DNA of 64,000 bases from Gammaproteobacteria bacterium. Its GTDB lineage: Bacteria > Pseudomonadota > Gammaproteobacteria > Chromatiales > Chromatiaceae. Position numbers and translations under genes: made by a program. The stretch's first letter is position 1; each line of letters begins with the position of its first letter. The stretch is taken from contig JAJFJN010000046.1 in NCBI GenBank assembly GCA_021773975.1, forward strand, positions 62,001 to 126,000, read 5' to 3'. Positions 1-64,000 of the stretch are shown here, piece by piece. Below the pieces are notes generated by a model. It worked only from the letters and a program-made list of their open reading frames with translations, was not told the origin of the DNA and did not search any database.

Positions 1-480
1 GAAAAACTCAGCTTGAACCTCTGTCGCCAACGTCTTTAGCTGCTCGATAGCTGCTGGACGATAGACATCACAGCTAACCACCATGACTGATTTTTTCTGG
101 CTCTCTTTAAGCCAACGCGCAAGCTTGGCAACACTGGTGGTTTTACCCGAACCCTGCAAGCCTGCCATCAGAACAATAGCAGGAGGCTGCGCAGCCAGGT
201 TGAGCGCCTCATTGGCCTCACCCATGATGCTGACTAGCTCATCATTTACTATTTTGACCAGCATCTGACCAGGAGTCAGGCTACTGAGTACATCTGCGCC
301 CATCGCCTTAAACCGAACACGATCCACAAACTGCTTAACTACGGGTAGCGCGACATCGGCCTCCAATAGCGCCATACGCACTTCACGCATGGTCTCCTTA
401 ATGTTCTCTTCGGTCAGGCGACCACGACCGCGCAGATTATTAAGTGTCCGACCCAACCGGTCGGTAAGATTATCAAACAT
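1..480 (-). CDS. ffh: Signal recognition particle protein Ffh, N-terminal part (gene runs off the left edge)
   Basis: This is the GTPase subunit of the signal recognition particle, which binds 4.5S RNA and delivers nascent membrane proteins to FtsY at the inner membrane. The first 160 codons are visible on the minus strand from an ATG at 480. They hold the helical N domain and then the start of the G domain with the P-loop GLQGSGKTT and the following KLARWLK segment, all typical of Ffh. The remainder, including the methionine-rich M domain, lies outside the window. The gene is divergent from the ypjD-like gene at 617, a common neighbourhood in gammaproteobacteria. Identification is firm. Confidence 0.95.
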   Translation of the reverse strand, partial: MFDNLTDRLGRTLNNLRGRGRLTEENIKETMREVRMALLEADVALPVVKQFVDRVRFKAMGADVLSSLTPGQMLVKIVNDELVSIMGEANEALNLAAQPPAIVLMAGLQGSGKTTSVAKLARWLKESQKKSVMVVSCDVYRPAAIEQLKTLATEVQAEFF

Positions 481-616
481 ACCTGGGTTTCCTGTTCGTC
501 TACCAATCAGAATGTGGAAAAGTTTGTGGAATCTACTATAAAGGAGTGCAAGCTGCAAAAAAGTCAGCAAACTTCCTTTTCAGAACAGCCTGAGTTATGC
601 CATTATCACACCCCAT

Positions 617-1426
617 ATGAACACTACACTTATCGCAATCCTCGCAATACTCAGCTACCTGGCCAGCAGCCTCATTATCAGCCTGAGACTCTTTGGTAAT
701 AACACTCAGTGGCAGCCACCTCGCCAAGGTGGAATCGTACTGGGGTTGATAGGCGTTACACTGCATTCGGTAGTGCTCTATCACACAATGTTTACCCACA
801 ACGGCCTTAACCTGGGGATATTCAACGCTGCCTCACTAGCCGCCTGGATCATTATACTGGCACTCATGCTCTCGGCCATCTCAAAGCCGATTGAAAACCT
901 TGGCATCATACTACTACCACTGGCCACTATTGCCCTGACTCTTGAACTAATCTTCCCCTCTAACTACATCTTTGCCCCTAGTTCACCCTGGGGGTTACGC
1001 ATTCATGCCGTCATTTCACTCATGGCATACAGCCTATTCGCTATGGCCGCTGTACAGGCCGGGCTACTGGCTATTCAAGATCGGCACCTTCATAACCGGC
1101 ATCCTGGGGGATTCGTTCGCGCCCTCCCTCCGCTACAGACAATGGAAGCTCTGCTATTTGAGATGATTGTCATTGGGTTTGTATTACTCAGCATGGGCCT
1201 TCTAAGTGGCTTTATGTTTCTTGAAAACATGTTTACCCAACACCTCGCGCACAAGACAGTACTCTCCATTGCATCCTGGCTGGTTTTTAGCACATTATTA
1301 TGGGGGCGATTTCGGTTTGGCTGGCGCGGACGCACCGCTATTAAGTGGACGCTATCAGGGTTTGTGGTATTAATGCTGGCCTATTTTGGTAGTAAGGCTG
1401 TGGTAGAGTTAATTCTCAGCGCTTAA
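617..1426 (+). CDS. ypjD: Inner-membrane cytochrome c assembly-family protein (YpjD/CorE/HemX-like)
   Basis: The 269-residue protein is almost entirely hydrophobic, with about eight predicted membrane helices, and matches the CcsA/HemX-like 'cytochrome c assembly family' that sits beside ffh in many gammaproteobacteria. The conserved histidine-containing segments (LRIHAVISLMAY around residue 130 and AHKTVLSIASW around residue 210) resemble the haem-binding region of the CcmC/CcsA superfamily. The E. coli relative YpjD has no firmly settled biochemical role; a link to haem handling or metal resistance is family knowledge only. The start at 617 follows the ffh divergent region closely. Family assignment is good, function uncertain. 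Confidence 0.8.
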   Translation: MNTTLIAILAILSYLASSLIISLRLFGNNTQWQPPRQGGIVLGLIGVTLHSVVLYHTMFTHNGLNLGIFNAASLAAWIIILALMLSAISKPIENLGIILLPLATIALTLELIFPSNYIFAPSSPWGLRIHAVISLMAYSLFAMAAVQAGLLAIQDRHLHNRHPGGFVRALPPLQTMEALLFEMIVIGFVLLSMGLLSGFMFLENMFTQHLAHKTVLSIASWLVFSTLLWGRFRFGWRGRTAIKWTLSGFVVLMLAYFGSKAVVELILSA

Positions 1427-1441
1427 TTACCTGCTGATCTA

Positions 1442-1500
1442 TCTTGAAAAGGCAATTTATTGCCGCTTCTACAGCCAATAATTGCCGTACAGCACTGTTT
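1442..1500. terminator. Weak hairpin between convergent ypjD and fliT
   Basis: In the short convergent gap the motif GGCAA-TTTA-TTGCC forms a small hairpin. There is no strong T-tract, so a bidirectional terminator role is only suggested by position. Confidence 0.25.
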
Positions 1501-1512
1501 AAGAAAAATGCA

Positions 1513-1824
1513 CTATGAGGAATGACTCAGGTATGCACGATTGGCATTGCGCCCCTTTTTCATCGTTGATAGCTCTTTCTTAATGTGGCTTCTAAAATGC
1601 GAGGCCACCTCAAATATCTTCTCATGCAGGGCGAGTATTTCTTGGATAACCTCTGCCGAGGCACTACGGTCTAATGGTGGTTCCTGTTGAAAGCAGTCTC
1701 TCAAAAGAGCTGACTGCTTTTTCTCCAACTCCATAACCCCCTCCCACTCATCCTTCTCTGCCAACTCCAGCATCTTTTGAGTTAGCAAGAGGGCATCACC
1801 CAACAAATCCTCAGGAGCAGGCAC
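1513..1824 (-). CDS. fliT: Flagellar protein FliT-like (export chaperone for FliD)
   Basis: A 103-residue, highly charged helical protein encoded immediately after fliS. FliT-type proteins are cytoplasmic chaperones that hold the filament cap protein FliD and in enterics also restrain FlhDC. The sequence is mostly predicted coiled helix with an acidic first half and a basic end (IKKELSTMKKGRN), as in short FliT proteins. It begins with GTG, overlapping the TAG stop of fliS by one base (TAGTG), so translation is probably coupled. Assignment rests more on size, helix content and position than on a diagnostic motif. Confidence 0.7.
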   Translation of the reverse strand: MPAPEDLLGDALLLTQKMLELAEKDEWEGVMELEKKQSALLRDCFQQEPPLDRSASAEVIQEILALHEKIFEVASHFRSHIKKELSTMKKGRNANRAYLSHSS

Positions 1825-2270
1825 TAACTGGTTTCCAATGCTGCAATTTCCGCAATTTCCTCAATAGATTTAGCCATGCGAATATTCTCAGGCATAATAC
1901 TCCATGCATCTTTTAGCTCTTTAAGAAGTGAAGCAACCTCATCCAGTGCAGCAATATCATTGTGTGCATTTGCACTAGCAAGACGGCGAATCATATATTC
2001 ATAAAGACTATCAAGATTAGCCGCAATTTCTCCACCAACCTCCATATTTAAACTAGCTCTAAGTCCATCAATAATAGAGATAGCCCAATTAATCTGGCCA
2101 TTTCTTAGTTCAACATTATTCCTCTCTATGCCACCTTTTGCCGCAGCGATCCTATCTAAGCCCCCCTCCATCAGCATCTGTACTAAGCGATGGGGTGATG
2201 CGTACTCAACCTCGGAGCTACTGCCTTGCCTGTATTTTTCAATTGCACCGCCCTTACCAGAACCAACCAT
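1824..2270 (-). CDS. fliS: Flagellin export chaperone FliS
   Basis: FliS binds the disordered C terminus of flagellin in the cytoplasm and presents it to the flagellar type III export gate. The 148-residue product shows the family hallmarks: an early YRQ segment, ASPHRLVQMLMEG near residues 25-36, and LRASLNMEVGGEIAANLDSLYEYM in the middle helix region. It has a slightly longer than usual tail. It lies 88 bases downstream of fliD and overlaps fliT by one base, forming the flaG-fliD-fliS-fliT set. Its stop codon is TAG. Confidence 0.93.
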   Translation of the reverse strand: MVGSGKGGAIEKYRQGSSSEVEYASPHRLVQMLMEGGLDRIAAAKGGIERNNVELRNGQINWAISIIDGLRASLNMEVGGEIAANLDSLYEYMIRRLASANAHNDIAALDEVASLLKELKDAWSIMPENIRMAKSIEEIAEIAALETS

Positions 2271-2358
2271 TATTTACTCCCCCATTAGCAACATAAAATG
2301 TATAAACTTGTACAATTCAGCTACCAAAATAATTTCTAATATGAAACCATATTCTTTA

Positions 2359-3699
2359 CTACGCCGCTAAGAAGCTGCTAGATGCCTGCATGGATGAAAC
2401 TGCAGCATCCATAGCTGCAAACTGCTTCTGATAGCGCGCCTCAATTTCCAATGCACGTATCTCCCAACGATTCTCTTGCTCTTCCAGCGATGACAGTCGG
2501 CTATTTAGCCCCTCTTCCCTGCTGACCAGCATCCCATCAAACCCCAACAGTTGATCAGCAAATGTCTCCATGCGCACAGTTATCCCATCCGTTGAATCTG
2601 AAAATAATGCAGCTACAGAATCCATGTCATTATTTAAAGCATCGGTCAGTGCAGAGGCATCCAAAGAAAGCACTCCGTCCTCATCCCTTGTCACCCCAAC
2701 CTGTGAAATAGACGAATAGGTGTCTGTAACCGATGTTGCATTAAGCACACCCATCATATTTTGTTGAATGAAGCGCAATGAAGAGTCACCATCGAGATCG
2801 CCCTCATACAGGGTATCGATACTACCCTTCAAGTCATTGTAAGCACTAACAAATTTCTCAACCGCCTCTTGAATCGCCCCATCATCCCGGGCTACAGTCA
2901 AAGTCCCGGTTCCTACCGTTACTGCATCTATCGTAAGTCCGTCAATGGCGCCTGTCACCTTGTTGGTAGCACTATTCACGGTAAACCCATCAATCTTTAT
3001 TTGGGCATCAGCAGCAGCAGTGATCACACTTGAGTCAGTCAACACCAACGGATCCGCATCCTCAAAAAAGATTTTTGACAGGCCGTTGTTATCTGTCGAA
3101 TTAAAGTCATCATCATTGATGCTGAGAGTAAATTCGTTAACTACTCCAGTCTTAGTAGAGGTTAAAATCAACCGGCTACCACCCGCCTCATTCAAAATAG
3201 TAGCGGACACTCCTGGGTTATCTGCCGCTTGATTAATGGCATCCCGAACATCAGCTAATGTACTACCCGCTGCCACAGCAACATTTGAAGTCACCCCATC
3301 AACTGTAATATCTATAGAGCCAGAACCACCAATATCAGTACTGGAATCCACATAGGCAGAAGATGCCTGTTTTTTAGCTGCTGCAAGCCCTATCACTTCG
3401 ACACTATAACTCCCAGATGCCGCAGTTGAACCGGCTGAAGCTGTAAAAGCATCTTCATTACTGGATGTTGCAGAAAAATTAATGAATGCATTATCAAGTG
3501 GGGAAGCAAGCTCAGACATGACGCTTTGAAATGCAGATACCGCACTTTTTAACCTGCCATAAGCACTGACCTGTAGCCCAACCTCTGATTGCTGACTACG
3601 AATATCCTGTAAAGGCTGAGTCTTAATTGCCACTAATTGCTTGATCATACTTGACCCATCAATTCCAAGACTCAAACCTGCAGCACTAATAGCAGCCAT
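2359..3699 (-). CDS. fliD: Flagellar filament cap protein FliD (HAP2)
   Basis: FliD forms the pentameric cap that folds flagellin monomers at the growing filament tip. The 446-residue protein has the FliD N-terminal domain (SLGIDGSSMIKQLVAIKTQPLQ, then QVSAYGRLKSAVSAFQ), a central Ser/Thr/Asp-rich variable region, and the FliD C-terminal domain ending in ALEIEARYQKQFAAMDAAVSSMQ. An AGGAGG ribosome binding site lies just before the ATG at 3699. It sits 44 bases after flaG and upstream of fliS-fliT. Length is typical for a polar flagellum cap. Confidence 0.95.
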   Translation of the reverse strand: MAAISAAGLSLGIDGSSMIKQLVAIKTQPLQDIRSQQSEVGLQVSAYGRLKSAVSAFQSVMSELASPLDNAFINFSATSSNEDAFTASAGSTAASGSYSVEVIGLAAAKKQASSAYVDSSTDIGGSGSIDITVDGVTSNVAVAAGSTLADVRDAINQAADNPGVSATILNEAGGSRLILTSTKTGVVNEFTLSINDDDFNSTDNNGLSKIFFEDADPLVLTDSSVITAAADAQIKIDGFTVNSATNKVTGAIDGLTIDAVTVGTGTLTVARDDGAIQEAVEKFVSAYNDLKGSIDTLYEGDLDGDSSLRFIQQNMMGVLNATSVTDTYSSISQVGVTRDEDGVLSLDASALTDALNNDMDSVAALFSDSTDGITVRMETFADQLLGFDGMLVSREEGLNSRLSSLEEQENRWEIRALEIEARYQKQFAAMDAAVSSMQASSSFLAA

Positions 3700-3743
3700 T
3701 TTCTACCTCCTCGCTCATCATCTTAAGCAATAAAAAGCAATTT

Positions 3744-4139
3744 TCATGCCTGATCTTGCAAAATAATACCTGATATATCTTCTGCCAGAGCATCATCAAT
3801 CTGCTCAGCAATCCGAAGCATCTCATCAGAAGGCATTTGGCGTATCAATTCATGCGTATTAGAGTCATAGATTCTAACCTGCATTTTTCCGGTACCTTCA
3901 TGCACACTAAACTGTAGGGAGCGCTCTCGAACCTGAGGGCGATTATTCATGCTATCAACCAGCTTTGGAATGTCCACTGAGGCTGCTGCCGCCTGTGGAG
4001 GCCCGTCTTTTACAGGCTTCACCGGCTCCGGTGAAGGCAATGAGGGTCCCTGCACCTCTGGAGATGCCGTGGGGGCGGGTAAGGAAACACTGTGTTTCGC
4101 AGAAGAAGCTGCTTGACTGCCTACTACCTCGGTAACCAT
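3744..4139 (-). CDS. flaG: FlaG family flagellar protein
   Basis: FlaG-family proteins influence filament length in polar flagella and are usually encoded between flagellin and fliD, as here. The protein has a low-complexity Pro/Ala/Ser N-terminal half and the conserved FlaG C-terminal half: QFSVHEGTGKMQVRIYDSNT followed by LIRQMPSDEMLRIAEQI. I chose the ATG at 4139 (131 residues) because AGGAGA is placed seven bases upstream; a longer reading frame from 4175 would start inside the preceding hairpin. The biochemical role is not well defined for the family. Confidence 0.88.
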   Translation of the reverse strand: MVTEVVGSQAASSAKHSVSLPAPTASPEVQGPSLPSPEPVKPVKDGPPQAAAASVDIPKLVDSMNNRPQVRERSLQFSVHEGTGKMQVRIYDSNTHELIRQMPSDEMLRIAEQIDDALAEDISGIILQDQA

Positions 4140-4165
4140 GATTTTCTCCTCTAGCAACACCTCTA

Positions 4166-4201
4166 GCCACCTCACATCATAAGCACTATGAGTGAGGTGG
4201 C
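4166..4201 (-). terminator. Perfect 10-bp stem hairpin downstream of the second flagellin gene
   Basis: GCCACCTCAC at the left and GTGAGGTGGC at the right are perfect complements separated by 16 bases, between the flagellin stop (4232) and flaG. There is no T-tract on the minus strand, so it may be a 3' end stabiliser or partial attenuator separating abundant flagellin mRNA from flaG-fliDST rather than a classical terminator. Confidence 0.5.
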
Positions 4202-4231
4202 AGAGTAGCGGCTATCCTAATCCTAATACCA

Positions 4232-5008
4232 CTAACGAAGGAGCCCCAAGGCCATCTGCGGAATGGTATTGGCCTGACTCAATGCCGATACACCGGCCTG
4301 CTGGACAACCTGAGCACTCGTCATATTCATCGTGGCTCGTGCAAAATCCGCATCCATCGTTCTACTATAGGCTGCTCGTTGCCCTGCTTCCATAGCCATT
4401 GCACCATCCAGCGCTCTATCCAGCCTGCTTTGAGCCGCACCAACTACTGAAAGCTTCGTTGCAACAGCAGCAATATCTGCATCAATAAGAGCCAAGCTAC
4501 CCGCAGAACCAATGGTAGACGTTGCTGTAACAGTAGAAGCCGCCACAGTAATCGTTTCACCATTTGCCCCAGCCACTACCGCATGACTCGCTCCAAAGAC
4601 AGCCGCCCCATTAAATTTTGCACGGGTCTGGATAGCCGCAACCTCTAGCTTAAGCGCATCAAACTCTGTCTGCATACTGGTTTTCTGCGTTGCACTGTAT
4701 GTACCACTGTCATACTGCACTTCAAGCTCACGCATACGCTGCAAGGTGCCATCAATTGAGCGCAGAGCAGCATCAGCCACATCAGCATACGAGATGCCAT
4801 CACCGATGGTGCGTTGAGCAACCGCAAAACCACGGGCTTGTGAATCAGACACCATGGCAACGCCCAGACCTGCCGCATCATCTTTCGCCTGATTGATGCG
4901 TAAACCGCTTGAAAGTTGCTGCATAGCCGATGAAAGCTTATTTTGGGTGCGCGCCAAGCCGCGCTGAGCATTCATGGAATATATGTTTGTATTAACTGAA
5001 ACAGCCAT
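4232..5008 (-). CDS. fliC: Flagellin, downstream copy (short form, 258 residues)
   Basis: Structural subunit of the flagellar filament. It has only the conserved D0/D1 parts: N-terminal MAVSVNTNIYSMNAQRGL and LSSGLRINQAKDDAAGL, and the C-terminal block SQAQ-like region ending in ALSQANTIPQMALGLLR. The central D2/D3 domains are essentially missing and replaced by about 50 residues rich in Ala, Ser, Thr and Val. Its first ~90 residues are identical or nearly so to the paralogue at 5134, showing recent duplication or gene conversion. The upstream leader is duplicated too, but I do not find the sigma-28 promoter seen before the other copy. The Ser/Thr stretch is a plausible glycosylation target for the neighbouring Maf and nonulosonic acid genes (inference). 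Confidence 0.95.
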   Translation of the reverse strand: MAVSVNTNIYSMNAQRGLARTQNKLSSAMQQLSSGLRINQAKDDAAGLGVAMVSDSQARGFAVAQRTIGDGISYADVADAALRSIDGTLQRMRELEVQYDSGTYSATQKTSMQTEFDALKLEVAAIQTRAKFNGAAVFGASHAVVAGANGETITVAASTVTATSTIGSAGSLALIDADIAAVATKLSVVGAAQSRLDRALDGAMAMEAGQRAAYSRTMDADFARATMNMTSAQVVQQAGVSALSQANTIPQMALGLLR

Positions 5009-5133
5009 TGGACTATCCTCACTATCTATGGCCCGGCGCTCTAGCGTTAATCAAAGTCGCGAACATGCCGAGCACTTTAACGTAGCGGATATAACGTGTA
5101 AGTCACATTATTTACCGCCTCGGTGTTACATCA

Positions 5134-5904
5134 CTATCGAAGGAGTCCCAATGCCATCTGTGGGATGGTATTGGCCTGACTCAATGCCGACACACCTGCC
5201 TGCTGAACGACCTGTGCACTGGTCATATTCATCGTGGCTCGCGCAAAATCCGCATCCATAGTACGACTAAAAGCTGCTCGTTGCCCTGCCTCCATAGCCA
5301 TTGCACCATCTAGCGCTCTATCCAGCCGACTCTGGGCCGCACCAATTGTCGAAAGCTTTGTTGCAACATCAGCAATTTCCGCATCGATAGTACCTAAAGA
5401 AGCCGTAATCGCCGCTGCACTGGCAACAGAAGCTGCAGCTACCGTAATAGATTCGCCATTTGCCCCAGCCACAACAGCATGGCTAGCACCAAAAACAGCC
5501 GTCCCATTAAATTTTGCACGACCCTGAATAGCAGCAACCTCTGATTGAAGCGCAGTAAACTCAGTAGTCATGCTGGTTTTCTGTGAAGTACTATAGGTAC
5601 CACTTGCATACTGCACTGTGAGTTCACGCATACGCTGCAAGGTGCTGTCTACTGAACGCAGAGCAGCATCTGCAACATCAGCATACGAGATACCATCACC
5701 GATGGTGCGCTGAGCAACAGCAAAACCACGAGCTTGTGAATCTGACACCATGGCAACACCCAGACCGGCTGCATCATCTTTTGCCTGATTGATGCGTAAA
5801 CCGCTTGAAAGTTGCTGCATAGCCGATGAAAGCTTATTTTGGGTGCGTGCCAAGCCGCGCTGGGCATTCATGGAATAAATATTTGTGTTAACTGAAACAG
5901 CCAT
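5134..5904 (-). CDS. fliC: Flagellin, promoter-proximal copy (short form, 256 residues)
   Basis: Filament subunit, paralogue of the gene immediately downstream. It retains the D0/D1 N- and C-terminal helices and the terminal IPQMALGLLR that FliS and the export gate recognise. The two copies differ mainly in residues ~85-185: TVQYASGTYSTSQKTS here against EVQYDSGTYSATQKTS, and a different Ala/Ser-rich variable loop. At 256 residues it is among the shortest flagellins, about the length of the Bacillus/Hag-type minimal filament core. A strong sigma-28 motif at 6027-6053 precedes a ~115-base leader, and the ribosome binding site GAGGAT lies just before the ATG. Confidence 0.96.
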   Translation of the reverse strand: MAVSVNTNIYSMNAQRGLARTQNKLSSAMQQLSSGLRINQAKDDAAGLGVAMVSDSQARGFAVAQRTIGDGISYADVADAALRSVDSTLQRMRELTVQYASGTYSTSQKTSMTTEFTALQSEVAAIQGRAKFNGTAVFGASHAVVAGANGESITVAAASVASAAAITASLGTIDAEIADVATKLSTIGAAQSRLDRALDGAMAMEAGQRAAFSRTMDADFARATMNMTSAQVVQQAGVSALSQANTIPQMALGLLR

Positions 5905-6391
5905 TGGACTATCCTCAATTTTGTAGGCTCAGTGTTCTAGCGTTAATCTAAAGTCGCGAACATGCTGAGCATTTGAACATGGCGGATATAGCATATAGAT
6001 AATGTTATTCACCGCCTCCACTGTTGTTAACGGCCCTATCCGCAAAATCTTTAAGACTTTTTTTATTTATTTAGCATTAAAACACATCAACCAAAACATC
6101 CTTTATCATACTGATTTATATGCATTTTATTTAATCTCAAACAGACAATATTGAGAACACTGGTAGAATCCAATTGTATTCCCTACATTATTTGGGAATT
6201 TAAAGCAGCAACACGAGCATTTCTATTTAACATTAGGGGTAGTCAGCTAACACCTCCTAGTACAAAATGTAGCGGTGGGAAATTTACAAGACAAACCAAA
6301 AGCAGAGCAGGGCTTGACCCACATCAGAGAGCGCTCATGGTTTTGATTGGCAGAATCACAATATAGTGGCTAGAGCTACCGCCTCCCTTAG
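5905..6391. other. Intergenic region between flagellin and the Pse gene remnant
   Basis: About 490 bases. The left part is the flagellin leader and sigma-28 promoter. From ~6060 to 6390 I see no convincing gene: the longest reading frame (6151-6366) has no ribosome binding site and no recognisable motif. The right end grades into decayed aminotransferase coding sequence. It is probably the left junction of the glycan-biosynthesis island. Confidence 0.5.
6027..6053 (-). promoter_or_regulatory. Sigma-28 (FliA) promoter of the flagellin gene
   Basis: On the minus strand the sequence reads TAAA, exactly 15 bases, then GCCGTTAA, one mismatch from the FliA consensus TAAA-N15-GCCGATAA. It lies about 120 bases upstream of the flagellin ATG at 5904, predicting a leader of ~115 nt that is duplicated in front of the second flagellin gene. 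Confidence 0.85.
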
Positions 6392-6513
6392 AGCCATTAC
6401 CAGGAAGCAGAACAGTTTCTCATAAGACTATGTATTTGCTGATGTATCTGGGTTTGACTGATGATATTCAAAAACAGGTTATTGAGGCATTTAAGAAGGC
6501 TATCAGCATATGA
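6392..6513 (+). pseudogene. Remnant of a DegT-family sugar aminotransferase (PseC/LegC-like C terminus)
   Basis: Two adjacent frames together spell the conserved C-terminal end of DegT/DnrJ/EryC1 sugar aminotransferases: HYQEAEQF in the frame from 6395, then, after a frameshift near 6418, SHKTMYLLMYLGLTDD followed by IQKQVIEAFKKAISI and a TGA. The intact PseC in this window (29486-30655) ends in the same way, with EAEQYYSETISLPIYPALTEV. The remnant's TGA overlaps the pseF start as ATGA, the layout of a formerly translated, coupled upstream gene. A TAG at 6389 and the frameshift show it is dead. In Pse operons pseC normally lies just upstream of pseF, which fits. Confidence 0.75.
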
Positions 6514-7205
6514 AGATCGCAGTTATCCCAGCGCGTGGTGGCAGTAAGCGCATCCCAAGGAAGAACATCAAGGATTTTTGCGGGAAGCCTATGATTGCTT
6601 GGTCAATTGCAGCTGCCAAAGCATCAGGGCTGTTTGAGCACATTATCGTCTCAACTGATGACGCTGAAATTGCCAAAATTGCAGTACAGTGGGGGGCAGA
6701 AGCACCATTCACGCGGCCTGCCGAGCTTTCAAATGACTATGCGGGTACGACTGAAGTCATGGCCCATGCCATCCAATGGGCTTTGGGGCAAGATTGGCCG
6801 ATAACAGCTGCATGCTGTATCTATGCTACTGCACCCTTTGTACAGATTGACGATCTTAAACAGGGACTTGAGGCACTGGAGTCTGGCGACTGGGAATATG
6901 CATTTACCGCAACAGATTTCGTCGCACCGGTACATAGGTCATTCAAGAGGCGTGATAATGGTGGGGTTGAGATGCTTTTTCCAGAGCATTTTTCAACCCG
7001 TTCGCAGGATTTACCAAGTGTGCTACATGATGCAGGACAATTTTATTGGGGGCACTCAGCAGCTTGGTTGAAGGGTAAACCGATTTTTAGCCCGCACTCC
7101 ACACCTATCATTATTCCAAATTGGCGCGTGCAGGATATAGATGACCAAAGCGACTGGATAAGAGCAGAACTTATTTGTAAGCAATTGGAGGCCACTAAGA
7201 CATGA
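6510..7205 (+). CDS. pseF: Pseudaminic acid cytidylyltransferase (CMP-sugar activation)
   Basis: PseF/NeuA-family enzyme that converts a free nonulosonic acid and CTP to the CMP-activated sugar used by flagellin glycosyltransferases in the cytoplasm. The N-terminal nucleotide-binding motif IPARGGSKRIPRKN occupies residues 6-19, followed by KPMIAWSI and the conserved VSTDD. Near the C terminus VQDIDDQSDW matches the PseF pattern. Length (231) is normal. The ATG overlaps the stop of the aminotransferase remnant (ATGA) and the gene overlaps the methylase downstream by four bases. Pse rather than legionaminic or sialic acid specificity is inferred from the pseB/pseC/pseI homologues at 28.4-31.7 kb and the Pse-associated methylase. 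Confidence 0.88.
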   Translation: MKIAVIPARGGSKRIPRKNIKDFCGKPMIAWSIAAAKASGLFEHIIVSTDDAEIAKIAVQWGAEAPFTRPAELSNDYAGTTEVMAHAIQWALGQDWPITAACCIYATAPFVQIDDLKQGLEALESGDWEYAFTATDFVAPVHRSFKRRDNGGVEMLFPEHFSTRSQDLPSVLHDAGQFYWGHSAAWLKGKPIFSPHSTPIIIPNWRVQDIDDQSDWIRAELICKQLEATKT

Positions 7206-7837
7206 CGAGCAGATCTAACTATGAAACGCCTCAAGAAGCGTTTTGGGCAGGAAACTTTGGTACAGAATACATCACCCGAAATGACAGCAGTCAGCTTTTG
7301 GCCTCTAATCTAAATTTATTTACTAACGCACTTACGCGGGCAGGAAAGATTTCATCTTGCATTGAGTTCGGTGCCAATATTGGCATGAATTTAAAGGCGC
7401 TTCAGCTTCTCTACCCAGGAATAGAATTAAAAGGGGTTGAGATAAACAATGATGCAGCTAGGATGCTTAGCGATCTAATTGGCGAAAATAATGTCCACCA
7501 CGGCTCAATATTCGATTTTCCCGTAAATGATAAAGCCGACCTATCTTTGATTAAAGGGGTCTTAATCCACATTGACCCACAAATGCTGAATGTTGTGTAT
7601 GAAAAGATATACCAAGCATCAAGACGGTATATTCTGGTTTGCGAATACTATAACCCTTCACCTGTAACAATTTCCTATCGCGGTCATTCCGACCGCCTCT
7701 TCAAGCGGGATTTTGCAGGTGAGCTTCTAGATCGGTACGCTGATCTTACGCTTATCAATTATGGTTTTGCTTACCATCGAGACCCGGTATTTCCTCAGGA
7801 TGATATCACTTGGTTTTTGCTAGAAAGGAGAACTTAA
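7202..7837 (+). CDS. Pseudaminic acid biosynthesis-associated methylase
   Basis: A 211-residue class I SAM-dependent methyltransferase of the small family that travels with pse operons. It begins with ETPQEAFWAGNFGTEYITRN, the signature N terminus of that family, then has the SAM-binding segment CIEFGANIGMNLKAL at about residues 56-70 and acidic GVEINNDA. The C terminus FAYHRDPVFPQDDITWFLLERR is also family-typical. It overlaps pseF by four bases, so the two are one transcription unit. The acceptor atom is not known; the family association with Pse loci is established knowledge, the substrate is inference. Confidence 0.85.
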   Translation: MTSRSNYETPQEAFWAGNFGTEYITRNDSSQLLASNLNLFTNALTRAGKISSCIEFGANIGMNLKALQLLYPGIELKGVEINNDAARMLSDLIGENNVHHGSIFDFPVNDKADLSLIKGVLIHIDPQMLNVVYEKIYQASRRYILVCEYYNPSPVTISYRGHSDRLFKRDFAGELLDRYADLTLINYGFAYHRDPVFPQDDITWFLLERRT

Positions 7838-7838
7838 A

Positions 7839-7868
7839 ATGAACGATTACTTTGTAAAACCTGAATAA
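7839..7868 (+). pseudogene. Possible truncated start of a lost downstream gene
   Basis: Directly after the methylase a well-placed AGGAGA ribosome binding site precedes ATG and nine codons (MNDYFVKPE) ending in TAA, one base before the convergent methyltransferase gene ends. The good translation start but absent body suggests the operon's next gene was lost at a rearrangement junction. The parent gene cannot be identified from nine residues. Confidence 0.3.
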
Positions 7869-8873
7869 TCACACCTTTCTCGCAACTATCCACATATTCG
7901 AAGACAATCCCTGCTTTACCAAAAACGCCTGGAAGACTGAACCCAAACGATCCCACTCATCAATTAAAACTCTCTGAAGAAAAGGAGTGCCTGATAGATC
8001 GAACAATCCTGACAACGCTTTATTCCTGACCAGATCGGCATCTAGAACACCGGGGGTAAAACATTCTAAAACCTTTAGCCCCTTATCGTTGAGCAACTTG
8101 GCCAATGATTCTTGATTAAAATAATTCAGATGCTCATGGTCAACGGTGTCACTTATCACCCCCAGGGTTTCAACATCAAATCCCTTTCCATTAGGGCAGG
8201 TCATCATGAGGATCCCACCAGGCTTCAGCAAGTTAATGGCTGCTCCGATAAAATCGGCCGGGGCAAACAAATGCTCGATTACTTCAAAGCTAGCAATTAC
8301 ATCAAATAAATCTTTACTATCCAGTTGGATCTGTTCAACTGGCTTCTCTATCACTTCAAGTCCGCGTCCCCTGCATGTTTCCGCCAGATCCGGGGTTGGC
8401 TCAACGGCAACAATTCGACTAAAGACATTACGCGATTTCAGCTCTGCGCAGAACGTCCCAAAGCCGGCCCCAATCTCCAGCAGTGATTTTTTTTCGATTT
8501 TGTACTTATTGCAGAGTTCCAACAAACGATCCACACGCGGCACAAATATTTTATCTCTTCGAACCTCTTCTGAGGCCGGAAAGATAACATTGTTCCAATA
8601 AGCATAATTGGGCGAACCCTGATAAAACCAAGCCAATACTTCTGGTGTAGGACGTGGATTGACAAAAAAAGTTTCGCAATTTACACAGTCAACATACCTA
8701 ATCCCATTCTTTACAAACTTAAAAGTAGCCTCATTCAATCCACAGGCCGGACACGACACCGCTACAAACGCCTCATATTTGGATAGCATTCTTCCAATAT
8801 CAGCTAGCGCAACAACCTTCTGTTTCGTCATCAACTCTGAAGGTCGTATTGCTTCTTCCGTTAACTTCGCCAC
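7869..8873 (-). CDS. Class I SAM-dependent methyltransferase with N-terminal zinc-ribbon-like region
   Basis: A 334-residue protein. An N-terminal four-cysteine region (CPACG, then CVNCE, residues ~40-67) resembles a zinc ribbon and is followed by FFVNPRPTPEVLAWFY, a segment common in sugar and polysaccharide methyltransferases. The catalytic core has LLEIGAGFGTFCAEL near residue 135, VEP with the acidic ribose-binding residue, ASFEVIEHL, and LKPGGILMMTCPN. It is the last gene of the hisH-hisF-pseA-like operon, 3 bases after the amidotransferase. Glycan O- or N-methylation is likely; the acceptor is unknown. Confidence 0.75.
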   Translation of the reverse strand: MAKLTEEAIRPSELMTKQKVVALADIGRMLSKYEAFVAVSCPACGLNEATFKFVKNGIRYVDCVNCETFFVNPRPTPEVLAWFYQGSPNYAYWNNVIFPASEEVRRDKIFVPRVDRLLELCNKYKIEKKSLLEIGAGFGTFCAELKSRNVFSRIVAVEPTPDLAETCRGRGLEVIEKPVEQIQLDSKDLFDVIASFEVIEHLFAPADFIGAAINLLKPGGILMMTCPNGKGFDVETLGVISDTVDHEHLNYFNQESLAKLLNDKGLKVLECFTPGVLDADLVRNKALSGLFDLSGTPFLQRVLIDEWDRLGSVFQAFLVKQGLSSNMWIVARKV

Positions 8874-8876
8874 TAA

Positions 8877-10088
8877 TCATGCCCTCTGATATTTTTGTTG
8901 TTTTTCTTCAGAAAGATGAACCATCCCGTAGGAAGAAGAACCTCCCCAAATATTTCCCTTCCACCACAAACCATCCTGAATCCACCAAACCCTCGGGTCT
9001 CGAAAAGTATCACAAGTCTCATCAAACTCTTTTTTAGACATATTGACATAGGTTAACCATCGCGAGAGGTCGCTTGGTTTTATATGATCCCTGTTTCTTA
9101 CTTCATTGATTCCCTCATCACGAGTCATTCTGCCTGCCCGGATATCCTTACAGGCATGATCTGTTGCCCTGCCATAACCAAACTTGATAAATTTAAGATA
9201 GTCATGGATTCCATTTTCATGCATATCATCCAAGTTGGATGACCTTCGATAAGTGCGTTCAAATCTTCTCTCTGATCCCTTCCAGCCATAAAGATCAGCA
9301 ACCAGCTTGGCGTTTTTTACGCCATCCCAATCAACATAATTACTCAGATAGATGCCCCGAACACCCACATCATAAATATCATCATCCGAAGGATATTTTG
9401 CCCATAGTAGATCTTTTTCACTCAGCCCTTCTTTGTGCTCTGAATGCCCAATGGCTTCAAGCCCTTCATCTGTGAAATCACCCCAATCGTAGCCGCGTAA
9501 GGCGTGCTCTTTCCTGTATTTTGCGGTGAACTCAACAAAATCATTGTATGAATGCATTCCACCTAAATCCATAAAGCCATGTTCACCCCACAATATCAAA
9601 GGAACTTTATATTTAACTGCAACATCAATCGGTGTTGAAAAAATACCGCAATGGGCATGCCAGTTCATATCACCTTGAACTTTAAATCCAAGCCGGTTCA
9701 TCTTAATCAATACATCAACCGAGGGGCGTACGATAATATGATCGCAATTAAAAATCTCACGCATTCGCAGCAGGTTAAACTCACCCTCTGGCAGATAATT
9801 ATTGCCGTGATATGTAACCAGAAGCGGTTTCAAACCAAGTTTGTTAACTGCAATATGAGTCTGAAAATAACTATCCTTTCCCCCACTCACCGGAATCACA
9901 ATATCATAAGAATTTTTACTTCGATAAGAGTCTGTTAACTCTTTAAGTAGTTCCCAACGTTGTTCCCAGTCGATATCAGATGTTTGCATAGAGACACGGC
10001 AAGCTGTGCAAATACAGCTGTCATCAATGCTTAACGGCACCGCTGATGCCGTAGAACTTAAACATCGGGCACAATAAGTAACAGCCAT
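8877..10088 (-). CDS. pseA: N-acetyl sugar amidotransferase (PseA/WbpG-like)
   Basis: PseA/WbpG enzymes convert an N-acetyl group on a sugar into an acetamidino group, using ammonia channelled from a HisH/HisF-like pair. The 403-residue protein carries two CxxC pairs (Cys6/Cys9 and Cys27/Cys30) and the ATP-pyrophosphatase motif SGGKDS at residues 68-73, followed by LVTYHGNNYLPEGEFNL and WHAHCGIF. It lies in one minus-strand operon after hisH-like and hisF-like genes, exactly the three-gene set known from acetamidino-sugar loci of Pseudomonas and the Pse5Ac7Am pathway of Campylobacter. Pse as substrate is inferred from the neighbouring pseF; a mannuronate-type sugar is the main alternative. 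Confidence 0.87.
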   Translation of the reverse strand: MAVTYCARCLSSTASAVPLSIDDSCICTACRVSMQTSDIDWEQRWELLKELTDSYRSKNSYDIVIPVSGGKDSYFQTHIAVNKLGLKPLLVTYHGNNYLPEGEFNLLRMREIFNCDHIIVRPSVDVLIKMNRLGFKVQGDMNWHAHCGIFSTPIDVAVKYKVPLILWGEHGFMDLGGMHSYNDFVEFTAKYRKEHALRGYDWGDFTDEGLEAIGHSEHKEGLSEKDLLWAKYPSDDDIYDVGVRGIYLSNYVDWDGVKNAKLVADLYGWKGSERRFERTYRRSSNLDDMHENGIHDYLKFIKFGYGRATDHACKDIRAGRMTRDEGINEVRNRDHIKPSDLSRWLTYVNMSKKEFDETCDTFRDPRVWWIQDGLWWKGNIWGGSSSYGMVHLSEEKQQKYQRA

Positions 10089-10149
10089 ATTTTCTCCAAC
10101 ATATTTTAGTAAAAATTAAATAGCCGACCATAAATCATTATGACTACGC

Positions 10150-10938
10150 TCATAAGCGCACATTGACACCTGCTCGTTTTAACGCCTGCTTACCATGCCG
10201 GTCAGCCATCTCTTTGAAGTGCCAGAGATTCGCTGCAGCCACAGCTGATGCCCCAGCCCGGACACCATGGCTGTAAGCTTCAAAACTTCCAACTCCACCA
10301 AGCGCTATAATGGGAATAGATGTTACTCTCGAAACAGCTTCTATCAACTCCAGATCATATCCCATCCCTGAGCCATCTCTGTCAATACTTTGAAGGAGTA
10401 TCTCTCCTGCACCATACTCTTCCGCCCTTTTAGCCCAGACTTCTGGCGACATACCTGTAGCCGTATCCCCCCCATCAATAAACACCTCATAAGTTCCATC
10501 TTCATGTTTGCGCACATCAATATTTACGACAATCGCCTGGCTGCCAAATGAAGTGGATGCTTGCCTGATTAGCTCAGGTGTCCTGAAAGCCTGAGAGTTT
10601 ATCGATACCTTATCTGCCCCTCGGACAATTCGCGCTCGAATATCATCAAGTGTACGAATCCTACCGCCCCAGGTAAGCGGCATAAAACAGGTTTTACTAA
10701 CCGCCTCAAGTATCCCCAAAGCCCCCCCTAAATCTTTAATCTTGGCGTCATTCCTTCCAATGTCGTAATGATCTTCTCTGCTGATATCCAGATAGATCAG
10801 CTCATCCACATTCCAATGGTTAAAGCGCTCAACTTCATGAATGGGGTTGCCAATAATCTGATGAATGGAGAAGCTTTCACTTCGAACCAACAGACCATTT
10901 TTCAGTAGTAATACAGGGATAAGTCTTGTTTTTAACAT
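10150..10938 (-). CDS. HisF-like cyclase-family subunit of the acetamidino pathway (HisF2)
   Basis: TIM-barrel protein of the HisF/HisA family, 262 residues. Compared with histidine-biosynthetic HisF, the N-terminal catalytic aspartate of the IPCLDVKDG motif is replaced: here it reads LIPVLLLKNG, with Leu at position 11. Asp in VVNIDVRK is kept. Phosphate-binding glycines GGIR-like (LTWGGRIRTLDDI) and GGVGS are present. The substitution and position beside pseA/WbpG indicate the paralogue that feeds ammonia to a sugar amidotransferase rather than a histidine enzyme. It overlaps the hisH-like gene by seven bases. Confidence 0.83.
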   Translation of the reverse strand: MLKTRLIPVLLLKNGLLVRSESFSIHQIIGNPIHEVERFNHWNVDELIYLDISREDHYDIGRNDAKIKDLGGALGILEAVSKTCFMPLTWGGRIRTLDDIRARIVRGADKVSINSQAFRTPELIRQASTSFGSQAIVVNIDVRKHEDGTYEVFIDGGDTATGMSPEVWAKRAEEYGAGEILLQSIDRDGSGMGYDLELIEAVSRVTSIPIIALGGVGSFEAYSHGVRAGASAVAAANLWHFKEMADRHGKQALKRAGVNVRL

Positions 10939-11558
10939 TTCTCAATCATGCGAAACCAGTTTGTTAGTATTTTAAGGCCATCTTTTTGACTTTTTTCAGG
11001 ATGGTACTGTGTTGCCATAATATTCTTATACTCAACACTAGCCACAAATTCATCACCGTGGCAACAATATCCACTCACCACATCCTGATCTTCCGGTTTA
11101 AATACATAACTGTGCACAAAATAAAATGTAGGCGTGTGTGGCATTCCTTTATACAGACCTTGATCCTTTTTTACTTCCACATCATTCCATCCAATATGAG
11201 GAATCCGAATAGAGCCATCACCGGGATTCTTTAAGCGTTGCACTTCTCCAGGGATCCAGCCAAGGCCTTCATGCTTGCCATGTTCAGTGCTGTTGCTGGC
11301 TAATAACTGCATGCCCAGGCAAATGCCTAGCATAGGCTTTCCACCTTCCAACACATGCTCTCTCAGTGCATGATCAAAACCAAGTTTCCTAAGATTCTTC
11401 ATCCCATCGCCAAAGGCACCGACCCCTGGTAGCACAACAGCATCCACCTCTGATAAATCAGCAGGGCTACTTACAACCTCAAGTTCAGCTTTAACTGCTT
11501 TAAACCCATTTATAACAGACTGGATATTACCCATCCCATAATCAATCAATCCAATCAT
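10932..11558 (-). CDS. HisH-like glutamine amidotransferase subunit (HisH2)
   Basis: Class I glutaminase of 208 residues that releases ammonia from glutamine for its HisF-like partner. The nucleophile elbow GICLGMQ places the catalytic cysteine at residue 80, and the C-terminal MATQYHPEKSQ supplies the His/Glu of the triad. N-terminal IGLIDYGMGNIQSV is typical HisH. The overlap with the next gene supports a heterodimeric synthase. Because no other histidine genes are present and the downstream gene is PseA-like, I assign it to acetamidino-sugar synthesis. A stop codon of an open frame upstream overlaps its start (ATGA), but that frame is not recognisable as a gene. Confidence 0.85.
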   Translation of the reverse strand: MIGLIDYGMGNIQSVINGFKAVKAELEVVSSPADLSEVDAVVLPGVGAFGDGMKNLRKLGFDHALREHVLEGGKPMLGICLGMQLLASNSTEHGKHEGLGWIPGEVQRLKNPGDGSIRIPHIGWNDVEVKKDQGLYKGMPHTPTFYFVHSYVFKPEDQDVVSGYCCHGDEFVASVEYKNIMATQYHPEKSQKDGLKILTNWFRMIEKC

Positions 11559-11991
11559 TGTTCACTTCTCTCGAGATTCATCCTGGCGGCTTCTCTATTC
11601 AAGAGATGAGGGTATTTTGAAGCCAATCCAGAGCCTGCTCTAATTCTGTGTTTGTCTTGTAGCATAAGGGGCACCATTGAGTGAATTAAGAGCACTGTTT
11701 TTATGTAACCTATTGAAATGTAGCCCTTCTCAGGATTATAGATGCAGTGGGCCATAGGGTACCATCCCACTAAATACCTCACCCCTGAAAACACAACAAG
11801 CCAGCAATAGAGACATTCAATAGATTGTAGAGGAATACACAGATGCTTGAGAGGCATGATGCAGCAAAATAAACGCAAGACTGGGCAATTAACCTGTATT
11901 CGCGAATGACAATATCTCTAGAACAAAGCTGAAACCCTATGTGAACACCACAAAAATTCAGTCAATACTTACCTGCCATATGAGGCCTGAG
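11559..11991. other. Intergenic stretch upstream of the acetamidino operon
   Basis: About 430 bases without a supported gene. An open frame on the minus strand (11555-11878, 107 codons) ends in an ATGA overlap with the hisH-like gene, but its composition (Cys/Trp/Leu-rich first half) and lack of motifs argue against a real product; it may contain decayed coding sequence. The promoter of the hisH-hisF-pseA operon is expected here but I cannot point to a clear -35/-10 pair. Confidence 0.4.
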
Positions 11992-12239
11992 CTAGCCCGC
12001 ATTTCTCACAAGGCGGACCCTGTTAATGGAAAAAGTCATTAGATTTTAGATCGTTAAGCCCCATAATCTTATGGCAACACATTTACACTCTGCCCTATTT
12101 GATTTTTGGAATAATCTGGCTTTGCATCTTGAGCGATAGGCCTTGAACCGTAGAGCAACTATGCTTCGGCGGCCAATCGCCCAACCTGCTTTGCCAGATT
12201 ACCCCAAAAACCCAAATCCTTGTGAGAAATGCAGGCTAG
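11992..12239. mobile_element. Short palindromic MITE-like element with terminal inverted repeats
   Basis: The ends are inverted repeats of 22 bases with a single mismatch, sharing the core GCATTTCTCACAAGG (left end 11992-12013, right end 12218-12239 on the opposite strand). Inside, a second imperfect inverted repeat of about 40 bases runs from ~12101 to ~12210: TAATCTGGC and GCGAT.GGCC on each arm with a short loop around 12150. No transposase is encoded. The ~250-base size, terminal repeats and internal foldback are those of a non-autonomous DNA transposon. I see no clear target-site duplication and cannot name the parent IS family. Confidence 0.7.
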
Positions 12240-12265
12240 TATAGGTAGTTTGCTACGACTTAGTT

Positions 12266-13708
12266 GTGAAACCGATGCTCCCTACCCGTTACATCGAATT
12301 GATAGACAACATCTGGCAGCTCCAGCGGGTGCACAATAGTGATGATTTTGAATTCGCCGTCGACACAATCGTCGATTTTTGTGCTAATCACCTACCTGGC
12401 GAATCCAGGAAGCACTTGTTTACGCCAGGTGAAACCCACAACTATTGGATAGTGCCAAAAAGGTGGAATCTCAAAAGTTTTAGTCTGCACGATGCCGAGG
12501 GCAACTTGGTGGCTACCCACCACAGTCACCCGCTGGCTGTAGGCGCTTATTCCCAATCTATCAAGCAAGGGCTATCGCTTCAGGCACTCAAAGAAAAGAC
12601 TTTTTCCAGGCCGGACCTGCCAGAGGTTTACTCATTAGTGTTTGGGCGCATGTATCGTCATTGGGAGTCAGGATGGGATTTATCCCTCCCCGATAAAGTT
12701 GTAGATGCACTTCCGGCCGGCGAAGTTAGGATTAACATTGACGCCGAGTTCACTGATGCGCCCATGCCACTTTTTGAACTCGAGTGGACCGGCAAGTCCG
12801 AACAGACTGTTTTTATAGTAGCCCACCTGGATCATCCCGGTCAGGTCAATGATTCACTATCGGGCTGTATAGCCTCACTGCAGATCATTGAAAACCTGCA
12901 GCGTATCTTTTCTCACCCCCGGTTCACATATCGTGTGCTGCTGGTGCCGGAAATTATCGGCAGTGCACTCTACCTGGGTCGGTTTTCTGATCTTGCTCAA
13001 AAGGGGCTATTCTGCTTCTGCCCAAATATGACTAGCCACGACGCCCCATTGGCCATGTGTCAAAGCAAGTCTCAATCAAGTTATCTGGACTTGGCCCTGG
13101 AACTTGCGCTTAAAGAATCGGAACAGCCCTTTGTTCAGGGGCCGTTTCACCTCTACCCCGACTGTGGAGACGAGATCAGTTTTGACACGGTAGGCCTATC
13201 CATTCCAACACCGACACTTTCCAGAGTCGGCGAGCAGTATCCGGCCTATCACACCTCCGATGACAATCTCGATGCCTTCTTGTCCACACGGGCTCAGTCA
13301 CGCCACGCCGAGTTTGTAAAGATTGCCACTCGAGCGATGGCCATCATTGAACTCAATCAGGAGTTGCAGCCTCAGTTTGTGGGCATCCCCTGCTTGAGCC
13401 ACCCAGACCTGGATTTATACCTGAGCGGATCCAATTGCAATAATGTCCTGCTCAAAGATGGCTGTGTACTTGACCTGAATCATCACCCTATCGACCTGAG
13501 ACATTTCATGGAGTTCTTCCTGGATGCCCTGAACCAGCCTGGGGTTACCATCTTGGATATCGCCTACGCTGCCCAGCTGCCGTTCGGCTTTGTTGAGGAC
13601 TACGCCAAAGGTTTCATGGCAAAGCAGCTGGTAAGGGGCAAAGCCGCCTGGAACCGCATGGCTATTGGGCATGTATCCAGCGTTAATCTGCGACCGCCAC
13701 AGCTCTGA
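12266..13708 (+). CDS. DUF4910 domain protein, M28-like zinc aminopeptidase fold
   Basis: 480 residues of the DUF4910/aminopeptidase-like family frequently found in surface-polysaccharide and secondary-metabolite loci. A putative metal site is visible: AHLDHPGQVNDSLSG with His187 and Asp196, PEIIG with Glu229, an acidic CGDEISFD segment and YHTSDDN, all in the order expected for an M28-type fold. A C-terminal winged-helix-like part follows. Whether it is an active peptidase/amidohydrolase is not known. The start is taken as GTG 12266; ATG 12275 is an alternative and neither has a clear ribosome binding site. It begins 26 bases after the MITE-like element and converges on the acyltransferase operon. 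Confidence 0.75.
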   Translation: MKPMLPTRYIELIDNIWQLQRVHNSDDFEFAVDTIVDFCANHLPGESRKHLFTPGETHNYWIVPKRWNLKSFSLHDAEGNLVATHHSHPLAVGAYSQSIKQGLSLQALKEKTFSRPDLPEVYSLVFGRMYRHWESGWDLSLPDKVVDALPAGEVRINIDAEFTDAPMPLFELEWTGKSEQTVFIVAHLDHPGQVNDSLSGCIASLQIIENLQRIFSHPRFTYRVLLVPEIIGSALYLGRFSDLAQKGLFCFCPNMTSHDAPLAMCQSKSQSSYLDLALELALKESEQPFVQGPFHLYPDCGDEISFDTVGLSIPTPTLSRVGEQYPAYHTSDDNLDAFLSTRAQSRHAEFVKIATRAMAIIELNQELQPQFVGIPCLSHPDLDLYLSGSNCNNVLLKDGCVLDLNHHPIDLRHFMEFFLDALNQPGVTILDIAYAAQLPFGFVEDYAKGFMAKQLVRGKAAWNRMAIGHVSSVNLRPPQL

Positions 13709-13832
13709 TTTGAGATACCTGCCTAGCCTGCAATGTAGTTTCGCTGCTCTACTTTATCCCAATCCCACATAACGAGCAGAATCAGATGAAGGGGCAAATC
13801 TTTATCCAGCGAGTGGTTATTCCCCTGGGAGA

Positions 13833-14753
13833 TCACTCAAGATCAGCTTCATCGCTGCCGGGGTCTGCCGCGTTGTACAGATAAAAACCAGCCCAGTTTG
13901 TTGAATCCGGCTTTTCATTGGCGATGCCGTCACGACCGGCCGTACTACCATCAAACGGTATTTTTCCGGGCGTGAACAGGGGTGGCTCCTCCAGCAGATA
14001 GAAGGGGTCTTCACCAAGCCGGTCAGCGGCGGTATTGAAGGTTGTTACATAATCCACCGAATGCACCCACGCGTCCCCCAACCGGCTGCTTTTCACATGG
14101 TCTTCCTCGCGCAAATTGCGGACATGGCGGGCCAGATCATAGCGAATATCAAGGTCAAGGTGGCGGACAGTGGCGCTGAATGTTTTGTCCACCGGCTTGC
14201 CGTTAACAATCGGCATCCGCCTGATCAGTTTGTTGTAAACATAGGGTACGTCACACATGGCTTCCACCTGATGGGCCATACCCACCAGGTAGCCCGATGG
14301 CAAACCAATGGTCACCACCCGTGCGCCCCCCTTTAACATCCGGTCAAACGGTGAGTTCCAGCCGAAACTATTGGTCGAATTATTGGCGCATATATCGTTC
14401 TGCCTTGCCCCCTGTGCCGTTACTGAAAACATGGGGTGCAGGCTGCGCAAGGATTGCGGGCGAGTGCGCAGATATTCTGGCAGCAGCCCCATAAGGGTCG
14501 GCGTCTCCTCCCATACGAAGTCCATATCAAAACGCATGACCTGCGTTGTGTAGGCAGGCATGACAATCGTACCCTCGGGGCCGACGACATCGCAGATGGC
14601 ATCCAGATAGGCCGCACAGAAATCATCGCGGGTTTTGGTACCCGCCACAGCACCCACCTTAGCCAAATCTGCGTGTACCCAAACGGTTTGCCCAGACTCC
14701 ACGCCAACGTCTGTCAGCGCAATACGAATATCATCTTTTGTTATAATTTTCAT
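13833..14753 (-). CDS. AAC(3)-family (antibiotic_NAT) N-acyltransferase
   Basis: 306 residues of the aminoglycoside 3-N-acetyltransferase family. Recognisable blocks are VWVHADLAKVG near residue 25, IVMPAYT, LHPMFSVTAQG, FGWNSPFDRMLKGGARVVTIGL and GMAHQVEAMCDVPY. Chromosomal members in glycan loci are thought to acylate amino sugars rather than confer drug resistance, and none of the local genes suggests a resistance role. It is the last gene of an eight-gene minus-strand operon and lies 15 bases after an acyl carrier protein, so I infer that it takes an acyl or aminoacyl group from that carrier to an amino-sugar acceptor. That donor is unproven. Confidence 0.8.
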   Translation of the reverse strand: MKIITKDDIRIALTDVGVESGQTVWVHADLAKVGAVAGTKTRDDFCAAYLDAICDVVGPEGTIVMPAYTTQVMRFDMDFVWEETPTLMGLLPEYLRTRPQSLRSLHPMFSVTAQGARQNDICANNSTNSFGWNSPFDRMLKGGARVVTIGLPSGYLVGMAHQVEAMCDVPYVYNKLIRRMPIVNGKPVDKTFSATVRHLDLDIRYDLARHVRNLREEDHVKSSRLGDAWVHSVDYVTTFNTAADRLGEDPFYLLEEPPLFTPGKIPFDGSTAGRDGIANEKPDSTNWAGFYLYNAADPGSDEADLE

Positions 14754-14768
14754 CAGCGTAAAGCGGTC

Positions 14769-15005
14769 TCAGCAATCGACGCCGTTTTTTCTCAGCACCT
14801 CAAGAATGTCACCGACACATGAAAAACCGGCAATTTCATCCGTTGAAAACTCAATGCCAAAGGTTGATTCCAGCTTTATGACAAGATTGATGTGATTGAA
14901 TGAATCCCAATCCTTTACGTCTCTTGCCGTCAATTCGGGTGTGATGACCAGGTCATCACGGCCAAAGACCTCACGAAAGACATTCTGAACGCGTTCAATA
15001 CTCAT
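14769..15005 (-). CDS. Acyl carrier protein (dedicated, stand-alone)
   Basis: A 78-residue acidic helical protein with the 4'-phosphopantetheine attachment motif DSFNHINL, serine at residue 35, and the usual downstream helix (IEFSTDEIAGF). It is not the fatty-acid AcpP, which has a conserved DSLDTVEL-type motif and sits with fab genes; this copy is embedded between a methyltransferase and an AAC(3)-like acyltransferase. It is the natural carrier for a building block activated by the adenylation enzyme at 20971-22440 in the same operon (inference). It should be cytosolic and need a phosphopantetheinyl transferase encoded elsewhere. Confidence 0.9.
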   Translation of the reverse strand: MSIERVQNVFREVFGRDDLVITPELTARDVKDWDSFNHINLVIKLESTFGIEFSTDEIAGFSCVGDILEVLRKNGVDC

Positions 15006-15059
15006 TTATTCTTCCTCTTTTTCGCTATAAGTAGGTCACTATGGATGTGAAAGATTAAC

Positions 15060-15956
15060 CTATTCAACGATGAAGGTGGCCAGCCGAGGCACGGGATCAT
15101 TGCCCCGCTGTGCGTATGCAGCATTTTCACGCTCTTTTATGACGCGGAAACCCGCCGTTTCAAGGTGCTCTCTTACTTCACCCATCGTGTTGTAAACGTA
15201 TATGGCATCAATTTCCGCCGCCGTCATGGCAACGGATATAAACCCCTTGCCGCCGGGGGCCAGGATTTTACGCATGCCTTTTAGCAGGGCAACAGGGTCA
15301 TCCAGCAGGTGCAGGATCTGGACAGAGATGATAAACGGCCATTTTTCATCAGGGACATCAAAGGTGACATCCCGGTTTTCACCTTTCCATCGCCCGGAAA
15401 ATCCAAAATGCTCCATTTGTTGTCGGGCAAAGGCGAGGGCATGATCGCTGATATCGTAACCAGTACCGATAACGTCATCCGTGGTTGAAAGGGCTAACCG
15501 GCTATAAAAGCCCGCACCAACACCGATATCACAGAAACGGCGGTCGCTGCTTTCTGCGATAAGTTTCATGAACTCATCACGAAAATAGCAAAGATGCCCG
15601 TATTCATGCGGCCAAAGATAGTTTAGAAGCAACACACCGGGCAGGTAGGTCGAAAACATATAATCGGGGTTTTCAAAGACCTCTTTGGCAGTATCGCAAT
15701 GACTTTTGGAAAGATAATGTCCTTCTGCGGCGAAGCGTCTTTGCAGCTTTTCGGTTTCAAGCGAGAAGCGAATATACCCTACTGCTGCTTGCTCCAGCTT
15801 TTCAGTATCACCACCGGAAACGGCATCCAGTGTCTGCTCCAGGCCTTTTTCCCATGCATCGCCAAAACGTTCCCTCAGACGGCCAATGCTCGACGCCATG
15901 AAGGGTGCTTTTTTGGCGAAAATATCTTCAAATTTGATGACTGTTTTATAGGGCAC
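15060..15956 (-). CDS. SAM-dependent methyltransferase (first of two in the cluster)
   Basis: 298 residues. The N-terminal ~130 residues are helical with no recognised domain. The class I methyltransferase core starts with FCDIGVGAGFYSRLAL (about residues 140-156), followed by GTGYDISDHAL and the IISVQILHLLDDPVALLKGM and APGGKGFISV segments. The C terminus (HLETAGFRVIKERENAAYAQRG) matches methyltransferases that act on small molecules. It lies 54 bases upstream of the carrier protein gene. It may methylate the carrier-bound or sugar-linked building block; the substrate cannot be deduced. Confidence 0.75.
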   Translation of the reverse strand: MPYKTVIKFEDIFAKKAPFMASSIGRLRERFGDAWEKGLEQTLDAVSGGDTEKLEQAAVGYIRFSLETEKLQRRFAAEGHYLSKSHCDTAKEVFENPDYMFSTYLPGVLLLNYLWPHEYGHLCYFRDEFMKLIAESSDRRFCDIGVGAGFYSRLALSTTDDVIGTGYDISDHALAFARQQMEHFGFSGRWKGENRDVTFDVPDEKWPFIISVQILHLLDDPVALLKGMRKILAPGGKGFISVAMTAAEIDAIYVYNTMGEVREHLETAGFRVIKERENAAYAQRGNDPVPRLATFIVE

Positions 15957-15996
15957 GGATTTACTCGAATCACTATGGCCTGTTAGCAGGCTCTAT

Positions 15997-16746
15997 TTAA
16001 ATGGCTTTGAACACGTAGACAAAAACGCCGCCGACATCATCAGGAACATCCGGGCCAAGCTTGATCTTTTTGATCATTTCAAAGTTTCCGCCTAAAGTCA
16101 TCTCTTCTTCAAACATGGTTTCGTGCCTTTTGAAATCACCAATCATATGCAGACCGGATTTAAGGGCGTTAATTTCGATTTGCGCCAACTCAAAGTTTTC
16201 TTCGCGAAGCGCCTTGTTGACGATAAAGGTGTGATAGGCGTAAAGCGCCTCGGTGCGCTCATCCAGCGTATCGTAATAGGGTAAAACCTCACCACCCATA
16301 AGGTAGAGGCCGTTGGGCTTCAGGTTTTTATGGATGTTGGCGACAAATTTTTCGGCTGAATCGTAATGAATATGATCATGGGCAAAGACCGACACGACAA
16401 AATCAAACGCATTCGGTTCGCAATAGGTTGTAGCATCTGCACAAAGGGTTTCAACCCCATCCAGGTTTCGGCCATGAAGGATGTTCTTGCAGTTTTCATC
16501 CATGTCTATCGCGGTAATTTCAAGCTTTTCAAGCTTGGCAAAATCTTCCGTTGCCAGCCCTGTTCCCGCACCGATTTCAAGTATGCGCGCACCGCCCTTT
16601 CCCTCATACGCCTCGCTTATGTCCTTGACCAATTCCCCCACCATTTCGACGTAATAGGGGTGGGAACGCTCCACGGCATGATAAATGTCGAGATTGATGT
16701 ATCGCGACATTTCAAGGTTAGTGACATCATTCTTACCTGAGTTCAT
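15997..16746 (-). CDS. SAM-dependent methyltransferase (second of two in the cluster)
   Basis: 249 residues with a classical class I core: ILEIGAGTGLATEDF near residues 54-68, AIDMDENC, CADATTY, and NLKPNGLYLMGGEVLP. The early segment YHAVERSHPYYVEMV and the histidine-rich VFAHDHIHYD between motifs II and III are distinctive. It is not closely similar to the neighbouring methyltransferase, so the pair probably performs two different methylations rather than being a tandem duplication. It is separated from the neighbour by 40 bases within one operon. Confidence 0.75.
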   Translation of the reverse strand: MNSGKNDVTNLEMSRYINLDIYHAVERSHPYYVEMVGELVKDISEAYEGKGGARILEIGAGTGLATEDFAKLEKLEITAIDMDENCKNILHGRNLDGVETLCADATTYCEPNAFDFVVSVFAHDHIHYDSAEKFVANIHKNLKPNGLYLMGGEVLPYYDTLDERTEALYAYHTFIVNKALREENFELAQIEINALKSGLHMIGDFKRHETMFEEEMTLGGNFEMIKKIKLGPDVPDDVGGVFVYVFKAI

Positions 16747-16860
16747 TTTTACCTCTGATATCCAAAATCCAGCTTATGGGGGCCAAGTGATAGCGGGATG
16801 ACATAAGGCCATACCTGAGGCAGGATACGATAAATACCAGCTGCCAGCACGTGGCCAGCT

Positions 16861-17607
16861 CTAGGCACGCGGCTTGAATTCGTGTGCCTCAAAAGGCTGC
16901 CCAGCACCAAAGCAGCGGAACAGGCGTCCGCCCTCCAGGTCGATCACGGTGCTTGAAATGGTCTGGAAGTTATCCTTGCGCCAAATACGCTTGCGGTCGG
17001 CATCTGCCGATGGGGCGATCGTCTCAAACAGCCCCTCGCGATCCTTGATGGCATCGAGCTTCTCGACCGCATAGTCAAAACGGTTAAAACTGTTTGCATA
17101 TTCAGCTCTTTTTTTGGCACCCCATGAAAGATGGCGGAAATGATTGGTTACGATATACCGGCTATCAAGCGGGGTAATGTGAAGCTGATCATCATAGGCC
17201 TCCACGTGAACGGCTTTTGTGCGGTCGACCATCAACAGGTTGTAGCCACGCCATCGAATATCCGCATCCTTCAGGTGCTGTAGCCATTCATCGACTGATT
17301 TCACCTCCGGCAACAGGCGAGACAGCCACCAGGTCGGCCCTTCCTTACCCTCAGTTTCGGCAGCCATGATGGCCTTGGCATTTTCCACCTCACCACGCTC
17401 GATGGCTGCCGTCCATTCCGGTGAGTTTACCGCCGTGCTGACAAAGGCACAGCCATGCTTATTGATGCCAAGGCTGAAATAATCGGCACCCTTGGTGCGG
17501 ACGGCCAGAATGTCATCCGTTGCAACAACCTCTTCTGCTTCCATCATCTCTTTGTCACGGTTCTTGGAAAGCAGGTGTAAGTCATTCAAATAGAAAACTG
17601 TGCACAT
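16861..17607 (-). CDS. Putative Ntn-type hydrolase / acyltransferase (C45/TANGO2-like)
   Basis: A 248-residue protein starting MCTVFYL, so removal of Met would expose Cys2 as an N-terminal nucleophile. Further features of the Ntn cysteine hydrolases follow: KNRDKE at residues 15-20 (the Arg/Asp after the first strand pair), GINKHGCAFVSTAVN, and VTNHF around residue 155, comparable to the Asn-containing motif of choloylglycine hydrolase and penicillin acyltransferase families. It probably cleaves or transfers an amide/acyl bond. Within the cluster it might release or transacylate a carrier-bound product (inference). No signal peptide is present, so it is cytosolic. Confidence 0.6.
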   Translation of the reverse strand: MCTVFYLNDLHLLSKNRDKEMMEAEEVVATDDILAVRTKGADYFSLGINKHGCAFVSTAVNSPEWTAAIERGEVENAKAIMAAETEGKEGPTWWLSRLLPEVKSVDEWLQHLKDADIRWRGYNLLMVDRTKAVHVEAYDDQLHITPLDSRYIVTNHFRHLSWGAKKRAEYANSFNRFDYAVEKLDAIKDREGLFETIAPSADADRKRIWRKDNFQTISSTVIDLEGGRLFRCFGAGQPFEAHEFKPRA

Positions 17608-17645
17608 GGTGTTCGTGTTCCTTGGGGTGTTTTTATAAAATACAG

Positions 17646-18869
17646 TTAACGGATGCGATCTATTAGCTCTTCTGACAAATCCAAATCTTCAACTTCGTTC
17701 AATTGCTTGTCTATTTTTGGAAGCAGATAGCAGAACTCAAGGTAAGGAGAGATATCCCCCCGATAGCGCAACAGGCTCAGCCGATCAAGGTCAAGCAGGA
17801 TTTCAGCATCCCGCTCCACAAGCACGCCAAAAAATACAAACGGAATGAAGCGGCGGGCATGTTCGGAATAGAGCGAACTCTTCATGATTTTCTGGGCAAT
17901 CAGGCTGCAACGATAGACATAGAGCCATTTGAAGGCATCGCAACTTCCGCTTGAACCCAAAAGGGTCAGACCAGGCAGGGTGGGTGCCATATCCTTGCCA
18001 AAATACCCCGCAACCTGATGATAGGTGTAGGGGGTATCCGTATCATAAATGCTGAGCATGAGACTGCGCGGTGATATGCGTCCACTGGTTTTTTCTCGAA
18101 TCAGGCGCGTGACCCGTTGTGACATAATGGCGGCAATCTCGTTGCACTTCACAGGGCCGAGCATGAGTCGCCCCTGATATTTCTCGATTTTCGGCTTGCT
18201 GATATCGGCCAGCACCAGGCTTTTCTCGAAATCAGTCTGGGTAATGTCCACATCCTTGAAGCAGTTGATCTTGTTGCGGCATGCCTCAAAATACGCTTTG
18301 CGGATCGATTGCGGATACGAGGTTATTTCATGGGGGTCAACCAGCGTCCCATTCACTTCAAACACCACCGAATCTGCCGGCGCAGTAAGATCGAAGGCCT
18401 GCGAGATCATTTTTGACCCCAGCACAACACCGAAATATAGCCCCTCGGCAACCCACTTATCAACGCTTTCCAAATTGGCGGAGATGACATCCTTTTCATA
18501 CCTGTCGTGGCGATCGATGTAGGCATGGACCAGTGCATCTTCCAGTTCTTCAACGCCGTTGAGAGTAAGGGGGGTCTCAACCTCGTAAGGGATGGTCAGC
18601 GACGAAACAGACGTGCCCTGAAACAACGACTCCCCATCAGGCTCGCCATACCAGGCTTTTATCTCCTCGGTTCGCACCCATTGCTCGAAAGTGCGGTTAT
18701 ACAGGCTGCGCTTTTCAGGGCTGGCACTTTCAAACAACGCCTGCCCTTTGCGCACACCCGCTTTAAAACGCGCATACCACTCCTGCTGCAGCGGTGTTTC
18801 AGCCACATTCAACTGGCCGAGGTAGGATGATAATTTCATTCTATTTCTCATAATGTTTGAGCGTGCCAT
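17646..18869 (-). CDS. Unrecognised 407-residue protein of the biosynthetic cluster
   Basis: I do not recognise this protein. It is soluble, without signal peptide or membrane helix, mixed alpha/beta in composition. Segments that look conserved rather than random are SVVFEVNGTLVDPHEITSYP near residue 165, KYQGRLMLGPVKCNEIAAIM near 230, and LTLLGSSGSCDAFKWLYVYR near 310; the GSSGSCDA stretch could be a nucleophile or anion-binding loop. It is placed 38 bases before the Ntn hydrolase and 125 bases after the radical SAM gene, clearly inside the operon. In-frame ATGs at 18851 and 18839 are alternative starts; none has a clear ribosome binding site. Confidence 0.6.
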   Translation of the reverse strand: MARSNIMRNRMKLSSYLGQLNVAETPLQQEWYARFKAGVRKGQALFESASPEKRSLYNRTFEQWVRTEEIKAWYGEPDGESLFQGTSVSSLTIPYEVETPLTLNGVEELEDALVHAYIDRHDRYEKDVISANLESVDKWVAEGLYFGVVLGSKMISQAFDLTAPADSVVFEVNGTLVDPHEITSYPQSIRKAYFEACRNKINCFKDVDITQTDFEKSLVLADISKPKIEKYQGRLMLGPVKCNEIAAIMSQRVTRLIREKTSGRISPRSLMLSIYDTDTPYTYHQVAGYFGKDMAPTLPGLTLLGSSGSCDAFKWLYVYRCSLIAQKIMKSSLYSEHARRFIPFVFFGVLVERDAEILLDLDRLSLLRYRGDISPYLEFCYLLPKIDKQLNEVEDLDLSEELIDRIR

Positions 18870-18994
18870 GCCACGATAGGGCGACTAAATCGCCCCGTCT
18901 TAGCCTGCGTGGAGGTCGGCCCGGTTCTCAATCAGAAGGCTCTTATAGGATTATGCCAGCACACAGATTTGACTGAAGCGCGCTATTTAGCCGC

Positions 18995-20824
18995 CTAAAC
19001 CTGTTCGATCCGGCGTTTTTCGTAGGTCTTACGCTGCATGAAGGCCTGTGCCAACAGCTTCATATCCTCTTTGGTTCGGTAATGTTCGCGGCGCAGGGGT
19101 TCAGGCAGGGCGGCGGGATCAATGTCCCGACGGTCCTTGAAGTTTTCCGCGTAACGCTCTGTATTTGTCAGCATATCGCGAATATTCTCTTCGCCATAGC
19201 GTTCGACAAAGGTGCGACCCCAGTCGTTGCCGAACCAGTCACACAGCATGCCCCGAACCTGGTCGGGGAACAGGGTGACAAAGCCGATATCCGGGCGGGA
19301 GCGGATGATAGCCGACATCATTTTGTGTCCAGCCAAAACCATCTCTTCTTTCCAGTTCTCACCATTGACCTGGTAGGGCAAACGCACCTGAAAATCCTTC
19401 GCGGGAACGCAATCCAGGCCGTAAATGTTATCCTGCTCAAAGCTTCTTTCCATGGGTGCACCACGGGTAAGGTCAAAGGTGGCCAGGGTGATCGTGTGAA
19501 TGTGCGGGTTCTCGATAATATAGTTGGCAAGGCTTTCCCGCTGCTTATCCGTTTCACCGGGGAAACCGATCAGAACAAAGCAGAAGTTCATAATACCGGC
19601 TTCGCCCGCTTTCGAAAGGACTTCATCGGTAAACGACACGGAGGTCTTCTTGTTCATATCCTTGAGAATATCCGGATCATTGGTTTCAAGGCCCCAGTGA
19701 ATCTTGCGACAGCCACCGCGGTAAAGCTGCTCAAGGAAACCCTCCTTGGCAAAGGCCTTTTCAAGCCTCGCGAACGTTTCCCATTTGATATCCAACCCGC
19801 GCGCTTCAATTTCCTCGGAAATCTCCATCAAAAGACTGGGGGCCGATGTGTCTTCCATAAACTTGAAATATTTGGCTTCACGTCCGTAGTTGTTGCGAAC
19901 GTACTCCTGAATCTTGACCAGATCTTCAACAACACGAGCACCGGGACGCACTCGGTAGCTATTGGAGCCATAGGGGATGGCGCAAAAGGCACAGTTGGCA
20001 TAGCAACCGCGGGTCGTCTGGAATGGAATGAGGTATTCCGGAAGCAGGTAGGCATCAAGATCAAAGCCACGAAAATCAGCATCGGGGATCTCCGCGCCAT
20101 TAAGCGCAGCGCCCTTACGATCAACGGCCTGGTTCGGTCCTTTGCCACAGACAACGACATTGGTCAGGTCAACATCCTCACCATTGAGGATCTGCTTGTG
20201 CAGGTTGATGAAGGGTATCTCACCATCCCAGAGCACCAGATAATCAGCCAGTGCCGAGATGTCATCGTGGGCAAGAATGGAGTCATAACAGCGCGTGATC
20301 ATTTGGCCACCAAAGATGATGGTCGCATCGGGCATTTCCCGCCGCACCACCGAAGCCAGCGTGTAAGCCGGGATAAGCTGATCCTGGAAGGTGATGGCAA
20401 TTCCGACAATTTTGGCTCCCGTGCCCACCATTTCATCACGAACCAGCTGTTCATAGAATTCGATAAATGGGTTTGATTCCCTGTCTGTTGTCGCTTCAAG
20501 AACCGTTTTGCAAAACAGGCGCTCGTGCTTCATTGCAAGCGAGCGCAGCCCGACCTCAAGTTGCGGCCAATCTTTTGATCGCTCCCACAGGCGCGCCTCG
20601 ATGTCATTATAATAAGAGAGCAGTAAAAGGGGTTTCTTTTTAAACTCAGCGGCACCAAGGCGCGGAACATCCGGGCCAAGAAAATGATGCAAAAACTTGA
20701 TATTGCTATCCATGATGGTAGTGGAAAACCCCTCCCTTTCCAGCGCACCTTTCAAAAGCGGCAGGTTCAGCTGCGCGTGTAGTGGGCTTGAAACGGGGGT
20801 GTTTATTATTATGCTGTCTATCAT
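18995..20824 (-). CDS. Radical SAM enzyme with N-terminal cobalamin-binding-type domain
   Basis: 609 residues. The N-terminal half has the layout of the B12-binding domain of 'B12-binding radical SAM' proteins (IIINTPVSSP..., VVRREMPDATIIFGGQM), though no DxHxxG motif is seen, so base-off cobalamin binding is assumed from the family. The [4Fe-4S] site TRGCYANCAFC has Cys274, Cys278 and Cys281, followed by the glycine-rich and FxHWGLETNDPDIL segments of the SAM barrel and a ~200-residue C-terminal part. Such enzymes methylate unactivated carbon or phosphorus, or rearrange carbon skeletons. Its position between the adenylation enzyme and methyltransferases points to tailoring of a carrier-bound acid or a sugar. 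The substrate is unknown. Confidence 0.85.
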   Translation of the reverse strand: MIDSIIINTPVSSPLHAQLNLPLLKGALEREGFSTTIMDSNIKFLHHFLGPDVPRLGAAEFKKKPLLLLSYYNDIEARLWERSKDWPQLEVGLRSLAMKHERLFCKTVLEATTDRESNPFIEFYEQLVRDEMVGTGAKIVGIAITFQDQLIPAYTLASVVRREMPDATIIFGGQMITRCYDSILAHDDISALADYLVLWDGEIPFINLHKQILNGEDVDLTNVVVCGKGPNQAVDRKGAALNGAEIPDADFRGFDLDAYLLPEYLIPFQTTRGCYANCAFCAIPYGSNSYRVRPGARVVEDLVKIQEYVRNNYGREAKYFKFMEDTSAPSLLMEISEEIEARGLDIKWETFARLEKAFAKEGFLEQLYRGGCRKIHWGLETNDPDILKDMNKKTSVSFTDEVLSKAGEAGIMNFCFVLIGFPGETDKQRESLANYIIENPHIHTITLATFDLTRGAPMERSFEQDNIYGLDCVPAKDFQVRLPYQVNGENWKEEMVLAGHKMMSAIIRSRPDIGFVTLFPDQVRGMLCDWFGNDWGRTFVERYGEENIRDMLTNTERYAENFKDRRDIDPAALPEPLRREHYRTKEDMKLLAQAFMQRKTYEKRRIEQV

Positions 20825-20970
20825 TTATGCACCTATATAGCTGATACCCTAGATTGCCAATCACCAAAACTTCAGGGGGACGGAGAGCAACCTCATGATG
20901 TTAGTATAGGTAGCCAGGGAGTTCATTTCATAAGGTTTTTTCCAGCCGGCAAAGGTTGCCCTTGCCTTTG

Positions 20971-22440
20971 TCAAATCTTATCCGTCACCAAGCTGCGAAC
21001 CTGTTTGCGGTCGATCTTACCGTTCTGGTTAACCGGAAACGAGTCCCTGGTCAGGAAAACATCCGGAACCATGTATTCCGGTACATCTTGGGACATCTGT
21101 TTTTTGATCGATTCGACATCGAATTCCCGTCCCGGCTCCTCGCTGACCACGGCCACCAGAATCTGTCTGGAATTTTTCTCAGTAACAAAACAGATGGCTT
21201 CTCGCACATTGAGGGCATGCTTTACATTCACCTCCACATCCATCAATTCGACACGATAACCGTGCAGCTTAATTTGCGTATCCATGCGACCTTTACAGAA
21301 CCAGACATCCTCAAACTTTTCAACGATGTCACCGGTCAGAAAGTAACGCGCCCCTTCCTGTTCGTAAAACCGGTCAGTACCAACACCCGCCAAATACCCG
21401 GGCGTAAGCTGGCATCCACTTAACACCAGTTCGTTATTTTCTCCAATGTCCGCCACGTTTCCAGGGAGCGTTTTACCGATAGGAACAAAACCAAATGGTG
21501 CAAACCTTTCCAGGTCACCATCAACGCAGTGATGATAAAAGTTTTCAACCCCGGTCTCGGTAAGGCCGTAGAAGTTATAAACGTTCTCGATATTCAGGTT
21601 CCTCCAGCAATAATCCAGAACCCCAAGCGGGAAAGGCTCCCCACACAGAAACATGATACGAATGGGGGATTGCGTAATCATATCGGGTCGCAGGCTTATT
21701 ATCCTGTTGATAACAGATGGAACCGATGACCAGACCGTGACCTCATTTTTCTCAATAAAATTGAGTGGAAAAAAACGGTCGGCATCCTTGATAAGGGGTG
21801 ATATTGCCCCCCCCACAAGGGGAAAGCAGAAAAGATAAAAGACGGAAATATCAAACGCAAAATCATGGGCATCTGAAAACACATCTCCCTTTTTAAACGG
21901 AAGGATAGCCAGGCAGTTATTGACAAAATTAATATAATTGTCATGGGTCATTGGAACGCCCTTAGGCGTTCCAGTAGACCCGGAAGTAAACATTATGTAG
22001 GCGATATCACTTCCATCAAAGTCCGGCAGGGTGATTTCCCGTGGGCTTTGTGCATCACAAAGGGAAGCGAGTGAGACGATTTTAATATTTTGCTCATCAG
22101 CATACGCAGCAATTGCTTCCGGGATATCCGTATCTGCAAAAATGACCTTGGGCGACGTCATTTTCACGATGTCTAAATTGCGGTTCGGTGCCAGAGTCGG
22201 CGACATGGGTACCCAGGTATTTCCCGACAGCAAAATCCCAAAAATCGCCCCATATGATTCGAAGGATTTTGAGCTGAAGACAATTACTTTTTCCCTCGAC
22301 TCTTTCTCCAGATAACCATAGGTTTTTTGCACAACATTATTCATGTCCGCATAGGTGAAGGTCGTGTCAAAATGCCTGAATGCAACAGCATTGCCAGCGC
22401 TCAGGGAATCAAGAAGTTTTTGGTAGAATTGTTGAGGCAT
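20971..22440 (-). CDS. Stand-alone amino acid adenylation enzyme (DltA/NRPS A-domain-like)
   Basis: 489 residues of the ANL superfamily. The phosphate-binding A3 motif FTSGSTGTPKG lies at about residues 151-161, VWSSVPSVI and FYGLTETG follow, then YFLTGDIV (A7), GRMDTQIKLHGYRVEL (A8) and the catalytic lysine in VNQNGKIDRK (A10). No fused carrier or condensation domain is present, so it must load a separate carrier, most simply the acyl carrier protein at 14769-15005 in the same operon. The overall pattern resembles D-alanine:carrier ligases, hence an amino acid substrate is likely but not proven. It is the first gene of the eight-gene operon. Confidence 0.88.
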   Translation of the reverse strand: MPQQFYQKLLDSLSAGNAVAFRHFDTTFTYADMNNVVQKTYGYLEKESREKVIVFSSKSFESYGAIFGILLSGNTWVPMSPTLAPNRNLDIVKMTSPKVIFADTDIPEAIAAYADEQNIKIVSLASLCDAQSPREITLPDFDGSDIAYIMFTSGSTGTPKGVPMTHDNYINFVNNCLAILPFKKGDVFSDAHDFAFDISVFYLFCFPLVGGAISPLIKDADRFFPLNFIEKNEVTVWSSVPSVINRIISLRPDMITQSPIRIMFLCGEPFPLGVLDYCWRNLNIENVYNFYGLTETGVENFYHHCVDGDLERFAPFGFVPIGKTLPGNVADIGENNELVLSGCQLTPGYLAGVGTDRFYEQEGARYFLTGDIVEKFEDVWFCKGRMDTQIKLHGYRVELMDVEVNVKHALNVREAICFVTEKNSRQILVAVVSEEPGREFDVESIKKQMSQDVPEYMVPDVFLTRDSFPVNQNGKIDRKQVRSLVTDKI

Positions 22441-22730
22441 AGTTTGTTGTTCCGTATAGCTTAATCCTCAGGTTCGTCGCTGTACCAACTCTGGTGATGG
22501 ATTTTTGTAACCGTTTCATGACTAGCGTAGAGCTGGCCACCATTGCTGTTAGATATGGTGTGCTACTATATTACATAATCCAATGGTAGATCGCCTCTCT
22601 AAGGGTAGACTCATAAATATAACCGTGCATTTTAGTCTTTCGATATAGTGCAATTTACATTATCAAAGCGAGTCACATTCAGCATACTCAATACTCTGAA
22701 CACGACAAGAGCAAATAAATAACAAACACT
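22441..22730. promoter_or_regulatory. Divergent intergenic region between the adenylation operon and maf
   Basis: 290 bases that must contain promoters for the minus-strand cluster and the plus-strand maf operon. It becomes markedly A+T-rich toward maf. I find no match to the sigma-28 or sigma-54 consensus. Confidence 0.4.
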
Positions 22731-25700
22731 ATGACTACCCACTCACAAACAGGTCAATCAAACCTCAGCAATATCGCTACTGAAGAATTTGTAACTAATG
22801 ATTTTGGTGACACCTACCTTTATTCGTTAAGCGGCGATACATTTAATCGCTTTGGTGCTGACACCGCCTTCCTTGAAACTTTTGCTGATGATATTTTCCG
22901 TGAAAATTATCTCTATTTTTTCATAGGATCTGATTCTGGTTTGCTGCCTGCTTATATTGAACGAAAGGGCATTCCTAAAGGTAGCCGCTATATCTTTATA
23001 GAACCATCTCAAATACTGGATAAAATCTCATCAAAAGGAATCGAATGGGACAAAAAAATTACCTTTTCAACACCTGAGAATGCAATTCAAACAGCTGAAA
23101 AACAAGGTAGCCTCGGCGCTCTATATTATGCAATATCATCAAAATTAGTAACCTTTTCATCACTTGCCTGTCACAACGAAGCAAACAGTTTTTATATTGA
23201 AATAAAAGCAGACATAAGCGACCAGTTAAATACTTACTGGCGTGCTGCGCATACTGTTCACACAGCGGCCGATGGCAAGCTGCACGTCCAAGCCGCATTC
23301 ATTAATAGTGTTGACACAATCCGTAACGCAACTTTTCTTAAAGAGCTAGCACCTTTTACCGCAGGCAAAACAGCGGTCATTCTTGCTGGCGGCCCATCCC
23401 TTGATCTATTTATTGACTGGGTAAAAGAGAATAAAAAGCATGTACTGTTAATTGCTGTTTCCAGAGTAACGGAAAAACTGCACAAAAATGGCATTACACC
23501 CGATATAGTTGTAGCTTGTGATCCGCAGAATGTAAGCCTGGTTATTGGCAAAGGGTTATTCTTGGATTACACACCGCTTTTTGCCGTCACCAATGCAACA
23601 GCGCCCGACCTTGTAGGGCAATGGCCAGGCAAGATGGCTACAGTTGGGACAAAGCTCCCATATCCTTCAAAAATCAACTGTTATGACAATATTAATCCCT
23701 GCCCGCCTACAGTCACACATATAGCCACCAACATAGCAGCCGAAATGGGTGTGGCACAAATTGTTTTGCTAGGTGCGGATTTCTGTTATTCAGAAAAAGG
23801 GGATACTCACGCATCAGGCTCCGGAATTGGGGCGGTTGAAGCCCCTCTCACCGTCAAAAGCGACATCGTCGAAGTGACAACTTATGAAGGGCGCATAGCA
23901 CAAACAGATCAGGAGCTGCTTGAAGCAAAAAACTACCTTGAAAAACAAGCAAAAGAATATATTAAAAAAGGGATCAAGCTAGTAAATCCAGCGCCTAATT
24001 CGGCAGCCGTACCAAACATAGAATTCCACCCGCTTAAAAGCATTATCATTCAACCATTAACTTGCTCAATAATTGCAGAAATCGAAAGGTTATATCCTGA
24101 AGTAAATAAAGCAAAGTATCTTCATGAGCTAAAAAATGAGCTCATTGAGCTAAATGGAAGAATAGATAGTATCAAGCAACTCGCTACAACAGGCATAGAG
24201 ACTATTGATGCACACTGTGACTCAGAGGGAGGGCAATATCGCCAGTTATTGGCTTTAATAAAAGGCATGAAAAACAGGATTAGCTCCGACACAATATCCT
24301 TTTTGCTGAATATATATGGCAAATTTGAACTCGCAGAGATATCCACCTGTTTGGAGAGCGGCGAATCATCACGTAACATCACTCTTGAAAGTCACCGAAT
24401 GTTTTTTTGCACCTATTTAAACATCTGCGATGAAATACAGGAAATAATTGCCGATTCGTTGCAGCGATTAGAATCTCGCCTAGAAGAGACGAAGTCAAAT
24501 CCAGATATTCCAGCACTTGTAGCGCAGTGGTACAAAGACAAACAGCCCGGCAGAGCCCACGTATTGAAAACCCAGAACCCTGATCTGGTAAATAATATTT
24601 CAACTAAAGACAAGCAACTGTTAAACGAACTTGAGGCAGAATTTTTACGCACCCTCCCACACATTAAAGAAGAGGATCAGCAAGGTATTGACAGCGCATT
24701 ATCGCTTGACAGTTCAATAGATAAGATCAATTTGTACTATAACACGCACAATATAAACAGGCTCATATACCTTAACAACACAATAGAAAAGATTCCAGAC
24801 AAAAACAGCGCGCTTTACTGTCTATTGATACAAGGGATAATTCATGAGCTAAATCTTGACTACGATAAAGCCCTATACTGTTTCTCGAAAATCACTAACG
24901 CCGATCTAACCCCTGTGATTTCATTAGCACTTGAGCATACAGTAACTATTAACATGAACAATAATGATCATCAAAGTGCCATATTAGCCATGGAGAAGCT
25001 AGCGCAGATATCATGCCAGTATCAACCACACTTGGCTCAAATGCTTGATTCTATAGGGCACACAAAAGATGCTCTTGAAACACTAGAGAAGCATCTCTTA
25101 ATTAAGCCTCAAAATATTCCCACCCTAATCAAGGTTGCCTACCTAAGATTTGAGACAAATGATATTTCAGGGGCTAAACAGGCATGCCACAAGGCTCTTG
25201 AGTTGAATCCAGATCTCAACCAGATACATTTACTTTTGTCAAAAATTGACGTCTTACTGGGTAAGAATACGACTTCTTCAGAGCAACCAAACAACCACGC
25301 GCAAGTCACACATGCCATCAACCAACAGGACAAGATTATAAATCGACGGTGGCCTGCAGTATGGAAGCAACTATTGGCTTGCAATAACGGAAGCGAGCCT
25401 ATGGTTACTGGTGACACCCCAGAACCCACGCAGATTTTTAACGGAATTCACATTTCCAGCGCATTCGACTCATTGAAAGAGGCACAATGCCAGGCATCTG
25501 TCATTCCTGATGATGCAACCACCGCCTGGGTATATGGAGCCGGTAGCGGAAAATTAATTGAAACGCTCATAACCAGAAAAACGTTAAGTAAAGTTAATGT
25601 CGTAATCATGAATCAGTTACTTTTTTATCAATCGCTTAATATTTACCCGCACCATTGGTTGGATGATCATAAGGTACACCTTACTATAGGCAATAATCTA

Positions 25701-26588
25701 CATGATCTTAAACACCCTTTTGCATGCATTCCTCCAAGCGTGAGACTGGCAGATCAAACGGCCTGGCGACTCCGTGATCAGATTCAAGCAGAGCTGACTA
25801 ACAGAGTTCAATGTCTAGAGCATGCTTCGATGCAGAAGAAACATGACATCCCCAATATCCAGATGAATGTCGACTACGCAAAATCTGATCCGGATGTAGC
25901 TACGCTATTTGACTCTCTACCTGGATCCACGATCAATGTGATTGCAGGCGGGCCGACAAGCATCGATAGCTTTGCCAGACTGCAGAAAAACAAGGGATAT
26001 ATCATCGCAGTAAGTACTGCATTAACGCCCTTGCTGGAAGCCAATATAACACCCGACTTAACAATAGCTATTGATTCTCAGCCAGAACTCGTTGGTCACC
26101 TACCAAATAATCTATCCCAATGTACAAAATCAGCACTGGTTTACACACCCGCGATTAATCGGGAGATGATCTCACGCTGGCCAGGACCACGCTATGTGTT
26201 CTATCATGATTTTCCATTTTTTGATGAGATTCGGCGTATAGCCCCCAAGGCCTCACTGTATACCTCTGGCACAGTCACACATGACGCCGTTGATCTTGCA
26301 GTTAAAATGGGAGCTACTCGCATTAACCTTATCGGCTGTGATTTTGGCTATCCCGGCAATCTGAGCCATGCCATTGGAAGTCGCTATGCCACTGAAATAA
26401 AAACATCCCCAGTAGAATCAACAAATATTGAGAATGGCTATGGAAAGCCTATACAATCAATGCAGTCACTGATTTTCTGTCTCCGAGCATTAGAAGAGTA
26501 CATTGCTTTTAATCCATCAGTGACTTTTATCAATTGCAGTCGCAAAGGTGCCAAAATTACTGGCTGCTTGTATAGTGATGACTCATGA
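22731..26588 (+). CDS. maf: Motility-associated (Maf/DUF115) flagellin glycosyltransferase, bimodular with TPR linker
   Basis: Maf proteins transfer CMP-nonulosonic acids to Ser/Thr of flagellin in the cytoplasm. The 1285-residue product has a Maf N-terminal domain, a DUF115 core with ILAGGPSLD at residues 217-225 and PDIVVACDPQ, a helical domain, then TPR-like repeats (~680-870; for example LDYDKALYCFSKI and ALETLEKHLLIKPQNIP), and a second DUF115 core with AGGPTSIDS near residue 1073, DLTIAIDSQPE and LIGCDFGYPG. The usual Maf has one core and 600-700 residues. The two cores may have different donors or one may be regulatory. The gene is about 35% G+C by eye, below its neighbours, and its TGA overlaps the next ATG. 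Confidence 0.88.
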   Translation: MTTHSQTGQSNLSNIATEEFVTNDFGDTYLYSLSGDTFNRFGADTAFLETFADDIFRENYLYFFIGSDSGLLPAYIERKGIPKGSRYIFIEPSQILDKISSKGIEWDKKITFSTPENAIQTAEKQGSLGALYYAISSKLVTFSSLACHNEANSFYIEIKADISDQLNTYWRAAHTVHTAADGKLHVQAAFINSVDTIRNATFLKELAPFTAGKTAVILAGGPSLDLFIDWVKENKKHVLLIAVSRVTEKLHKNGITPDIVVACDPQNVSLVIGKGLFLDYTPLFAVTNATAPDLVGQWPGKMATVGTKLPYPSKINCYDNINPCPPTVTHIATNIAAEMGVAQIVLLGADFCYSEKGDTHASGSGIGAVEAPLTVKSDIVEVTTYEGRIAQTDQELLEAKNYLEKQAKEYIKKGIKLVNPAPNSAAVPNIEFHPLKSIIIQPLTCSIIAEIERLYPEVNKAKYLHELKNELIELNGRIDSIKQLATTGIETIDAHCDSEGGQYRQLLALIKGMKNRISSDTISFLLNIYGKFELAEISTCLESGESSRNITLESHRMFFCTYLNICDEIQEIIADSLQRLESRLEETKSNPDIPALVAQWYKDKQPGRAHVLKTQNPDLVNNISTKDKQLLNELEAEFLRTLPHIKEEDQQGIDSALSLDSSIDKINLYYNTHNINRLIYLNNTIEKIPDKNSALYCLLIQGIIHELNLDYDKALYCFSKITNADLTPVISLALEHTVTINMNNNDHQSAILAMEKLAQISCQYQPHLAQMLDSIGHTKDALETLEKHLLIKPQNIPTLIKVAYLRFETNDISGAKQACHKALELNPDLNQIHLLLSKIDVLLGKNTTSSEQPNNHAQVTHAINQQDKIINRRWPAVWKQLLACNNGSEPMVTGDTPEPTQIFNGIHISSAFDSLKEAQCQASVIPDDATTAWVYGAGSGKLIETLITRKTLSKVNVVIMNQLLFYQSLNIYPHHWLDDHKVHLTIGNNLHDLKHPFACIPPSVRLADQTAWRLRDQIQAELTNRVQCLEHASMQKKHDIPNIQMNVDYAKSDPDVATLFDSLPGSTINVIAGGPTSIDSFARLQKNKGYIIAVSTALTPLLEANITPDLTIAIDSQPELVGHLPNNLSQCTKSALVYTPAINREMISRWPGPRYVFYHDFPFFDEIRRIAPKASLYTSGTVTHDAVDLAVKMGATRINLIGCDFGYPGNLSHAIGSRYATEIKTSPVESTNIENGYGKPIQSMQSLIFCLRALEEYIAFNPSVTFINCSRKGAKITGCLYSDDS

Positions 26589-26866
26589 AAAACAATCAAT
26601 CTTTGATAGAACAGGCTGGTAAAATAGTTGATGCTTACCGTATAGGCGAAGACTGTTACGCTAGCAGACTTTACCCTGACTTCATCAATGAGCTTCAGTC
26701 AAGCATCAAAGCCGGACAGATTGAAGTTAATGATCAGGCCTTCGCGGAATTATTAGATGCCATGCTTCAAGCACTGACCATGCATAATTATACTTGGTTA
26801 GCAGATCTCATTGAGTATCACCTCATACCTGCTCTAAAACCAACACCTTCTAATAACACTCAATAA
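26585..26866 (+). CDS. Small hypothetical protein coupled to maf
   Basis: 93 residues, acidic and helical, with no motif I recognise. Its ATG overlaps the maf stop as ATGA, the usual sign of translational coupling, so it is probably a real gene whose product acts with Maf. Sequence such as YRIGEDCYASRLYPDFINELQ and AFAELLDAMLQAL suggests a small helical bundle. An accessory or chaperone role for the glycosyltransferase is only inference. Confidence 0.65.
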   Translation: MKNNQSLIEQAGKIVDAYRIGEDCYASRLYPDFINELQSSIKAGQIEVNDQAFAELLDAMLQALTMHNYTWLADLIEYHLIPALKPTPSNNTQ

Positions 26867-27026
26867 ATTTCCAACAAAAACTCACTCTATCAACTATTGT
26901 GGAACTAAATTAAGCACGAGCTGACTGAATGAGACCAAGGAAATCTAAGCACAAAAGAAACGAAAAAACATAGATTCTTAGTTGCTTGTAAAAAAACCAC
27001 TCTAAAACATAGTAGATTTGATCAAA

Positions 27027-27605
27027 ATGAATTATTCAGCAATTATAGTCCTTGGAAATGAGATGAATAAGGAAGGAGAACTTAATACTGAATCGTCTTC
27101 TCGCATGAATCTTGCGATAGCTGCCTTTAATAATCTTGAGGCCCCTTATATTGTTACATGTGGCTGGGCATACAGAAACGATACATTTATTACTCTAGCA
27201 GATGCAATGAAGACGTATGCAATCAAAAGCCATGGAATACCATCTGATTCAATTGTTACTGAAACGACATCAAGGGACACAGTTGGTGATGCCGTTTTCA
27301 GTAAAAAAAACATCCTATTAAATAGAGGATGGAAGAAGTTAATGGTGATAACGAGCGATTATCATGTATCACGAGTCCATGAAATATTCACCTATGTATA
27401 TGGCATACAATACACAATTAAAGTTAGAGGTGTAGCAACTGATAGAAAGGAATCTCAATCAAATAAAGAAACAATGTCTACCCATGCATTCCATGAAACT
27501 TTTTTAGGAATTGACGCTGGAAATGATATATCAATATATAAACGCCTTTGTGAAAAACATCCTTATTATAATGGCCTTATTCATCCAAAAATATCAGATA
27601 GCTGA
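27027..27605 (+). CDS. DUF218 / YdcF-ElyC-SanA family protein
   Basis: The fold family is recognised from AIIVLGNEM at the N terminus (the usual VVLG start), SRMNLAIAAF, the TTSRDTVGDAVFSK block, and VITSDYHVSRVHEIF with the conserved SxxHxxR pattern. Family members with a membrane anchor act in envelope maintenance; this one lacks a signal peptide and is cytosolic, 193 residues. Function is unknown. ATG 27027 is used as start; a TTG at 27018 is in frame. The gene is extremely A+T-rich (about a third G+C), like its neighbour, pointing to recent acquisition. Confidence 0.7.
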   Translation: MNYSAIIVLGNEMNKEGELNTESSSRMNLAIAAFNNLEAPYIVTCGWAYRNDTFITLADAMKTYAIKSHGIPSDSIVTETTSRDTVGDAVFSKKNILLNRGWKKLMVITSDYHVSRVHEIFTYVYGIQYTIKVRGVATDRKESQSNKETMSTHAFHETFLGIDAGNDISIYKRLCEKHPYYNGLIHPKISDS

Positions 27606-27686
27606 AGCAGTTCACATTGTCTATGCGCCAAAATCTACTTGGGATGGCATTTACAATGGCTGGCAGCCAAAACAAAAAATCAATCC

Positions 27687-28301
27687 ATGATAAAAAGATC
27701 AGAACAGCATAAGGCAATATTATTCTTGGGGGATGAAAAATCACCGCTTTTGTATTGGTTAAAAACGATTGGAGAATCAGTAATACAGACTTCTGAAAAG
27801 ATTACATCAGACTTTGTTAACTTCAATAATATCGAGTTTCTTATCAGTTATGGTTATACCCACATTATTAAAAAAGATATTTTAAAGTTACTTCCAAATA
27901 GAGCAATAAATCTTCATATATCGTATCTTCCCTGGAATAGAGGCGCAGATCCTAATTTTTGGAGTTTTGTAAAAGGCACCCCAAAAGGAGTAACTATCCA
28001 TTATTTAGATGAAGGTATAGACACCGGTGATATCATTGTTCAGAAACACATATACTTCAATTCATACAACGAGACATTGGCAACATCCTATGAGAAATTA
28101 CATTCAGCGATACAAGAATTATTCAAACAACATTGGAGTGAAATAAAAAGAGAAGCTTGTCAAAGGCAAAAGCAAGCAAACAATGGCTCAACTCAAAGAG
28201 TTAAAGACAAAGAACTTCTTTCAAATCTATTAACAGAAGGCTGGAACACCCCAGTTTCTATTCTGGAAGAATATGCAACAAATACACAAAAGCCACTATA
28301 G
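27687..28301 (+). CDS. Formyltransferase-family enzyme, probably sugar N-formyltransferase
   Basis: The 204-residue product (from ATG 27687) has the 10-formyl-tetrahydrofolate transferase core: the INLHISYLPWNRGADPN motif, equivalent to the catalytic Asn-x-His and the SLLPxxRG loop, then GVTIHYLDEGIDTGDIIVQ with the catalytic aspartate. It is shorter than Met-tRNA formyltransferase and lacks its C-terminal domain, fitting sugar N-formyltransferases. Located directly before pseI, it may formylate an amino group of the nonulosonic acid or its UDP-sugar precursor, taking the place of the missing PseH acetyltransferase (inference). A longer frame from 27639 is open but less plausible. Very A+T-rich; the stop is TAG. 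Confidence 0.78.
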   Translation: MIKRSEQHKAILFLGDEKSPLLYWLKTIGESVIQTSEKITSDFVNFNNIEFLISYGYTHIIKKDILKLLPNRAINLHISYLPWNRGADPNFWSFVKGTPKGVTIHYLDEGIDTGDIIVQKHIYFNSYNETLATSYEKLHSAIQELFKQHWSEIKREACQRQKQANNGSTQRVKDKELLSNLLTEGWNTPVSILEEYATNTQKPL

Positions 28302-28391
28302 TTTGAAAAATCCAATTAAAAACATAAGAAATACAAATTCTATATGCAGATGATTTAATCTGCATCCACACTAAAGGTAAGAGACAGCAAA

Positions 28392-29447
28392 TTGGCACAC
28401 TCAAGTAATATCAATTTTGATGGAACATGTATCGGCCACGACCAACCAAGCTATCTAATTGCCGAGATAAGCGCAAATCATAATCAGTCCTACGAGCAAG
28501 CTGCAAAACTCATACGCGCAGCAAAAGAAGCTGGCGCTGATGCAGTAAAACTACAGACCTATACTGCCGACACCATTACTATCGACTGTGACAGTGAGCC
28601 TTTTCAGATTCATGGAACCTTATGGAATGGCAGAACTCTTTACGATTTATATCAAGAAGCCCACACACCTTGGGACTGGCAACCTCGTTTACAAAAGCTA
28701 GCCAACAGCCTCAATATTACATTTTTTTCTACCCCTTTCGATGAAACATCAGTGCAATTCCTTGAAGATTTAGGCGTGCCTGGATACAAAGTTGCTTCAT
28801 TTGAAATTGTAGACATACCCCTGCTGGAATGTATTGGCAAAACAAAAAAACCCGTAATTCTCTCTACTGGCATGGCATCACTAGGTGAAATTGACGAGGC
28901 TGTTTCTGCCCTTAGGAAATCAGGGTGCTCAGAACTGGCCCTGCTGAGATGTACAAGCGCATATCCAGCACCACTAGAGGAGATAAATCTTCGCAGCATA
29001 CCTCATTTACGTGAGGCGTTTGGATTGCCGGTTGGCTTATCAGATCACACCCTTGGCATCACTGCGCCCATCGTGGCTGTAACACTTGGTGCATGCATTA
29101 TAGAAAAACATTTCACACTATCTCGAGAGACTGGCGGCCCGGATGCTGCATTTTCACTTGAGCCAGATGAATTTCGGGCTATGGCCATAGCCATCCGGGA
29201 GGCTGAAAAATCGCTTGGCAAGGTTAGCTACCAACCAACCAACCAGGAAACCGAAAGCCGCCTCTTTCGCCGCTCGCTCTTTGTTGTTGAGGATATTCAA
29301 GCGGGGCAATTCCTCACAAAAAACAATATTCGAAGCATTCGCCCAGGACATGGAATGGCACCTAAAAGACTTCCAGAAGTGCTCGGTAGAAAAGCCGCTT
29401 GTAATATTAAAAAAGGAACCCCGCTAGACTGGAAGTTAGTCAACTAA
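28392..29447 (+). CDS. pseI: Pseudaminic acid synthase (nonulosonic acid synthase)
   Basis: PseI condenses phosphoenolpyruvate with 6-deoxy-AltdiNAc to make pseudaminic acid. The 351-residue protein has the NeuB-type TIM barrel, with YLIAEISANHNQSYEQA near residue 17, ADAVKLQTYTADTITID (the Pse-type form), FSTPFDETSVQFLE, KVASFEI and STGMASLGEID, and the C-terminal SAF antifreeze-like domain (RSLFVVEDIQAGQ, IRSIRPGHGMAPK). The only suitable start is TTG 28392, preceded by AAGGTAAG. It ends convergently with pseC, 38 bases apart. PseI rather than NeuB or LegI is supported by the pseB-pseC pair next to it. Confidence 0.9.
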   Translation: MAHSSNINFDGTCIGHDQPSYLIAEISANHNQSYEQAAKLIRAAKEAGADAVKLQTYTADTITIDCDSEPFQIHGTLWNGRTLYDLYQEAHTPWDWQPRLQKLANSLNITFFSTPFDETSVQFLEDLGVPGYKVASFEIVDIPLLECIGKTKKPVILSTGMASLGEIDEAVSALRKSGCSELALLRCTSAYPAPLEEINLRSIPHLREAFGLPVGLSDHTLGITAPIVAVTLGACIIEKHFTLSRETGGPDAAFSLEPDEFRAMAIAIREAEKSLGKVSYQPTNQETESRLFRRSLFVVEDIQAGQFLTKNNIRSIRPGHGMAPKRLPEVLGRKAACNIKKGTPLDWKLVN

Positions 29448-29485
29448 AAGAGCGGTTTTTCAACCTTACAAAAAGCTATTGCTGT

Positions 29486-30654
29486 TCATGCATTGATTAC
29501 CGCTTCTAATGTCGTTACAACCTGATCTTGCTCAACCTCCGTCAACGCCGGATAGATCGGCAGACTGATCGTCTCTGAGTAATACTGTTCCGCCTCTGGA
29601 CAGTATCCTGGCTTGAAGTTCAAGCCTGCATAATATGGCTGACGATACACAGGAATGTAATGCAGGTTTACGCCAATGCCTGCTGCACGCAGCGCTTCAA
29701 AAACATTCCGCTGCGTCTTTGTCACCTTACGTAAATCGAGCCTTATTACATACAGATGGAGTGCAGAATAATTGTCTGAATGCCGCCAGGGTATCACTAC
29801 TGGTAATTCAGCCAGCAACACATCATAGCGTTTAGCAATTGCCTGTCGTTTAGTGACAAATTCATCAAGCCGTTGCATCTGGCTTAAGCCCAAGGCAGCA
29901 TGAATATCTGTCATTCGGTAGTTAAAACCAAGCTCAATCTGCTGATAGTACCAAAGTCCGTCTGGTACATACGTCATCTCATCAGCCTCACTAGTAATAC
30001 CATGGCTGCGCAGAAGCCGCATCTGTCTGACAAGTTTCGCATCATTGCTCAAAGCCATGCCGCCTTCACCCGTGGTGATAATCTTGACCGGATGAAAGCT
30101 AAACACGGTGATGTCACTGTAGCGACAATTGCCGATAGGCTCGTTCTGGTATCGGCCTCCGATGGCATGAGAGGCATCTTCAATAACCTTGAAGCCATAG
30201 CGCTGAGCCAATTCAGCAATCGACTGCATATCACAGGGTTGGCCTGCAAAATGCACGGGGATCACAATCTTTGGCAAGCACCCTTCTTGCTCCGCTTTGG
30301 CAAGTTTTTCCTCAAGGGCCGTTACACTCATATTGTAGGTTTGAGGATCAATGTCGACAAAATCCACTTGCGCCTCACAATAAAGCCCGCAATTAGCTGA
30401 GGCGACGAAAGTATTTGGCGAAGTCCAAAGCCAATCTCCTGGCCCAAGTCCAAGAGCCCGACAAGCAATATGTAGTGCAGAGGTAGCGCTATTCACCGCA
30501 ACAGCACTAGCTGCCCCACAGTATTGGGCAACCTTTTCTTCAAACCGTGGAACGACAGGCCCCTGCGTCAACCAGGTTGACTTTAGCACTTCTACAACAG
30601 CGTCAATATCCTGTTGATTAATATCTTGCCGACCATAGGGGATATAGCCAACCA

Positions 30655-30655
<1 letters not shown>
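29486..30655 (-). CDS. pseC: UDP-4-amino-4,6-dideoxy-AltNAc transaminase
   Basis: PLP-dependent DegT-family aminotransferase, second step of the Pse pathway: it aminates the 4-keto sugar made by PseB. Motifs visible are YGRQDINQQDIDAV at the N terminus, NSATSALHIACRALG, EDASHAIGG, SFHPVKIITTGEGG with the PLP lysine, and the C-terminal NLHYIPVYRQPYY. I chose ATG 30655 (389 residues) because its A is shared with the last base of the pseB stop (TAATG); the frame is open to 30694 but that is inside pseB. Coupling to pseB makes its expression depend on translation through the pseB amber codon region or on internal initiation. Confidence 0.92.
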
Positions 30656-31665
<1,010 letters not shown>

Positions 31666-31815
31666 TCAAACCAGATAATAGATCCTACATCCAGACCATA
31701 CACTATGATCAACGGGCCGCCTCGTGGCTGGGCAGACAATTACCATCGGGGGCTTCGCACTTAAAAGACGCTCGTACGGGCTGCTAATAATTCACACGGC
31801 GCATAATAGAGACCA

Positions 31816-33132
31816 TTATGTTTTAGCTAAAACTGAGAGGTGCTCAAGATCATCAACTCCCTGTTCATCAAGCACTTGTGTAATCACACTCATCAAGTGT
31901 GGACTAATATGCTCAAAACTACGCGAACAAAGATAGCATGTCTGTACTATTGCTTTATCTAACAGTGCTTCATGATCATTTTTATCACATGCATCATCAC
32001 TATCTGCCAGAATAGGATCTAGCAAAGGATTCAGAAAAAACAGGAACTTAACGATATTTAATAAAATTAATAAGCCACGCAGCAACAGTGCAAGCGATGG
32101 CGCATTTAAATGTGATTTATTAAAAATATAATGTGCGATGTAGTTGTGGAAATAACCTTCAAGACGCTGCCAATACCTCTGTTCTATCTCAGCCCGTCTC
32201 TGATAGTAGGTTGAAATCACATCTGTCAGCAACGCCTTGCTTAACGCGCCTTCCTTTTCATCATCAAGGTTATAACAGCCACCCATGCACAGCTTAATAA
32301 AATTATTAAACTCTGGCGAAGAGTCAGTGCGAAACGATATAAGCGTCTGAACAATAGAAATTGAAAGACTCGGATCATACTTCTGCGCATGGAAATCACT
32401 CACTAGCTTTGAATGTATATTTACGTCAGCTATGCGCTCTATTTCGCTACTGAGCTTATCAATGTCAAAGTTAGTTGTGTTTTTATGGTAAAAACCATCA
32501 ATTCTATATGCAAAATAAACCAATAGATAAAGACGGCCATTGGTATCATATTGGCGAGCACCCAACAATAACTGCATGACCTGGCGAATATCATCTCTTA
32601 ACTGCACATATGGATCCGGATCAAGATTGCTCCCTTGATCCATGAAACAGCCAGATAATTCATTAAGCACACTACCATCCACCTCAACCAATTCAGTGCT
32701 ATCTGGCTGCAATAGACAAAGGCGAGCTGCCTCTGGGCAGGATAGTGACATTGATTGCTCTACCTGGCCGTTACTCATAACTACAATTCGCGGATAATCT
32801 TTACATACCCAACCCAGCTTATTTGAGCCGTGCTTTCCATGTAGGTCACATAGGCCATCTTGGTTTAACAGAGGGCAGCGTTCATCACTTTTGATGGATA
32901 TCACCCCATAAGACCAGTCATTTTCTGCTTTTCTATTGCGTATTAATCTATCTTTTATAGCTTGCTGCTCATCACTTGCTTTTTTATACAATTTTTTAAT
33001 ATTAAAAAATGCTTTTTTCTCAACAGGAATAGCCCATCCATGACAACAATCATCCTCACATTCACTGCCAATACAGCTAAACTCTGTCATAAATTTCTGA
33101 ATTAACACCGGGGTTTCAATATTTATCTTCAT
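31816..33132 (-). CDS. fliB: Flagellin lysine-N-methylase FliB
   Basis: FliB methylates surface lysines of flagellin in Salmonella and relatives. The 438-residue protein starts with the family pattern METPVLIQKFMTEFSCIGSECEDDCCHGW-like cysteine cluster (six cysteines counted within residues 19-30 and 86-110, including ERCPLLNQDGLCDLHGKHG and WVCKDYPR), similar to the iron-sulfur-type YkgJ family, and extends to a helical C terminus. It follows flgL by 113 bases and precedes pseB on the same strand, so filament-modification genes are appended to the flgG-flgL operon. The role is assigned by family; methylation of these particular flagellins is inference. Confidence 0.88.
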   Translation of the reverse strand: MKINIETPVLIQKFMTEFSCIGSECEDDCCHGWAIPVEKKAFFNIKKLYKKASDEQQAIKDRLIRNRKAENDWSYGVISIKSDERCPLLNQDGLCDLHGKHGSNKLGWVCKDYPRIVVMSNGQVEQSMSLSCPEAARLCLLQPDSTELVEVDGSVLNELSGCFMDQGSNLDPDPYVQLRDDIRQVMQLLLGARQYDTNGRLYLLVYFAYRIDGFYHKNTTNFDIDKLSSEIERIADVNIHSKLVSDFHAQKYDPSLSISIVQTLISFRTDSSPEFNNFIKLCMGGCYNLDDEKEGALSKALLTDVISTYYQRRAEIEQRYWQRLEGYFHNYIAHYIFNKSHLNAPSLALLLRGLLILLNIVKFLFFLNPLLDPILADSDDACDKNDHEALLDKAIVQTCYLCSRSFEHISPHLMSVITQVLDEQGVDDLEHLSVLAKT

Positions 33133-33245
33133 AGATTTGCTCTAACTATTATCACTAATAAGCTCACATAAAAAACTTCACAAAAAACCATCTTTTTATT
33201 AAAACCCTATGGACTCCCCAATCCAGCATGGAGCAAATAAACAAC

Positions 33246-34154
33246 TCAATTTATGTAGTTGAATAATGATAACCCCTGAATCTGTGCAAAGCTCTTCTGC
33301 GCTGCCTCCAGCGCTATCTGCTGCCTGTTAAAACGTGTAATAGCTTCAGCATAATCAAGATCTTCAATAGTCGAACGGTTAATCTCCATCGTTGTAATAA
33401 AGTCTTCATTAACTACGTTTTGTGTATCAATTGAGTTTAATCGTCCACCAACGCTAGCCAGCATCTGCGTTATATGCTCAAACGCCCGGTCTAGATCATC
33501 AAGCCGTGAAGCTGGACTTGTAGGAATCTCCAAGTCAGCTGCAATCTGCTCTATCGTTGCAAATATATTCTGCTCAGCCCCTGCGGCGGCTGTTGGCACA
33601 CTCATAAATACATCGAATCCATTATCACGATCGACCAATGTGCGGTCACTAGAAATCTTTAACTCACGTCGCCCCATATCACCATGGTATGAATAGGCGC
33701 CACCACCTAATGTAAAAGGTTTTTCCCGACCTTTAAACCCTGAAAAAAGATAATCACCATTGCCATCCTTTGCATTAGCCTGACTCAGAATATGCGACTG
33801 CATCTCTCGAATTTCAATAGCCAGTAGCTTACGCTGCTCTGGGGAGTATGTATCAGAGCTACCCTGCAGCGCTAACTCTCTAACCTTTTGTAGTGCATCA
33901 GCAGACGACCGCAATGCCACCTCCTCTACCTCAAGGCGACTTTGAGCACGCTCTGCATTTTTTTGATACTGCTTAACTGTTTCAATGGATCGATTTAACT
34001 CCAGTATTCGAACTGACCCAACTGGATCATCAGAAGGACTAAGAACTTTCTTGCCACTGGCTATCTGCTCCTGCGTATACCCCATATCTGCCTGCTGCTT
34101 CAGCATGCCATTAAGGCCTCGATTAAATAGTGTTTGCGTTGAGATTCGCAGCAT
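33246..34154 (-). CDS. flgL: Flagellar hook-filament junction protein FlgL (HAP3)
   Basis: FlgL forms the second ring of the hook-filament junction, onto which flagellin polymerises. The 302-residue protein has the flagellin-like N-terminal helix (LRISTQTLFNRGLNGMLKQQ, ASGKKVLSPSDDPVGSVRILEL) and C-terminal helix (DLDYAEAITRFNRQQIALEAAQKSFAQ). It starts two bases after flgK ends, so the pair is translated together. Length and motifs are normal. Confidence 0.95.
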   Translation of the reverse strand: MLRISTQTLFNRGLNGMLKQQADMGYTQEQIASGKKVLSPSDDPVGSVRILELNRSIETVKQYQKNAERAQSRLEVEEVALRSSADALQKVRELALQGSSDTYSPEQRKLLAIEIREMQSHILSQANAKDGNGDYLFSGFKGREKPFTLGGGAYSYHGDMGRRELKISSDRTLVDRDNGFDVFMSVPTAAAGAEQNIFATIEQIAADLEIPTSPASRLDDLDRAFEHITQMLASVGGRLNSIDTQNVVNEDFITTMEINRSTIEDLDYAEAITRFNRQQIALEAAQKSFAQIQGLSLFNYIN

Positions 34155-34156
34155 AA

Positions 34157-36163
34157 TTACCTCCTTACTGCCGCAAGCAGCGTATCAAACAAGGTTCCAG
34201 CAACTGAAATCACCTGAGCAGAAGCCTGATATGCTTGCTGAAACTTCATTAGGTTCGCTGCCTCTTCATCAAGGTTTACACCCGATTTTGAAAGCAGTGA
34301 TTCCTCATGCCCCTGTAGCAATGTCTCTTGTGAAGAGAAATTCACCTCTGCACTTCGCGTCCTCACACCAACATCTGATACCAGTTGTGCATAAATATCC
34401 TGAAAAGAGGCTGACCCATTTAACATCACGCCCTCTGTCTGCATTTCAGCTAATGCCAACATATTGCGGTTATCTGAAGTACCATCGGTATTGTCTTCAA
34501 TAAGCAAAACATCACCTACAACAGGCGTTCCCTTTATTTCAAACGTAAGATCACCAAATGCACTAAATTGCGTTGGCTTGGTTGCAACAGGAAAGCTTTT
34601 ACCAAACCGATCAGAGGTCGTTGGATCATATAAAATGTAGTTATTCGGCGCTGCTACAGGGCCATTAGCAATAATAAACCCTGCATTGCCAAACGTATCC
34701 GCATCATTAGCAAACGTAAATGCCATCTGCACCCCAACACCCAGTGGGGTGCCTGCCATCGTTGCTATATTTGGCTGGGTAATACTTGCACCGCCTGCAT
34801 TTAACGGATTGCCATTTGCATCAGTTCTTTCCGCAGAGCGCAATGGCCCAGCCGCCGCTAGCAGATTAGGGTCATCTATTAGTGAAACCACACTTTTAGC
34901 AGCCGTTCGCATCGGTTGGATTAGAACTGAATCCCCTGCCACCCAAGGGGGGGCACCTGCGGTAAAGGCCAGATTAAGCCCATCCATGACAGGAGGTGCG
35001 GCATCACTAAACACAGGAAAACTAAAATTATCTGAGAGCCGTGTCATAGTCCAGAGGCCACCTCCATTGTAGACTGCCTCATAATCACTACTGGTCAAAT
35101 CAGCAACGGTTGCTGCATCAAAGCTGACATTCACCACGCCATCACCTGTATTGCCCGAATTATTGATGACCAATGAACTTATATCTGCAAAAACATTGCC
35201 GCCTTGCTGTCCCAGCAGGTCAAGCCCCAACTGATGCTGTGAATTGGTGGCAGAGACAAAACCTGCAGCTGCCAAACCTAGCTGGTTCTGCCCAGCAGCA
35301 AGAAACCCAGAACGAAACTCCAACAAGCCACCCAATTTTCCTCCAGTGATATGACTGGTTACCACCTGAGTTGATGATGACACGGTGATGGAGATATCGG
35401 GGGATAACACATCCTTTGGATTGGTAGTGGTAGAGAGCATGGATACGTCATCATCAAGAACAAGAGCCTGCCCAGCACCAGCAAAAACATTATACGCACC
35501 GTTATCCTGTTCAAGGACAGAGATACCAACCAGCTTTGAAAGGTCTCTTAACATGATCTCTCGTTGATCTAATAAATCTAACGGCAACCCACTATTAGTA
35601 CTCTCAGCATTAATAATTACATTATTAATTTCTGCAATAGATTGAGTCAGAGAGTTAATATCATTCACCACTTGATCAGCTTCAGAGTTCACTGCATTTC
35701 TGAGTGACTCATATTCTTGAGCCAAATAGTTAAAGCGAGAAGCTAATGTATCGCTTTCAGACAACACTGCCTGCCGTGCACCCATTGAAGTGGGATCATC
35801 CGCCAGGTTTTGCGCTGCATCATAGAAATCCTGCATCGCGGCATCCAGCCCAGCCTGTGGGTTAGCTAACAGATTATCAACTTGACTGGCATACCCCAAG
35901 ATAGTCTCTTGATAACTGGTAGCTGACTGACCATTACGCACTTGTGTGGCAAGAAAATCATCATAGTAGCGCTCAACACTGCTGACTCTGGTACCAGACC
36001 CTACCCAACCCGTTCCTATGTTTTCAGGTTCCCGAGCTTCAAAACTTGTACGCTGACGACTATAACCTTCCGTATTGGCATTAGAGATATTATGGCCCGT
36101 TGTGTTCAATGCACGCTGATACGCGAATAAACCCGACGAACCTATATTAAGAAGACTTGCCAT
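34157..36163 (-). CDS. flgK: Flagellar hook-associated protein FlgK (HAP1)
   Basis: First junction protein between hook and filament. The 668-residue product begins MASLLNIGSSGLFAYQRALNTTGHNISNANTEGYSRQ-type FlgK motif (split here for brevity around residue 20) and ends in NLMKFQQAYQASAQVISVAGTLFDTLL, the flagellar basal body rod/HAP C-terminal motif. The long central region (~200-560) is variable, as usual for polar flagella. ATG 36163 is preferred over a GTG twelve bases upstream because GGGGGTGGAG is positioned just before it. Confidence 0.95.
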   Translation of the reverse strand: MASLLNIGSSGLFAYQRALNTTGHNISNANTEGYSRQRTSFEAREPENIGTGWVGSGTRVSSVERYYDDFLATQVRNGQSATSYQETILGYASQVDNLLANPQAGLDAAMQDFYDAAQNLADDPTSMGARQAVLSESDTLASRFNYLAQEYESLRNAVNSEADQVVNDINSLTQSIAEINNVIINAESTNSGLPLDLLDQREIMLRDLSKLVGISVLEQDNGAYNVFAGAGQALVLDDDVSMLSTTTNPKDVLSPDISITVSSSTQVVTSHITGGKLGGLLEFRSGFLAAGQNQLGLAAAGFVSATNSQHQLGLDLLGQQGGNVFADISSLVINNSGNTGDGVVNVSFDAATVADLTSSDYEAVYNGGGLWTMTRLSDNFSFPVFSDAAPPVMDGLNLAFTAGAPPWVAGDSVLIQPMRTAAKSVVSLIDDPNLLAAAGPLRSAERTDANGNPLNAGGASITQPNIATMAGTPLGVGVQMAFTFANDADTFGNAGFIIANGPVAAPNNYILYDPTTSDRFGKSFPVATKPTQFSAFGDLTFEIKGTPVVGDVLLIEDNTDGTSDNRNMLALAEMQTEGVMLNGSASFQDIYAQLVSDVGVRTRSAEVNFSSQETLLQGHEESLLSKSGVNLDEEAANLMKFQQAYQASAQVISVAGTLFDTLLAAVRR

Positions 36164-36214
36164 AATTAACTCCACCCCCTTCTTATTAATAGAGAAGGGA
36201 GAACTATATACTGT

Positions 36215-37189
36215 CTATAGCGGCACATTTTCCGCTTTATTTAACTGACTAAACGCCTGTCCCATCTCTTTACCATTCATGATAGAGGTTATTTTGGTCG
36301 CATATTTTGGGTCAGTCGCATAACCTGCTTTCTGCAGCTCTGATAAATAAGTGCCACCATCACCAGAGCAATTCAGTGCGGCCTCATACCGAGGGCTGGC
36401 ACGCAAAAACTCGACATAATCATTAAAACTATCTGCAAATGAGTCATATGCCCTAAAATTAGCTCGCTTCTTTACAACCGTTCCCTGTTCATATTCAAGG
36501 GTATCCACCGCTACCTTGTCTCCACTCCAACGATGATCTGCCTTGATATTAAACAGGTTATGACTGCTGGTTCCATCTGCATGGCGAGTCACGTGTCGGC
36601 CCCAGCCAGTTTCTAAGGCAGCTTGCGCAATCAATGCGTGGGGATCCTGCCCAAGTTTTCCCGCAGCCTTCTGAGCCAGAGGCCATAAGTGATGCAAAAA
36701 AGCTTCAGGTGAATCTAATTCAGGCTCTGATTTCAAATTGGCGATCTTCGCCTGCTGACTTGTATTAGCAGGAGAAGCAGCAGATGCCACCAATGGTGAT
36801 GCTGCAGATGGTTTGATTGATACTGGAACGGCCCTTATTGCCTGTTGACGGTATGCCTCCAATCCTTTTCCTGAGCCAGGTTCTACCTGGCTACCTGCGC
36901 CACCCAATTGCCGTTTAATAACATCAGCCAATCCCAAACCCCCACTCTTCGCCAGATGAATCGCAATCTGTTGATCATACATATCTCGATAGAAGAGCGA
37001 TTGATCACTATCCATCATCTCTTCGCCAGAGCTAGCTTGACGCATGCTTTTTAGCATCATCTGCATCATCACAGCTTCAAACTGCTGAGCCGTCTCTTCC
37101 AGTGCATCACCAGAATCTTTCTGGGCAGCCGTTCTTAGTTTGGCAAGCCCTTGAAAATCGGTATAAACGCGGGTATCGGCGGAATACAT
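36215..37189 (-). CDS. flgJ: Flagellar rod cap / peptidoglycan hydrolase FlgJ
   Basis: FlgJ caps the growing rod and cuts a hole in peptidoglycan for it. The N-terminal rod-binding domain (QFEAVMMQMMLKSMRQA, LFYRDMYDQQIAIHLAKSGGLGLADVI) is followed by a Ser/Ala/Pro linker and a C-terminal glucosaminidase domain with AQAALETGWGRHVT and NLFNIKADHRWSG near residues 190-230. The glutamate in ALETGWG is the catalytic candidate. The dual-domain 324-residue form is the gammaproteobacterial type. Its ATG overlaps the flgI stop (TAATG). Confidence 0.95.
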   Translation of the reverse strand: MYSADTRVYTDFQGLAKLRTAAQKDSGDALEETAQQFEAVMMQMMLKSMRQASSGEEMMDSDQSLFYRDMYDQQIAIHLAKSGGLGLADVIKRQLGGAGSQVEPGSGKGLEAYRQQAIRAVPVSIKPSAASPLVASAASPANTSQQAKIANLKSEPELDSPEAFLHHLWPLAQKAAGKLGQDPHALIAQAALETGWGRHVTRHADGTSSHNLFNIKADHRWSGDKVAVDTLEYEQGTVVKKRANFRAYDSFADSFNDYVEFLRASPRYEAALNCSGDGGTYLSELQKAGYATDPKYATKITSIMNGKEMGQAFSQLNKAENVPL

Positions 37190-38325
37190 TAGATGATAAC
37201 CAACTCAGCTCTCAGCGCACCAGCCTGTTTTAGCGCCTCAAGTATGGCTACCAAATCACTTGGTCCAGCGCCTACTTCATTCACGGCTCGTACTACTTCA
37301 TCCAGTGTTACACCTGGATCAAAAACAAACATGCGTTGTCCCGACTCCTCCACAGTTACATCAGAGTTAGGCGTAGTAGTCGTGGTTCCACCAGCAAAAG
37401 CATTAGGCTGAGAGACATCCAGACTCTCACTAATCGTCACTGTCATACTGCCGTGTGAAACCGCTGCTGGTGATACACGCACCTGGCTGCTGATAACAAC
37501 CGTTCCAGTGCGTGAGTTAACTATAATGCGAGCAGGCGCTTCATCTGGAATCACTTCAAGATTCTCAATCATAGAGACAAAGCTAACACGCTGGGATATA
37601 TTCAATGGTGCACTCACCACAATGGATGTCGCATCAACTGGATGTGATGTACCTGGCCCAATGGTGCGATTTATTGATTCACTAAGGCGCCTTGCTGTCG
37701 TGAAATCAGATTGATTTAGATTTAAAGTAAATGCATTACCATTTGCAAATGGGGATGGAACAGAGCGCTCTACGGAGGCCCCACCTGGAATACGGCCAAC
37801 ACTGGGATTATTTATAGTTATCTTGGAACCATCAGCACCCGCAGCGCTTAAACCACCCACAACCAGGTTACCCTGTGCCATTGCATAGATCTTTCCATTA
37901 ACACCTTTCAGCGGTGTCATTAATAAACTACCACCACGCAAACTTTTTGCATCACCAATAGAGGAAACAGTAATGTCAATTTTCTGACCTGGTTTTGAAA
38001 ATGCTGGGAGATCCGCATGTACTGTCACTGCTGCCACATTTTTGGGCTTTATTGAAGTACCTGGTGGTACCACGATACCAAGATTGTTCAACATGGTTTT
38101 CAGACTCTGCTCAGTGAATGGAGATGAGTTGACCTTATCACCACTGCCATTCAATCCAACCACCAATCCATAACCCAGTAGCTGGTTACTTCGCACACCT
38201 GCAATTGAGGCAAGGTCTTTAATACGCTCTGCCTGCACCGCACCACTCAACATGATTAATAACACAGCCAAAAGTAACGTTCTAAGAATATTACTCACTG
38301 AAAAACCTATCTTGTACTGCTTCAT
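37189..38325 (-). CDS. flgI: Flagellar P-ring protein FlgI
   Basis: FlgI forms the periplasmic P ring around the rod. The 378-residue precursor has a signal peptide ending at AVQAERIKD (cleavage after QA about residue 32), then the conserved [45 protein letters not shown] and the C-terminal [27 protein letters not shown]. It lies between flgH and flgJ with TAATG coupling to flgJ. Confidence 0.96.
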
Positions 38326-38358
38326 TGCATACCCCTTATCAGAGATGCCAAATAAAAT

Positions 38359-39066
38359 TTAGAATGGGAAGAGCGCGCTAATAAAAAACTTAGCTAACCA
38401 GCCCATTGCATTAGCCGAGGCAATCGGACCATCGCCAACATAGACAATGGTTGGATCAGCCATCTTGGTCGACAATACTGTATTGGTTGAATCAATATCA
38501 GCCGGACGCACCACACCTGAGATCTTTACATACTCATTACCCTGGTTAATGCCAATGCGTTTCTCACCACGCACCATCATGTAACCATTAGGTAACACCT
38601 CGATTACGGTGACCGTAATATCACCTGTTAATTTATTACTTTGGGAGCTGTCACCATCACCTGCAAAATCTGATGCTGAACTTAGGCTGGTTCCAAGACC
38701 CAAATTTTTTGTCACCGACAGTGGCAACATGCCAGGAAGTGTTAATTGGGGAGATGCGCCCAAAATAGAAGGATTTGTTACAGATGTTGTATTGGTTCTG
38801 GATACAGCAGTTGATGCGGTCTTTGTGGCATCTGTCTTCTCTATTAATTTAACCGTTAACAAATCACCCACTCTGCGGGCGCGCATATCTTCAAACCATG
38901 AAACCTGAAAACCTGGCTGATAAATTGCACCATTACCCTGTGGCTCAGGCGGCGGAACTACAGGGCGCGCCGGTGCATAATCAGGATCACGCTTGGGAGC
39001 TGAATTACAGCCCGTCAACGAGATGAGCGCAAGTGTAACAACAGTGATTGTAATGACTCTTTTCAT
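38359..39066 (-). CDS. flgH: Flagellar L-ring lipoprotein FlgH
   Basis: Outer-membrane L ring component. From ATG 39066 the 235-residue precursor has a lipoprotein signal with lipobox LTGC (cysteine about residue 20), then FQVSWFEDMRARRVGDLLTVKL, the NKLTGDITVTVIEVLPNGYMMVRGEKRIGIN core and VRPADIDSTNTVLSTKMADPTI, ending LAKFFISALFPF. An AGAGGTG site precedes this ATG, so the longer frame from 39087 is less likely. Confidence 0.95.
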   Translation of the reverse strand: MKRVITITVVTLALISLTGCNSAPKRDPDYAPARPVVPPPEPQGNGAIYQPGFQVSWFEDMRARRVGDLLTVKLIEKTDATKTASTAVSRTNTTSVTNPSILGASPQLTLPGMLPLSVTKNLGLGTSLSSASDFAGDGDSSQSNKLTGDITVTVIEVLPNGYMMVRGEKRIGINQGNEYVKISGVVRPADIDSTNTVLSTKMADPTIVYVGDGPIASANAMGWLAKFFISALFPF

Positions 39067-39095
39067 AACGGCGCCCACCTCTATCAACTTATAAC

Positions 39096-39881
39096 TTAAA
39101 GCTGATTGCTTACGTAAGATAACATCTCATCTGTCGTTGAGATGGCCTTTGAGTTCATCTCATAAGCACGCTGGGTTTCGATCATATTCACCATCTCTTC
39201 CACAACATTGACATTTGAGCTTTCAAGCATATTTTGATTAACGGTGCCTAAGCCATCTATCCCTGGTGTGCCCGTTGTTGGTGCTCCACTCGCTGCTGAT
39301 TCACGAAACAAATTTCCGCCTATCGCTTCCAGTCCAGCATAATTTATAAAATCGGCTGTTTGCACCGTACCAATCTGCGTAGGCGTTGTGCTACCTGCAA
39401 CCAGTGCAGAAACGGTGCCATCCGTACCAATAGTCATACTGAGTGTATTATCAGGAACAGTTATGGCAGGCTCAATGGGATAGCCATTTGCATTTACCAC
39501 CTCTCCACTGGAACTCAAGCTAAATGATCCATCACGGGTATAAACAATGCTGCCATCAGGGTGCAGAATTTGAAGCATTCCACGCCCTTGTATCGCTACA
39601 TCAAACGAATTTTCTGTTTGTATGAGATTGCCCTGCGCATGAATTTTTTCTGTGGCAACAGTACGTACACCTGTACCCAGCGCAAGCCCTGATGGGAGTT
39701 GAGTATCCTGGGAAGATTGAGCACCTACCTGGCGGATATTTTGATAAATCAGATCTTCAAATTTTGCACGATCACGCTTGAATCCGGTTGTATTCGCGTT
39801 AGCCAGGTTATTGGAGATAACCGACATACGTGTCTGCTGTGCATCAAGACCTGTTTTTGCAACCCAAAGTGGTCTGAACAT
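39096..39881 (-). CDS. flgG: Flagellar distal rod protein FlgG
   Basis: FlgG builds the distal rod. The 261-residue protein has the rod N-terminal motif ([28 protein letters not shown], residues ~8-35), the FlgG-specific [10 protein letters not shown] segment, and the C-terminal [29 protein letters not shown]. It is the first gene of the flgGHIJKL group and is preceded by an excellent sigma-54 promoter at 39992-40008. Confidence 0.96.
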
Positions 39882-39991
39882 ATCTTAAATCCTCTACTTA
39901 TCTGGCGAGTTATTTAATCAACCAACATTCACCAGAGCCTATATTTACAAGTTTGTTTATTAGTCAAACAACTGACTCATATAAAGTAACC

Positions 39992-40008
39992 TGCAAATTA
40001 CCTGCCAA
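39992..40008 (-). promoter_or_regulatory. Sigma-54 promoter of the flgGHIJKL operon
   Basis: On the minus strand the sequence TTGGCAGGTAATTTGCA fits the -24/-12 consensus (TGGCAC-N5-TTGCA) with GG and GC exactly ten bases apart. It is located in the 175-base flgF-flgG gap, about 110 bases upstream of the flgG ATG, showing that flgG onward is a separate class of transcription from flgBCDEF. Confidence 0.85.
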
Positions 40009-40056
40009 GTTTTAGGCCATTTTTAAGTAAAGTATTTAATCTACGTTAATAGCCCA

Positions 40057-40794
40057 TTATGACTTTAATATTGCGGCTGAAGCAGCATCTGTCTCTTCAG
40101 CTGTCTTCATCATTTTTACTTGCATCTCAAATTTGCGAGCCAGCTCTATCATATCCACCAAGGCATTTACTGTATTAACATTGCTGGATTCCAATGAACC
40201 TGTTGTTAGACGCGCATCGGCATCTGCTACCACTGGCACTCCTTGTTTAAGACGAATGAGTCCATCCATTCCTTTTTCCAATTCTGCCTTCTGAGGCGTT
40301 GCCAGTTTAATACGATCCACTACGGCTAATTCATTGGCGCCCTGCCCCAGTGGACGAATGGATATGGTTCCATCTGTAGCAATCTCAATCTTTTCAGCAG
40401 GGGGAATAGCAATGGGCCCGTTATTGCCGAGTACCGGCAATCCTGTGCCGGTCATTAATAATCCATTAGCGTCAATCTGTAAATCCCCTGCGCGTGTCAT
40501 CGCCTCACTGCCATCTTTTGACTGTACAGCCATCCAGCTATCACCCGTTACTGCAATATCAAGATCGCGACCTGTTGCCTGTATGTTGCCACGTGTAAAG
40601 TCAATATTTGGACGTTCACTCAAGGCATACACACGCGTCGGAAATCCATTTCCAAATACCGGCATACTACGAAACTGCTGTAGATCAGACAAAAAACCTG
40701 TCGTATTGGCATTTGCCAAATTATTACTGTTGGCACTCTGAGCTAACATCGTCTCAGAGGCACCACTCATTGCAACATAAAGCATGCGATCCAT
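40057..40794 (-). CDS. flgF: Flagellar proximal rod protein FlgF
   Basis: 245-residue rod subunit. The N terminus [30 protein letters not shown] and the central DIAVTGDSWMAVQSKDGSEAMTRAGDLQID are FlgF-type, and the protein ends with ESSNVNTVNALVDMIELARKFEMQVKMMKTAEE. It begins 33 bases after flgE. The end of this gene marks the end of the flgB operon, since the next gene has its own promoter. Confidence 0.95.
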   Translation of the reverse strand: MDRMLYVAMSGASETMLAQSANSNNLANANTTGFLSDLQQFRSMPVFGNGFPTRVYALSERPNIDFTRGNIQATGRDLDIAVTGDSWMAVQSKDGSEAMTRAGDLQIDANGLLMTGTGLPVLGNNGPIAIPPAEKIEIATDGTISIRPLGQGANELAVVDRIKLATPQKAELEKGMDGLIRLKQGVPVVADADARLTTGSLESSNVNTVNALVDMIELARKFEMQVKMMKTAEETDAASAAILKS

Positions 40795-40827
40795 TTGTCT
40801 CTGCCTAATCAGTGGTTTTAACTTTTA

Positions 40828-42237
40828 CTAACGAATCATGTTGATAACAGTTTGCGTTATCGTATCCGCTGCACTAATAACTTGGGCATTAGCTTGGAAA
40901 TTTCTTTGCGCTGAAATTAGATTAACCAACTGCGCTGCCACATCTACGTTTGAACCCTCTAACGCGCCCGATTGAATCAATCCAAGACTGGATGTACCCG
41001 GCTTCCCCGTTTGTGGGCCACCCGATGAAAAACTCTCAGCCCAGTTTGTATCACCTACCTGCTGCAGTCCTTGTTGGTTATTAAAACGAGTCAACGCAAC
41101 CATACCCAAGGCCAGCGATTGTCCATTGGTAAAACGAGCAAACACTACACCTGTCTTATCAATATCCAGCCCACTGAGCAGACCACTGGAGTAGCCATCC
41201 TGAGTCAGGTTATTAACGCCAAATGATGAGCCATACTGTGTAGATGCACCAAAACTAACCGTGGTATTCAAAAGAGCTGCATCGCCAGGATTAGCTGTAG
41301 AAGGATGAAAATCAAAGTCTGGGTAAGACGCAATTGTGCTGAGCGGCGCTCCACCCGTACCCGCACTTGTTAACCTACCGCTTCCATCAAACTGTAAAGT
41401 TGAATAGTAGCTATCAGCTCCCACTGCGACATTATCATCATCAACACCAACAAAAACATCATTACCTTCGTTATCTGCAGTTTGCAGATAGGCATGCCAC
41501 AGGCCTGCTGCAGGCTGCTTTACAAAAAAGTAGGTGGCCGGATGGCTATTGCCCAGAGAATCATAGATCGTAGTTGAGGTGGTATGGTTATACTGGTCAG
41601 GTGATGGATTAGGTGAAAACTCACCCGCATTAACCGCAGGTGGCAGAGCGGTTGTAGCCACATAAGCACCCGGATTTGTAGTATTCGGAGCTGCTTCATT
41701 GGAATCCAGGTTGACCGACACGGTAGCACTTTCAGTCGCAGCGGGTGCACCCGCCTGTATAGGCAACTGTAACCCGGTTACTCCACCTAGAAACTCAGGG
41801 TTACCATTAGCATCTTCCACCACCTTGCCTGTGCTTGCGTCAATCCGGGATGGAAAAACCTGTAGCCGCTGACCCGCATGATTTACAACATAGCTATCAC
41901 GATCCACACTAAAGGCACCTGACCGCGTATATTCATACGTAGCACTACCATCCGGGGCGCCTAATAGAAAAAAGCCCTCGCCACTCACTGCCATATCTAA
42001 ACTATTGCCGGTAAAGTCCACGTTACCCTGGCTAAACTGTTGCGCAACACGCGAGACACGTACGCCTCGTCCTGATGAATTGGTGCTCACATCCTGGATT
42101 GAGCTGGCATAAAGATCAGCAAACTCTGTACGCGCCTCCTTAAAACCAGAGGTCGCACTATTGGCAATATTATGACCCGTTACCTGTAGATCAGTTGATG
42201 CGGCATTAAGGCCACTAAGTGCAATACGAAAAGGCAT
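40828..42237 (-). CDS. flgE: Flagellar hook protein FlgE
   Basis: Hook subunit of 469 residues. It has the N-terminal FRIALSGLNAASTDLQVTGHNIANSATSGFK motif, the hook-specific PATYFFVKQPAAGLWHAYLQ domain in the middle, and the C-terminal LEGSNVDVAAQLVNLISAQRNFQANAQVI. The central variable region is of average size. Located between flgD and flgF with gaps of 24 and 33 bases. Confidence 0.96.
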   Translation of the reverse strand: MPFRIALSGLNAASTDLQVTGHNIANSATSGFKEARTEFADLYASSIQDVSTNSSGRGVRVSRVAQQFSQGNVDFTGNSLDMAVSGEGFFLLGAPDGSATYEYTRSGAFSVDRDSYVVNHAGQRLQVFPSRIDASTGKVVEDANGNPEFLGGVTGLQLPIQAGAPAATESATVSVNLDSNEAAPNTTNPGAYVATTALPPAVNAGEFSPNPSPDQYNHTTSTTIYDSLGNSHPATYFFVKQPAAGLWHAYLQTADNEGNDVFVGVDDDNVAVGADSYYSTLQFDGSGRLTSAGTGGAPLSTIASYPDFDFHPSTANPGDAALLNTTVSFGASTQYGSSFGVNNLTQDGYSSGLLSGLDIDKTGVVFARFTNGQSLALGMVALTRFNNQQGLQQVGDTNWAESFSSGGPQTGKPGTSSLGLIQSGALEGSNVDVAAQLVNLISAQRNFQANAQVISAADTITQTVINMIR

Positions 42238-42261
42238 ATCGAATCTCCTACTAAATCCTGG

Positions 42262-42942
42262 TTAACGTATTTCAGACACGTTGCTGAATGCAACCGAGCC
42301 CAATCCATCCAAATTAAGCATTAATCCCTGTTGGGCTGACCCCATGCTCACACTCTCTACTCGTGCTTGAACAAGTACTGGAAGCGTAGTGTTTTCATTG
42401 TCAAGTACTGCTTCTGCAGTGATGCCGTACACGCCAGGTGGGGCATAATCCCCATCATCCAGCGCACCATCCCAGCCAAATGCAACTTGACCTTCCGCTT
42501 GTGTTCCCATGGTTATCTCTTTTACCAAAGAACCATATTGATCTTTAATACTCACAATTACATTGCCAGCGCTTGAGGGTAGATCGACCATGCCAGTCAA
42601 CATTCCACCTTCTGGCAAAAGCCCAAGCTCCATATCAACCAGCACCTCTCGATCAATCATCATCCCAGCCTGCATAGCTTGGTTGGATGTTAGTGATGCC
42701 GAGAGCGTGCTAAATGAGTCATTTAATTTATCCAGCCCAGAGACTGAAGAGAACTGAGCAATTTGCGCAAGAAAATCACCATTCTCCATAGGCTTGAAAG
42801 GATCTTGATGGGTAAGCTGAGTCACCATTAATTTCAAAAAATCTTCCTGCGCAAGTTCATTTGAACTTCTGTCATCAGCCTTATCATTTTTACCAAGACC
42901 TAGCTTGGAATAGATGTCATCTGTTACGCCAGATACGCTCAT
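42262..42942 (-). CDS. flgD: Flagellar hook assembly (scaffold) protein FlgD
   Basis: FlgD caps the growing hook. The 226-residue protein has the FlgD N-terminal motif AQEDFLKLMVTQLTHQDPFKPMENGDFLAQIAQFSSVSGL (residues ~30-70) and a C-terminal FlgD Ig-like domain with GQVAFGWDGALDDGDYAPPGVYGI. Neighbours and spacing are those of a standard flgBCDE operon. Confidence 0.95.
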   Translation of the reverse strand: MSVSGVTDDIYSKLGLGKNDKADDRSSNELAQEDFLKLMVTQLTHQDPFKPMENGDFLAQIAQFSSVSGLDKLNDSFSTLSASLTSNQAMQAGMMIDREVLVDMELGLLPEGGMLTGMVDLPSSAGNVIVSIKDQYGSLVKEITMGTQAEGQVAFGWDGALDDGDYAPPGVYGITAEAVLDNENTTLPVLVQARVESVSMGSAQQGLMLNLDGLGSVAFSNVSEIR

Positions 42943-42955
42943 AGCACCACCTCAA

Positions 42956-43369
42956 TTATTGTCCTAACCTAAGCAGACCCATCATCATCTGCTTTGCAGA
43001 GCTTACAACCTCTACATTATTTTGATATGAACGAGAGGCAGAAATCATGTTGGCCATCTCTTCTATAACATTTACATTTGGCCGAAAGATGTAACCTTCT
43101 TCGTTGGCCATCGGATGATCCGGCGCATACTCTTGTTGCAGTGGAACCTGACTCTCCACCACACCCAGCATTTGCACACCAACAGCCGAATCTTTTTGGC
43201 TCATTTGGTCAATCATCGCTTTAAACACAGGCTGACGGCTACGATAGGTTTCATTCACGCTACTACTTACACTATCGGCATTCGCCATATTGCTGGCGAC
43301 CAAATTCAAGCGTTTGCTCTGTGCACTAAGTGCCGAACCTGCAATATCAAAAATCTTCATACTAGACAT
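42956..43369 (-). CDS. flgC: Flagellar proximal rod protein FlgC
   Basis: 137-residue rod subunit with the N-terminal FDIAGSALSAQSKRLNLVASNMANADS motif, a short middle with RQPVFKAMID, and the C-terminal PNVNVIEEMANMISASRSYQNNVEVV. It follows flgB by two bases. Confidence 0.96.
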   Translation of the reverse strand: MSSMKIFDIAGSALSAQSKRLNLVASNMANADSVSSSVNETYRSRQPVFKAMIDQMSQKDSAVGVQMLGVVESQVPLQQEYAPDHPMANEEGYIFRPNVNVIEEMANMISASRSYQNNVEVVSSAKQMMMGLLRLGQ

Positions 43370-43371
43370 AA

Positions 43372-43761
43372 CTAATCACCTCGAATGGCTCGTGTTAATC
43401 CTTTAATCTTGCCATTCAAAAAACCTAAACTGGCTTGATATTCCATTGAATTTTGTGCGAAGGCAGTTTTTTCCTGCTGCATATCAACTGTATTACCATC
43501 CAGTGATGGCTGGCTTGGCATGCGATAGAGCAGATGCGCAGGAGATAAGCTACTTGTAGCTGTTGATATATGATTTTTATGTGTTGTTTTTATTTGCGCT
43601 TGTTTTACAACCTCACCTTTTAGCGCTTGCTTAAAATCAATATCCCGCGCTTTAAACCCAGGGGTATCTGCATTTGCCATATTGCTAGCGAGTAGCTCAG
43701 CACGATGCGACCTAAGCTTTAGAGCCTGTTCGTGGATGCCAAATGCGTCACCAAGTTTCAT
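43372..43761 (-). CDS. flgB: Flagellar proximal rod protein FlgB
   Basis: 129-residue rod subunit, first gene of the flgBCDEF operon. The rod motif reads LKLRSHRAELLASNMANADTPGFKARDIDFKQAL; the C-terminal part DGNTVDMQQEKTAFAQNSMEYQ is FlgB-specific. A sigma-54 promoter lies about 35 bases upstream. Confidence 0.96.
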   Translation of the reverse strand: MKLGDAFGIHEQALKLRSHRAELLASNMANADTPGFKARDIDFKQALKGEVVKQAQIKTTHKNHISTATSSLSPAHLLYRMPSQPSLDGNTVDMQQEKTAFAQNSMEYQASLGFLNGKIKGLTRAIRGD

Positions 43762-43796
43762 TAATCTATCCCAAATATCTTTTCTGGGATTAATAA

Positions 43797-43812
43797 AGCA
43801 GATTTCATGCCA
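43797..43812 (-). promoter_or_regulatory. Sigma-54 promoter of the flgBCDEF operon
   Basis: Minus-strand TGGCATGAAATCTGCT has GG and GC ten bases apart and five of the six strongly conserved positions of the -24/-12 consensus. The predicted start near 43786 gives a leader of ~25 bases before the flgB ATG at 43761. Confidence 0.75.
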
Positions 43813-44063
43813 CCACGATATCCCGCTGTTTTTTATCGAAATATACTTTGTTTCTTATATATAAGGTAGAGAAGGCGGCAAAACTTTACCGCTTAAGCGG
43901 CAAAGGAGATGAAAGGTAATGATGAGCAGTGAAGCAGTGTTAAATATTTGGCGCTAGATTACATACAACGAACATAAGAGAGCCAAGGAAGGGGATATTC
44001 TAAAAACCATGGAAGGTGAAAAACCAAAGGCTGTTGCCTATTTTTAACTCTTTTTTTCTATCG
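43813..44063. other. flgB upstream region (rest of the cheR-flgB gap)
   Basis: The cheR-flgB gap of ~300 bases contains the sigma-54 promoter and enhancer candidate described separately. The remainder (43905-44063) shows no gene; near 44025-44050 a small AGGC/GCCT hairpin followed by T-runs may end transcription at the cheR 3' end, but the T-run is on the plus strand, so it would only work in that direction. Confidence 0.35.
43876..43904. promoter_or_regulatory. Candidate enhancer: palindrome and CGGCAAA repeats upstream of flgB promoter
   Basis: CGGCAAA occurs at 43876-43882 and again at 43898-43904, the second forming part of the perfect 12-base palindrome CCGCTTAAGCGG (43889-43900). They lie 65-90 bases upstream of the sigma-54 promoter, the normal distance for an enhancer-binding activator such as FlrC/FleR. 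The binding protein is inferred, not shown. Confidence 0.5.
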
Positions 44064-44903
44064 TTATTTTTTCAGTTGATAAATAATACCACTCTGCTCA
44101 GTAAGCATCTCAAAGGCATTTAATTTAGCTGGCATTGACTCCGTCGAGCCTAAAAACAGATAGCCGCCAGGACGCAGTATCTTGCTCATGCGTTGAATAA
44201 TGTCATGCTTTACTGCGGTGGGAAAATAGATCAAAACATTTCGACAAAAAATAATATCAAAACGACCCAAAGAGGTGAAGTCACGGGTAAGGTTAAACTC
44301 CTGGAAACGAATTCTCTCTTTAATCTCCTGTTTAACCTCATATCCTTCAGCATGTGTAGAAAAATACCGGCGACGCTGCTCATCATTCAAACCACGAGAA
44401 GCTGACAGCCCTGAATAAACACCCTTGCGCGCCTCACTTAAAATGCTAGCGGAAATATCTGTAGATACAATCTCAATATCGCCCAACTTACCGGGATTAC
44501 GCAGTCGATAATCATATGCCTGCATACTAATTGAATAGGGCTCTTGACCTGAAGAGCAGGCCGCTGACCAAACTCGCAATCGCTGATTCCCTGCCTCAGG
44601 AAATATTTTTGACGTTAGAAGTCGAAAATGCGGTGCATCTCGAAACCAAAAGGTCTCATTGGTCGTCATAGCATCAACAACATTGGCTCGTAATCTAAGA
44701 TTACGACCAAAGGATAATTCAGAAAGCAATGCTTTCATATCTGCCAGTTCATACTGACGCAACAAGCGACTAAGTCTACTAATAACTAAATACTCTTTAC
44801 CATCACCTAACTCAATACCACTGGCATCACTTAAGAACTTCTTAAATACCTGGTAATCCTCTACCGAACAAGTTAGCTGTTTTTTAGCCGCAGAATGGCT
44901 CAT
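44064..44903 (-). CDS. cheR: Chemotaxis protein methyltransferase CheR
   Basis: CheR methylates glutamates of chemoreceptors using SAM. The 279-residue protein has the all-helical N-terminal CheR domain (YQVFKKFLSDASGIELGDGKEYLVISRL) and the catalytic domain with TTNETFWFRDAPHF, LRVWSAACSSGQEPYSISM and FDIIFCRNVLIYF near residues 215-230. No pentapeptide-binding TPR is attached. It is 31 bases downstream of cheV and cotranscribed with it, an arrangement usual in polar-flagellated gammaproteobacteria. Confidence 0.96.
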   Translation of the reverse strand: MSHSAAKKQLTCSVEDYQVFKKFLSDASGIELGDGKEYLVISRLSRLLRQYELADMKALLSELSFGRNLRLRANVVDAMTTNETFWFRDAPHFRLLTSKIFPEAGNQRLRVWSAACSSGQEPYSISMQAYDYRLRNPGKLGDIEIVSTDISASILSEARKGVYSGLSASRGLNDEQRRRYFSTHAEGYEVKQEIKERIRFQEFNLTRDFTSLGRFDIIFCRNVLIYFPTAVKHDIIQRMSKILRPGGYLFLGSTESMPAKLNAFEMLTEQSGIIYQLKK

Positions 44904-44934
44904 CCATCAATCCAAAATAAGTGATTTAAAAATA

Positions 44935-45876
44935 TCATACTGTAGTAGTGCGTTGCTCAGCATGCTCTTTTAGACGCCCCTGCACAAACCCTGCAAGCTC
45001 ATTAGCTTCATATTTTGGCAAAAAGCGGTTTGCGCCTACCTTTTCAACCATCGATTCATTAAATCCACCACTGAGCGAAGAGTGTAGGAAAATGTGTAGC
45101 TTTTCAAGATTGGGATCTTGTCGAATGGCGGTGGTTAGTGAATAACCATCCATCTGAGGCATCTCTATATCAGAAATAACCAATGCCAGCCAATTATACA
45201 GGTCACGCCCTTCATTAACCCAATCACGCAATTGCTTCAGCGCTTCCTGACCATCATTACAGAGCGTGCACTCTACACCTAGCTGCTCTAGCACACGCTT
45301 TACCTGCCCACGGGCAACCACCGAATCATCCACAACCAGCACATGTTGCTTAGATGCATCAAAGCCGCTATCAATAATCCCTTCATCAACAATTTCGCTG
45401 CAGCCCATTACATCCTTCATCACCTTCTCTACGTCGAGGATTTCTACCAACTCATTTTCTATCTGCGTAACAGCTGTTAAAAAACTCCCGCCTGCTGCCC
45501 CTTTAGGTGGTGGCAAAATATCTTCCCAATTCATGTTAACAATATGATCAACACCACCCACCATGAAGCCCTGAGTTTGCCGGTTATATTCCGTAATAAT
45601 CACAAATCTTCCAGCGGCATTATCCAATTTAGGGCCACCAATAGCCATAGAGAGATCCATTACAGAAATGGTTTTACCTCGCATATTAGCGATGCCTCGC
45701 ACAACAGGATTTGCCCCTGGCATCTGAGTAAGCGAAGGGCATTGAATCACCTCTTTTACTTTAAACACATTAATCCCAAACTTTTGTCGCCCATGTAAGC
45801 GAAACAGCAACAGCTCTAAGCGATTTCGTCCAGCAAGCTGTGTACGCTGGTCTACGCCATCTAAAATACCCGCCAT
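44935..45876 (-). CDS. cheV: Chemotaxis coupling protein CheV (CheW-receiver hybrid)
   Basis: CheV couples receptors to CheA and carries a phosphorylatable receiver for adaptation. The 313-residue protein has a CheW domain (FGINVFKVKEVIQCPSLTQMPGANPVVRGIANMRGKTISVMDL, residues ~32-75) and a C-terminal receiver domain beginning VLVVDDSVVARGQV with the phospho-acceptor in LALVISDIEMPQMDG. A near-perfect sigma-28 promoter precedes it, so cheV-cheR are late flagellar genes. Confidence 0.96.
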   Translation of the reverse strand: MAGILDGVDQRTQLAGRNRLELLLFRLHGRQKFGINVFKVKEVIQCPSLTQMPGANPVVRGIANMRGKTISVMDLSMAIGGPKLDNAAGRFVIITEYNRQTQGFMVGGVDHIVNMNWEDILPPPKGAAGGSFLTAVTQIENELVEILDVEKVMKDVMGCSEIVDEGIIDSGFDASKQHVLVVDDSVVARGQVKRVLEQLGVECTLCNDGQEALKQLRDWVNEGRDLYNWLALVISDIEMPQMDGYSLTTAIRQDPNLEKLHIFLHSSLSGGFNESMVEKVGANRFLPKYEANELAGFVQGRLKEHAEQRTTTV

Positions 45877-45913
45877 GCTTTTCTCTCCATCAAGTCAAAT
45901 TTGCTATGTCCAT

Positions 45914-45940
45914 TTAGCGGCATCCATAAGCAATGCTTTA
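45914..45940 (-). promoter_or_regulatory. Sigma-28 promoter of cheV-cheR
   Basis: Minus strand reads TAAA, 15 bases, GCCGCTAA: one mismatch from the FliA consensus. It lies about 40 bases upstream of the cheV ATG at 45876. Confidence 0.85.
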
Positions 45941-46062
45941 GAACCATAGAGACCTAACAGCGCATCATTATTTATAACACCTAACCAGGCATACTACTTG
46001 CAAGTCACTACTTGAAGCGTTCAATACGTCAAAAAACCGACATTACATTACAGCGACATTAA

Positions 46063-46788
46063 ATGAAATCCAACCATCTGAAAATTAAGGGCTTACTTGT
46101 CAACGCACTACTGCTAGCAGTACTTGCACTGCCAACTTCTGTATTTTCAGCAGACGCAATTCAATCACATGAGAGCATTCGCGATGCGGCTCGCAACCAC
46201 GCAAAAGATAATTTGACCGGCTACTCTGTGCCACCAACGGTAACCGTTAACCGTATCGATAGCCGTTTAAGATTAACAAAATGCAGCCAACCCTTAGATG
46301 CCTTTTCACCACCCACAGGACACAAGCTCGGTAGAACAACCATTGGGGTGCGCTGTTCGGGCATCAAACCCTGGAGTCTTTATGTGTCCGTAATGGTTAG
46401 TTTGGATACTGAGGTGGTTGTTGCTGCGCATAATCTTGCTCGTGGCACAACCCTAAGCGCCACTGATCTTATTCTTGAAAAGAGAGATATTGCCCGACTT
46501 CGACGTAATTATTTTGACAATCCCGCACGGGCAATTGGTAAGAAGCTAAAAAGAAATCTACAGCGGGGTCAGGTACTCGACTCTCTCTATATAGTCACTC
46601 CAAATGCTGTAAAAAAAGGGAGTAAAGTCATCATTCTTGCCAGTAGCAAAAAGATACAGGTTCGCATGCCAGGAAAAGCATTAAGCAATGGTTCAATAGG
46701 GGAGTTAATAAAAGTACAAAACATTCATTCTAAAAAAGAACTTGAAGCTATCGTGATATCACCTGGGGTTGTAAAGGTGGCCATGTAA
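46063..46788 (+). CDS. flgA: Flagellar P-ring assembly chaperone FlgA
   Basis: FlgA is the periplasmic chaperone for P-ring protein FlgI. The 241-residue precursor has a signal peptide (LLVNALLLAVLALPTSVFSADA, cleavage about residue 30), then the FlgA N-terminal domain and a SAF domain with VVVAAHNLARGTTLSATDLILEKRDI (about residues 127-150) and the C-terminal IQVRMPGKALSNGSIGELIKVQN. It is divergent from cheV. Confidence 0.94.
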   Translation: MKSNHLKIKGLLVNALLLAVLALPTSVFSADAIQSHESIRDAARNHAKDNLTGYSVPPTVTVNRIDSRLRLTKCSQPLDAFSPPTGHKLGRTTIGVRCSGIKPWSLYVSVMVSLDTEVVVAAHNLARGTTLSATDLILEKRDIARLRRNYFDNPARAIGKKLKRNLQRGQVLDSLYIVTPNAVKKGSKVIILASSKKIQVRMPGKALSNGSIGELIKVQNIHSKKELEAIVISPGVVKVAM

Positions 46789-46859
46789 CTAATTTTACTC
46801 AAAATATTCGATTCATTCGCAAACACTGATAGATATGGCAATAACTGCACGAAATAGGT

Positions 46860-46886
46860 TAAAGGTATTGAATATAACGTCGTTAC
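46860..46886 (+). promoter_or_regulatory. Sigma-28 promoter of flgM-flgN
   Basis: TAAA, 15 bases, GTCGTTAC: five or six of eight -10 positions agree with GCCGATAA. Position ~40 bases upstream of flgM and the known FliA control of flgM in related bacteria support it. Confidence 0.6.
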
Positions 46887-46924
46887 CCATTATCGAAGAG
46901 ATGCACATTTAGGAGTACAGAAAT

Positions 46925-47242
46925 ATGAATATTGACATCAAAGGTCTTACTAATGGACCAATCAACAGCCAGGGAAGCAACAAGCCAACAGGCTCAACTA
47001 ATAGCAATGGGCGCGCCCAAGGTACATCAGCTCAATCAGCAGGTTCAGACAAAGTAAGTTTCACTGCATCAGCTACTCAACTGGGTGCTCTGGAAGAACA
47101 AATTAGCAGCCTACCTATTGCCGATAGCAACCGTGTTGCAGAGACAAGACATGCCCTTGCCACTGGAACTCATCAAATTGACCCCAACGGTACAGCTGAT
47201 GGCTTACTCGCAACTGAACGTGCTTTTGCCCAAAAGAGTTAA
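46925..47242 (+). CDS. flgM: Anti-sigma-28 factor FlgM
   Basis: FlgM holds sigma-28 (FliA) inactive until it is exported through the completed hook. The 105-residue protein has the low-complexity Asn/Ser/Gly N-terminal half and the FliA-binding C-terminal half: DKVSFTASATQLGALEEQI, VAETRHALATGTHQIDPNGTADGLLATERAF. A sigma-28 promoter just upstream gives the usual feedback. It is three bases upstream of flgN. Confidence 0.94.
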   Translation: MNIDIKGLTNGPINSQGSNKPTGSTNSNGRAQGTSAQSAGSDKVSFTASATQLGALEEQISSLPIADSNRVAETRHALATGTHQIDPNGTADGLLATERAFAQKS

Positions 47243-47245
47243 CCC

Positions 47246-47737
47246 ATGTCCAACATCACTCAACAACAGCAACAATTAACTCAGCTCTTATCAGCCGAGC
47301 TAAATGAGAGTCACCAGTTATTGGATATATTAATGGAAGAGCATCAAGCGCTAAGCTCTTCAGACCCTGACCTCATCACATCCATCAGTGCTAAAAAACT
47401 GGATGCTTTAAAGCGTGTTGAGCAACACTATACTCAGCGTGCGCATTTTTTAACCCGCATTGGATTATCTTCCGGTAACGAGGAGATGGAGACAATTATC
47501 AAACGCCTCCCTAAAGAGAGCCTACTTGTTACTCAATGGCATGCACTTCAAGAGATAGCAAAAAAACTACACCGTCAAAATGAGATCAATGGTGGCATTA
47601 TCGCCCTTACTCAACGACACCTTACCTTGGCGTTAGACATTTTAAATGGCAAAGCAAATATCACCCCTACATCTACTTATGGACGCAGTGGTCAAGCCAA
47701 CTCAGAAGCCACACCCCAGCACATAGCAAAAGCATAA
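47246..47737 (+). CDS. flgN: Flagellar export chaperone FlgN
   Basis: FlgN-type cytoplasmic chaperone for FlgK and FlgL. The 163-residue protein is almost all helical, with SAELNESHQLLDILMEEHQAL near the N terminus and IAKKLHRQNEINGGIIALTQRHLTLALDIL near the C terminus, the region that contacts the HAP proteins. Its position after flgM is standard. Confidence 0.92.
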   Translation: MSNITQQQQQLTQLLSAELNESHQLLDILMEEHQALSSSDPDLITSISAKKLDALKRVEQHYTQRAHFLTRIGLSSGNEEMETIIKRLPKESLLVTQWHALQEIAKKLHRQNEINGGIIALTQRHLTLALDILNGKANITPTSTYGRSGQANSEATPQHIAKA

Positions 47738-47753
47738 GCACTCATATCGGCCA

Positions 47754-50171
47754 TCACACATAGCATTTGCGAAAAACCACAAAAGCAAACAAGTACAACA
47801 GTAAGGCTGCCAGTACCACCAAACTAAACCCAACATGAACTGCAAGCAAGGTTGCCAAAACAGCACTCACCACAGAAGCACAACCATTCACTCCCCAGGC
47901 CCATGGAATCAAAGCAGGCCTATCAGAGCCCAGTTGAGTCAATGCCGTTGGAAACGGTATGCCCATAAAGAACGCCAGGGGTGCAATCAACAACACCGAA
48001 ATAGTTATTTTGGCCAACTCAGGCAACTGCAGAAGTGCTGGAAAGAGAATCTGCGGCAACAGCAAAAACAGTCCTCCCAATAAGCCGATAGAAACTATTG
48101 CTACCTTCAAGGTTACTAAGCTTCCCCACATTGCCGCCAAACGGCGAGAACAGATACTACCCAGACCAGCGAAGATCAGAAAAGAGCAGAGCACAACTGC
48201 CACCGCATAGAGCGGATGACTCAAGAAGAGAATGAATTTCTGGATAAAGGCAATTTCAAGAAACAGAAAGGCCAGCCCAATGGATCCAAAATAGAGAAAC
48301 ACTCGCCAGGGGTTAACCAACCCACCACGCAGCTGTGAACGACAAAAAAACAGCGGCAGCAGAATTAGCACGACCCCGGCTAACAGCGCCTGGATCAAGG
48401 TTACAACCAATATCAGATAACCCCACTCCAGCAACGGAAAGCCACCCTGCCCACGCAAGCCCCATATCTCTTGCAGCTGCTCCCATTTGAAGAAGTGAAA
48501 AAAGTAGGGTCGGTCATCTGTTGCGGGCTGAATATTAAACTTGTAGCGCTGTATATATTCCACCGCAGATGAACCCAGCAATGCTTGCGCAGATGTGAAG
48601 AAATGGGGCTGCCGTAGTTGGTTATAACGATTAGCCTCCTCCCTGGTGATACCGGGATAGAAGGCCACATCAAAAGCACGTTTCTGACTGAAATGGCGTA
48701 GCGCTGCAATCTCCTCAGTAGAGATGCTTCCATTCTTAATCAGCAAGGTACTGGTCTGCCAGCCACGAATCAGCACCAGCCGTTGCCCTGGATTTTCAAT
48801 GCCCCTATTTCGCAACGCTACCACTGCCGTTGCAAAAAGTTTCAACGTATCCCTCGGTGGTAACCTCACCCAACGACTGATCGCAAGATACCCACCCGGC
48901 GTAAGATGATCCAGATACGCCTGCAACGCTTCTACGGTATAGAGATAACTTTCATTGAGCGCGTAGAGTCCGGCAGATGACGCATTAAACGAATCCATCA
49001 GCGCCAATTGAATCAGGTCATAACGTTGATCACTGGCAGCCACAAAACCGCGCGCCTCAGCCATATGCACTTGAACACCTGCTTTTGCATACAGATCATC
49101 TGTAAAATCTTTATAGTGCTGGCGCACCAGCTGAACCATTTGAGGGTTCAACTCCACCGCATCAATCGTTGATGCCTGATGGTATAGCGCCTGCAACACA
49201 TCGGCTCCACCGCCTGCTCCCAGTACCAGAACCTTCCCTGCTTTTTTAAGATGATAGGGCAGTGCTGATGTCAGTTGATCCAAATAGGTAAACCGCTCCC
49301 TCTCATTATCCCCCTGAGTCAATACCGTCATGCCACCCCCATCGGTAAAAACACCTAACTGAGGTGGTGGCTCTGTCGTGGCATTAAGACTCAAGCCAGG
49401 CGCGTGACGAAGTGGGGTTCGCATGCTCTCCAGCACACTAAGCAGCCCCAGCGGGCTGGAGTACTGATCCACCACCGTTGCCCCATCAATGTGCAGCATC
49501 TGGCTCAAACCTTTATAGGGTGAGATGACAGGGGTCAGCCACTTGATCGGCAATAACAGGGGTAGCAGCGCTACAAAAGAGAACAGCAACCAGCGATAGC
49601 GAAACTGAAAACCCAGTTCCCAACAGGCCAACGCCGCTGCAATAGCCCCCATCACGCCAAGCAACTGCAGCACACGCTCAGGAAAGAACAGAAACAGCAA
49701 GCCGATAATAGCCAGACTGCCCAGTCCAGCACCTAATAGATCTGCTCCATAGATGCGCGCAACCTGATGATGAAATCGACTAATCGCCAGCCCCACTGCA
49801 TTGGCAGCAAAGAAAAAGGGCAGCATCAACAAAAGATAAATGAGCAGCAACCAGAGTGGCTGTTGTCTATCCCACAACAGCTGCTCTGGGTTGAAAGGTA
49901 TCCTTTGGGCAATGAGAAAACAGGCAACTGCTGATATCCCAAACAACAATAAATTAATGATAAAGACCAATGGAAACCGGGCCAGCAACCGCTCTCGGGC
50001 AAGGGTAATGAAGGTGCCGCTGACGCCATAACCCAGTAGCGCCAAACTGATGATCATATAAGCAAAGTGATGCCACTGGATGATAGAGAAGAGCCGCATG
50101 AGTAGGATCTCATAACCCAATGCAGCGGCAGAGATCAGGGCAATAGAGTAGCGAGGGAAGCGGGGTTCCAT
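47754..50171 (-). CDS. Membrane-embedded spermidine synthase-like protein
   Basis: An 805-residue protein with three parts: about seven N-terminal membrane helices (residues 1-215), a soluble Rossmann-type domain with VLVLGAGGGADVLQAL (glycines 318-322), VELNPQMVQLV and MDSFNASSAGLYALNESYLY, and about six C-terminal membrane helices. This is the 'fused MFS/spermidine synthase' family, whose members usually do not have proven polyamine synthase activity; the aminopropyl donor site is not obvious. It is followed on the same strand, 41 bases upstream, by an exported isoaspartyl methyltransferase gene, forming a likely two-gene operon. Function remains unknown. Confidence 0.75.
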   Translation of the reverse strand: MEPRFPRYSIALISAAALGYEILLMRLFSIIQWHHFAYMIISLALLGYGVSGTFITLARERLLARFPLVFIINLLLFGISAVACFLIAQRIPFNPEQLLWDRQQPLWLLLIYLLLMLPFFFAANAVGLAISRFHHQVARIYGADLLGAGLGSLAIIGLLFLFFPERVLQLLGVMGAIAAALACWELGFQFRYRWLLFSFVALLPLLLPIKWLTPVISPYKGLSQMLHIDGATVVDQYSSPLGLLSVLESMRTPLRHAPGLSLNATTEPPPQLGVFTDGGGMTVLTQGDNERERFTYLDQLTSALPYHLKKAGKVLVLGAGGGADVLQALYHQASTIDAVELNPQMVQLVRQHYKDFTDDLYAKAGVQVHMAEARGFVAASDQRYDLIQLALMDSFNASSAGLYALNESYLYTVEALQAYLDHLTPGGYLAISRWVRLPPRDTLKLFATAVVALRNRGIENPGQRLVLIRGWQTSTLLIKNGSISTEEIAALRHFSQKRAFDVAFYPGITREEANRYNQLRQPHFFTSAQALLGSSAVEYIQRYKFNIQPATDDRPYFFHFFKWEQLQEIWGLRGQGGFPLLEWGYLILVVTLIQALLAGVVLILLPLFFCRSQLRGGLVNPWRVFLYFGSIGLAFLFLEIAFIQKFILFLSHPLYAVAVVLCSFLIFAGLGSICSRRLAAMWGSLVTLKVAIVSIGLLGGLFLLLPQILFPALLQLPELAKITISVLLIAPLAFFMGIPFPTALTQLGSDRPALIPWAWGVNGCASVVSAVLATLLAVHVGFSLVVLAALLLYLFAFVVFRKCYV

Positions 50172-50212
50172 CTCATTTAGATTGTTGGCTAAAAATTAAC
50201 CGTAACCACGGG

Positions 50213-50953
50213 CTAATGTGTCCCTGTCAACGGTACAAAGCGAACCGGGAGTATTTGCCGGGTTGTCACTTCTCCCTGATCACTCTTCTCAACCAACAGC
50301 AACTGCTGCACCATAAAACGGCTACCCACCGGGATCACCATCCGGCCACCCGGTTTAAGTTGCCTAATCAAGGGTGGCGGCACATGGCTGGCTGCTGCTG
50401 TCACGATAATGACATCAAAAGGCGCCTCTTCCTTCCAACCGTAATAACCATCACCAACACGCAGATGGATCTGATCATATCCCAAGCGCTGCAAGCGTTT
50501 AGCCGCCGCTTCAGCCAAAGGCTTAATAATCTCAATGGTAAAAACCTGGTCACTCAACTCCGCCAGGATGGCGGCCTGATAGCCCGAGCCGGTACCAATC
50601 TCCAACACCCGGCTATCGGGCTTCAACCCCATCAGGTCAGTCATCAAAGCGACAATATAGGGTTGGGAGATAGTTTGGCCATGACCAATGGGCAGCGGGA
50701 TATTCTCATAGGCGGCGAAGCGTTCCTCAACCGGTACAAACTCATGCCGGGGTACGCGCCCTATAACCTCCATCACGCGCGGATCCAGCTCATCTGTACC
50801 GATGTAGCGGCTGGTTTCGTTAACATCCTGCACAATAGATCTGACCATAGCCTGGCGCTCCTTTTGCCAGATATCAGCAGCCCAACACTCTCCCACCGCC
50901 ATCAATAGAAGGGCAAAACAGAGTAAAATCAACTGAAAAAGTTTTTGCATCAT
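50213..50953 (-). CDS. pcm: Exported protein-L-isoaspartate O-methyltransferase (Pcm)
   Basis: Pcm starts repair of damaged isoaspartyl residues with SAM. The 246-residue protein has the Pcm core (VPRHEFVP, YENIPLPIGHGQTISQPYIVALM, VLEIGTGSGYQAAILAEL and IVTAAASHVPPPL), but is unusual in starting with a clear signal peptide (LFQLILLCFALLLMAVGECWA, cleavage about residue 25). That predicts a periplasmic location, where SAM is not expected. It is cotranscribed with the membrane spermidine synthase-like gene. Confidence 0.9.
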   Translation of the reverse strand: MMQKLFQLILLCFALLLMAVGECWAADIWQKERQAMVRSIVQDVNETSRYIGTDELDPRVMEVIGRVPRHEFVPVEERFAAYENIPLPIGHGQTISQPYIVALMTDLMGLKPDSRVLEIGTGSGYQAAILAELSDQVFTIEIIKPLAEAAAKRLQRLGYDQIHLRVGDGYYGWKEEAPFDVIIVTAAASHVPPPLIRQLKPGGRMVIPVGSRFMVQQLLLVEKSDQGEVTTRQILPVRFVPLTGTH

Positions 50954-51035
50954 GCACTTCTGTCTTCAAGGGTTTCACGATAAGCTTAGTTGAATACTGG
51001 ATCTTTGGTCTTAAAATAATTTTAGGGAGAAACAG

Positions 51036-52973
51036 ATGTCCGAACACAAGGTCTATCCTGTTCCAGCAGATTTCGCTGCTAACGCACTCATCAATACCGA
51101 GCAGTACGAGGCAATGTACAAGCAGTCCATAGAAGACTCTGACAACTTCTGGGCTGAACAGGCAGAGAAACACCTCACCTGGTTCAAAAAATGGGACAAG
51201 GTACAGGAGTGGGATTTCCACACCGCAGATATTAAATGGTTTGAAGGTGGCAAACTCAATGTTGCCTACAACTGCCTGGATCGACATCTCGACACCCGAG
51301 GCGATCAGACTGCCATCATCTGGGAAGGCGACAACCCAGCCGAAGATAAAAAGATCAGCTACCGTGAGCTACATGCCGAAGTCTGCAAACTTGGCAACGT
51401 GCTTAAAAGTCGCGGCGTCAAAAAGGGCGACCGGGTCTGCATCTATATGCCGATGATCCCCGAGGCCAGTGTTGCCATGCTGGCCTGTGCCCGCATTGGT
51501 GCAGTTCATTCCGTGGTATTCGGTGGTTTCTCACCCGACTCTCTGAGCGGCCGTATCCTAGACTCTGACTGTCAGGTTGTCATCACCGCCGATGAAGGGG
51601 TGCGCGGTGGCAAACCCGTTCCACTCAAAGCCAATACCGATAAAGCGCTGGAATCCTGCCCCAATGTGCATACCGTGCTGACCGTCAAGCGCACCGGCGG
51701 CAACATCGGTTGGACGGAAGGACGGGATGTTTGGTACCACGACCTGATGCAGGATGCCTCCAGTGACTGCCCTGCCGAAGAGATGGACGCTGAAGATCCG
51801 CTCTTCATCCTCTACACCTCAGGCTCCACTGGCAAGCCCAAAGGGGTTCTGCACACCACGGGTGGTTATCTGCTCTTTTCTGCCATCACCCACAAATATG
51901 TCTTCGACTACCGCGATGGCGAGGTCTACTGGTGCACCGCCGATGTCGGCTGGGTCACCGGCCACAGCTACATCGTCTACGGCCCGCTGGCCAATGGTGC
52001 TATCAGTCTGATGTTTGAAGGCATCCCCAACTATCCAGATAATTCACGCTTCTGGCAGGTAATCGATAAGCACCAGGTCAACTCCTTCTACACGGCACCC
52101 ACCGCGCTACGCGCACTGATGCGTGCGGGCGATGAACCCGTCAAAAAAACCTCACGCCAATCCCTGCGTGTCATCGGGTCTGTGGGCGAACCCATTAACC
52201 CTGAAGCTTGGGAGTGGTACTACCATGTGGTTGGCAATGCCCGCTGCCCTATTGTTGACACCTGGTGGCAAACCGAAACGGGTGGCCACCTCATCACCCC
52301 ACTGCCCGGCGCCCATGCACTCAAACCTGGCTCTGCCGCACGCCCTTTCTTTGGGGTTGAACCGGCTATCGTAGATGCTGATGGCAATATTATTGAAGGT
52401 GAAGGTTCTGGTAACCTGGTCATAACCCGCCCCTGGCCCGGCATCATGCGTGACATCTATGGCGACCATCAACGCTTTATCGACACCTACTTCAAAACCT
52501 ACCCCGGTATGTACTTCACCAGCGATGGCTGCCGCCGCGATGCAGACGGCTACTACTGGATTACCGGTCGGGTGGACGATGTACTCAATGTCTCCGGTCA
52601 TCGCCTCGGCACTGCTGAGATTGAGTCCGGTCTGGTACTTCATCCCAAAGTTGCCGAAGCGGCCGTGGTGGGCTACCCACACGATATCAAGGGGCAAGGC
52701 ATCTACGCCTACGTCACACTGATGGCCGGCATTGAAGAGTCAGATGAGTTGAAAAAAGAACTGGTGCAGCTGGTGCGTAAGGAGATCGGTGCCATAGCCA
52801 CCATCGATATTATTCAATGGGCACCGGCCCTGCCAAAAACCCGTTCTGGCAAGATTATGCGCCGCATCCTGCGTAAGGTCGCCACCAATGAAGTAGACCA
52901 GCTAGGCGATATCTCTACACTTGCCGACCCCAGTGTTGTTGAGCATTTAGTAGAGAACCGGCATCACAAGTGA
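51036..52973 (+). CDS. acs: Acetyl-coenzyme A synthetase
   Basis: AMP-forming acetate activation in the cytoplasm. The 645-residue protein has the ACS N-terminal domain, the nucleotide motif [20 protein letters not shown] at about residues 261-280, the WWQTETGGH acetate-pocket motif near residue 410, [20 protein letters not shown] and the C-terminal [11 protein letters not shown] with the catalytic, acetylation-regulated lysine. AGGGAGAA precedes the ATG. A strong terminator follows the gene, so it is monocistronic. Confidence 0.97.
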
Positions 52974-53000
52974 CAGGCTGGAAACAGTCTTAAATCTAAT

Positions 53001-53030
53001 AAAAGGGAAGGCGACTGCCTTCCCTTTTTT
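53001..53030 (+). terminator. Rho-independent terminator of acs
   Basis: AAAGGGAAGGC, a GACT loop, then GCCTTCCC followed by six T residues, 30 bases after the acs stop. Confidence 0.9.
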
Positions 53031-53105
53031 CATCTTTATCGTATAAGTTTATTCCCGATGTAGTTGCAGCTCACCCCCAAAAGGCATTACCATTAGCTAA
53101 TATTT

Positions 53106-53138
53106 CCCCTAAAAATAAACAGGTTTTAGGGGCTTTTT
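53106..53138 (+). terminator. Terminator-like stem at the 5' end of the NYN gene
   Basis: CCCCTAAAA and TTTTAGGGG form a perfect 9-bp stem with a 9-base loop followed by CTTTTT. It lies immediately before the NYN-domain reading frame and could be a second acs terminator or an attenuator/leader of the downstream gene. Confidence 0.55.
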
Positions 53139-53172
53139 GAGATTTAGCAAATCTTCACCCTTTTATGAATTG

Positions 53173-54027
53173 ATGGAACAATTCCAGAGAGAAGTTATTT
53201 TGGAATCTAATCTAAAAATCGGTGTCTTTGTTGACGCTGAAAATGTACGTTTTAATGGCGGCTATCAGCTCCGCTACGATAATCTGCGCCGCTTTGCCAT
53301 TCGCAACGGCGGCACACCACAACGACTCAACACCTATATTGCCTTTGATCCTGAACGCGCAAAAGAAGAGCCTGGATACGCTCAAAAATCCTATGCCTAT
53401 CAGCAGATGGTGCGGGATTTTGGCTGGAAGATTACAGTCAAAAACGTCCAACGCTACATTGATGAAGAGGGCAATGTAACCACCAAAGCCAACGCCGACC
53501 TGGATCTTGCTGTTGATGCCATGTTACAGGCAACAAACCTAGACCAAGTATTGCTGGTTACCGGTGACGGTGATTTTCTACAGGTGGTTACTGCGCTACA
53601 GAACAAAGGCTGTCGGGTTGAGCTGGTCGGCTTTCGCAATGTATCCAAGGCCCTGCAACGCCAAGTTGATAACTTCTATTCTGGTTTTCTTATCCCTGAT
53701 CTTTTGCCATTCACCTGTGAACCACGCAATGAGTGGGGAAAGCCCGGCTACTGTGTACGTGGAGTTTGCACCAAATGGTTTGAGGACAAAGGCTACGGCT
53801 TTCTGCGCTTCATTCGAGAGGTTACCCCCAATCTATGGATAACCGATCCACGTGACCCCGACTCACCTTATGAAAGCGTCTTCTGTCATATCAATGAGCT
53901 GGCTGATGATGTCTCGGTTGATGCCTTACAGCATCGCCACACCATCGTTGAGTTCTATCTCAAAGAGAGCGACCAGAAAGACAATGGCCTGGTTGCCACT
54001 AATGTCAGGATGGTCTATCCAGGATAG
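53173..54027 (+). CDS. NYN-domain (LabA-like) nuclease with C-terminal cold-shock-like domain
   Basis: The N-terminal NYN/PIN-like domain has acidic metal-binding positions in GVFVDAENVRFNGGYQ, NADLDLAVDAMLQA and LLVTGDGDFLQVV, as in LabA/DUF88 putative RNases. The last ~95 residues (CTKWFEDKGYGFLRFI, VFCHINELADD, GLVATNVRMV) match the cold shock fold, including the G-Y-G-F-L RNA-binding strand. The fusion suggests an RNA-targeting nuclease. Start is uncertain: ATG 53173 (284 residues) is used; the frame is open from TTG 53137, which lies in the T-tract of the preceding hairpin, and TTG 53200 has the better ribosome site. Confidence 0.8.
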   Translation: MEQFQREVILESNLKIGVFVDAENVRFNGGYQLRYDNLRRFAIRNGGTPQRLNTYIAFDPERAKEEPGYAQKSYAYQQMVRDFGWKITVKNVQRYIDEEGNVTTKANADLDLAVDAMLQATNLDQVLLVTGDGDFLQVVTALQNKGCRVELVGFRNVSKALQRQVDNFYSGFLIPDLLPFTCEPRNEWGKPGYCVRGVCTKWFEDKGYGFLRFIREVTPNLWITDPRDPDSPYESVFCHINELADDVSVDALQHRHTIVEFYLKESDQKDNGLVATNVRMVYPG

Positions 54028-54045
54028 CAGTAAAATATAATTATC

Positions 54046-54615
54046 TTAGTGTATTTCAGTCTGATAACGGCGGGGGCTTTTTGAAACCCGCCGGATTGTT
54101 GCGATATGCGTTCCAAAGCACCCTCCTAAACGATCACGAAAATAGAGACGAAGCGTCTCCCCAATCATGGGGAATGCCAGCTCATCCCATGGGATCTCAT
54201 TTTCAGCAAACAACTGAACATCCAGACTCTCTTCACCTGGGCTAAAATCAAGATCCAGTAGCTGCCCACGATAGATCATAAACACCTGATCAGCATGCGG
54301 GAGGTTAAACAGGCTAAAAAGCCCTGCTACCTCTACTCGGGCATTAGCCTCTTCCAAGGTCTCTCGTATTGCACCATCATGCGTAGTTTCACCATTCTCC
54401 ATAAACCCAGCAGGTAAGGTCCAATAACCTTCTCGCGGTTCAATCGCTCGACGGCAGAGCAATACCTTCCCCTCCCATTCAGGCAGACAACCGGTAATGA
54501 TTCTAGGATTTTGATAATGGATGGTTTCACAATCAATACATACATGACGTTCCCGATTATCCCCTTCGGGTATTTGCAGCTCAACCTCAGCCCCACATTG
54601 ATTACAATATTTCAT
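54046..54615 (-). CDS. Nudix hydrolase with N-terminal zinc ribbon
   Basis: 189 residues. A zinc ribbon (CNQCG and CIDC, residues 4-7 and 27-30) precedes a Nudix box: GFMENGETTHDGAIRETLEEANA around residue 70. The zinc ribbon is like that of NudC/NADH pyrophosphatase but the protein is much shorter and lacks the SQPWPFPxS NADH motif, so the substrate is open (probably a nucleotide or coenzyme). It converges with the NYN gene, 18 bases apart. Confidence 0.87.
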   Translation of the reverse strand: MKYCNQCGAEVELQIPEGDNRERHVCIDCETIHYQNPRIITGCLPEWEGKVLLCRRAIEPREGYWTLPAGFMENGETTHDGAIRETLEEANARVEVAGLFSLFNLPHADQVFMIYRGQLLDLDFSPGEESLDVQLFAENEIPWDELAFPMIGETLRLYFRDRLGGCFGTHIATIRRVSKSPRRYQTEIH

Positions 54616-54736
54616 ACTCCAAGTTTAGCCCATAAAGTCGATTCACCGAACAACATAAGCGCCACAAAATGCTAAGCTGAAGAAGTACTAAATAAATCCC
54701 CCCATATCCTCACACTGGCTAAATATTAAACAATAA

Positions 54737-56245
54737 ATGAGTACCGACAATAACAACACACCAGAGACCATTGCAGCTATCGATCTTGGCTCCAACAGCT
54801 TCCACATGATCGTTGCCCGAGTGATTAATAGAGAGATCCAGATTATTGATCGGATTCGAGAGATGGTACGCCTTGGGGCTGGGCTTGATGAAAACAGAGC
54901 GCTTTCACTTGAAGCTCGCATACGCGCACTAGCCTGCCTTAATCGATTTGGTCAACGACTACGTGAACTGCCAACTGATAATGTTCGCGCAGTAGGCACT
55001 AATGCACTGAGACAGGCAAGGCAGGCTGATGACTTTCTATCCCAAGCAGAGACTGCATTAGGTCACCCCATTGAGGTAATTTCAGGACAGGAAGAGGCTC
55101 GGCTGGTTTATCTGGGTGTGGCGCACAGCCTGGCCGCAGGTAACCATCAACGATTAGTGGTTGATATTGGCGGTGGCAGCACTGAGCTTATTATCGGTAA
55201 ACAGTTTGATATTCAGCTCCGCGAAAGCCTCTACATGGGCTGCGTTAATATCAGCCAGCAACATTTTTCCTGTGGAGAAATTACTGCTGATGCTATGGAA
55301 GCTGCCGAACTGGCAGCGGCATTAGAATTACGCCCCATTCGTCGCTCATATCGCGAACTGGGCTGGGAAACAGCTATCGGCAGCTCAGGCACGATTCGTA
55401 GCATTGGTGCCGTTATACAGCACGCAGGCTGGAATAAAGAGGGGATTACCCTTGAAACCTTGAATCGGTTACGAGAAAAATTAATCACTGCTGGTCATGT
55501 CGACAAATTAACATTTGAAGGGCTCAACCCCGAGCGACAAGCTGTTTTTCCTGGTGGTGTCGCTGTACTGCTGGCTATATTCAAAACCTTGCATCTGGAT
55601 AAGATGCAGGTTTCTGAACAGGCATTAAGGGAGGGACTGCTCTATGACAAGCTCGGCCGTATCCAACATGAGGATATTCGCGAGCGTACTATTCTATCCC
55701 TCTGCAAACGCTATCATTTAGATCTTGCACATGCAAAGCATGTAGAGACAACTGCTAACAAGCTCTTTACCCAAGTGAGCCAGAGCTGGGCATTAACAAA
55801 AACCAGCCAACTGAAAATTCTCTGCTGGGCCACACGCATTCATGAACTGGGACTCACCATCTCACATAACCAGTTTCACAAACATGGAGCCTACCTAATT
55901 GAAAACTCTGACTTATCCGGCTTTTCTCACCAGGAACAGAGGCTGCTTGCTACGTTAGTACGCGGACAACGACGAAAGTTTCCGCTAGAGGCATTTCAAT
56001 CACTGCCCCCTGCCAGCAGAGAAAGCACAAAACGGCTGTGCATTCTATTACGCCTGGCTATTCTATTGCATCGTGGTCGCTCTACTGAAGCAGGTCCCTT
56101 TATCGGACTCACTGTGAAAGAGAACAGCTTGGAGCTGACCTTCCCCCAAGACTGGCTAAAAAGACACCCTCTAACAAAGATGGAGTTAAAACAAGAGGAG
56201 ATAAGGCTAAAGGAGACAGGGTTTACACTGAGCTATAATAATTAA
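54737..56245 (+). CDS. ppx: Exopolyphosphatase / guanosine pentaphosphatase (Ppx/GppA)
   Basis: The 502-residue protein has the actin-like ATPase fold: phosphate-1 motif IAAIDLGSNSFHMIVARV at about residues 13-30, VVDIGGGSTELIIG (phosphate-2, residue ~138) and AIGSSGTIRSIG, and a C-terminal HD-like domain (KRYHLDLAHAKHV, IHELGLTIS with His/Asp). It degrades polyphosphate or pppGpp. Length is as for E. coli Ppx. Convergent with lexA. Confidence 0.93.
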   Translation: MSTDNNNTPETIAAIDLGSNSFHMIVARVINREIQIIDRIREMVRLGAGLDENRALSLEARIRALACLNRFGQRLRELPTDNVRAVGTNALRQARQADDFLSQAETALGHPIEVISGQEEARLVYLGVAHSLAAGNHQRLVVDIGGGSTELIIGKQFDIQLRESLYMGCVNISQQHFSCGEITADAMEAAELAAALELRPIRRSYRELGWETAIGSSGTIRSIGAVIQHAGWNKEGITLETLNRLREKLITAGHVDKLTFEGLNPERQAVFPGGVAVLLAIFKTLHLDKMQVSEQALREGLLYDKLGRIQHEDIRERTILSLCKRYHLDLAHAKHVETTANKLFTQVSQSWALTKTSQLKILCWATRIHELGLTISHNQFHKHGAYLIENSDLSGFSHQEQRLLATLVRGQRRKFPLEAFQSLPPASRESTKRLCILLRLAILLHRGRSTEAGPFIGLTVKENSLELTFPQDWLKRHPLTKMELKQEEIRLKETGFTLSYNN

Positions 56246-56251
56246 AAGAGG

Positions 56252-56285
56252 CTGAAAATAACTCCAGCCCTTATATTTTATTGCC
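56252..56285. terminator. Weak terminator between convergent ppx and lexA
   Basis: GGCTG and CAGCC form a short stem with a T-rich stretch (TTATATTTTA) after it on the plus strand. Stem strength is low. Confidence 0.35.
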
Positions 56286-56295
56286 AATGGTAAAA

Positions 56296-56904
56296 TTATA
56301 AAGATCGCACCAACCCAACCACCCGACCCTCAACAACCAACGTCTGTTTGCGTGTGTCTACATCATGCAAGGGAAAGGCTTTGCTTCCAGACTCTAGCTT
56401 GACACGGTGCTTCCATCGCCCATGCTGATTGATACGCCTAACCATGACTTTACCATCCAGCCTAACAATAACAATCTGGTCATTTTTAAACTTCTTAGTA
56501 CGATGCACCAGCAACAGATCTTTTTTTACAACACCCGCATCCTGCATACTGTCATCAGGCATGCTCAGCAGATACTGCGGCTTGGGGCGAAACTTTGAGG
56601 GGTCTATGGGGTAGTAATCTTCAATATTCTCTTCAGAGTGGATTGCACCATCTGATTTGATCTTACCAATGACCGGTAACCCTTCTGGCTCATCCGGTAA
56701 CAGAATGCGAATACCTCTAGAGGTGCCAGGCAATACTTCAATTGCACCTTTACGAGAGAGCGCACGCAGATGATCCTCTGCTGCATTGGGAGATTTAAAT
56801 CCCATGATTTTGCATATTTCGGCACGTGTGGGGGGATAACCAGTATCCGCAATATGTGTCCGAATCAGTTCAAGAATCTCTGTTTGACGGGCTGTAAGCT
56901 CCAT
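56296..56904 (-). CDS. lexA: LexA-type repressor lacking the cleavage site and catalytic lysine
   Basis: SOS repressor with the LexA DNA-binding domain (LTARQTEILELIRTHIADTG, PPTRAEICKIMGFKSPNAAEDHLRAL) and an S24-like C-terminal domain; from ATG 56904 it is 202 residues, the same length as E. coli LexA. Alignment is unambiguous across LPVIGKIKSDG and LPLVGRVAAGE: positions 84-85 are Ser-Asp instead of Ala-Gly. Ser119 is present (DDSMQDAG), but position 156 is Arg (VMVRRI) rather than the catalytic Lys. Both changes are seen in the nucleotide sequence. Autocleavage is therefore expected to be lost or strongly altered. A GGAGGTGG ribosome site precedes the ATG, and a perfect LexA box lies 43 bases upstream. 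Confidence 0.93.
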   Translation of the reverse strand: MELTARQTEILELIRTHIADTGYPPTRAEICKIMGFKSPNAAEDHLRALSRKGAIEVLPGTSRGIRILLPDEPEGLPVIGKIKSDGAIHSEENIEDYYPIDPSKFRPKPQYLLSMPDDSMQDAGVVKKDLLLVHRTKKFKNDQIVIVRLDGKVMVRRINQHGRWKHRVKLESGSKAFPLHDVDTRKQTLVVEGRVVGLVRSL

Positions 56905-56946
56905 AAAAGACCACCTCCAATTAGGGTTAAAAAACAAAACACCTTG

Positions 56947-56962
56947 CTGTGAGTGTATACAG
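56947..56962. promoter_or_regulatory. LexA (SOS) box upstream of lexA
   Basis: CTGTGAGTGTATACAG is an exact CTGT-N8-ACAG operator, 43 bases upstream of the lexA ATG, indicating autorepression by a LexA of E. coli-type DNA specificity. Confidence 0.93.
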
Positions 56963-57033
56963 CATTTAAATAAAAGGAAGGGTAATTTATGATTTTTTTA
57001 ATCTACACAACCAGAATAAAGAGGGGAAACAGG

Positions 57034-59307
57034 CTATTTTCCTGGACGCACCAGCCCGCCTAACCCCATATTTTCCAGGGTATCATACATTAACCGTCTT
57101 ACAGAAGCGGCATCCTCATAACGTAACGCCTTTTGTAACAACTGCCGAGCACGCGTACGGCTGATACGCCGCAGTACACCCTTCACTCGCAAGAGGCTAC
57201 CAGCACTCATACTGAGGTTATTTATACCCATCCCTAATAACAACACCGCCGCAGCCGGATCACCCGCCAACTCCCCACAGACACCGACATCACGGTTATA
57301 GACCTTAGCACCTTCCACAATCTGAACTAATGCACGCAATACTGCTGGATGCATATCATCATAGAGATCACCTACCTGCGGATTACTTCTATCTACCGCC
57401 AACAGGTACTGGGTCAGGTCATTACTACCAATAGAGAGAAAATCTACCCGTCGAGCCAAAATCTCTATCTGATATATCGCCGAAGGCACTTCAATCATAA
57501 TGCCAACCTTTGGCATACTGACATCGTATCCCTCTTCTTTTAACTCCTCATAGGCACGCTGAATCAGCAGCTGCGCATCATCCACCTCTTCTACACGACT
57601 GATCATCGGCAACATAATGCGCAGATTGTCGTAACCAATAGCCGCCCTCAGCATGGCGCGAATCTGCGTTATAAATATCTCCGGATGATCCAGCGAGATA
57701 CGAATACCTCGCCAGCCCAAAAACGGATTGGATTCATTCACAGGGAAATAGGAGAGTGGTTTATCACCTCCAATGTCCAATGTACGCAAAGTAACCGGCC
57801 GTGGAGCGAATGCATTAATCACACGACGATAGTTTGGAACCTGTTCAGTTTCGCTGGGAAAACGATCTCTCACCATAAAAGGCAACTCAGTCCGATATAG
57901 ACCCACCCCAGCTGCAGCCTCTGAGCCAAGGTCACTCATTTCGGAAACCAGGCCTGTATTGAGGTACAGCGGGATACAGATGCCGTCCGTTGTTTCTGCA
58001 GGAAGTGTGCGCAGTGCTTCCAGTTCAGCACTGATCTCCCTATCCTCTTCCGCCAAACGAGCATATTCAGCCTGAACAGCCGGGGGAGGCGAAACATAGA
58101 CTCGCCCCCGGTAACCATCGAGAATAACCTCTCTCCCTTCCATCCGTGCAACGGGTAGGCCGGATACTCCCATAACTGTTGGGATATTCATGGCTCGCGC
58201 CAGAATAGCTACATGTGAGGCATTGGAACCCGTTGCTGAAACAACGCCTGCCAACTTTCCACTCGGAATCTCTGCTAGCTGCACCGCACTTACATCCTCA
58301 CCCAGCAAGATGGTGTTTTCTGGATAATTCACCACCCTAGCAGTATCACACTGTAGATAGGTCAGGATGCGCCGACCAAGATCGCGTATATCCGAGGCAC
58401 GCTCACGCATGTAAACATCATCCATATCATCAAACATCTGCGCATGCTCATGCACTGTCTGTCGCAATGCACCTGCTGCCCATTGTCCCTCTCGGATGCG
58501 CTCAACACTCCGATCAACCAAACTATCACTACCCAACATGAGTATCCAGGCATCAAATAGCGCCTTATCCTCATCCGGCAGACTATCACCCACGCGCGCC
58601 TTTAACGCCTTCAGGTCTTCAGTTACCGCCTCTACAGCAACACGAAAAGCATCCTCCTCATGAACAACATTCTCCACCATTCTGTCTGGAATGACATCAA
58701 GATCAGCCTGCTGATAACTTACAATAACTGTCCCAAAAGCAACGCCCGTAGAACCTGGCCGCCCTTTGAGAAAATTGATAGGCGCACCCTCTTGTTCCTG
58801 ATAAGCCGCCAACTCACCACTCGCCTTGGCATGAGTGATGGCACCCACCAGCTGAGCTGCCAGCGTAAATAAAAAAGCGACCTCATTATCATCATACTGG
58901 CGCGGAGCAGCCTGCTGAACAACCAGCACACCCAAAACCTGACGATTCTGAATAATTGGCACACCAAGAAACCCATGGTAATGCGCCTCGTCTATACCCT
59001 TAATTGTTAGATAACGTGGGTGAGTGGGGGCATCCTCAACATTGATAGGTTCAGCTCGCTCACAAACCAAACCAACCAACCCCCGATAGAGTGGGATTCG
59101 CGTTTTTCCTGCCACCTCTGATGGCAACCCAACAGTGGCCTGCAATACATGCTCACGGGTTTCAAAATCAGTCAGATAGACTGAGCAAACATCGGTATTA
59201 ATCGAATGTTGGACTCGATTTACAATAACACTAAGCGCCTTACCAAGGTTTGGAGAGGCGTTAACCTCCTGAACAATATGCTGTAGAACCTCAAGCACTG
59301 AAATCAT
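57034..59307 (-). CDS. ptsP: Phosphoenolpyruvate-protein phosphotransferase PtsP (EI-Ntr)
   Basis: First enzyme of the nitrogen phosphotransfer system, passing phosphate from PEP to NPr. The 757-residue protein has an N-terminal GAF domain (residues ~17-165), the EI N-terminal domain (KGRPGSTGVAFGTVIV), the phospho-histidine motif SATGSNASHVAILARAMN with His at residue 365, and a PEP-utilising C-terminal barrel with GWRGIRISL, MIEVPSA, GSNDLTQYLLAVDRSNP and GVCGELAGDP. It is followed 13 bases upstream on the same strand by rppH, the common gammaproteobacterial rppH-ptsP pair. Confidence 0.96.
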   Translation of the reverse strand: MISVLEVLQHIVQEVNASPNLGKALSVIVNRVQHSINTDVCSVYLTDFETREHVLQATVGLPSEVAGKTRIPLYRGLVGLVCERAEPINVEDAPTHPRYLTIKGIDEAHYHGFLGVPIIQNRQVLGVLVVQQAAPRQYDDNEVAFLFTLAAQLVGAITHAKASGELAAYQEQEGAPINFLKGRPGSTGVAFGTVIVSYQQADLDVIPDRMVENVVHEEDAFRVAVEAVTEDLKALKARVGDSLPDEDKALFDAWILMLGSDSLVDRSVERIREGQWAAGALRQTVHEHAQMFDDMDDVYMRERASDIRDLGRRILTYLQCDTARVVNYPENTILLGEDVSAVQLAEIPSGKLAGVVSATGSNASHVAILARAMNIPTVMGVSGLPVARMEGREVILDGYRGRVYVSPPPAVQAEYARLAEEDREISAELEALRTLPAETTDGICIPLYLNTGLVSEMSDLGSEAAAGVGLYRTELPFMVRDRFPSETEQVPNYRRVINAFAPRPVTLRTLDIGGDKPLSYFPVNESNPFLGWRGIRISLDHPEIFITQIRAMLRAAIGYDNLRIMLPMISRVEEVDDAQLLIQRAYEELKEEGYDVSMPKVGIMIEVPSAIYQIEILARRVDFLSIGSNDLTQYLLAVDRSNPQVGDLYDDMHPAVLRALVQIVEGAKVYNRDVGVCGELAGDPAAAVLLLGMGINNLSMSAGSLLRVKGVLRRISRTRARQLLQKALRYEDAASVRRLMYDTLENMGLGGLVRPGK

Positions 59308-59319
59308 TCCGGGATACCA

Positions 59320-59844
59320 TTAGCGGCAATTCTGCCGCAAATGATTTGAACCACGACGCGCTGGTGCACCATCAGGAAACAACAGGGGAGCCAGCTCCTT
59401 CAGCGCCTTGGTATAGACCCGGCGTTTAAAATAGACCACTTCACGCAACGGCTGCCAATATTTCACCCAACGCCAATGGTCAAACTCTGGCTTGGGTGAC
59501 CAATTCAGGCAGACATCCTGATCCCGACATTTCATGCGTAACAGGAACCATATCTGTTTCTGACCAATACAAAGTGGCTTAGAGTGGTGTCGAATAAAGC
59601 GCTCAGGCAACTGATAGTGTAACCAATCATCAGTACAACCAATCACCTCTACCTGATGCTTGCGTAAACCCACCTCCTCCTCCAACTCTCGGTACATCGC
59701 CTGCTCTGGGGTTTCATGTGGTTTCATCCCACCCTGAGGAAACTGCCATGCCTCCTGACCAATACGCCTCCCCCAAAAAAGCTGGCGCTGATTATTACAC
59801 AGCACAATGGCTACGTTAGATCTGTATCCATCTGAATCAATCAC
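59320..59844 (-). CDS. rppH: RNA pyrophosphohydrolase RppH (NudH)
   Basis: RppH removes pyrophosphate from 5'-triphosphate mRNA ends and so triggers decay. From GTG 59844 the protein begins [17 protein letters not shown], matching the usual MIDxDGFRPNVGI start; the frame stays open upstream to a TTG at 59895 but no ATG exists. The Nudix box [23 protein letters not shown] is intact, and QKQIWFLL and EFDHWRWV are RppH-specific. First gene of the rppH-ptsP operon. Confidence 0.93.
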
Positions 59845-60042
59845 AACAGGGCCTACTAGATAAGGTTCAACATCTCTTGATTCTTCCACAATCAAGCCAA
59901 CAGGAGCAAGCTTAACTCAAATCATTGATTTTCTAGAAAATTAACACCCGACATAAAAATGCCGATTAACTGCGCTTTCCCCCTGCTGTTTTTCCTGTAA
60001 AATTAGCGTCTTAGATATTATTTTAATTCAGGAGCGCTGACA

Positions 60043-60699
60043 TTGGCACTAGCCATTTTTGATCTCGACAATACCTTACTCTGTGGCGACTCAGACCACC
60101 TTTGGGGTGATTTTCTAGTAGGGCTTGGCGTTGTTGATGCCGACAGATACAAACAGGCCAATGACCGTTTTTACCGAGAATACAGTGAAGGGAAGCTGGA
60201 TATCTTTGAATTTCTGCGCTTTTCACTCAAACCACTCAGTGAGCATACAACTGACACTCTTTACGCCTGGCGAGAGCAGTTTGTAACAGAAAAGATTGAA
60301 CCCATCATCCTGCCCGCAGGCCTACAGCTGATACAAAAACACCGGGATGCGGGTGACACCCTGCTGATTATCACTGCAACCAACGCCTTTGTGACCACCC
60401 CAATTGCCCAACGCCTTGGAATTGAGCACCTTATTGCCACCACACCAGAAATGATCGACGGTTGCTACACAGGCCAAGTTGAAGGCACCCCCAGTTACAA
60501 AGAGGGTAAGATTGAACGATTGAATCAATGGCTAGCCAATAACCACCATAACCTGGATGGAAGCTACTTCTACAGCGACTCTCACAATGACATCCCACTA
60601 CTTGAAATCATCGACAAACCCATTGCCGTTGACCCTGATGAGGCGCTTACACAGCATGCACAAAATAGAGGATGGTCTATCATCAGCCTACGAAAATAG
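60043..60699 (+). CDS. HAD-IB family phosphatase (SerB-like)
   Basis: 218 residues of the haloacid dehalogenase superfamily, subfamily IB. Motif I is AIFDLDNTLLCGDSDH with the nucleophile Asp near residue 6, motif II LIITATN, motif III lysine in YKEGKIERL and motif IV FYSDSHNDIPLL. The family (TIGR01490-like) is related to phosphoserine phosphatase and to SerB-type histidinol phosphatases; the substrate here is uncertain. The TTG start is well supported by AGGAG nine bases upstream; no ATG is available nearby. Confidence 0.85.
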   Translation: MALAIFDLDNTLLCGDSDHLWGDFLVGLGVVDADRYKQANDRFYREYSEGKLDIFEFLRFSLKPLSEHTTDTLYAWREQFVTEKIEPIILPAGLQLIQKHRDAGDTLLIITATNAFVTTPIAQRLGIEHLIATTPEMIDGCYTGQVEGTPSYKEGKIERLNQWLANNHHNLDGSYFYSDSHNDIPLLEIIDKPIAVDPDEALTQHAQNRGWSIISLRK

Positions 60700-60764
60700 A
60701 TCCCAAATCCTACAAATGGCAGTATAAATTGCAGCAAATAATTCATTTTCTGAATTACCTCTGG

Positions 60765-60860
60765 TAAATTATGCATCCTTTCAGCCTGTGAGGATGCCAG
60801 GCAGAACCCAATTTCTCTATCGGTGCGGTGCCGCAACTTTACACCGCAATCTCCTAACTT
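60765..60860 (+). promoter_or_regulatory. Structured leader of nifJ (candidate pseudoknot plus hairpin)
   Basis: GCATCC (60773-60778) pairs with GGATGC (60792-60797), and GCCTG inside that loop (60784-60788) can pair with CAGGC just downstream (60798-60802), an H-type pseudoknot. A second stem, TGCGGTG (60824-60830) with CACCGCA (60842-60848), follows before the ribosome binding site. It does not match a riboswitch class that I can recall. Confidence 0.45.
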
Positions 60861-60882
60861 CTTGAAACTAAAGGCCAAACCT

Positions 60883-63800
60883 ATGTCAAAACGGAATATG
60901 GTTACGATCGAAGGCAACCAAGCTGCTGCCTATGTCGCACACCTCACCAACGAGGTTATTGCTATCTACCCCATCACTCCCTCCTCAGATATGGGGGAAT
61001 TTTCAGATGAGTGGTCATCCAAAGGGGTTACAAACCTCTGGAACTCCGTTCCAGATGTTGTCGAGATGCAAAGTGAGGGCGGCGCTGTTGCTGCTGTCCA
61101 CGGTGCACTGCAAGGTGGCTCACTGAGCACCACCTTTACCGCTTCTCAGGGTCTGCTGCTAATGATCCCTACCATGTACAAGATAGCGGGTGAACTAACA
61201 CCGACCGTATTCCACGTCTCTGCACGCGCACTGGCCTGCCAGGGACTCTCCATCTTTGGCGACCACAGCGACGTGATGTCCATACGCCAGACCGGTTTTG
61301 CCATGCTGAGTTCCAACTCAGTACAGGAGGTGATGGACTTCGCCCTGATCGCTCAGTGCGCCACCCTGGAGAGCCGCATACCTTTCGTTCACTTCTTCGA
61401 CGGCTTCCGCGTCTCTCATGAGGTCAACAAAGTCGATCAGCTGAGCAGAGATGTTGTTCGTGCGATGATCGACGAAAAGCTGGTCAGCGCCCATCGCTCT
61501 CGCGCTCTGAACCCAGACAGTCCCGTTATCCGTGGTACCTCACAGAACCCAGATGTCTACTTCCAGGGCCGTGAGACCGTAAACCCATACTACAATGCCG
61601 TACCTGCGATTGTTCAGGGTGCTATGGATCGTCTGGCCAAACACACGGGCCGTCAATACAAGCTATTTGAATATGTAGGCGCAGAAGATGCCGATCGCAT
61701 CATCATTGCCATGGGCTCAGGCAACGAGGCTATTGAAGAGACCGTTGAAACCCTGAACAGGCAGGGCGAGAAGGTCGGCGTTCTAAAAGTACGCCTATTC
61801 CGTCCTTTTGCTCCAGAACTCATGCTACAGGCCATCCCAGCCACAGCTAAAAAGATCGCCGTACTGGATCGTACCAAAGAGCCAGGCAGCGATGGCGAGC
61901 CACTCTACAAAGATGTACTGACTGCTATTGCTCAGGCCTTCACCAACGGCGATATGGCTGAGATGCCAAGAGTTGTCGGCGGCCGTTATGGTCTGGCCTC
62001 TAAAGAGTTCACCCCAGGCATGATCAAGGGCATCTACGATGAGCTGAACAAAGATGTCCCCAAGAACAACTTCACCGTCGGCATCATCGATGACGTCACA
62101 CACACCCATCTGGAATGGGATCCATCCTTCCTGCCAGATTCAGCTGAAGGCGTTACCAGCGCAGTATTCTACGGCTTGGGTGCAGACGGCACCGTCGGCG
62201 CCAACAAGAACTCCATCAAGATCATCGGCGAAGAGACCGACAACTACGGCCAGGGCTACTTCCAGTACGACTCCAAGAAGGCCGGTGCTGTTACCGTTTC
62301 TCACCTGCGCTTTGGTCCAAAGCCAATCCGCTCTCCATACCTGGTAGGTAACGATCAGGCTACCTTCATTGGTTGTCACCAGCCGATTTTTGTTGAGCGT
62401 TTCGATATGCTGAACAAAGCAGCTCCTGGCGCTACCTTCCTGCTCAACTCCCACTTTGGGACAGATGAGGTCTGGAACAGCCTGCCACGCAAGATGCAGC
62501 AGCAGATGATTGAGAAGAAGATTGAGTTCTACGTGGTAGATGCCTATACCATTGCTAACGCTACTGGCATGGGTCGTCGCATCAACACCATTATGCAGAC
62601 CTGCTTCTTCGCTATCTCTGGCATCCTGCCACGCGATGAAGCCATCGCCAAGATCAAGGAAGCTGCTGAGAAGACCTACGGCAAGAAAGGTAAGAAAGTA
62701 CTCGAGACCAACTTCGCCGCTATCGATGGCACGCTAGCTGGCCTGAATAAGGTTGAGATTCCATCCGAGACCACCAGCACCTTCGAGATGCGTCCTCCTG
62801 TTACCGACAACGCCCCTCAGTTTGTTAAAGAGGTTACCGCAGAGATCATCGCCAACCGGGGTGATCTGCTGCCTGTCAGCAAGATCCCAGCCGATGGTAC
62901 CTGGCCCCTGGGCACCGCCGCTTACGAAAAACGTGAGCTGGCCCTTGAGCTGCCAAAGTGGGAAGAGGACCTCTGCACCCAGTGTGGTAAATGCCCAATG
63001 GTCTGCCCTCATGCGGCTATCCGCAGCAAGGTCTTCCCTAAAAGCCTCACTGAGAACGCGCCCGAGACCTTCAAGCACGTCCCAGTCAAAGGCAAGGGTT
63101 TTGAACCCGATACCCAGATCAGCTACCAGATCGCGCCAGATGACTGCACCGGCTGTACTCTCTGCGTAGACATCTGCCCGGTTACAGATAAGAACGATCC
63201 AACCCGCAAGGCCCTCAATATGGTCACGGATCGTGAATACCATCTGCAAGAACGTCCCAACTGGGATTTCTTCCTCGACCTGCCTGAAGCTGATCGTACC
63301 CAGATCAATGCCAAAACCCTCAAGGGTTCGCAGATCATGGAACCACTGTTTGAGTTCTCCGGTGCTTGCCTGGGTTGTGGTGAGACCCCATACGTGAAAC
63401 TAGCCAGCCAGCTGTTCGGTGACCGCATGGTTATCGCTAACGCTACCGGCTGTTCCTCCATCTATGGCGGCAACCTGCCTAGTACACCTTGGACCACCAA
63501 CAAAGAAGGTCGCGGCCCAGCATGGTGTAACTCACTGTTCGAAGATAACGCAGAGTTCGGTCTAGGCTATCGTCTCTCCTACGACATGCAGGCCAAGCAT
63601 GCTCTTGAGCTGCTAGATACCCTGCGTGACAAGATCGGTGGAGAGCTGGTAGATGAGCTGAAAAATGCAGATCAAACCGAAGAAGCAGGTATCTTTGCAC
63701 AGCGTGAGCGAGTAGAAACACTGCGCGCACGTCTGGCTGACATCCCTGATCTCGAAGCTCGCACTCTGGAAGGCGTATCCAGCCATCTGACCAAGAAGAG

Positions 63801-64000
63801 CGTCTGGATCATGGGTGGTGACGGCTGGGCCTACGATATTGGCTACGGCGGTCTGGATCACGTTCTGGCTTCTGGCCGTAACGTTAACATCCTGGTGCTG
63901 GATACCGAGACCTACTCAAACACCGGCGGTCAAAACTCCAAAGCCACGCCAAAGGGTGCGGTTGCCAAGTTCGCCGCAGGCGGTAAACCAGACAAGAAGA
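60883..64000 (+). CDS. nifJ: Pyruvate:ferredoxin (flavodoxin) oxidoreductase NifJ, runs off the right edge
   Basis: Oxidative decarboxylation of pyruvate to acetyl-CoA with electrons to ferredoxin or flavodoxin, in the cytosol. From ATG 60883 about 1039 codons are visible of a ~1190-residue single-chain enzyme. The domains appear in order: N-terminal pyrimidine-binding domain (EGNQAAAYVAHLTNEVIAIYPITPSS), a transketolase C-like domain, the EKR region, two [4Fe-4S] ferredoxin motifs (CTQCGKCPMVCPH and CTGCTLCVDICP), CLGCGETPY, and the start of the TPP domain with GDGWAYDIGYGGLDHVL and NTGGQ. The gene is notably richer in G+C and codon-optimised, suggesting strong expression. Confidence 0.97.
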   Translation, partial: MSKRNMVTIEGNQAAAYVAHLTNEVIAIYPITPSSDMGEFSDEWSSKGVTNLWNSVPDVVEMQSEGGAVAAVHGALQGGSLSTTFTASQGLLLMIPTMYKIAGELTPTVFHVSARALACQGLSIFGDHSDVMSIRQTGFAMLSSNSVQEVMDFALIAQCATLESRIPFVHFFDGFRVSHEVNKVDQLSRDVVRAMIDEKLVSAHRSRALNPDSPVIRGTSQNPDVYFQGRETVNPYYNAVPAIVQGAMDRLAKHTGRQYKLFEYVGAEDADRIIIAMGSGNEAIEETVETLNRQGEKVGVLKVRLFRPFAPELMLQAIPATAKKIAVLDRTKEPGSDGEPLYKDVLTAIAQAFTNGDMAEMPRVVGGRYGLASKEFTPGMIKGIYDELNKDVPKNNFTVGIIDDVTHTHLEWDPSFLPDSAEGVTSAVFYGLGADGTVGANKNSIKIIGEETDNYGQGYFQYDSKKAGAVTVSHLRFGPKPIRSPYLVGNDQATFIGCHQPIFVERFDMLNKAAPGATFLLNSHFGTDEVWNSLPRKMQQQMIEKKIEFYVVDAYTIANATGMGRRINTIMQTCFFAISGILPRDEAIAKIKEAAEKTYGKKGKKVLETNFAAIDGTLAGLNKVEIPSETTSTFEMRPPVTDNAPQFVKEVTAEIIANRGDLLPVSKIPADGTWPLGTAAYEKRELALELPKWEEDLCTQCGKCPMVCPHAAIRSKVFPKSLTENAPETFKHVPVKGKGFEPDTQISYQIAPDDCTGCTLCVDICPVTDKNDPTRKALNMVTDREYHLQERPNWDFFLDLPEADRTQINAKTLKGSQIMEPLFEFSGACLGCGETPYVKLASQLFGDRMVIANATGCSSIYGGNLPSTPWTTNKEGRGPAWCNSLFEDNAEFGLGYRLSYDMQAKHALELLDTLRDKIGGELVDELKNADQTEEAGIFAQRERVETLRARLADIPDLEARTLEGVSSHLTKKSVWIMGGDGWAYDIGYGGLDHVLASGRNVNILVLDTETYSNTGGQNSKATPKGAVAKFAAGGKPDKK

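Follow-up and report, generated by a model that had tools for sequence, protein, structure and literature searches.

A carrier-protein operon in a flagellin-glycosylation island as a candidate N-acyl exchange cassette for flagellin nonulosonic acid

What is made by an operon that combines an adenylation enzyme, a carrier protein and a radical SAM enzyme, and to what is the product attached, when the surrounding genes are those of flagellin glycosylation? The locus was analysed in a window of 64,000 nucleotides, the whole stretch of DNA studied. As originally predicted, eight minus-strand open reading frames occupy positions 13833-22440 (Table 1), in the order adenylation (A) enzyme, radical SAM enzyme, a 407-residue protein (U407), Ntn enzyme, two methyltransferases (MT1 and MT2), acyl carrier protein (ACP) and AAC(3)-like enzyme; the intergenic gaps, predicted at 15-146 bases, are 146, 125, 38, 114, 40, 54 and 15 bases. 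Catalytic motifs are intact across the operon, and the four signatures cited in the original prediction (A10 NGK, carrier Ser35, CYANCAFC and Ntn Cys2) were all found.

Table 1. Features of the operon and its surroundings, in positions of the window (NulO, nonulosonic acid; Pse, pseudaminic acid). The HisF- and HisH-like names are sequence readings, not family calls.
Feature	Position	Strand	Basis
A, free-standing amino-acid adenylation enzyme, DltA/AlmE/prolyl-ligase-like	20971..22440	-	Pfam, NCBIfam, PDB relatives, motif
Radical SAM enzyme, weak B12-binding match	18995..20824	-	Pfam, NCBIfam, motif
U407, 407-residue orphan protein	17646..18869	-	No family match; G450 homologue
Ntn-type amidase/acyltransferase, AAT/C45-like	16861..17607	-	Pfam; Cys2 and TNH motif
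MT1, class I SAM methyltransferase	15997..16746	-	Pfam; 63% in G450
MT2, class I SAM methyltransferase	15060..15956	-	Pfam
Acyl/aminoacyl carrier protein, Ser35	14769..15005	-	Pfam PP-binding, motif
AAC(3)-like N-acyltransferase, PF02522	13833..14753	-	Pfam, PDB matches, tree
DUF4910/DUF2172/M28-like aminopeptidase-type protein, proposed sugar N-deacylase	12266..13708	+	Convergent with operon; Pfam and locus comparison
Maf-type flagellin glycosyltransferase, two MptE-like (PF01973) domains	22731..26588	+	Context
NulO genes left of operon: cytidylyltransferase, Pse-associated methylase, methyltransferase, WbuX amidotransferase, HisF-like, HisH-like	6510..11558		
NulO genes right of operon: DUF218, formyltransferase, NeuB/PseI-like, PseC-like, PseB-like	27018..31518		

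Gene products of the operon

The A enzyme matched Pfam AMP-binding (E 1.3e-47) and, in NCBIfam but always below cut-off, TIGR01733 (E 2.7e-64) and DltA models (about 1e-70); it carries its A10 NGK at residue 473. Among its relatives of solved structure are carrier ligases for D-alanine and proline, DltA and 4oxi, the last of which we take to be AlmE. Read by eye at what we take to be the code positions of GrsA, the substrate pocket is D-I-F-S-F-C-F-V-E-K; for a possible glycine or D-alanine code, a comparison with 4oxi, likewise by eye, relates the two pockets through a Phe and a Cys common to both, but the A enzyme has a Glu at the ninth position. The carrier protein matched PP-binding (E 1.1e-05), so that an amino-acid adenylation enzyme with a free carrier, as in DltA/DltC and AlmE/AlmF, is present in the operon.

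The radical SAM enzyme (Pfam Radical_SAM, E 2.4e-19) has its CxxxCxxC motif at residue 274 and a B12-binding match (E 1.4e-05) whose 25.3 bits fall under the Pfam cut-off of 32.1. Its nearest NCBIfam models, the RiPP C-methyltransferase rSAM_ocin_1 and the PhpK family, both scored far below cut-off. In the pathway proposed below it would probably act as a cobalamin-dependent C-methyltransferase. Distant radical SAM matches in the family show 26-28% identity, and their short loci gave no match to any other gene of the operon. Plasmid matches were below 30% identity among the best 20 of 29, and the accompanying phage search gave no match at E 1e-10. MT1 and MT2 both have intact SAM-binding motifs. 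Throughout, NCBIfam agreed with the Pfam family calls, most of its matches lying below curated cut-offs.

The Ntn enzyme matched Pfam AAT (E 3.7e-10) and combines Cys2 with a TNH motif; PDB sequences offered nothing better than E 0.59, and plasmids no relative at E 0.001. For U407, searches of Pfam, PHROGs and PDB sequences were negative, NCBIfam gave a chance-level match alone (E 0.013), and plasmids contained no relative at E 0.01; the sole clear homologue found, in a second genome (G450), is 67% identical. As its AlphaFold model, built on a two-row alignment, was of low confidence (mean pLDDT 48, pTM 0.43) and a Foldseek search with it returned nothing at E <= 0.001, no fold is claimed. A relationship to the indoleamine-dioxygenase group, considered because of a motif, was unsupported by sequence search.

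The AAC(3)-like protein matched Pfam Antibiotic_NAT (PF02522, E 1.5e-32), contains HQVE at residue 161 and is the only PF02522 copy found in G000, the genome of the window. Beyond the genes of Table 1, the island in which the operon sits includes flagellins, an amidotransferase and FliB. Scans for promoters and terminators gave no excess over shuffled sequence. GC3 is 0.47-0.61 in the operon and DUF4910 genes versus 0.38-0.39 in fliD, flgK, maf and the gene at 40828-42237; this contrast within the window only suggests that operon and DUF4910 gene were acquired by transfer from outside.

Recurrence of the core and the DUF4910 association

The original prediction was open to refutation by homologues that do not co-occur elsewhere; a core does recur in G450, a genome of another class. 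The A enzyme, radical SAM enzyme, U407, Ntn enzyme and one methyltransferase are found there at 53-67% identity, with the radical SAM-U407-Ntn order conserved; joint recurrence of five genes out of eight at this level makes the set more than a chance assembly. The G450 operon has its own carrier protein and second methyltransferase, with no detectable match between these and the ACP and MT2 of the window. An AAC(3)-like gene stands beside it: one of the two PF02522 matches in G450 lies 0.4 kb away (a match as close as 1 kb would arise by chance with a probability of roughly 0.004), although the two AAC(3)-like proteins are 26% identical over half their length only. A Maf gene is 7 kb from the operon (within 9 kb by chance, about 0.011), and a NodB-type deacetylase gene precedes it. 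The combination of DUF4910, AAC(3) and NulO genes is not reproduced at the G450 operon, since no DUF4910 was found nearby and none of the three NeuB genes is on its contig. The five-gene core was found in these two genomes only, a rarity estimated partly from two scans of genome contigs, each with two short peptide patterns, which relatives may escape.

The convergent DUF4910 gene (E 2.3e-26), which a gap of about 125 bases separates from the AAC(3)-like gene, had been left outside the predicted operon limits, which hold for the eight genes themselves. In an AAC(3) tree of 62 rows, the operon copies from the window and from G450 both fall in a 23-row branch (support 96/88), the window protein on a long branch whose exact place inside it is unsure. 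All 14 DUF4910-linked rows belong to this branch, and none is among the other 39. DUF4910 was seen near PF02522 genes at 10 of 28 lower-ranked loci versus none of 30 top-ranked ones (p 2.5e-4, for groups split post hoc). DUF4910 or NulO/pseudaminic-acid genes are frequent neighbours of the AAC(3)-like genes in this branch; Pse loci in Tritonibacter, Agrobacterium and Maritalea contain both DUF4910 and AAC(3), and at locus L096 an AAC(3)-FkbH_N fusion adjoins DUF4910. Given that every DUF4910-linked row is in this branch, and that pseudaminic-acid loci repeatedly pair DUF4910 with AAC(3), the gene at 12266-13708 probably belongs with the operon. The same association strengthens one part of the predicted delivery of an acyl group to a flagellar amino sugar, namely the transfer step.

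An AMP-forming ligase was found near the AAC(3) gene in 9 of 28 loci. The ligase of L103 is closest to fatty-acid ligase models and those of L077 and L079 to an exosortase-A ligase model (L081, L091 and L097 were left out of this classification), so the pairing of AAC(3) with a ligase is not always based on amino acids; several family names given to genes near AAC(3) are matches under their cut-offs.

Competing explanations

We lean towards the reading that the eight genes, together with the convergent DUF4910 gene, make up an N-acyl exchange cassette for flagellin nonulosonic acid. Four other explanations were weighed against it.

That the operon, placed in a flagellar island only incidentally, makes a modified amino-acid amide as a small molecule that diffuses on its own appears unlikely, though this reading fares best of the four. 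Natural-product clusters typically include such enzymes as an A enzyme with its carrier, a B12-radical SAM enzyme, methyltransferases and a hydrolase, and the NeuB genes of G450 stand apart from its operon. In vicenistatin biosynthesis, the VinL/VinM/VinJ starter-unit pathway has an adenylation enzyme, a carrier and an amidohydrolase that handle a carrier-bound amino acid, the adenylation enzyme and hydrolase serving as a protecting-group pair; that system differs in feeding a polyketide synthase, and the text available names no AAC(3)-like or radical SAM enzyme (PMC11284099). Against a small molecule, no transporter or regulator gene is present inside the operon, a Maf gene is nearby in both genomes, and the branch of the AAC(3)-like protein goes together with DUF4910 and NulO genes.

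Less probable still is that the carrier-bound group is delivered to a different polymer of the cell surface (lipid A, O-antigen or exopolysaccharide), by analogy with AlmEFG, Dlt or exosortase-A ligase clusters. It would fit the solved relatives of the A enzyme, 4oxi and DltA, and locus L079, whose consecutive genes include, besides a carrier and an AAC(3)-like gene, ones with their nearest models, none reaching cut-off, in exosortase-A ligase, PLP decarboxylase and KedN5 B12-radical SAM. In the tree, however, L077, L079 and L084 have their AAC(3)s in a different branch from those of the operons, and the locus in the window is flanked by flagellin and Maf/NulO genes. To our knowledge AlmG is not AAC(3)-like, and we know of no remodelling enzymes in AlmEFG. 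This Vibrio cholerae system resembles the operon in its free-standing adenylation enzyme, separate carrier and transferase, which bring an amino acid to a surface glycolipid, and differs in that the glycine is placed on a lipid A acyl chain, as far as the available text goes (PMC12930378).

A further possibility, to which we give somewhat less weight again, is a decaying or silent cassette that makes no pseudaminic-type sugar and leaves the operon without a target. Near codon 41, an in-frame stop interrupts the genome's sole close copy of pseB, and the sugar pathway may therefore be off. Yet the motifs of all eight operon genes are intact, and the frames of the DUF4910, Maf, NeuB and PseC-like genes are open over long stretches. 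As the assembly is a draft, one stop may also be erroneous or of recent origin.

Finally, the AAC(3)-like gene is most improbably an aminoglycoside-resistance gene that follows the operon by accident: despite its PF02522 match and AAC(3) enzymes among its PDB matches, its protein scores far below all five NCBIfam AAC(3) cut-offs listed (best 86.4 bits versus 270) and lies outside the branch of highest-scoring PF02522 proteins, and the gene is 15 bases from that of the carrier.

Proposed pathway and its significance

For the exchange cassette, we infer every reaction, substrate and target, and their order, as follows. The A enzyme would activate a small amino acid and load it onto the Ser35 arm of the carrier, where it would be remodelled by the radical SAM enzyme, U407 and at least one of the two class I methyltransferases. 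The Ntn enzyme would cut or form an amide during maturation, either removing a protecting group or releasing wrong products. The DUF4910 protein would hydrolyse an N-acetyl group of the pseudaminic-type sugar, the AAC(3)-like enzyme would take the completed acyl group off the carrier and place it on the amine thus exposed, and the Maf protein would then join the sugar to flagellin. The product appears to be an unusual, probably methylated, amino-acid group built on a carrier and swapped onto a flagellar sugar.

We take Cj1295 of Campylobacter jejuni to be DUF4910-type and Cj1296/7 to be AAC(3)-like. The Cj1295 system is the closest precedent, which the original prediction had left unnamed. In the portion of the source available, the aminopeptidase-like Cj1295 is needed for 2,3-di-O-methylglyceroyl-pseudaminic acid and is proposed to remove the C5 N-acetyl group (PMC3068675); a flagellin island, Pse genes, an aminopeptidase-like protein, an acyl swap after this removal and a methylated acyl group are all points of likeness to our proposal. 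The acyl group there is a glyceric acid ether and not an amino acid, and that portion names no radical SAM, U407 or Ntn gene and does not name the transferase (PMC3068675). Table 1 of that source lists Cj1296/7 as an N-acetyltransferase that is in frame in neither variant, and this speaks against the involvement of an AAC(3) in the precedent.

Two other systems share single elements, as described in the accessible parts of their sources. The type B flagellin glycan of Clostridium difficile has amino acids amide-linked to an amino sugar, and its locus a putative acyltransferase and D-alanine ligase; the sugar is Fuc3N with taurine-Ala-Gly, and no carrier-bound remodelling is reported there (PMC5207245). 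CysS of cystobactamid biosynthesis carries out cobalamin-dependent radical SAM methylation within an adenylation/carrier pathway, on an aromatic alkoxy substrate in an NRPS line (PMC7966384). The parts available of PMC4875605, PMC13130089, PMC3765264 and PMC13317340 held no closer case, and the gene combination was not described among the matches listed in the open-licence literature (titles and abstract starts).

The proposal is a variation on a known theme, in which the radical enzyme and orphan protein were not previously seen. More tentatively, and with less confidence than in the exchange cassette as such, it may represent a new class of flagellin glycan decoration, in which a carrier-bound amino acid would be C-methylated by a B12-radical SAM enzyme, altered by U407, an enzyme without known relatives, and exchanged for an acyl group of pseudaminic acid by an enzyme of AAC(3) fold that uses acyl-carrier protein and not acetyl-CoA. 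If this is true, pairs of DUF4910 and AAC(3)-fold proteins would be a general system of sugar N-acyl exchange with an interchangeable donor branch, FkbH for glycerate and an adenylation enzyme for amino acids. The exchange cassette itself would show how bacteria diversify flagellin sugars with carrier-made amino-acid groups, would point to U407 as an uncharacterised enzyme family, and would make the 2010 deacylation proposal for Cj1295 testable in a second setting. It would also offer a likely function for genes that at present are annotated merely as AAC(3) family acetyltransferases or as DUF4910 proteins.

Composition and distribution of the gene set

The original prediction described an eight-gene operon, and all eight genes were found exactly at the described places in the window, with profile matches that agree with the families first guessed for them. 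The profile searches identified a DltA-like adenylation enzyme (A), a radical SAM enzyme whose B12-binding match is weak, an orphan protein of 407 residues (U407), an AAT-type Ntn enzyme, two class I methyltransferases (MT1 and MT2), a carrier protein and a PF02522 (AAC(3)-like) protein; by sequence reading, the motifs of the operon proteins are intact. The predicted structure of U407 is unreliable and had no match in a structure search, and the protein is hence left without a fold assignment.

The distribution of U407 was followed in three overlapping genome draws. Among 92 relatives and among 369 genomes of the class, a match was found only in the window's own genome, while 398 phylum genomes yielded two clear matches, the own genome and G450, a genome of another class (E about 1e-263). 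Nine further matches in these 398 genomes (E 0.014-0.067) were short pieces and were taken as chance. The radical SAM protein matched the same two genomes of the 398 at E <= 1e-40. Within G450's class U407 was present in 1 of 48 genomes, G450 itself, and no relative was detected in two genome_contigs and two viral_contigs scans, each based on two short peptide patterns.

Five operon genes recur in G450, with identities of 53% (A), 64% (radical SAM), 67% (U407), 59% (Ntn) and 63% (MT1). There MT1 comes first, then radical SAM, U407, Ntn and A; behind A stand the genes of a PP-binding carrier and of a further methyltransferase. A convergent AAC(3)-like gene follows 0.4 kb from the operon end, and the distance to a Maf gene is 7 kb. 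No BLAST relation was found between the carriers and second methyltransferases of the window and G450, and the AAC(3)-like proteins share 26% identity over half their length; these three components match in kind but lack close conservation. A biosynthetic core has thus stayed together. The set is a real one, and it is rare. No DUF4910 gene was found near the G450 operon, and the NeuB genes of G450 are on other contigs. A gene ahead of the operon encodes a NodB-type deacetylase, which might stand in for DUF4910.

AAC(3)-like genes and their neighbors

PF02522 genes occur in 46 of the 398 phylum genomes (60 matches in total). Flanks of up to 9 kb on each side, where the contig allowed, were fetched for 30 top-scoring matches (the top scorers but one) and 28 others; both operon copies were left out. 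A DUF4910 gene was near the PF02522 gene at 10 of the 28 lower-ranked loci versus none of the 30 top-ranked ones (Fisher p 2.5e-4), and an AMP-forming ligase at 9 versus none (p 6e-4); these p values are guides, as the groups were split after the fact and kin were counted apart. At ten top-ranked loci, all from G450's class (L116-L119, L121, L124, L127, L128, L130 and L132), a carrier-protein match lies about 0.4-2.3 kb from the AAC(3)-like gene.

In a tree of 62 AAC(3)-like proteins, those of the window and G450 operons fall in one 23-row branch (96/88), which takes in 14 of 14 DUF4910-linked rows, versus none among the other 39. When the window and four hand-picked plasmid rows are left out, the linked rows are 10 of 18 inside the branch and 0 of 39 outside. 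The window's row is a long branch, and its position within the 23 rows is unsure.

The DUF4910-AAC(3) pair stands in pseudaminic acid (Pse) loci of three annotated plasmids. That of Tritonibacter mobilis holds pseB, pseC, DUF4910, AAC(3), FlmD, pseI and pseF; in Agrobacterium salinitolerans pseB, C, F, G, H and I are followed by AAC(3) and DUF4910, which a transposase gene separates; and in Maritalea pseB is accompanied by a long AAC(3)-containing protein labelled HAD-IIIC, DUF4910 and a NeuB-type synthase. In phylum locus L096 one ORF joins an AAC(3)-like domain with an FkbH_N domain, and DUF4910 adjoins. FkbH proteins attach glyceryl groups to carriers. Long AAC(3) ORFs are also present in L099 and L137, where Pfam shows the AAC(3) domain alone, and in L101.

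In locus L079 genes for an adenylating ligase, a putative decarboxylase, a radical SAM enzyme, a carrier protein and an AAC(3)-like protein stand in a row. The nearest models, all under cut-off, are exosortase-A ligase, PLP decarboxylase and KedN5 C-methyltransferase (B12-radical SAM), and the locus was taken as a putative independent case of the radical SAM/ligase/carrier/AAC(3)-like partnership. The second AAC(3)-like gene of G450 (L077) directly follows a ligase gene, also nearest the exosortase-A ligase model.

The flagellin-glycosylation island

Family matches on both flanks place the operon inside a flagellin-glycosylation island. To the left are FliS, FliD, FlaG, two flagellins, a cytidylyltransferase, a TIGR03587 pseudaminic-acid-associated methylase and a WbuX amidotransferase; to the right are a Maf protein, a formyltransferase, NeuB, PseC-like and PseB-like proteins, FliB and FlgK. 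The paired domains of the Maf protein are perhaps a tandem duplication. The listed PseB-like ORF starts late because a stop codon interrupts the frame near codon 41; the sole other pseB match of this genome has 34% identity.

Coordinates of features in the window and in fetched loci
Feature	Stretch	Position	Strand	Remarks
DUF4910 gene	window	12266-13708	plus	convergent with operon
Eight-gene operon	window	13833-22440	minus	
Maf protein	window	22731-26588		two MptE-like domains within a single chain of 1285 aa; weak TPR matches
PseB-like gene	window	30655-31640	minus	
FliB, flagellin lysine N-methylase	window	31816-33132		187 bits vs cut-off 85
AAC(3)-like/FkbH_N fusion	L096	1948-4443		
Ligase to AAC(3)-like genes	L079	4152-9699		
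Ligase and AAC(3)-like genes	L077	114-2609		

Four of five same-genus genomes have a NeuB match; in the 14-20 kb stretches fetched around it the gene content differs and the operon genes are absent. The U407 search gave no match in any of the five.

Adenylation pocket and predicted acyl exchange

The pocket of the A enzyme was read by eye as D-I-F-S-F-C-F-V-E-K, from alignments with 4oxi (which we take to be AlmE) and a prolyl-carrier ligase, at the code positions of GrsA; the G450 enzyme has Ala in place of Ser. It appears to resemble the pockets of ligases for small amino acids, apart from the Glu, which is absent from 4oxi and the prolyl-carrier ligase.

Two Campylobacter proteins may offer a precedent: Cj1295 is presumably a DUF4910 protein and Cj1296/7 presumably AAC(3)-like. 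According to Hitchen et al. (PMC3068675), the aminopeptidase-like Cj1295 is required for C. jejuni flagellin to carry 5-(2,3-di-O-methylglyceroyl)-pseudaminic acid; the authors proposed that this protein takes off the C5 acetyl, permitting substitution. The DUF4910-AAC(3) association fits this deacetylation proposal and adds a candidate transferase. Table 1 of the same paper gives Cj1296/7 (N-acetyltransferase) as out of frame in each of the two variants; for that C. jejuni strain this speaks against the candidate transferase. The donor branch in the window would consist of the adenylation enzyme and the carrier, in contrast to the glyceroyl-type group on C. jejuni flagellin.

Action of the operon on a flagellin sugar is the reading with the best support. 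Literature searches found none of the radical SAM, U407 and Ntn proteins described for N-acyl diversification of flagellar nonulosonic acids. The predicted cassette would be a new variation on that diversification.
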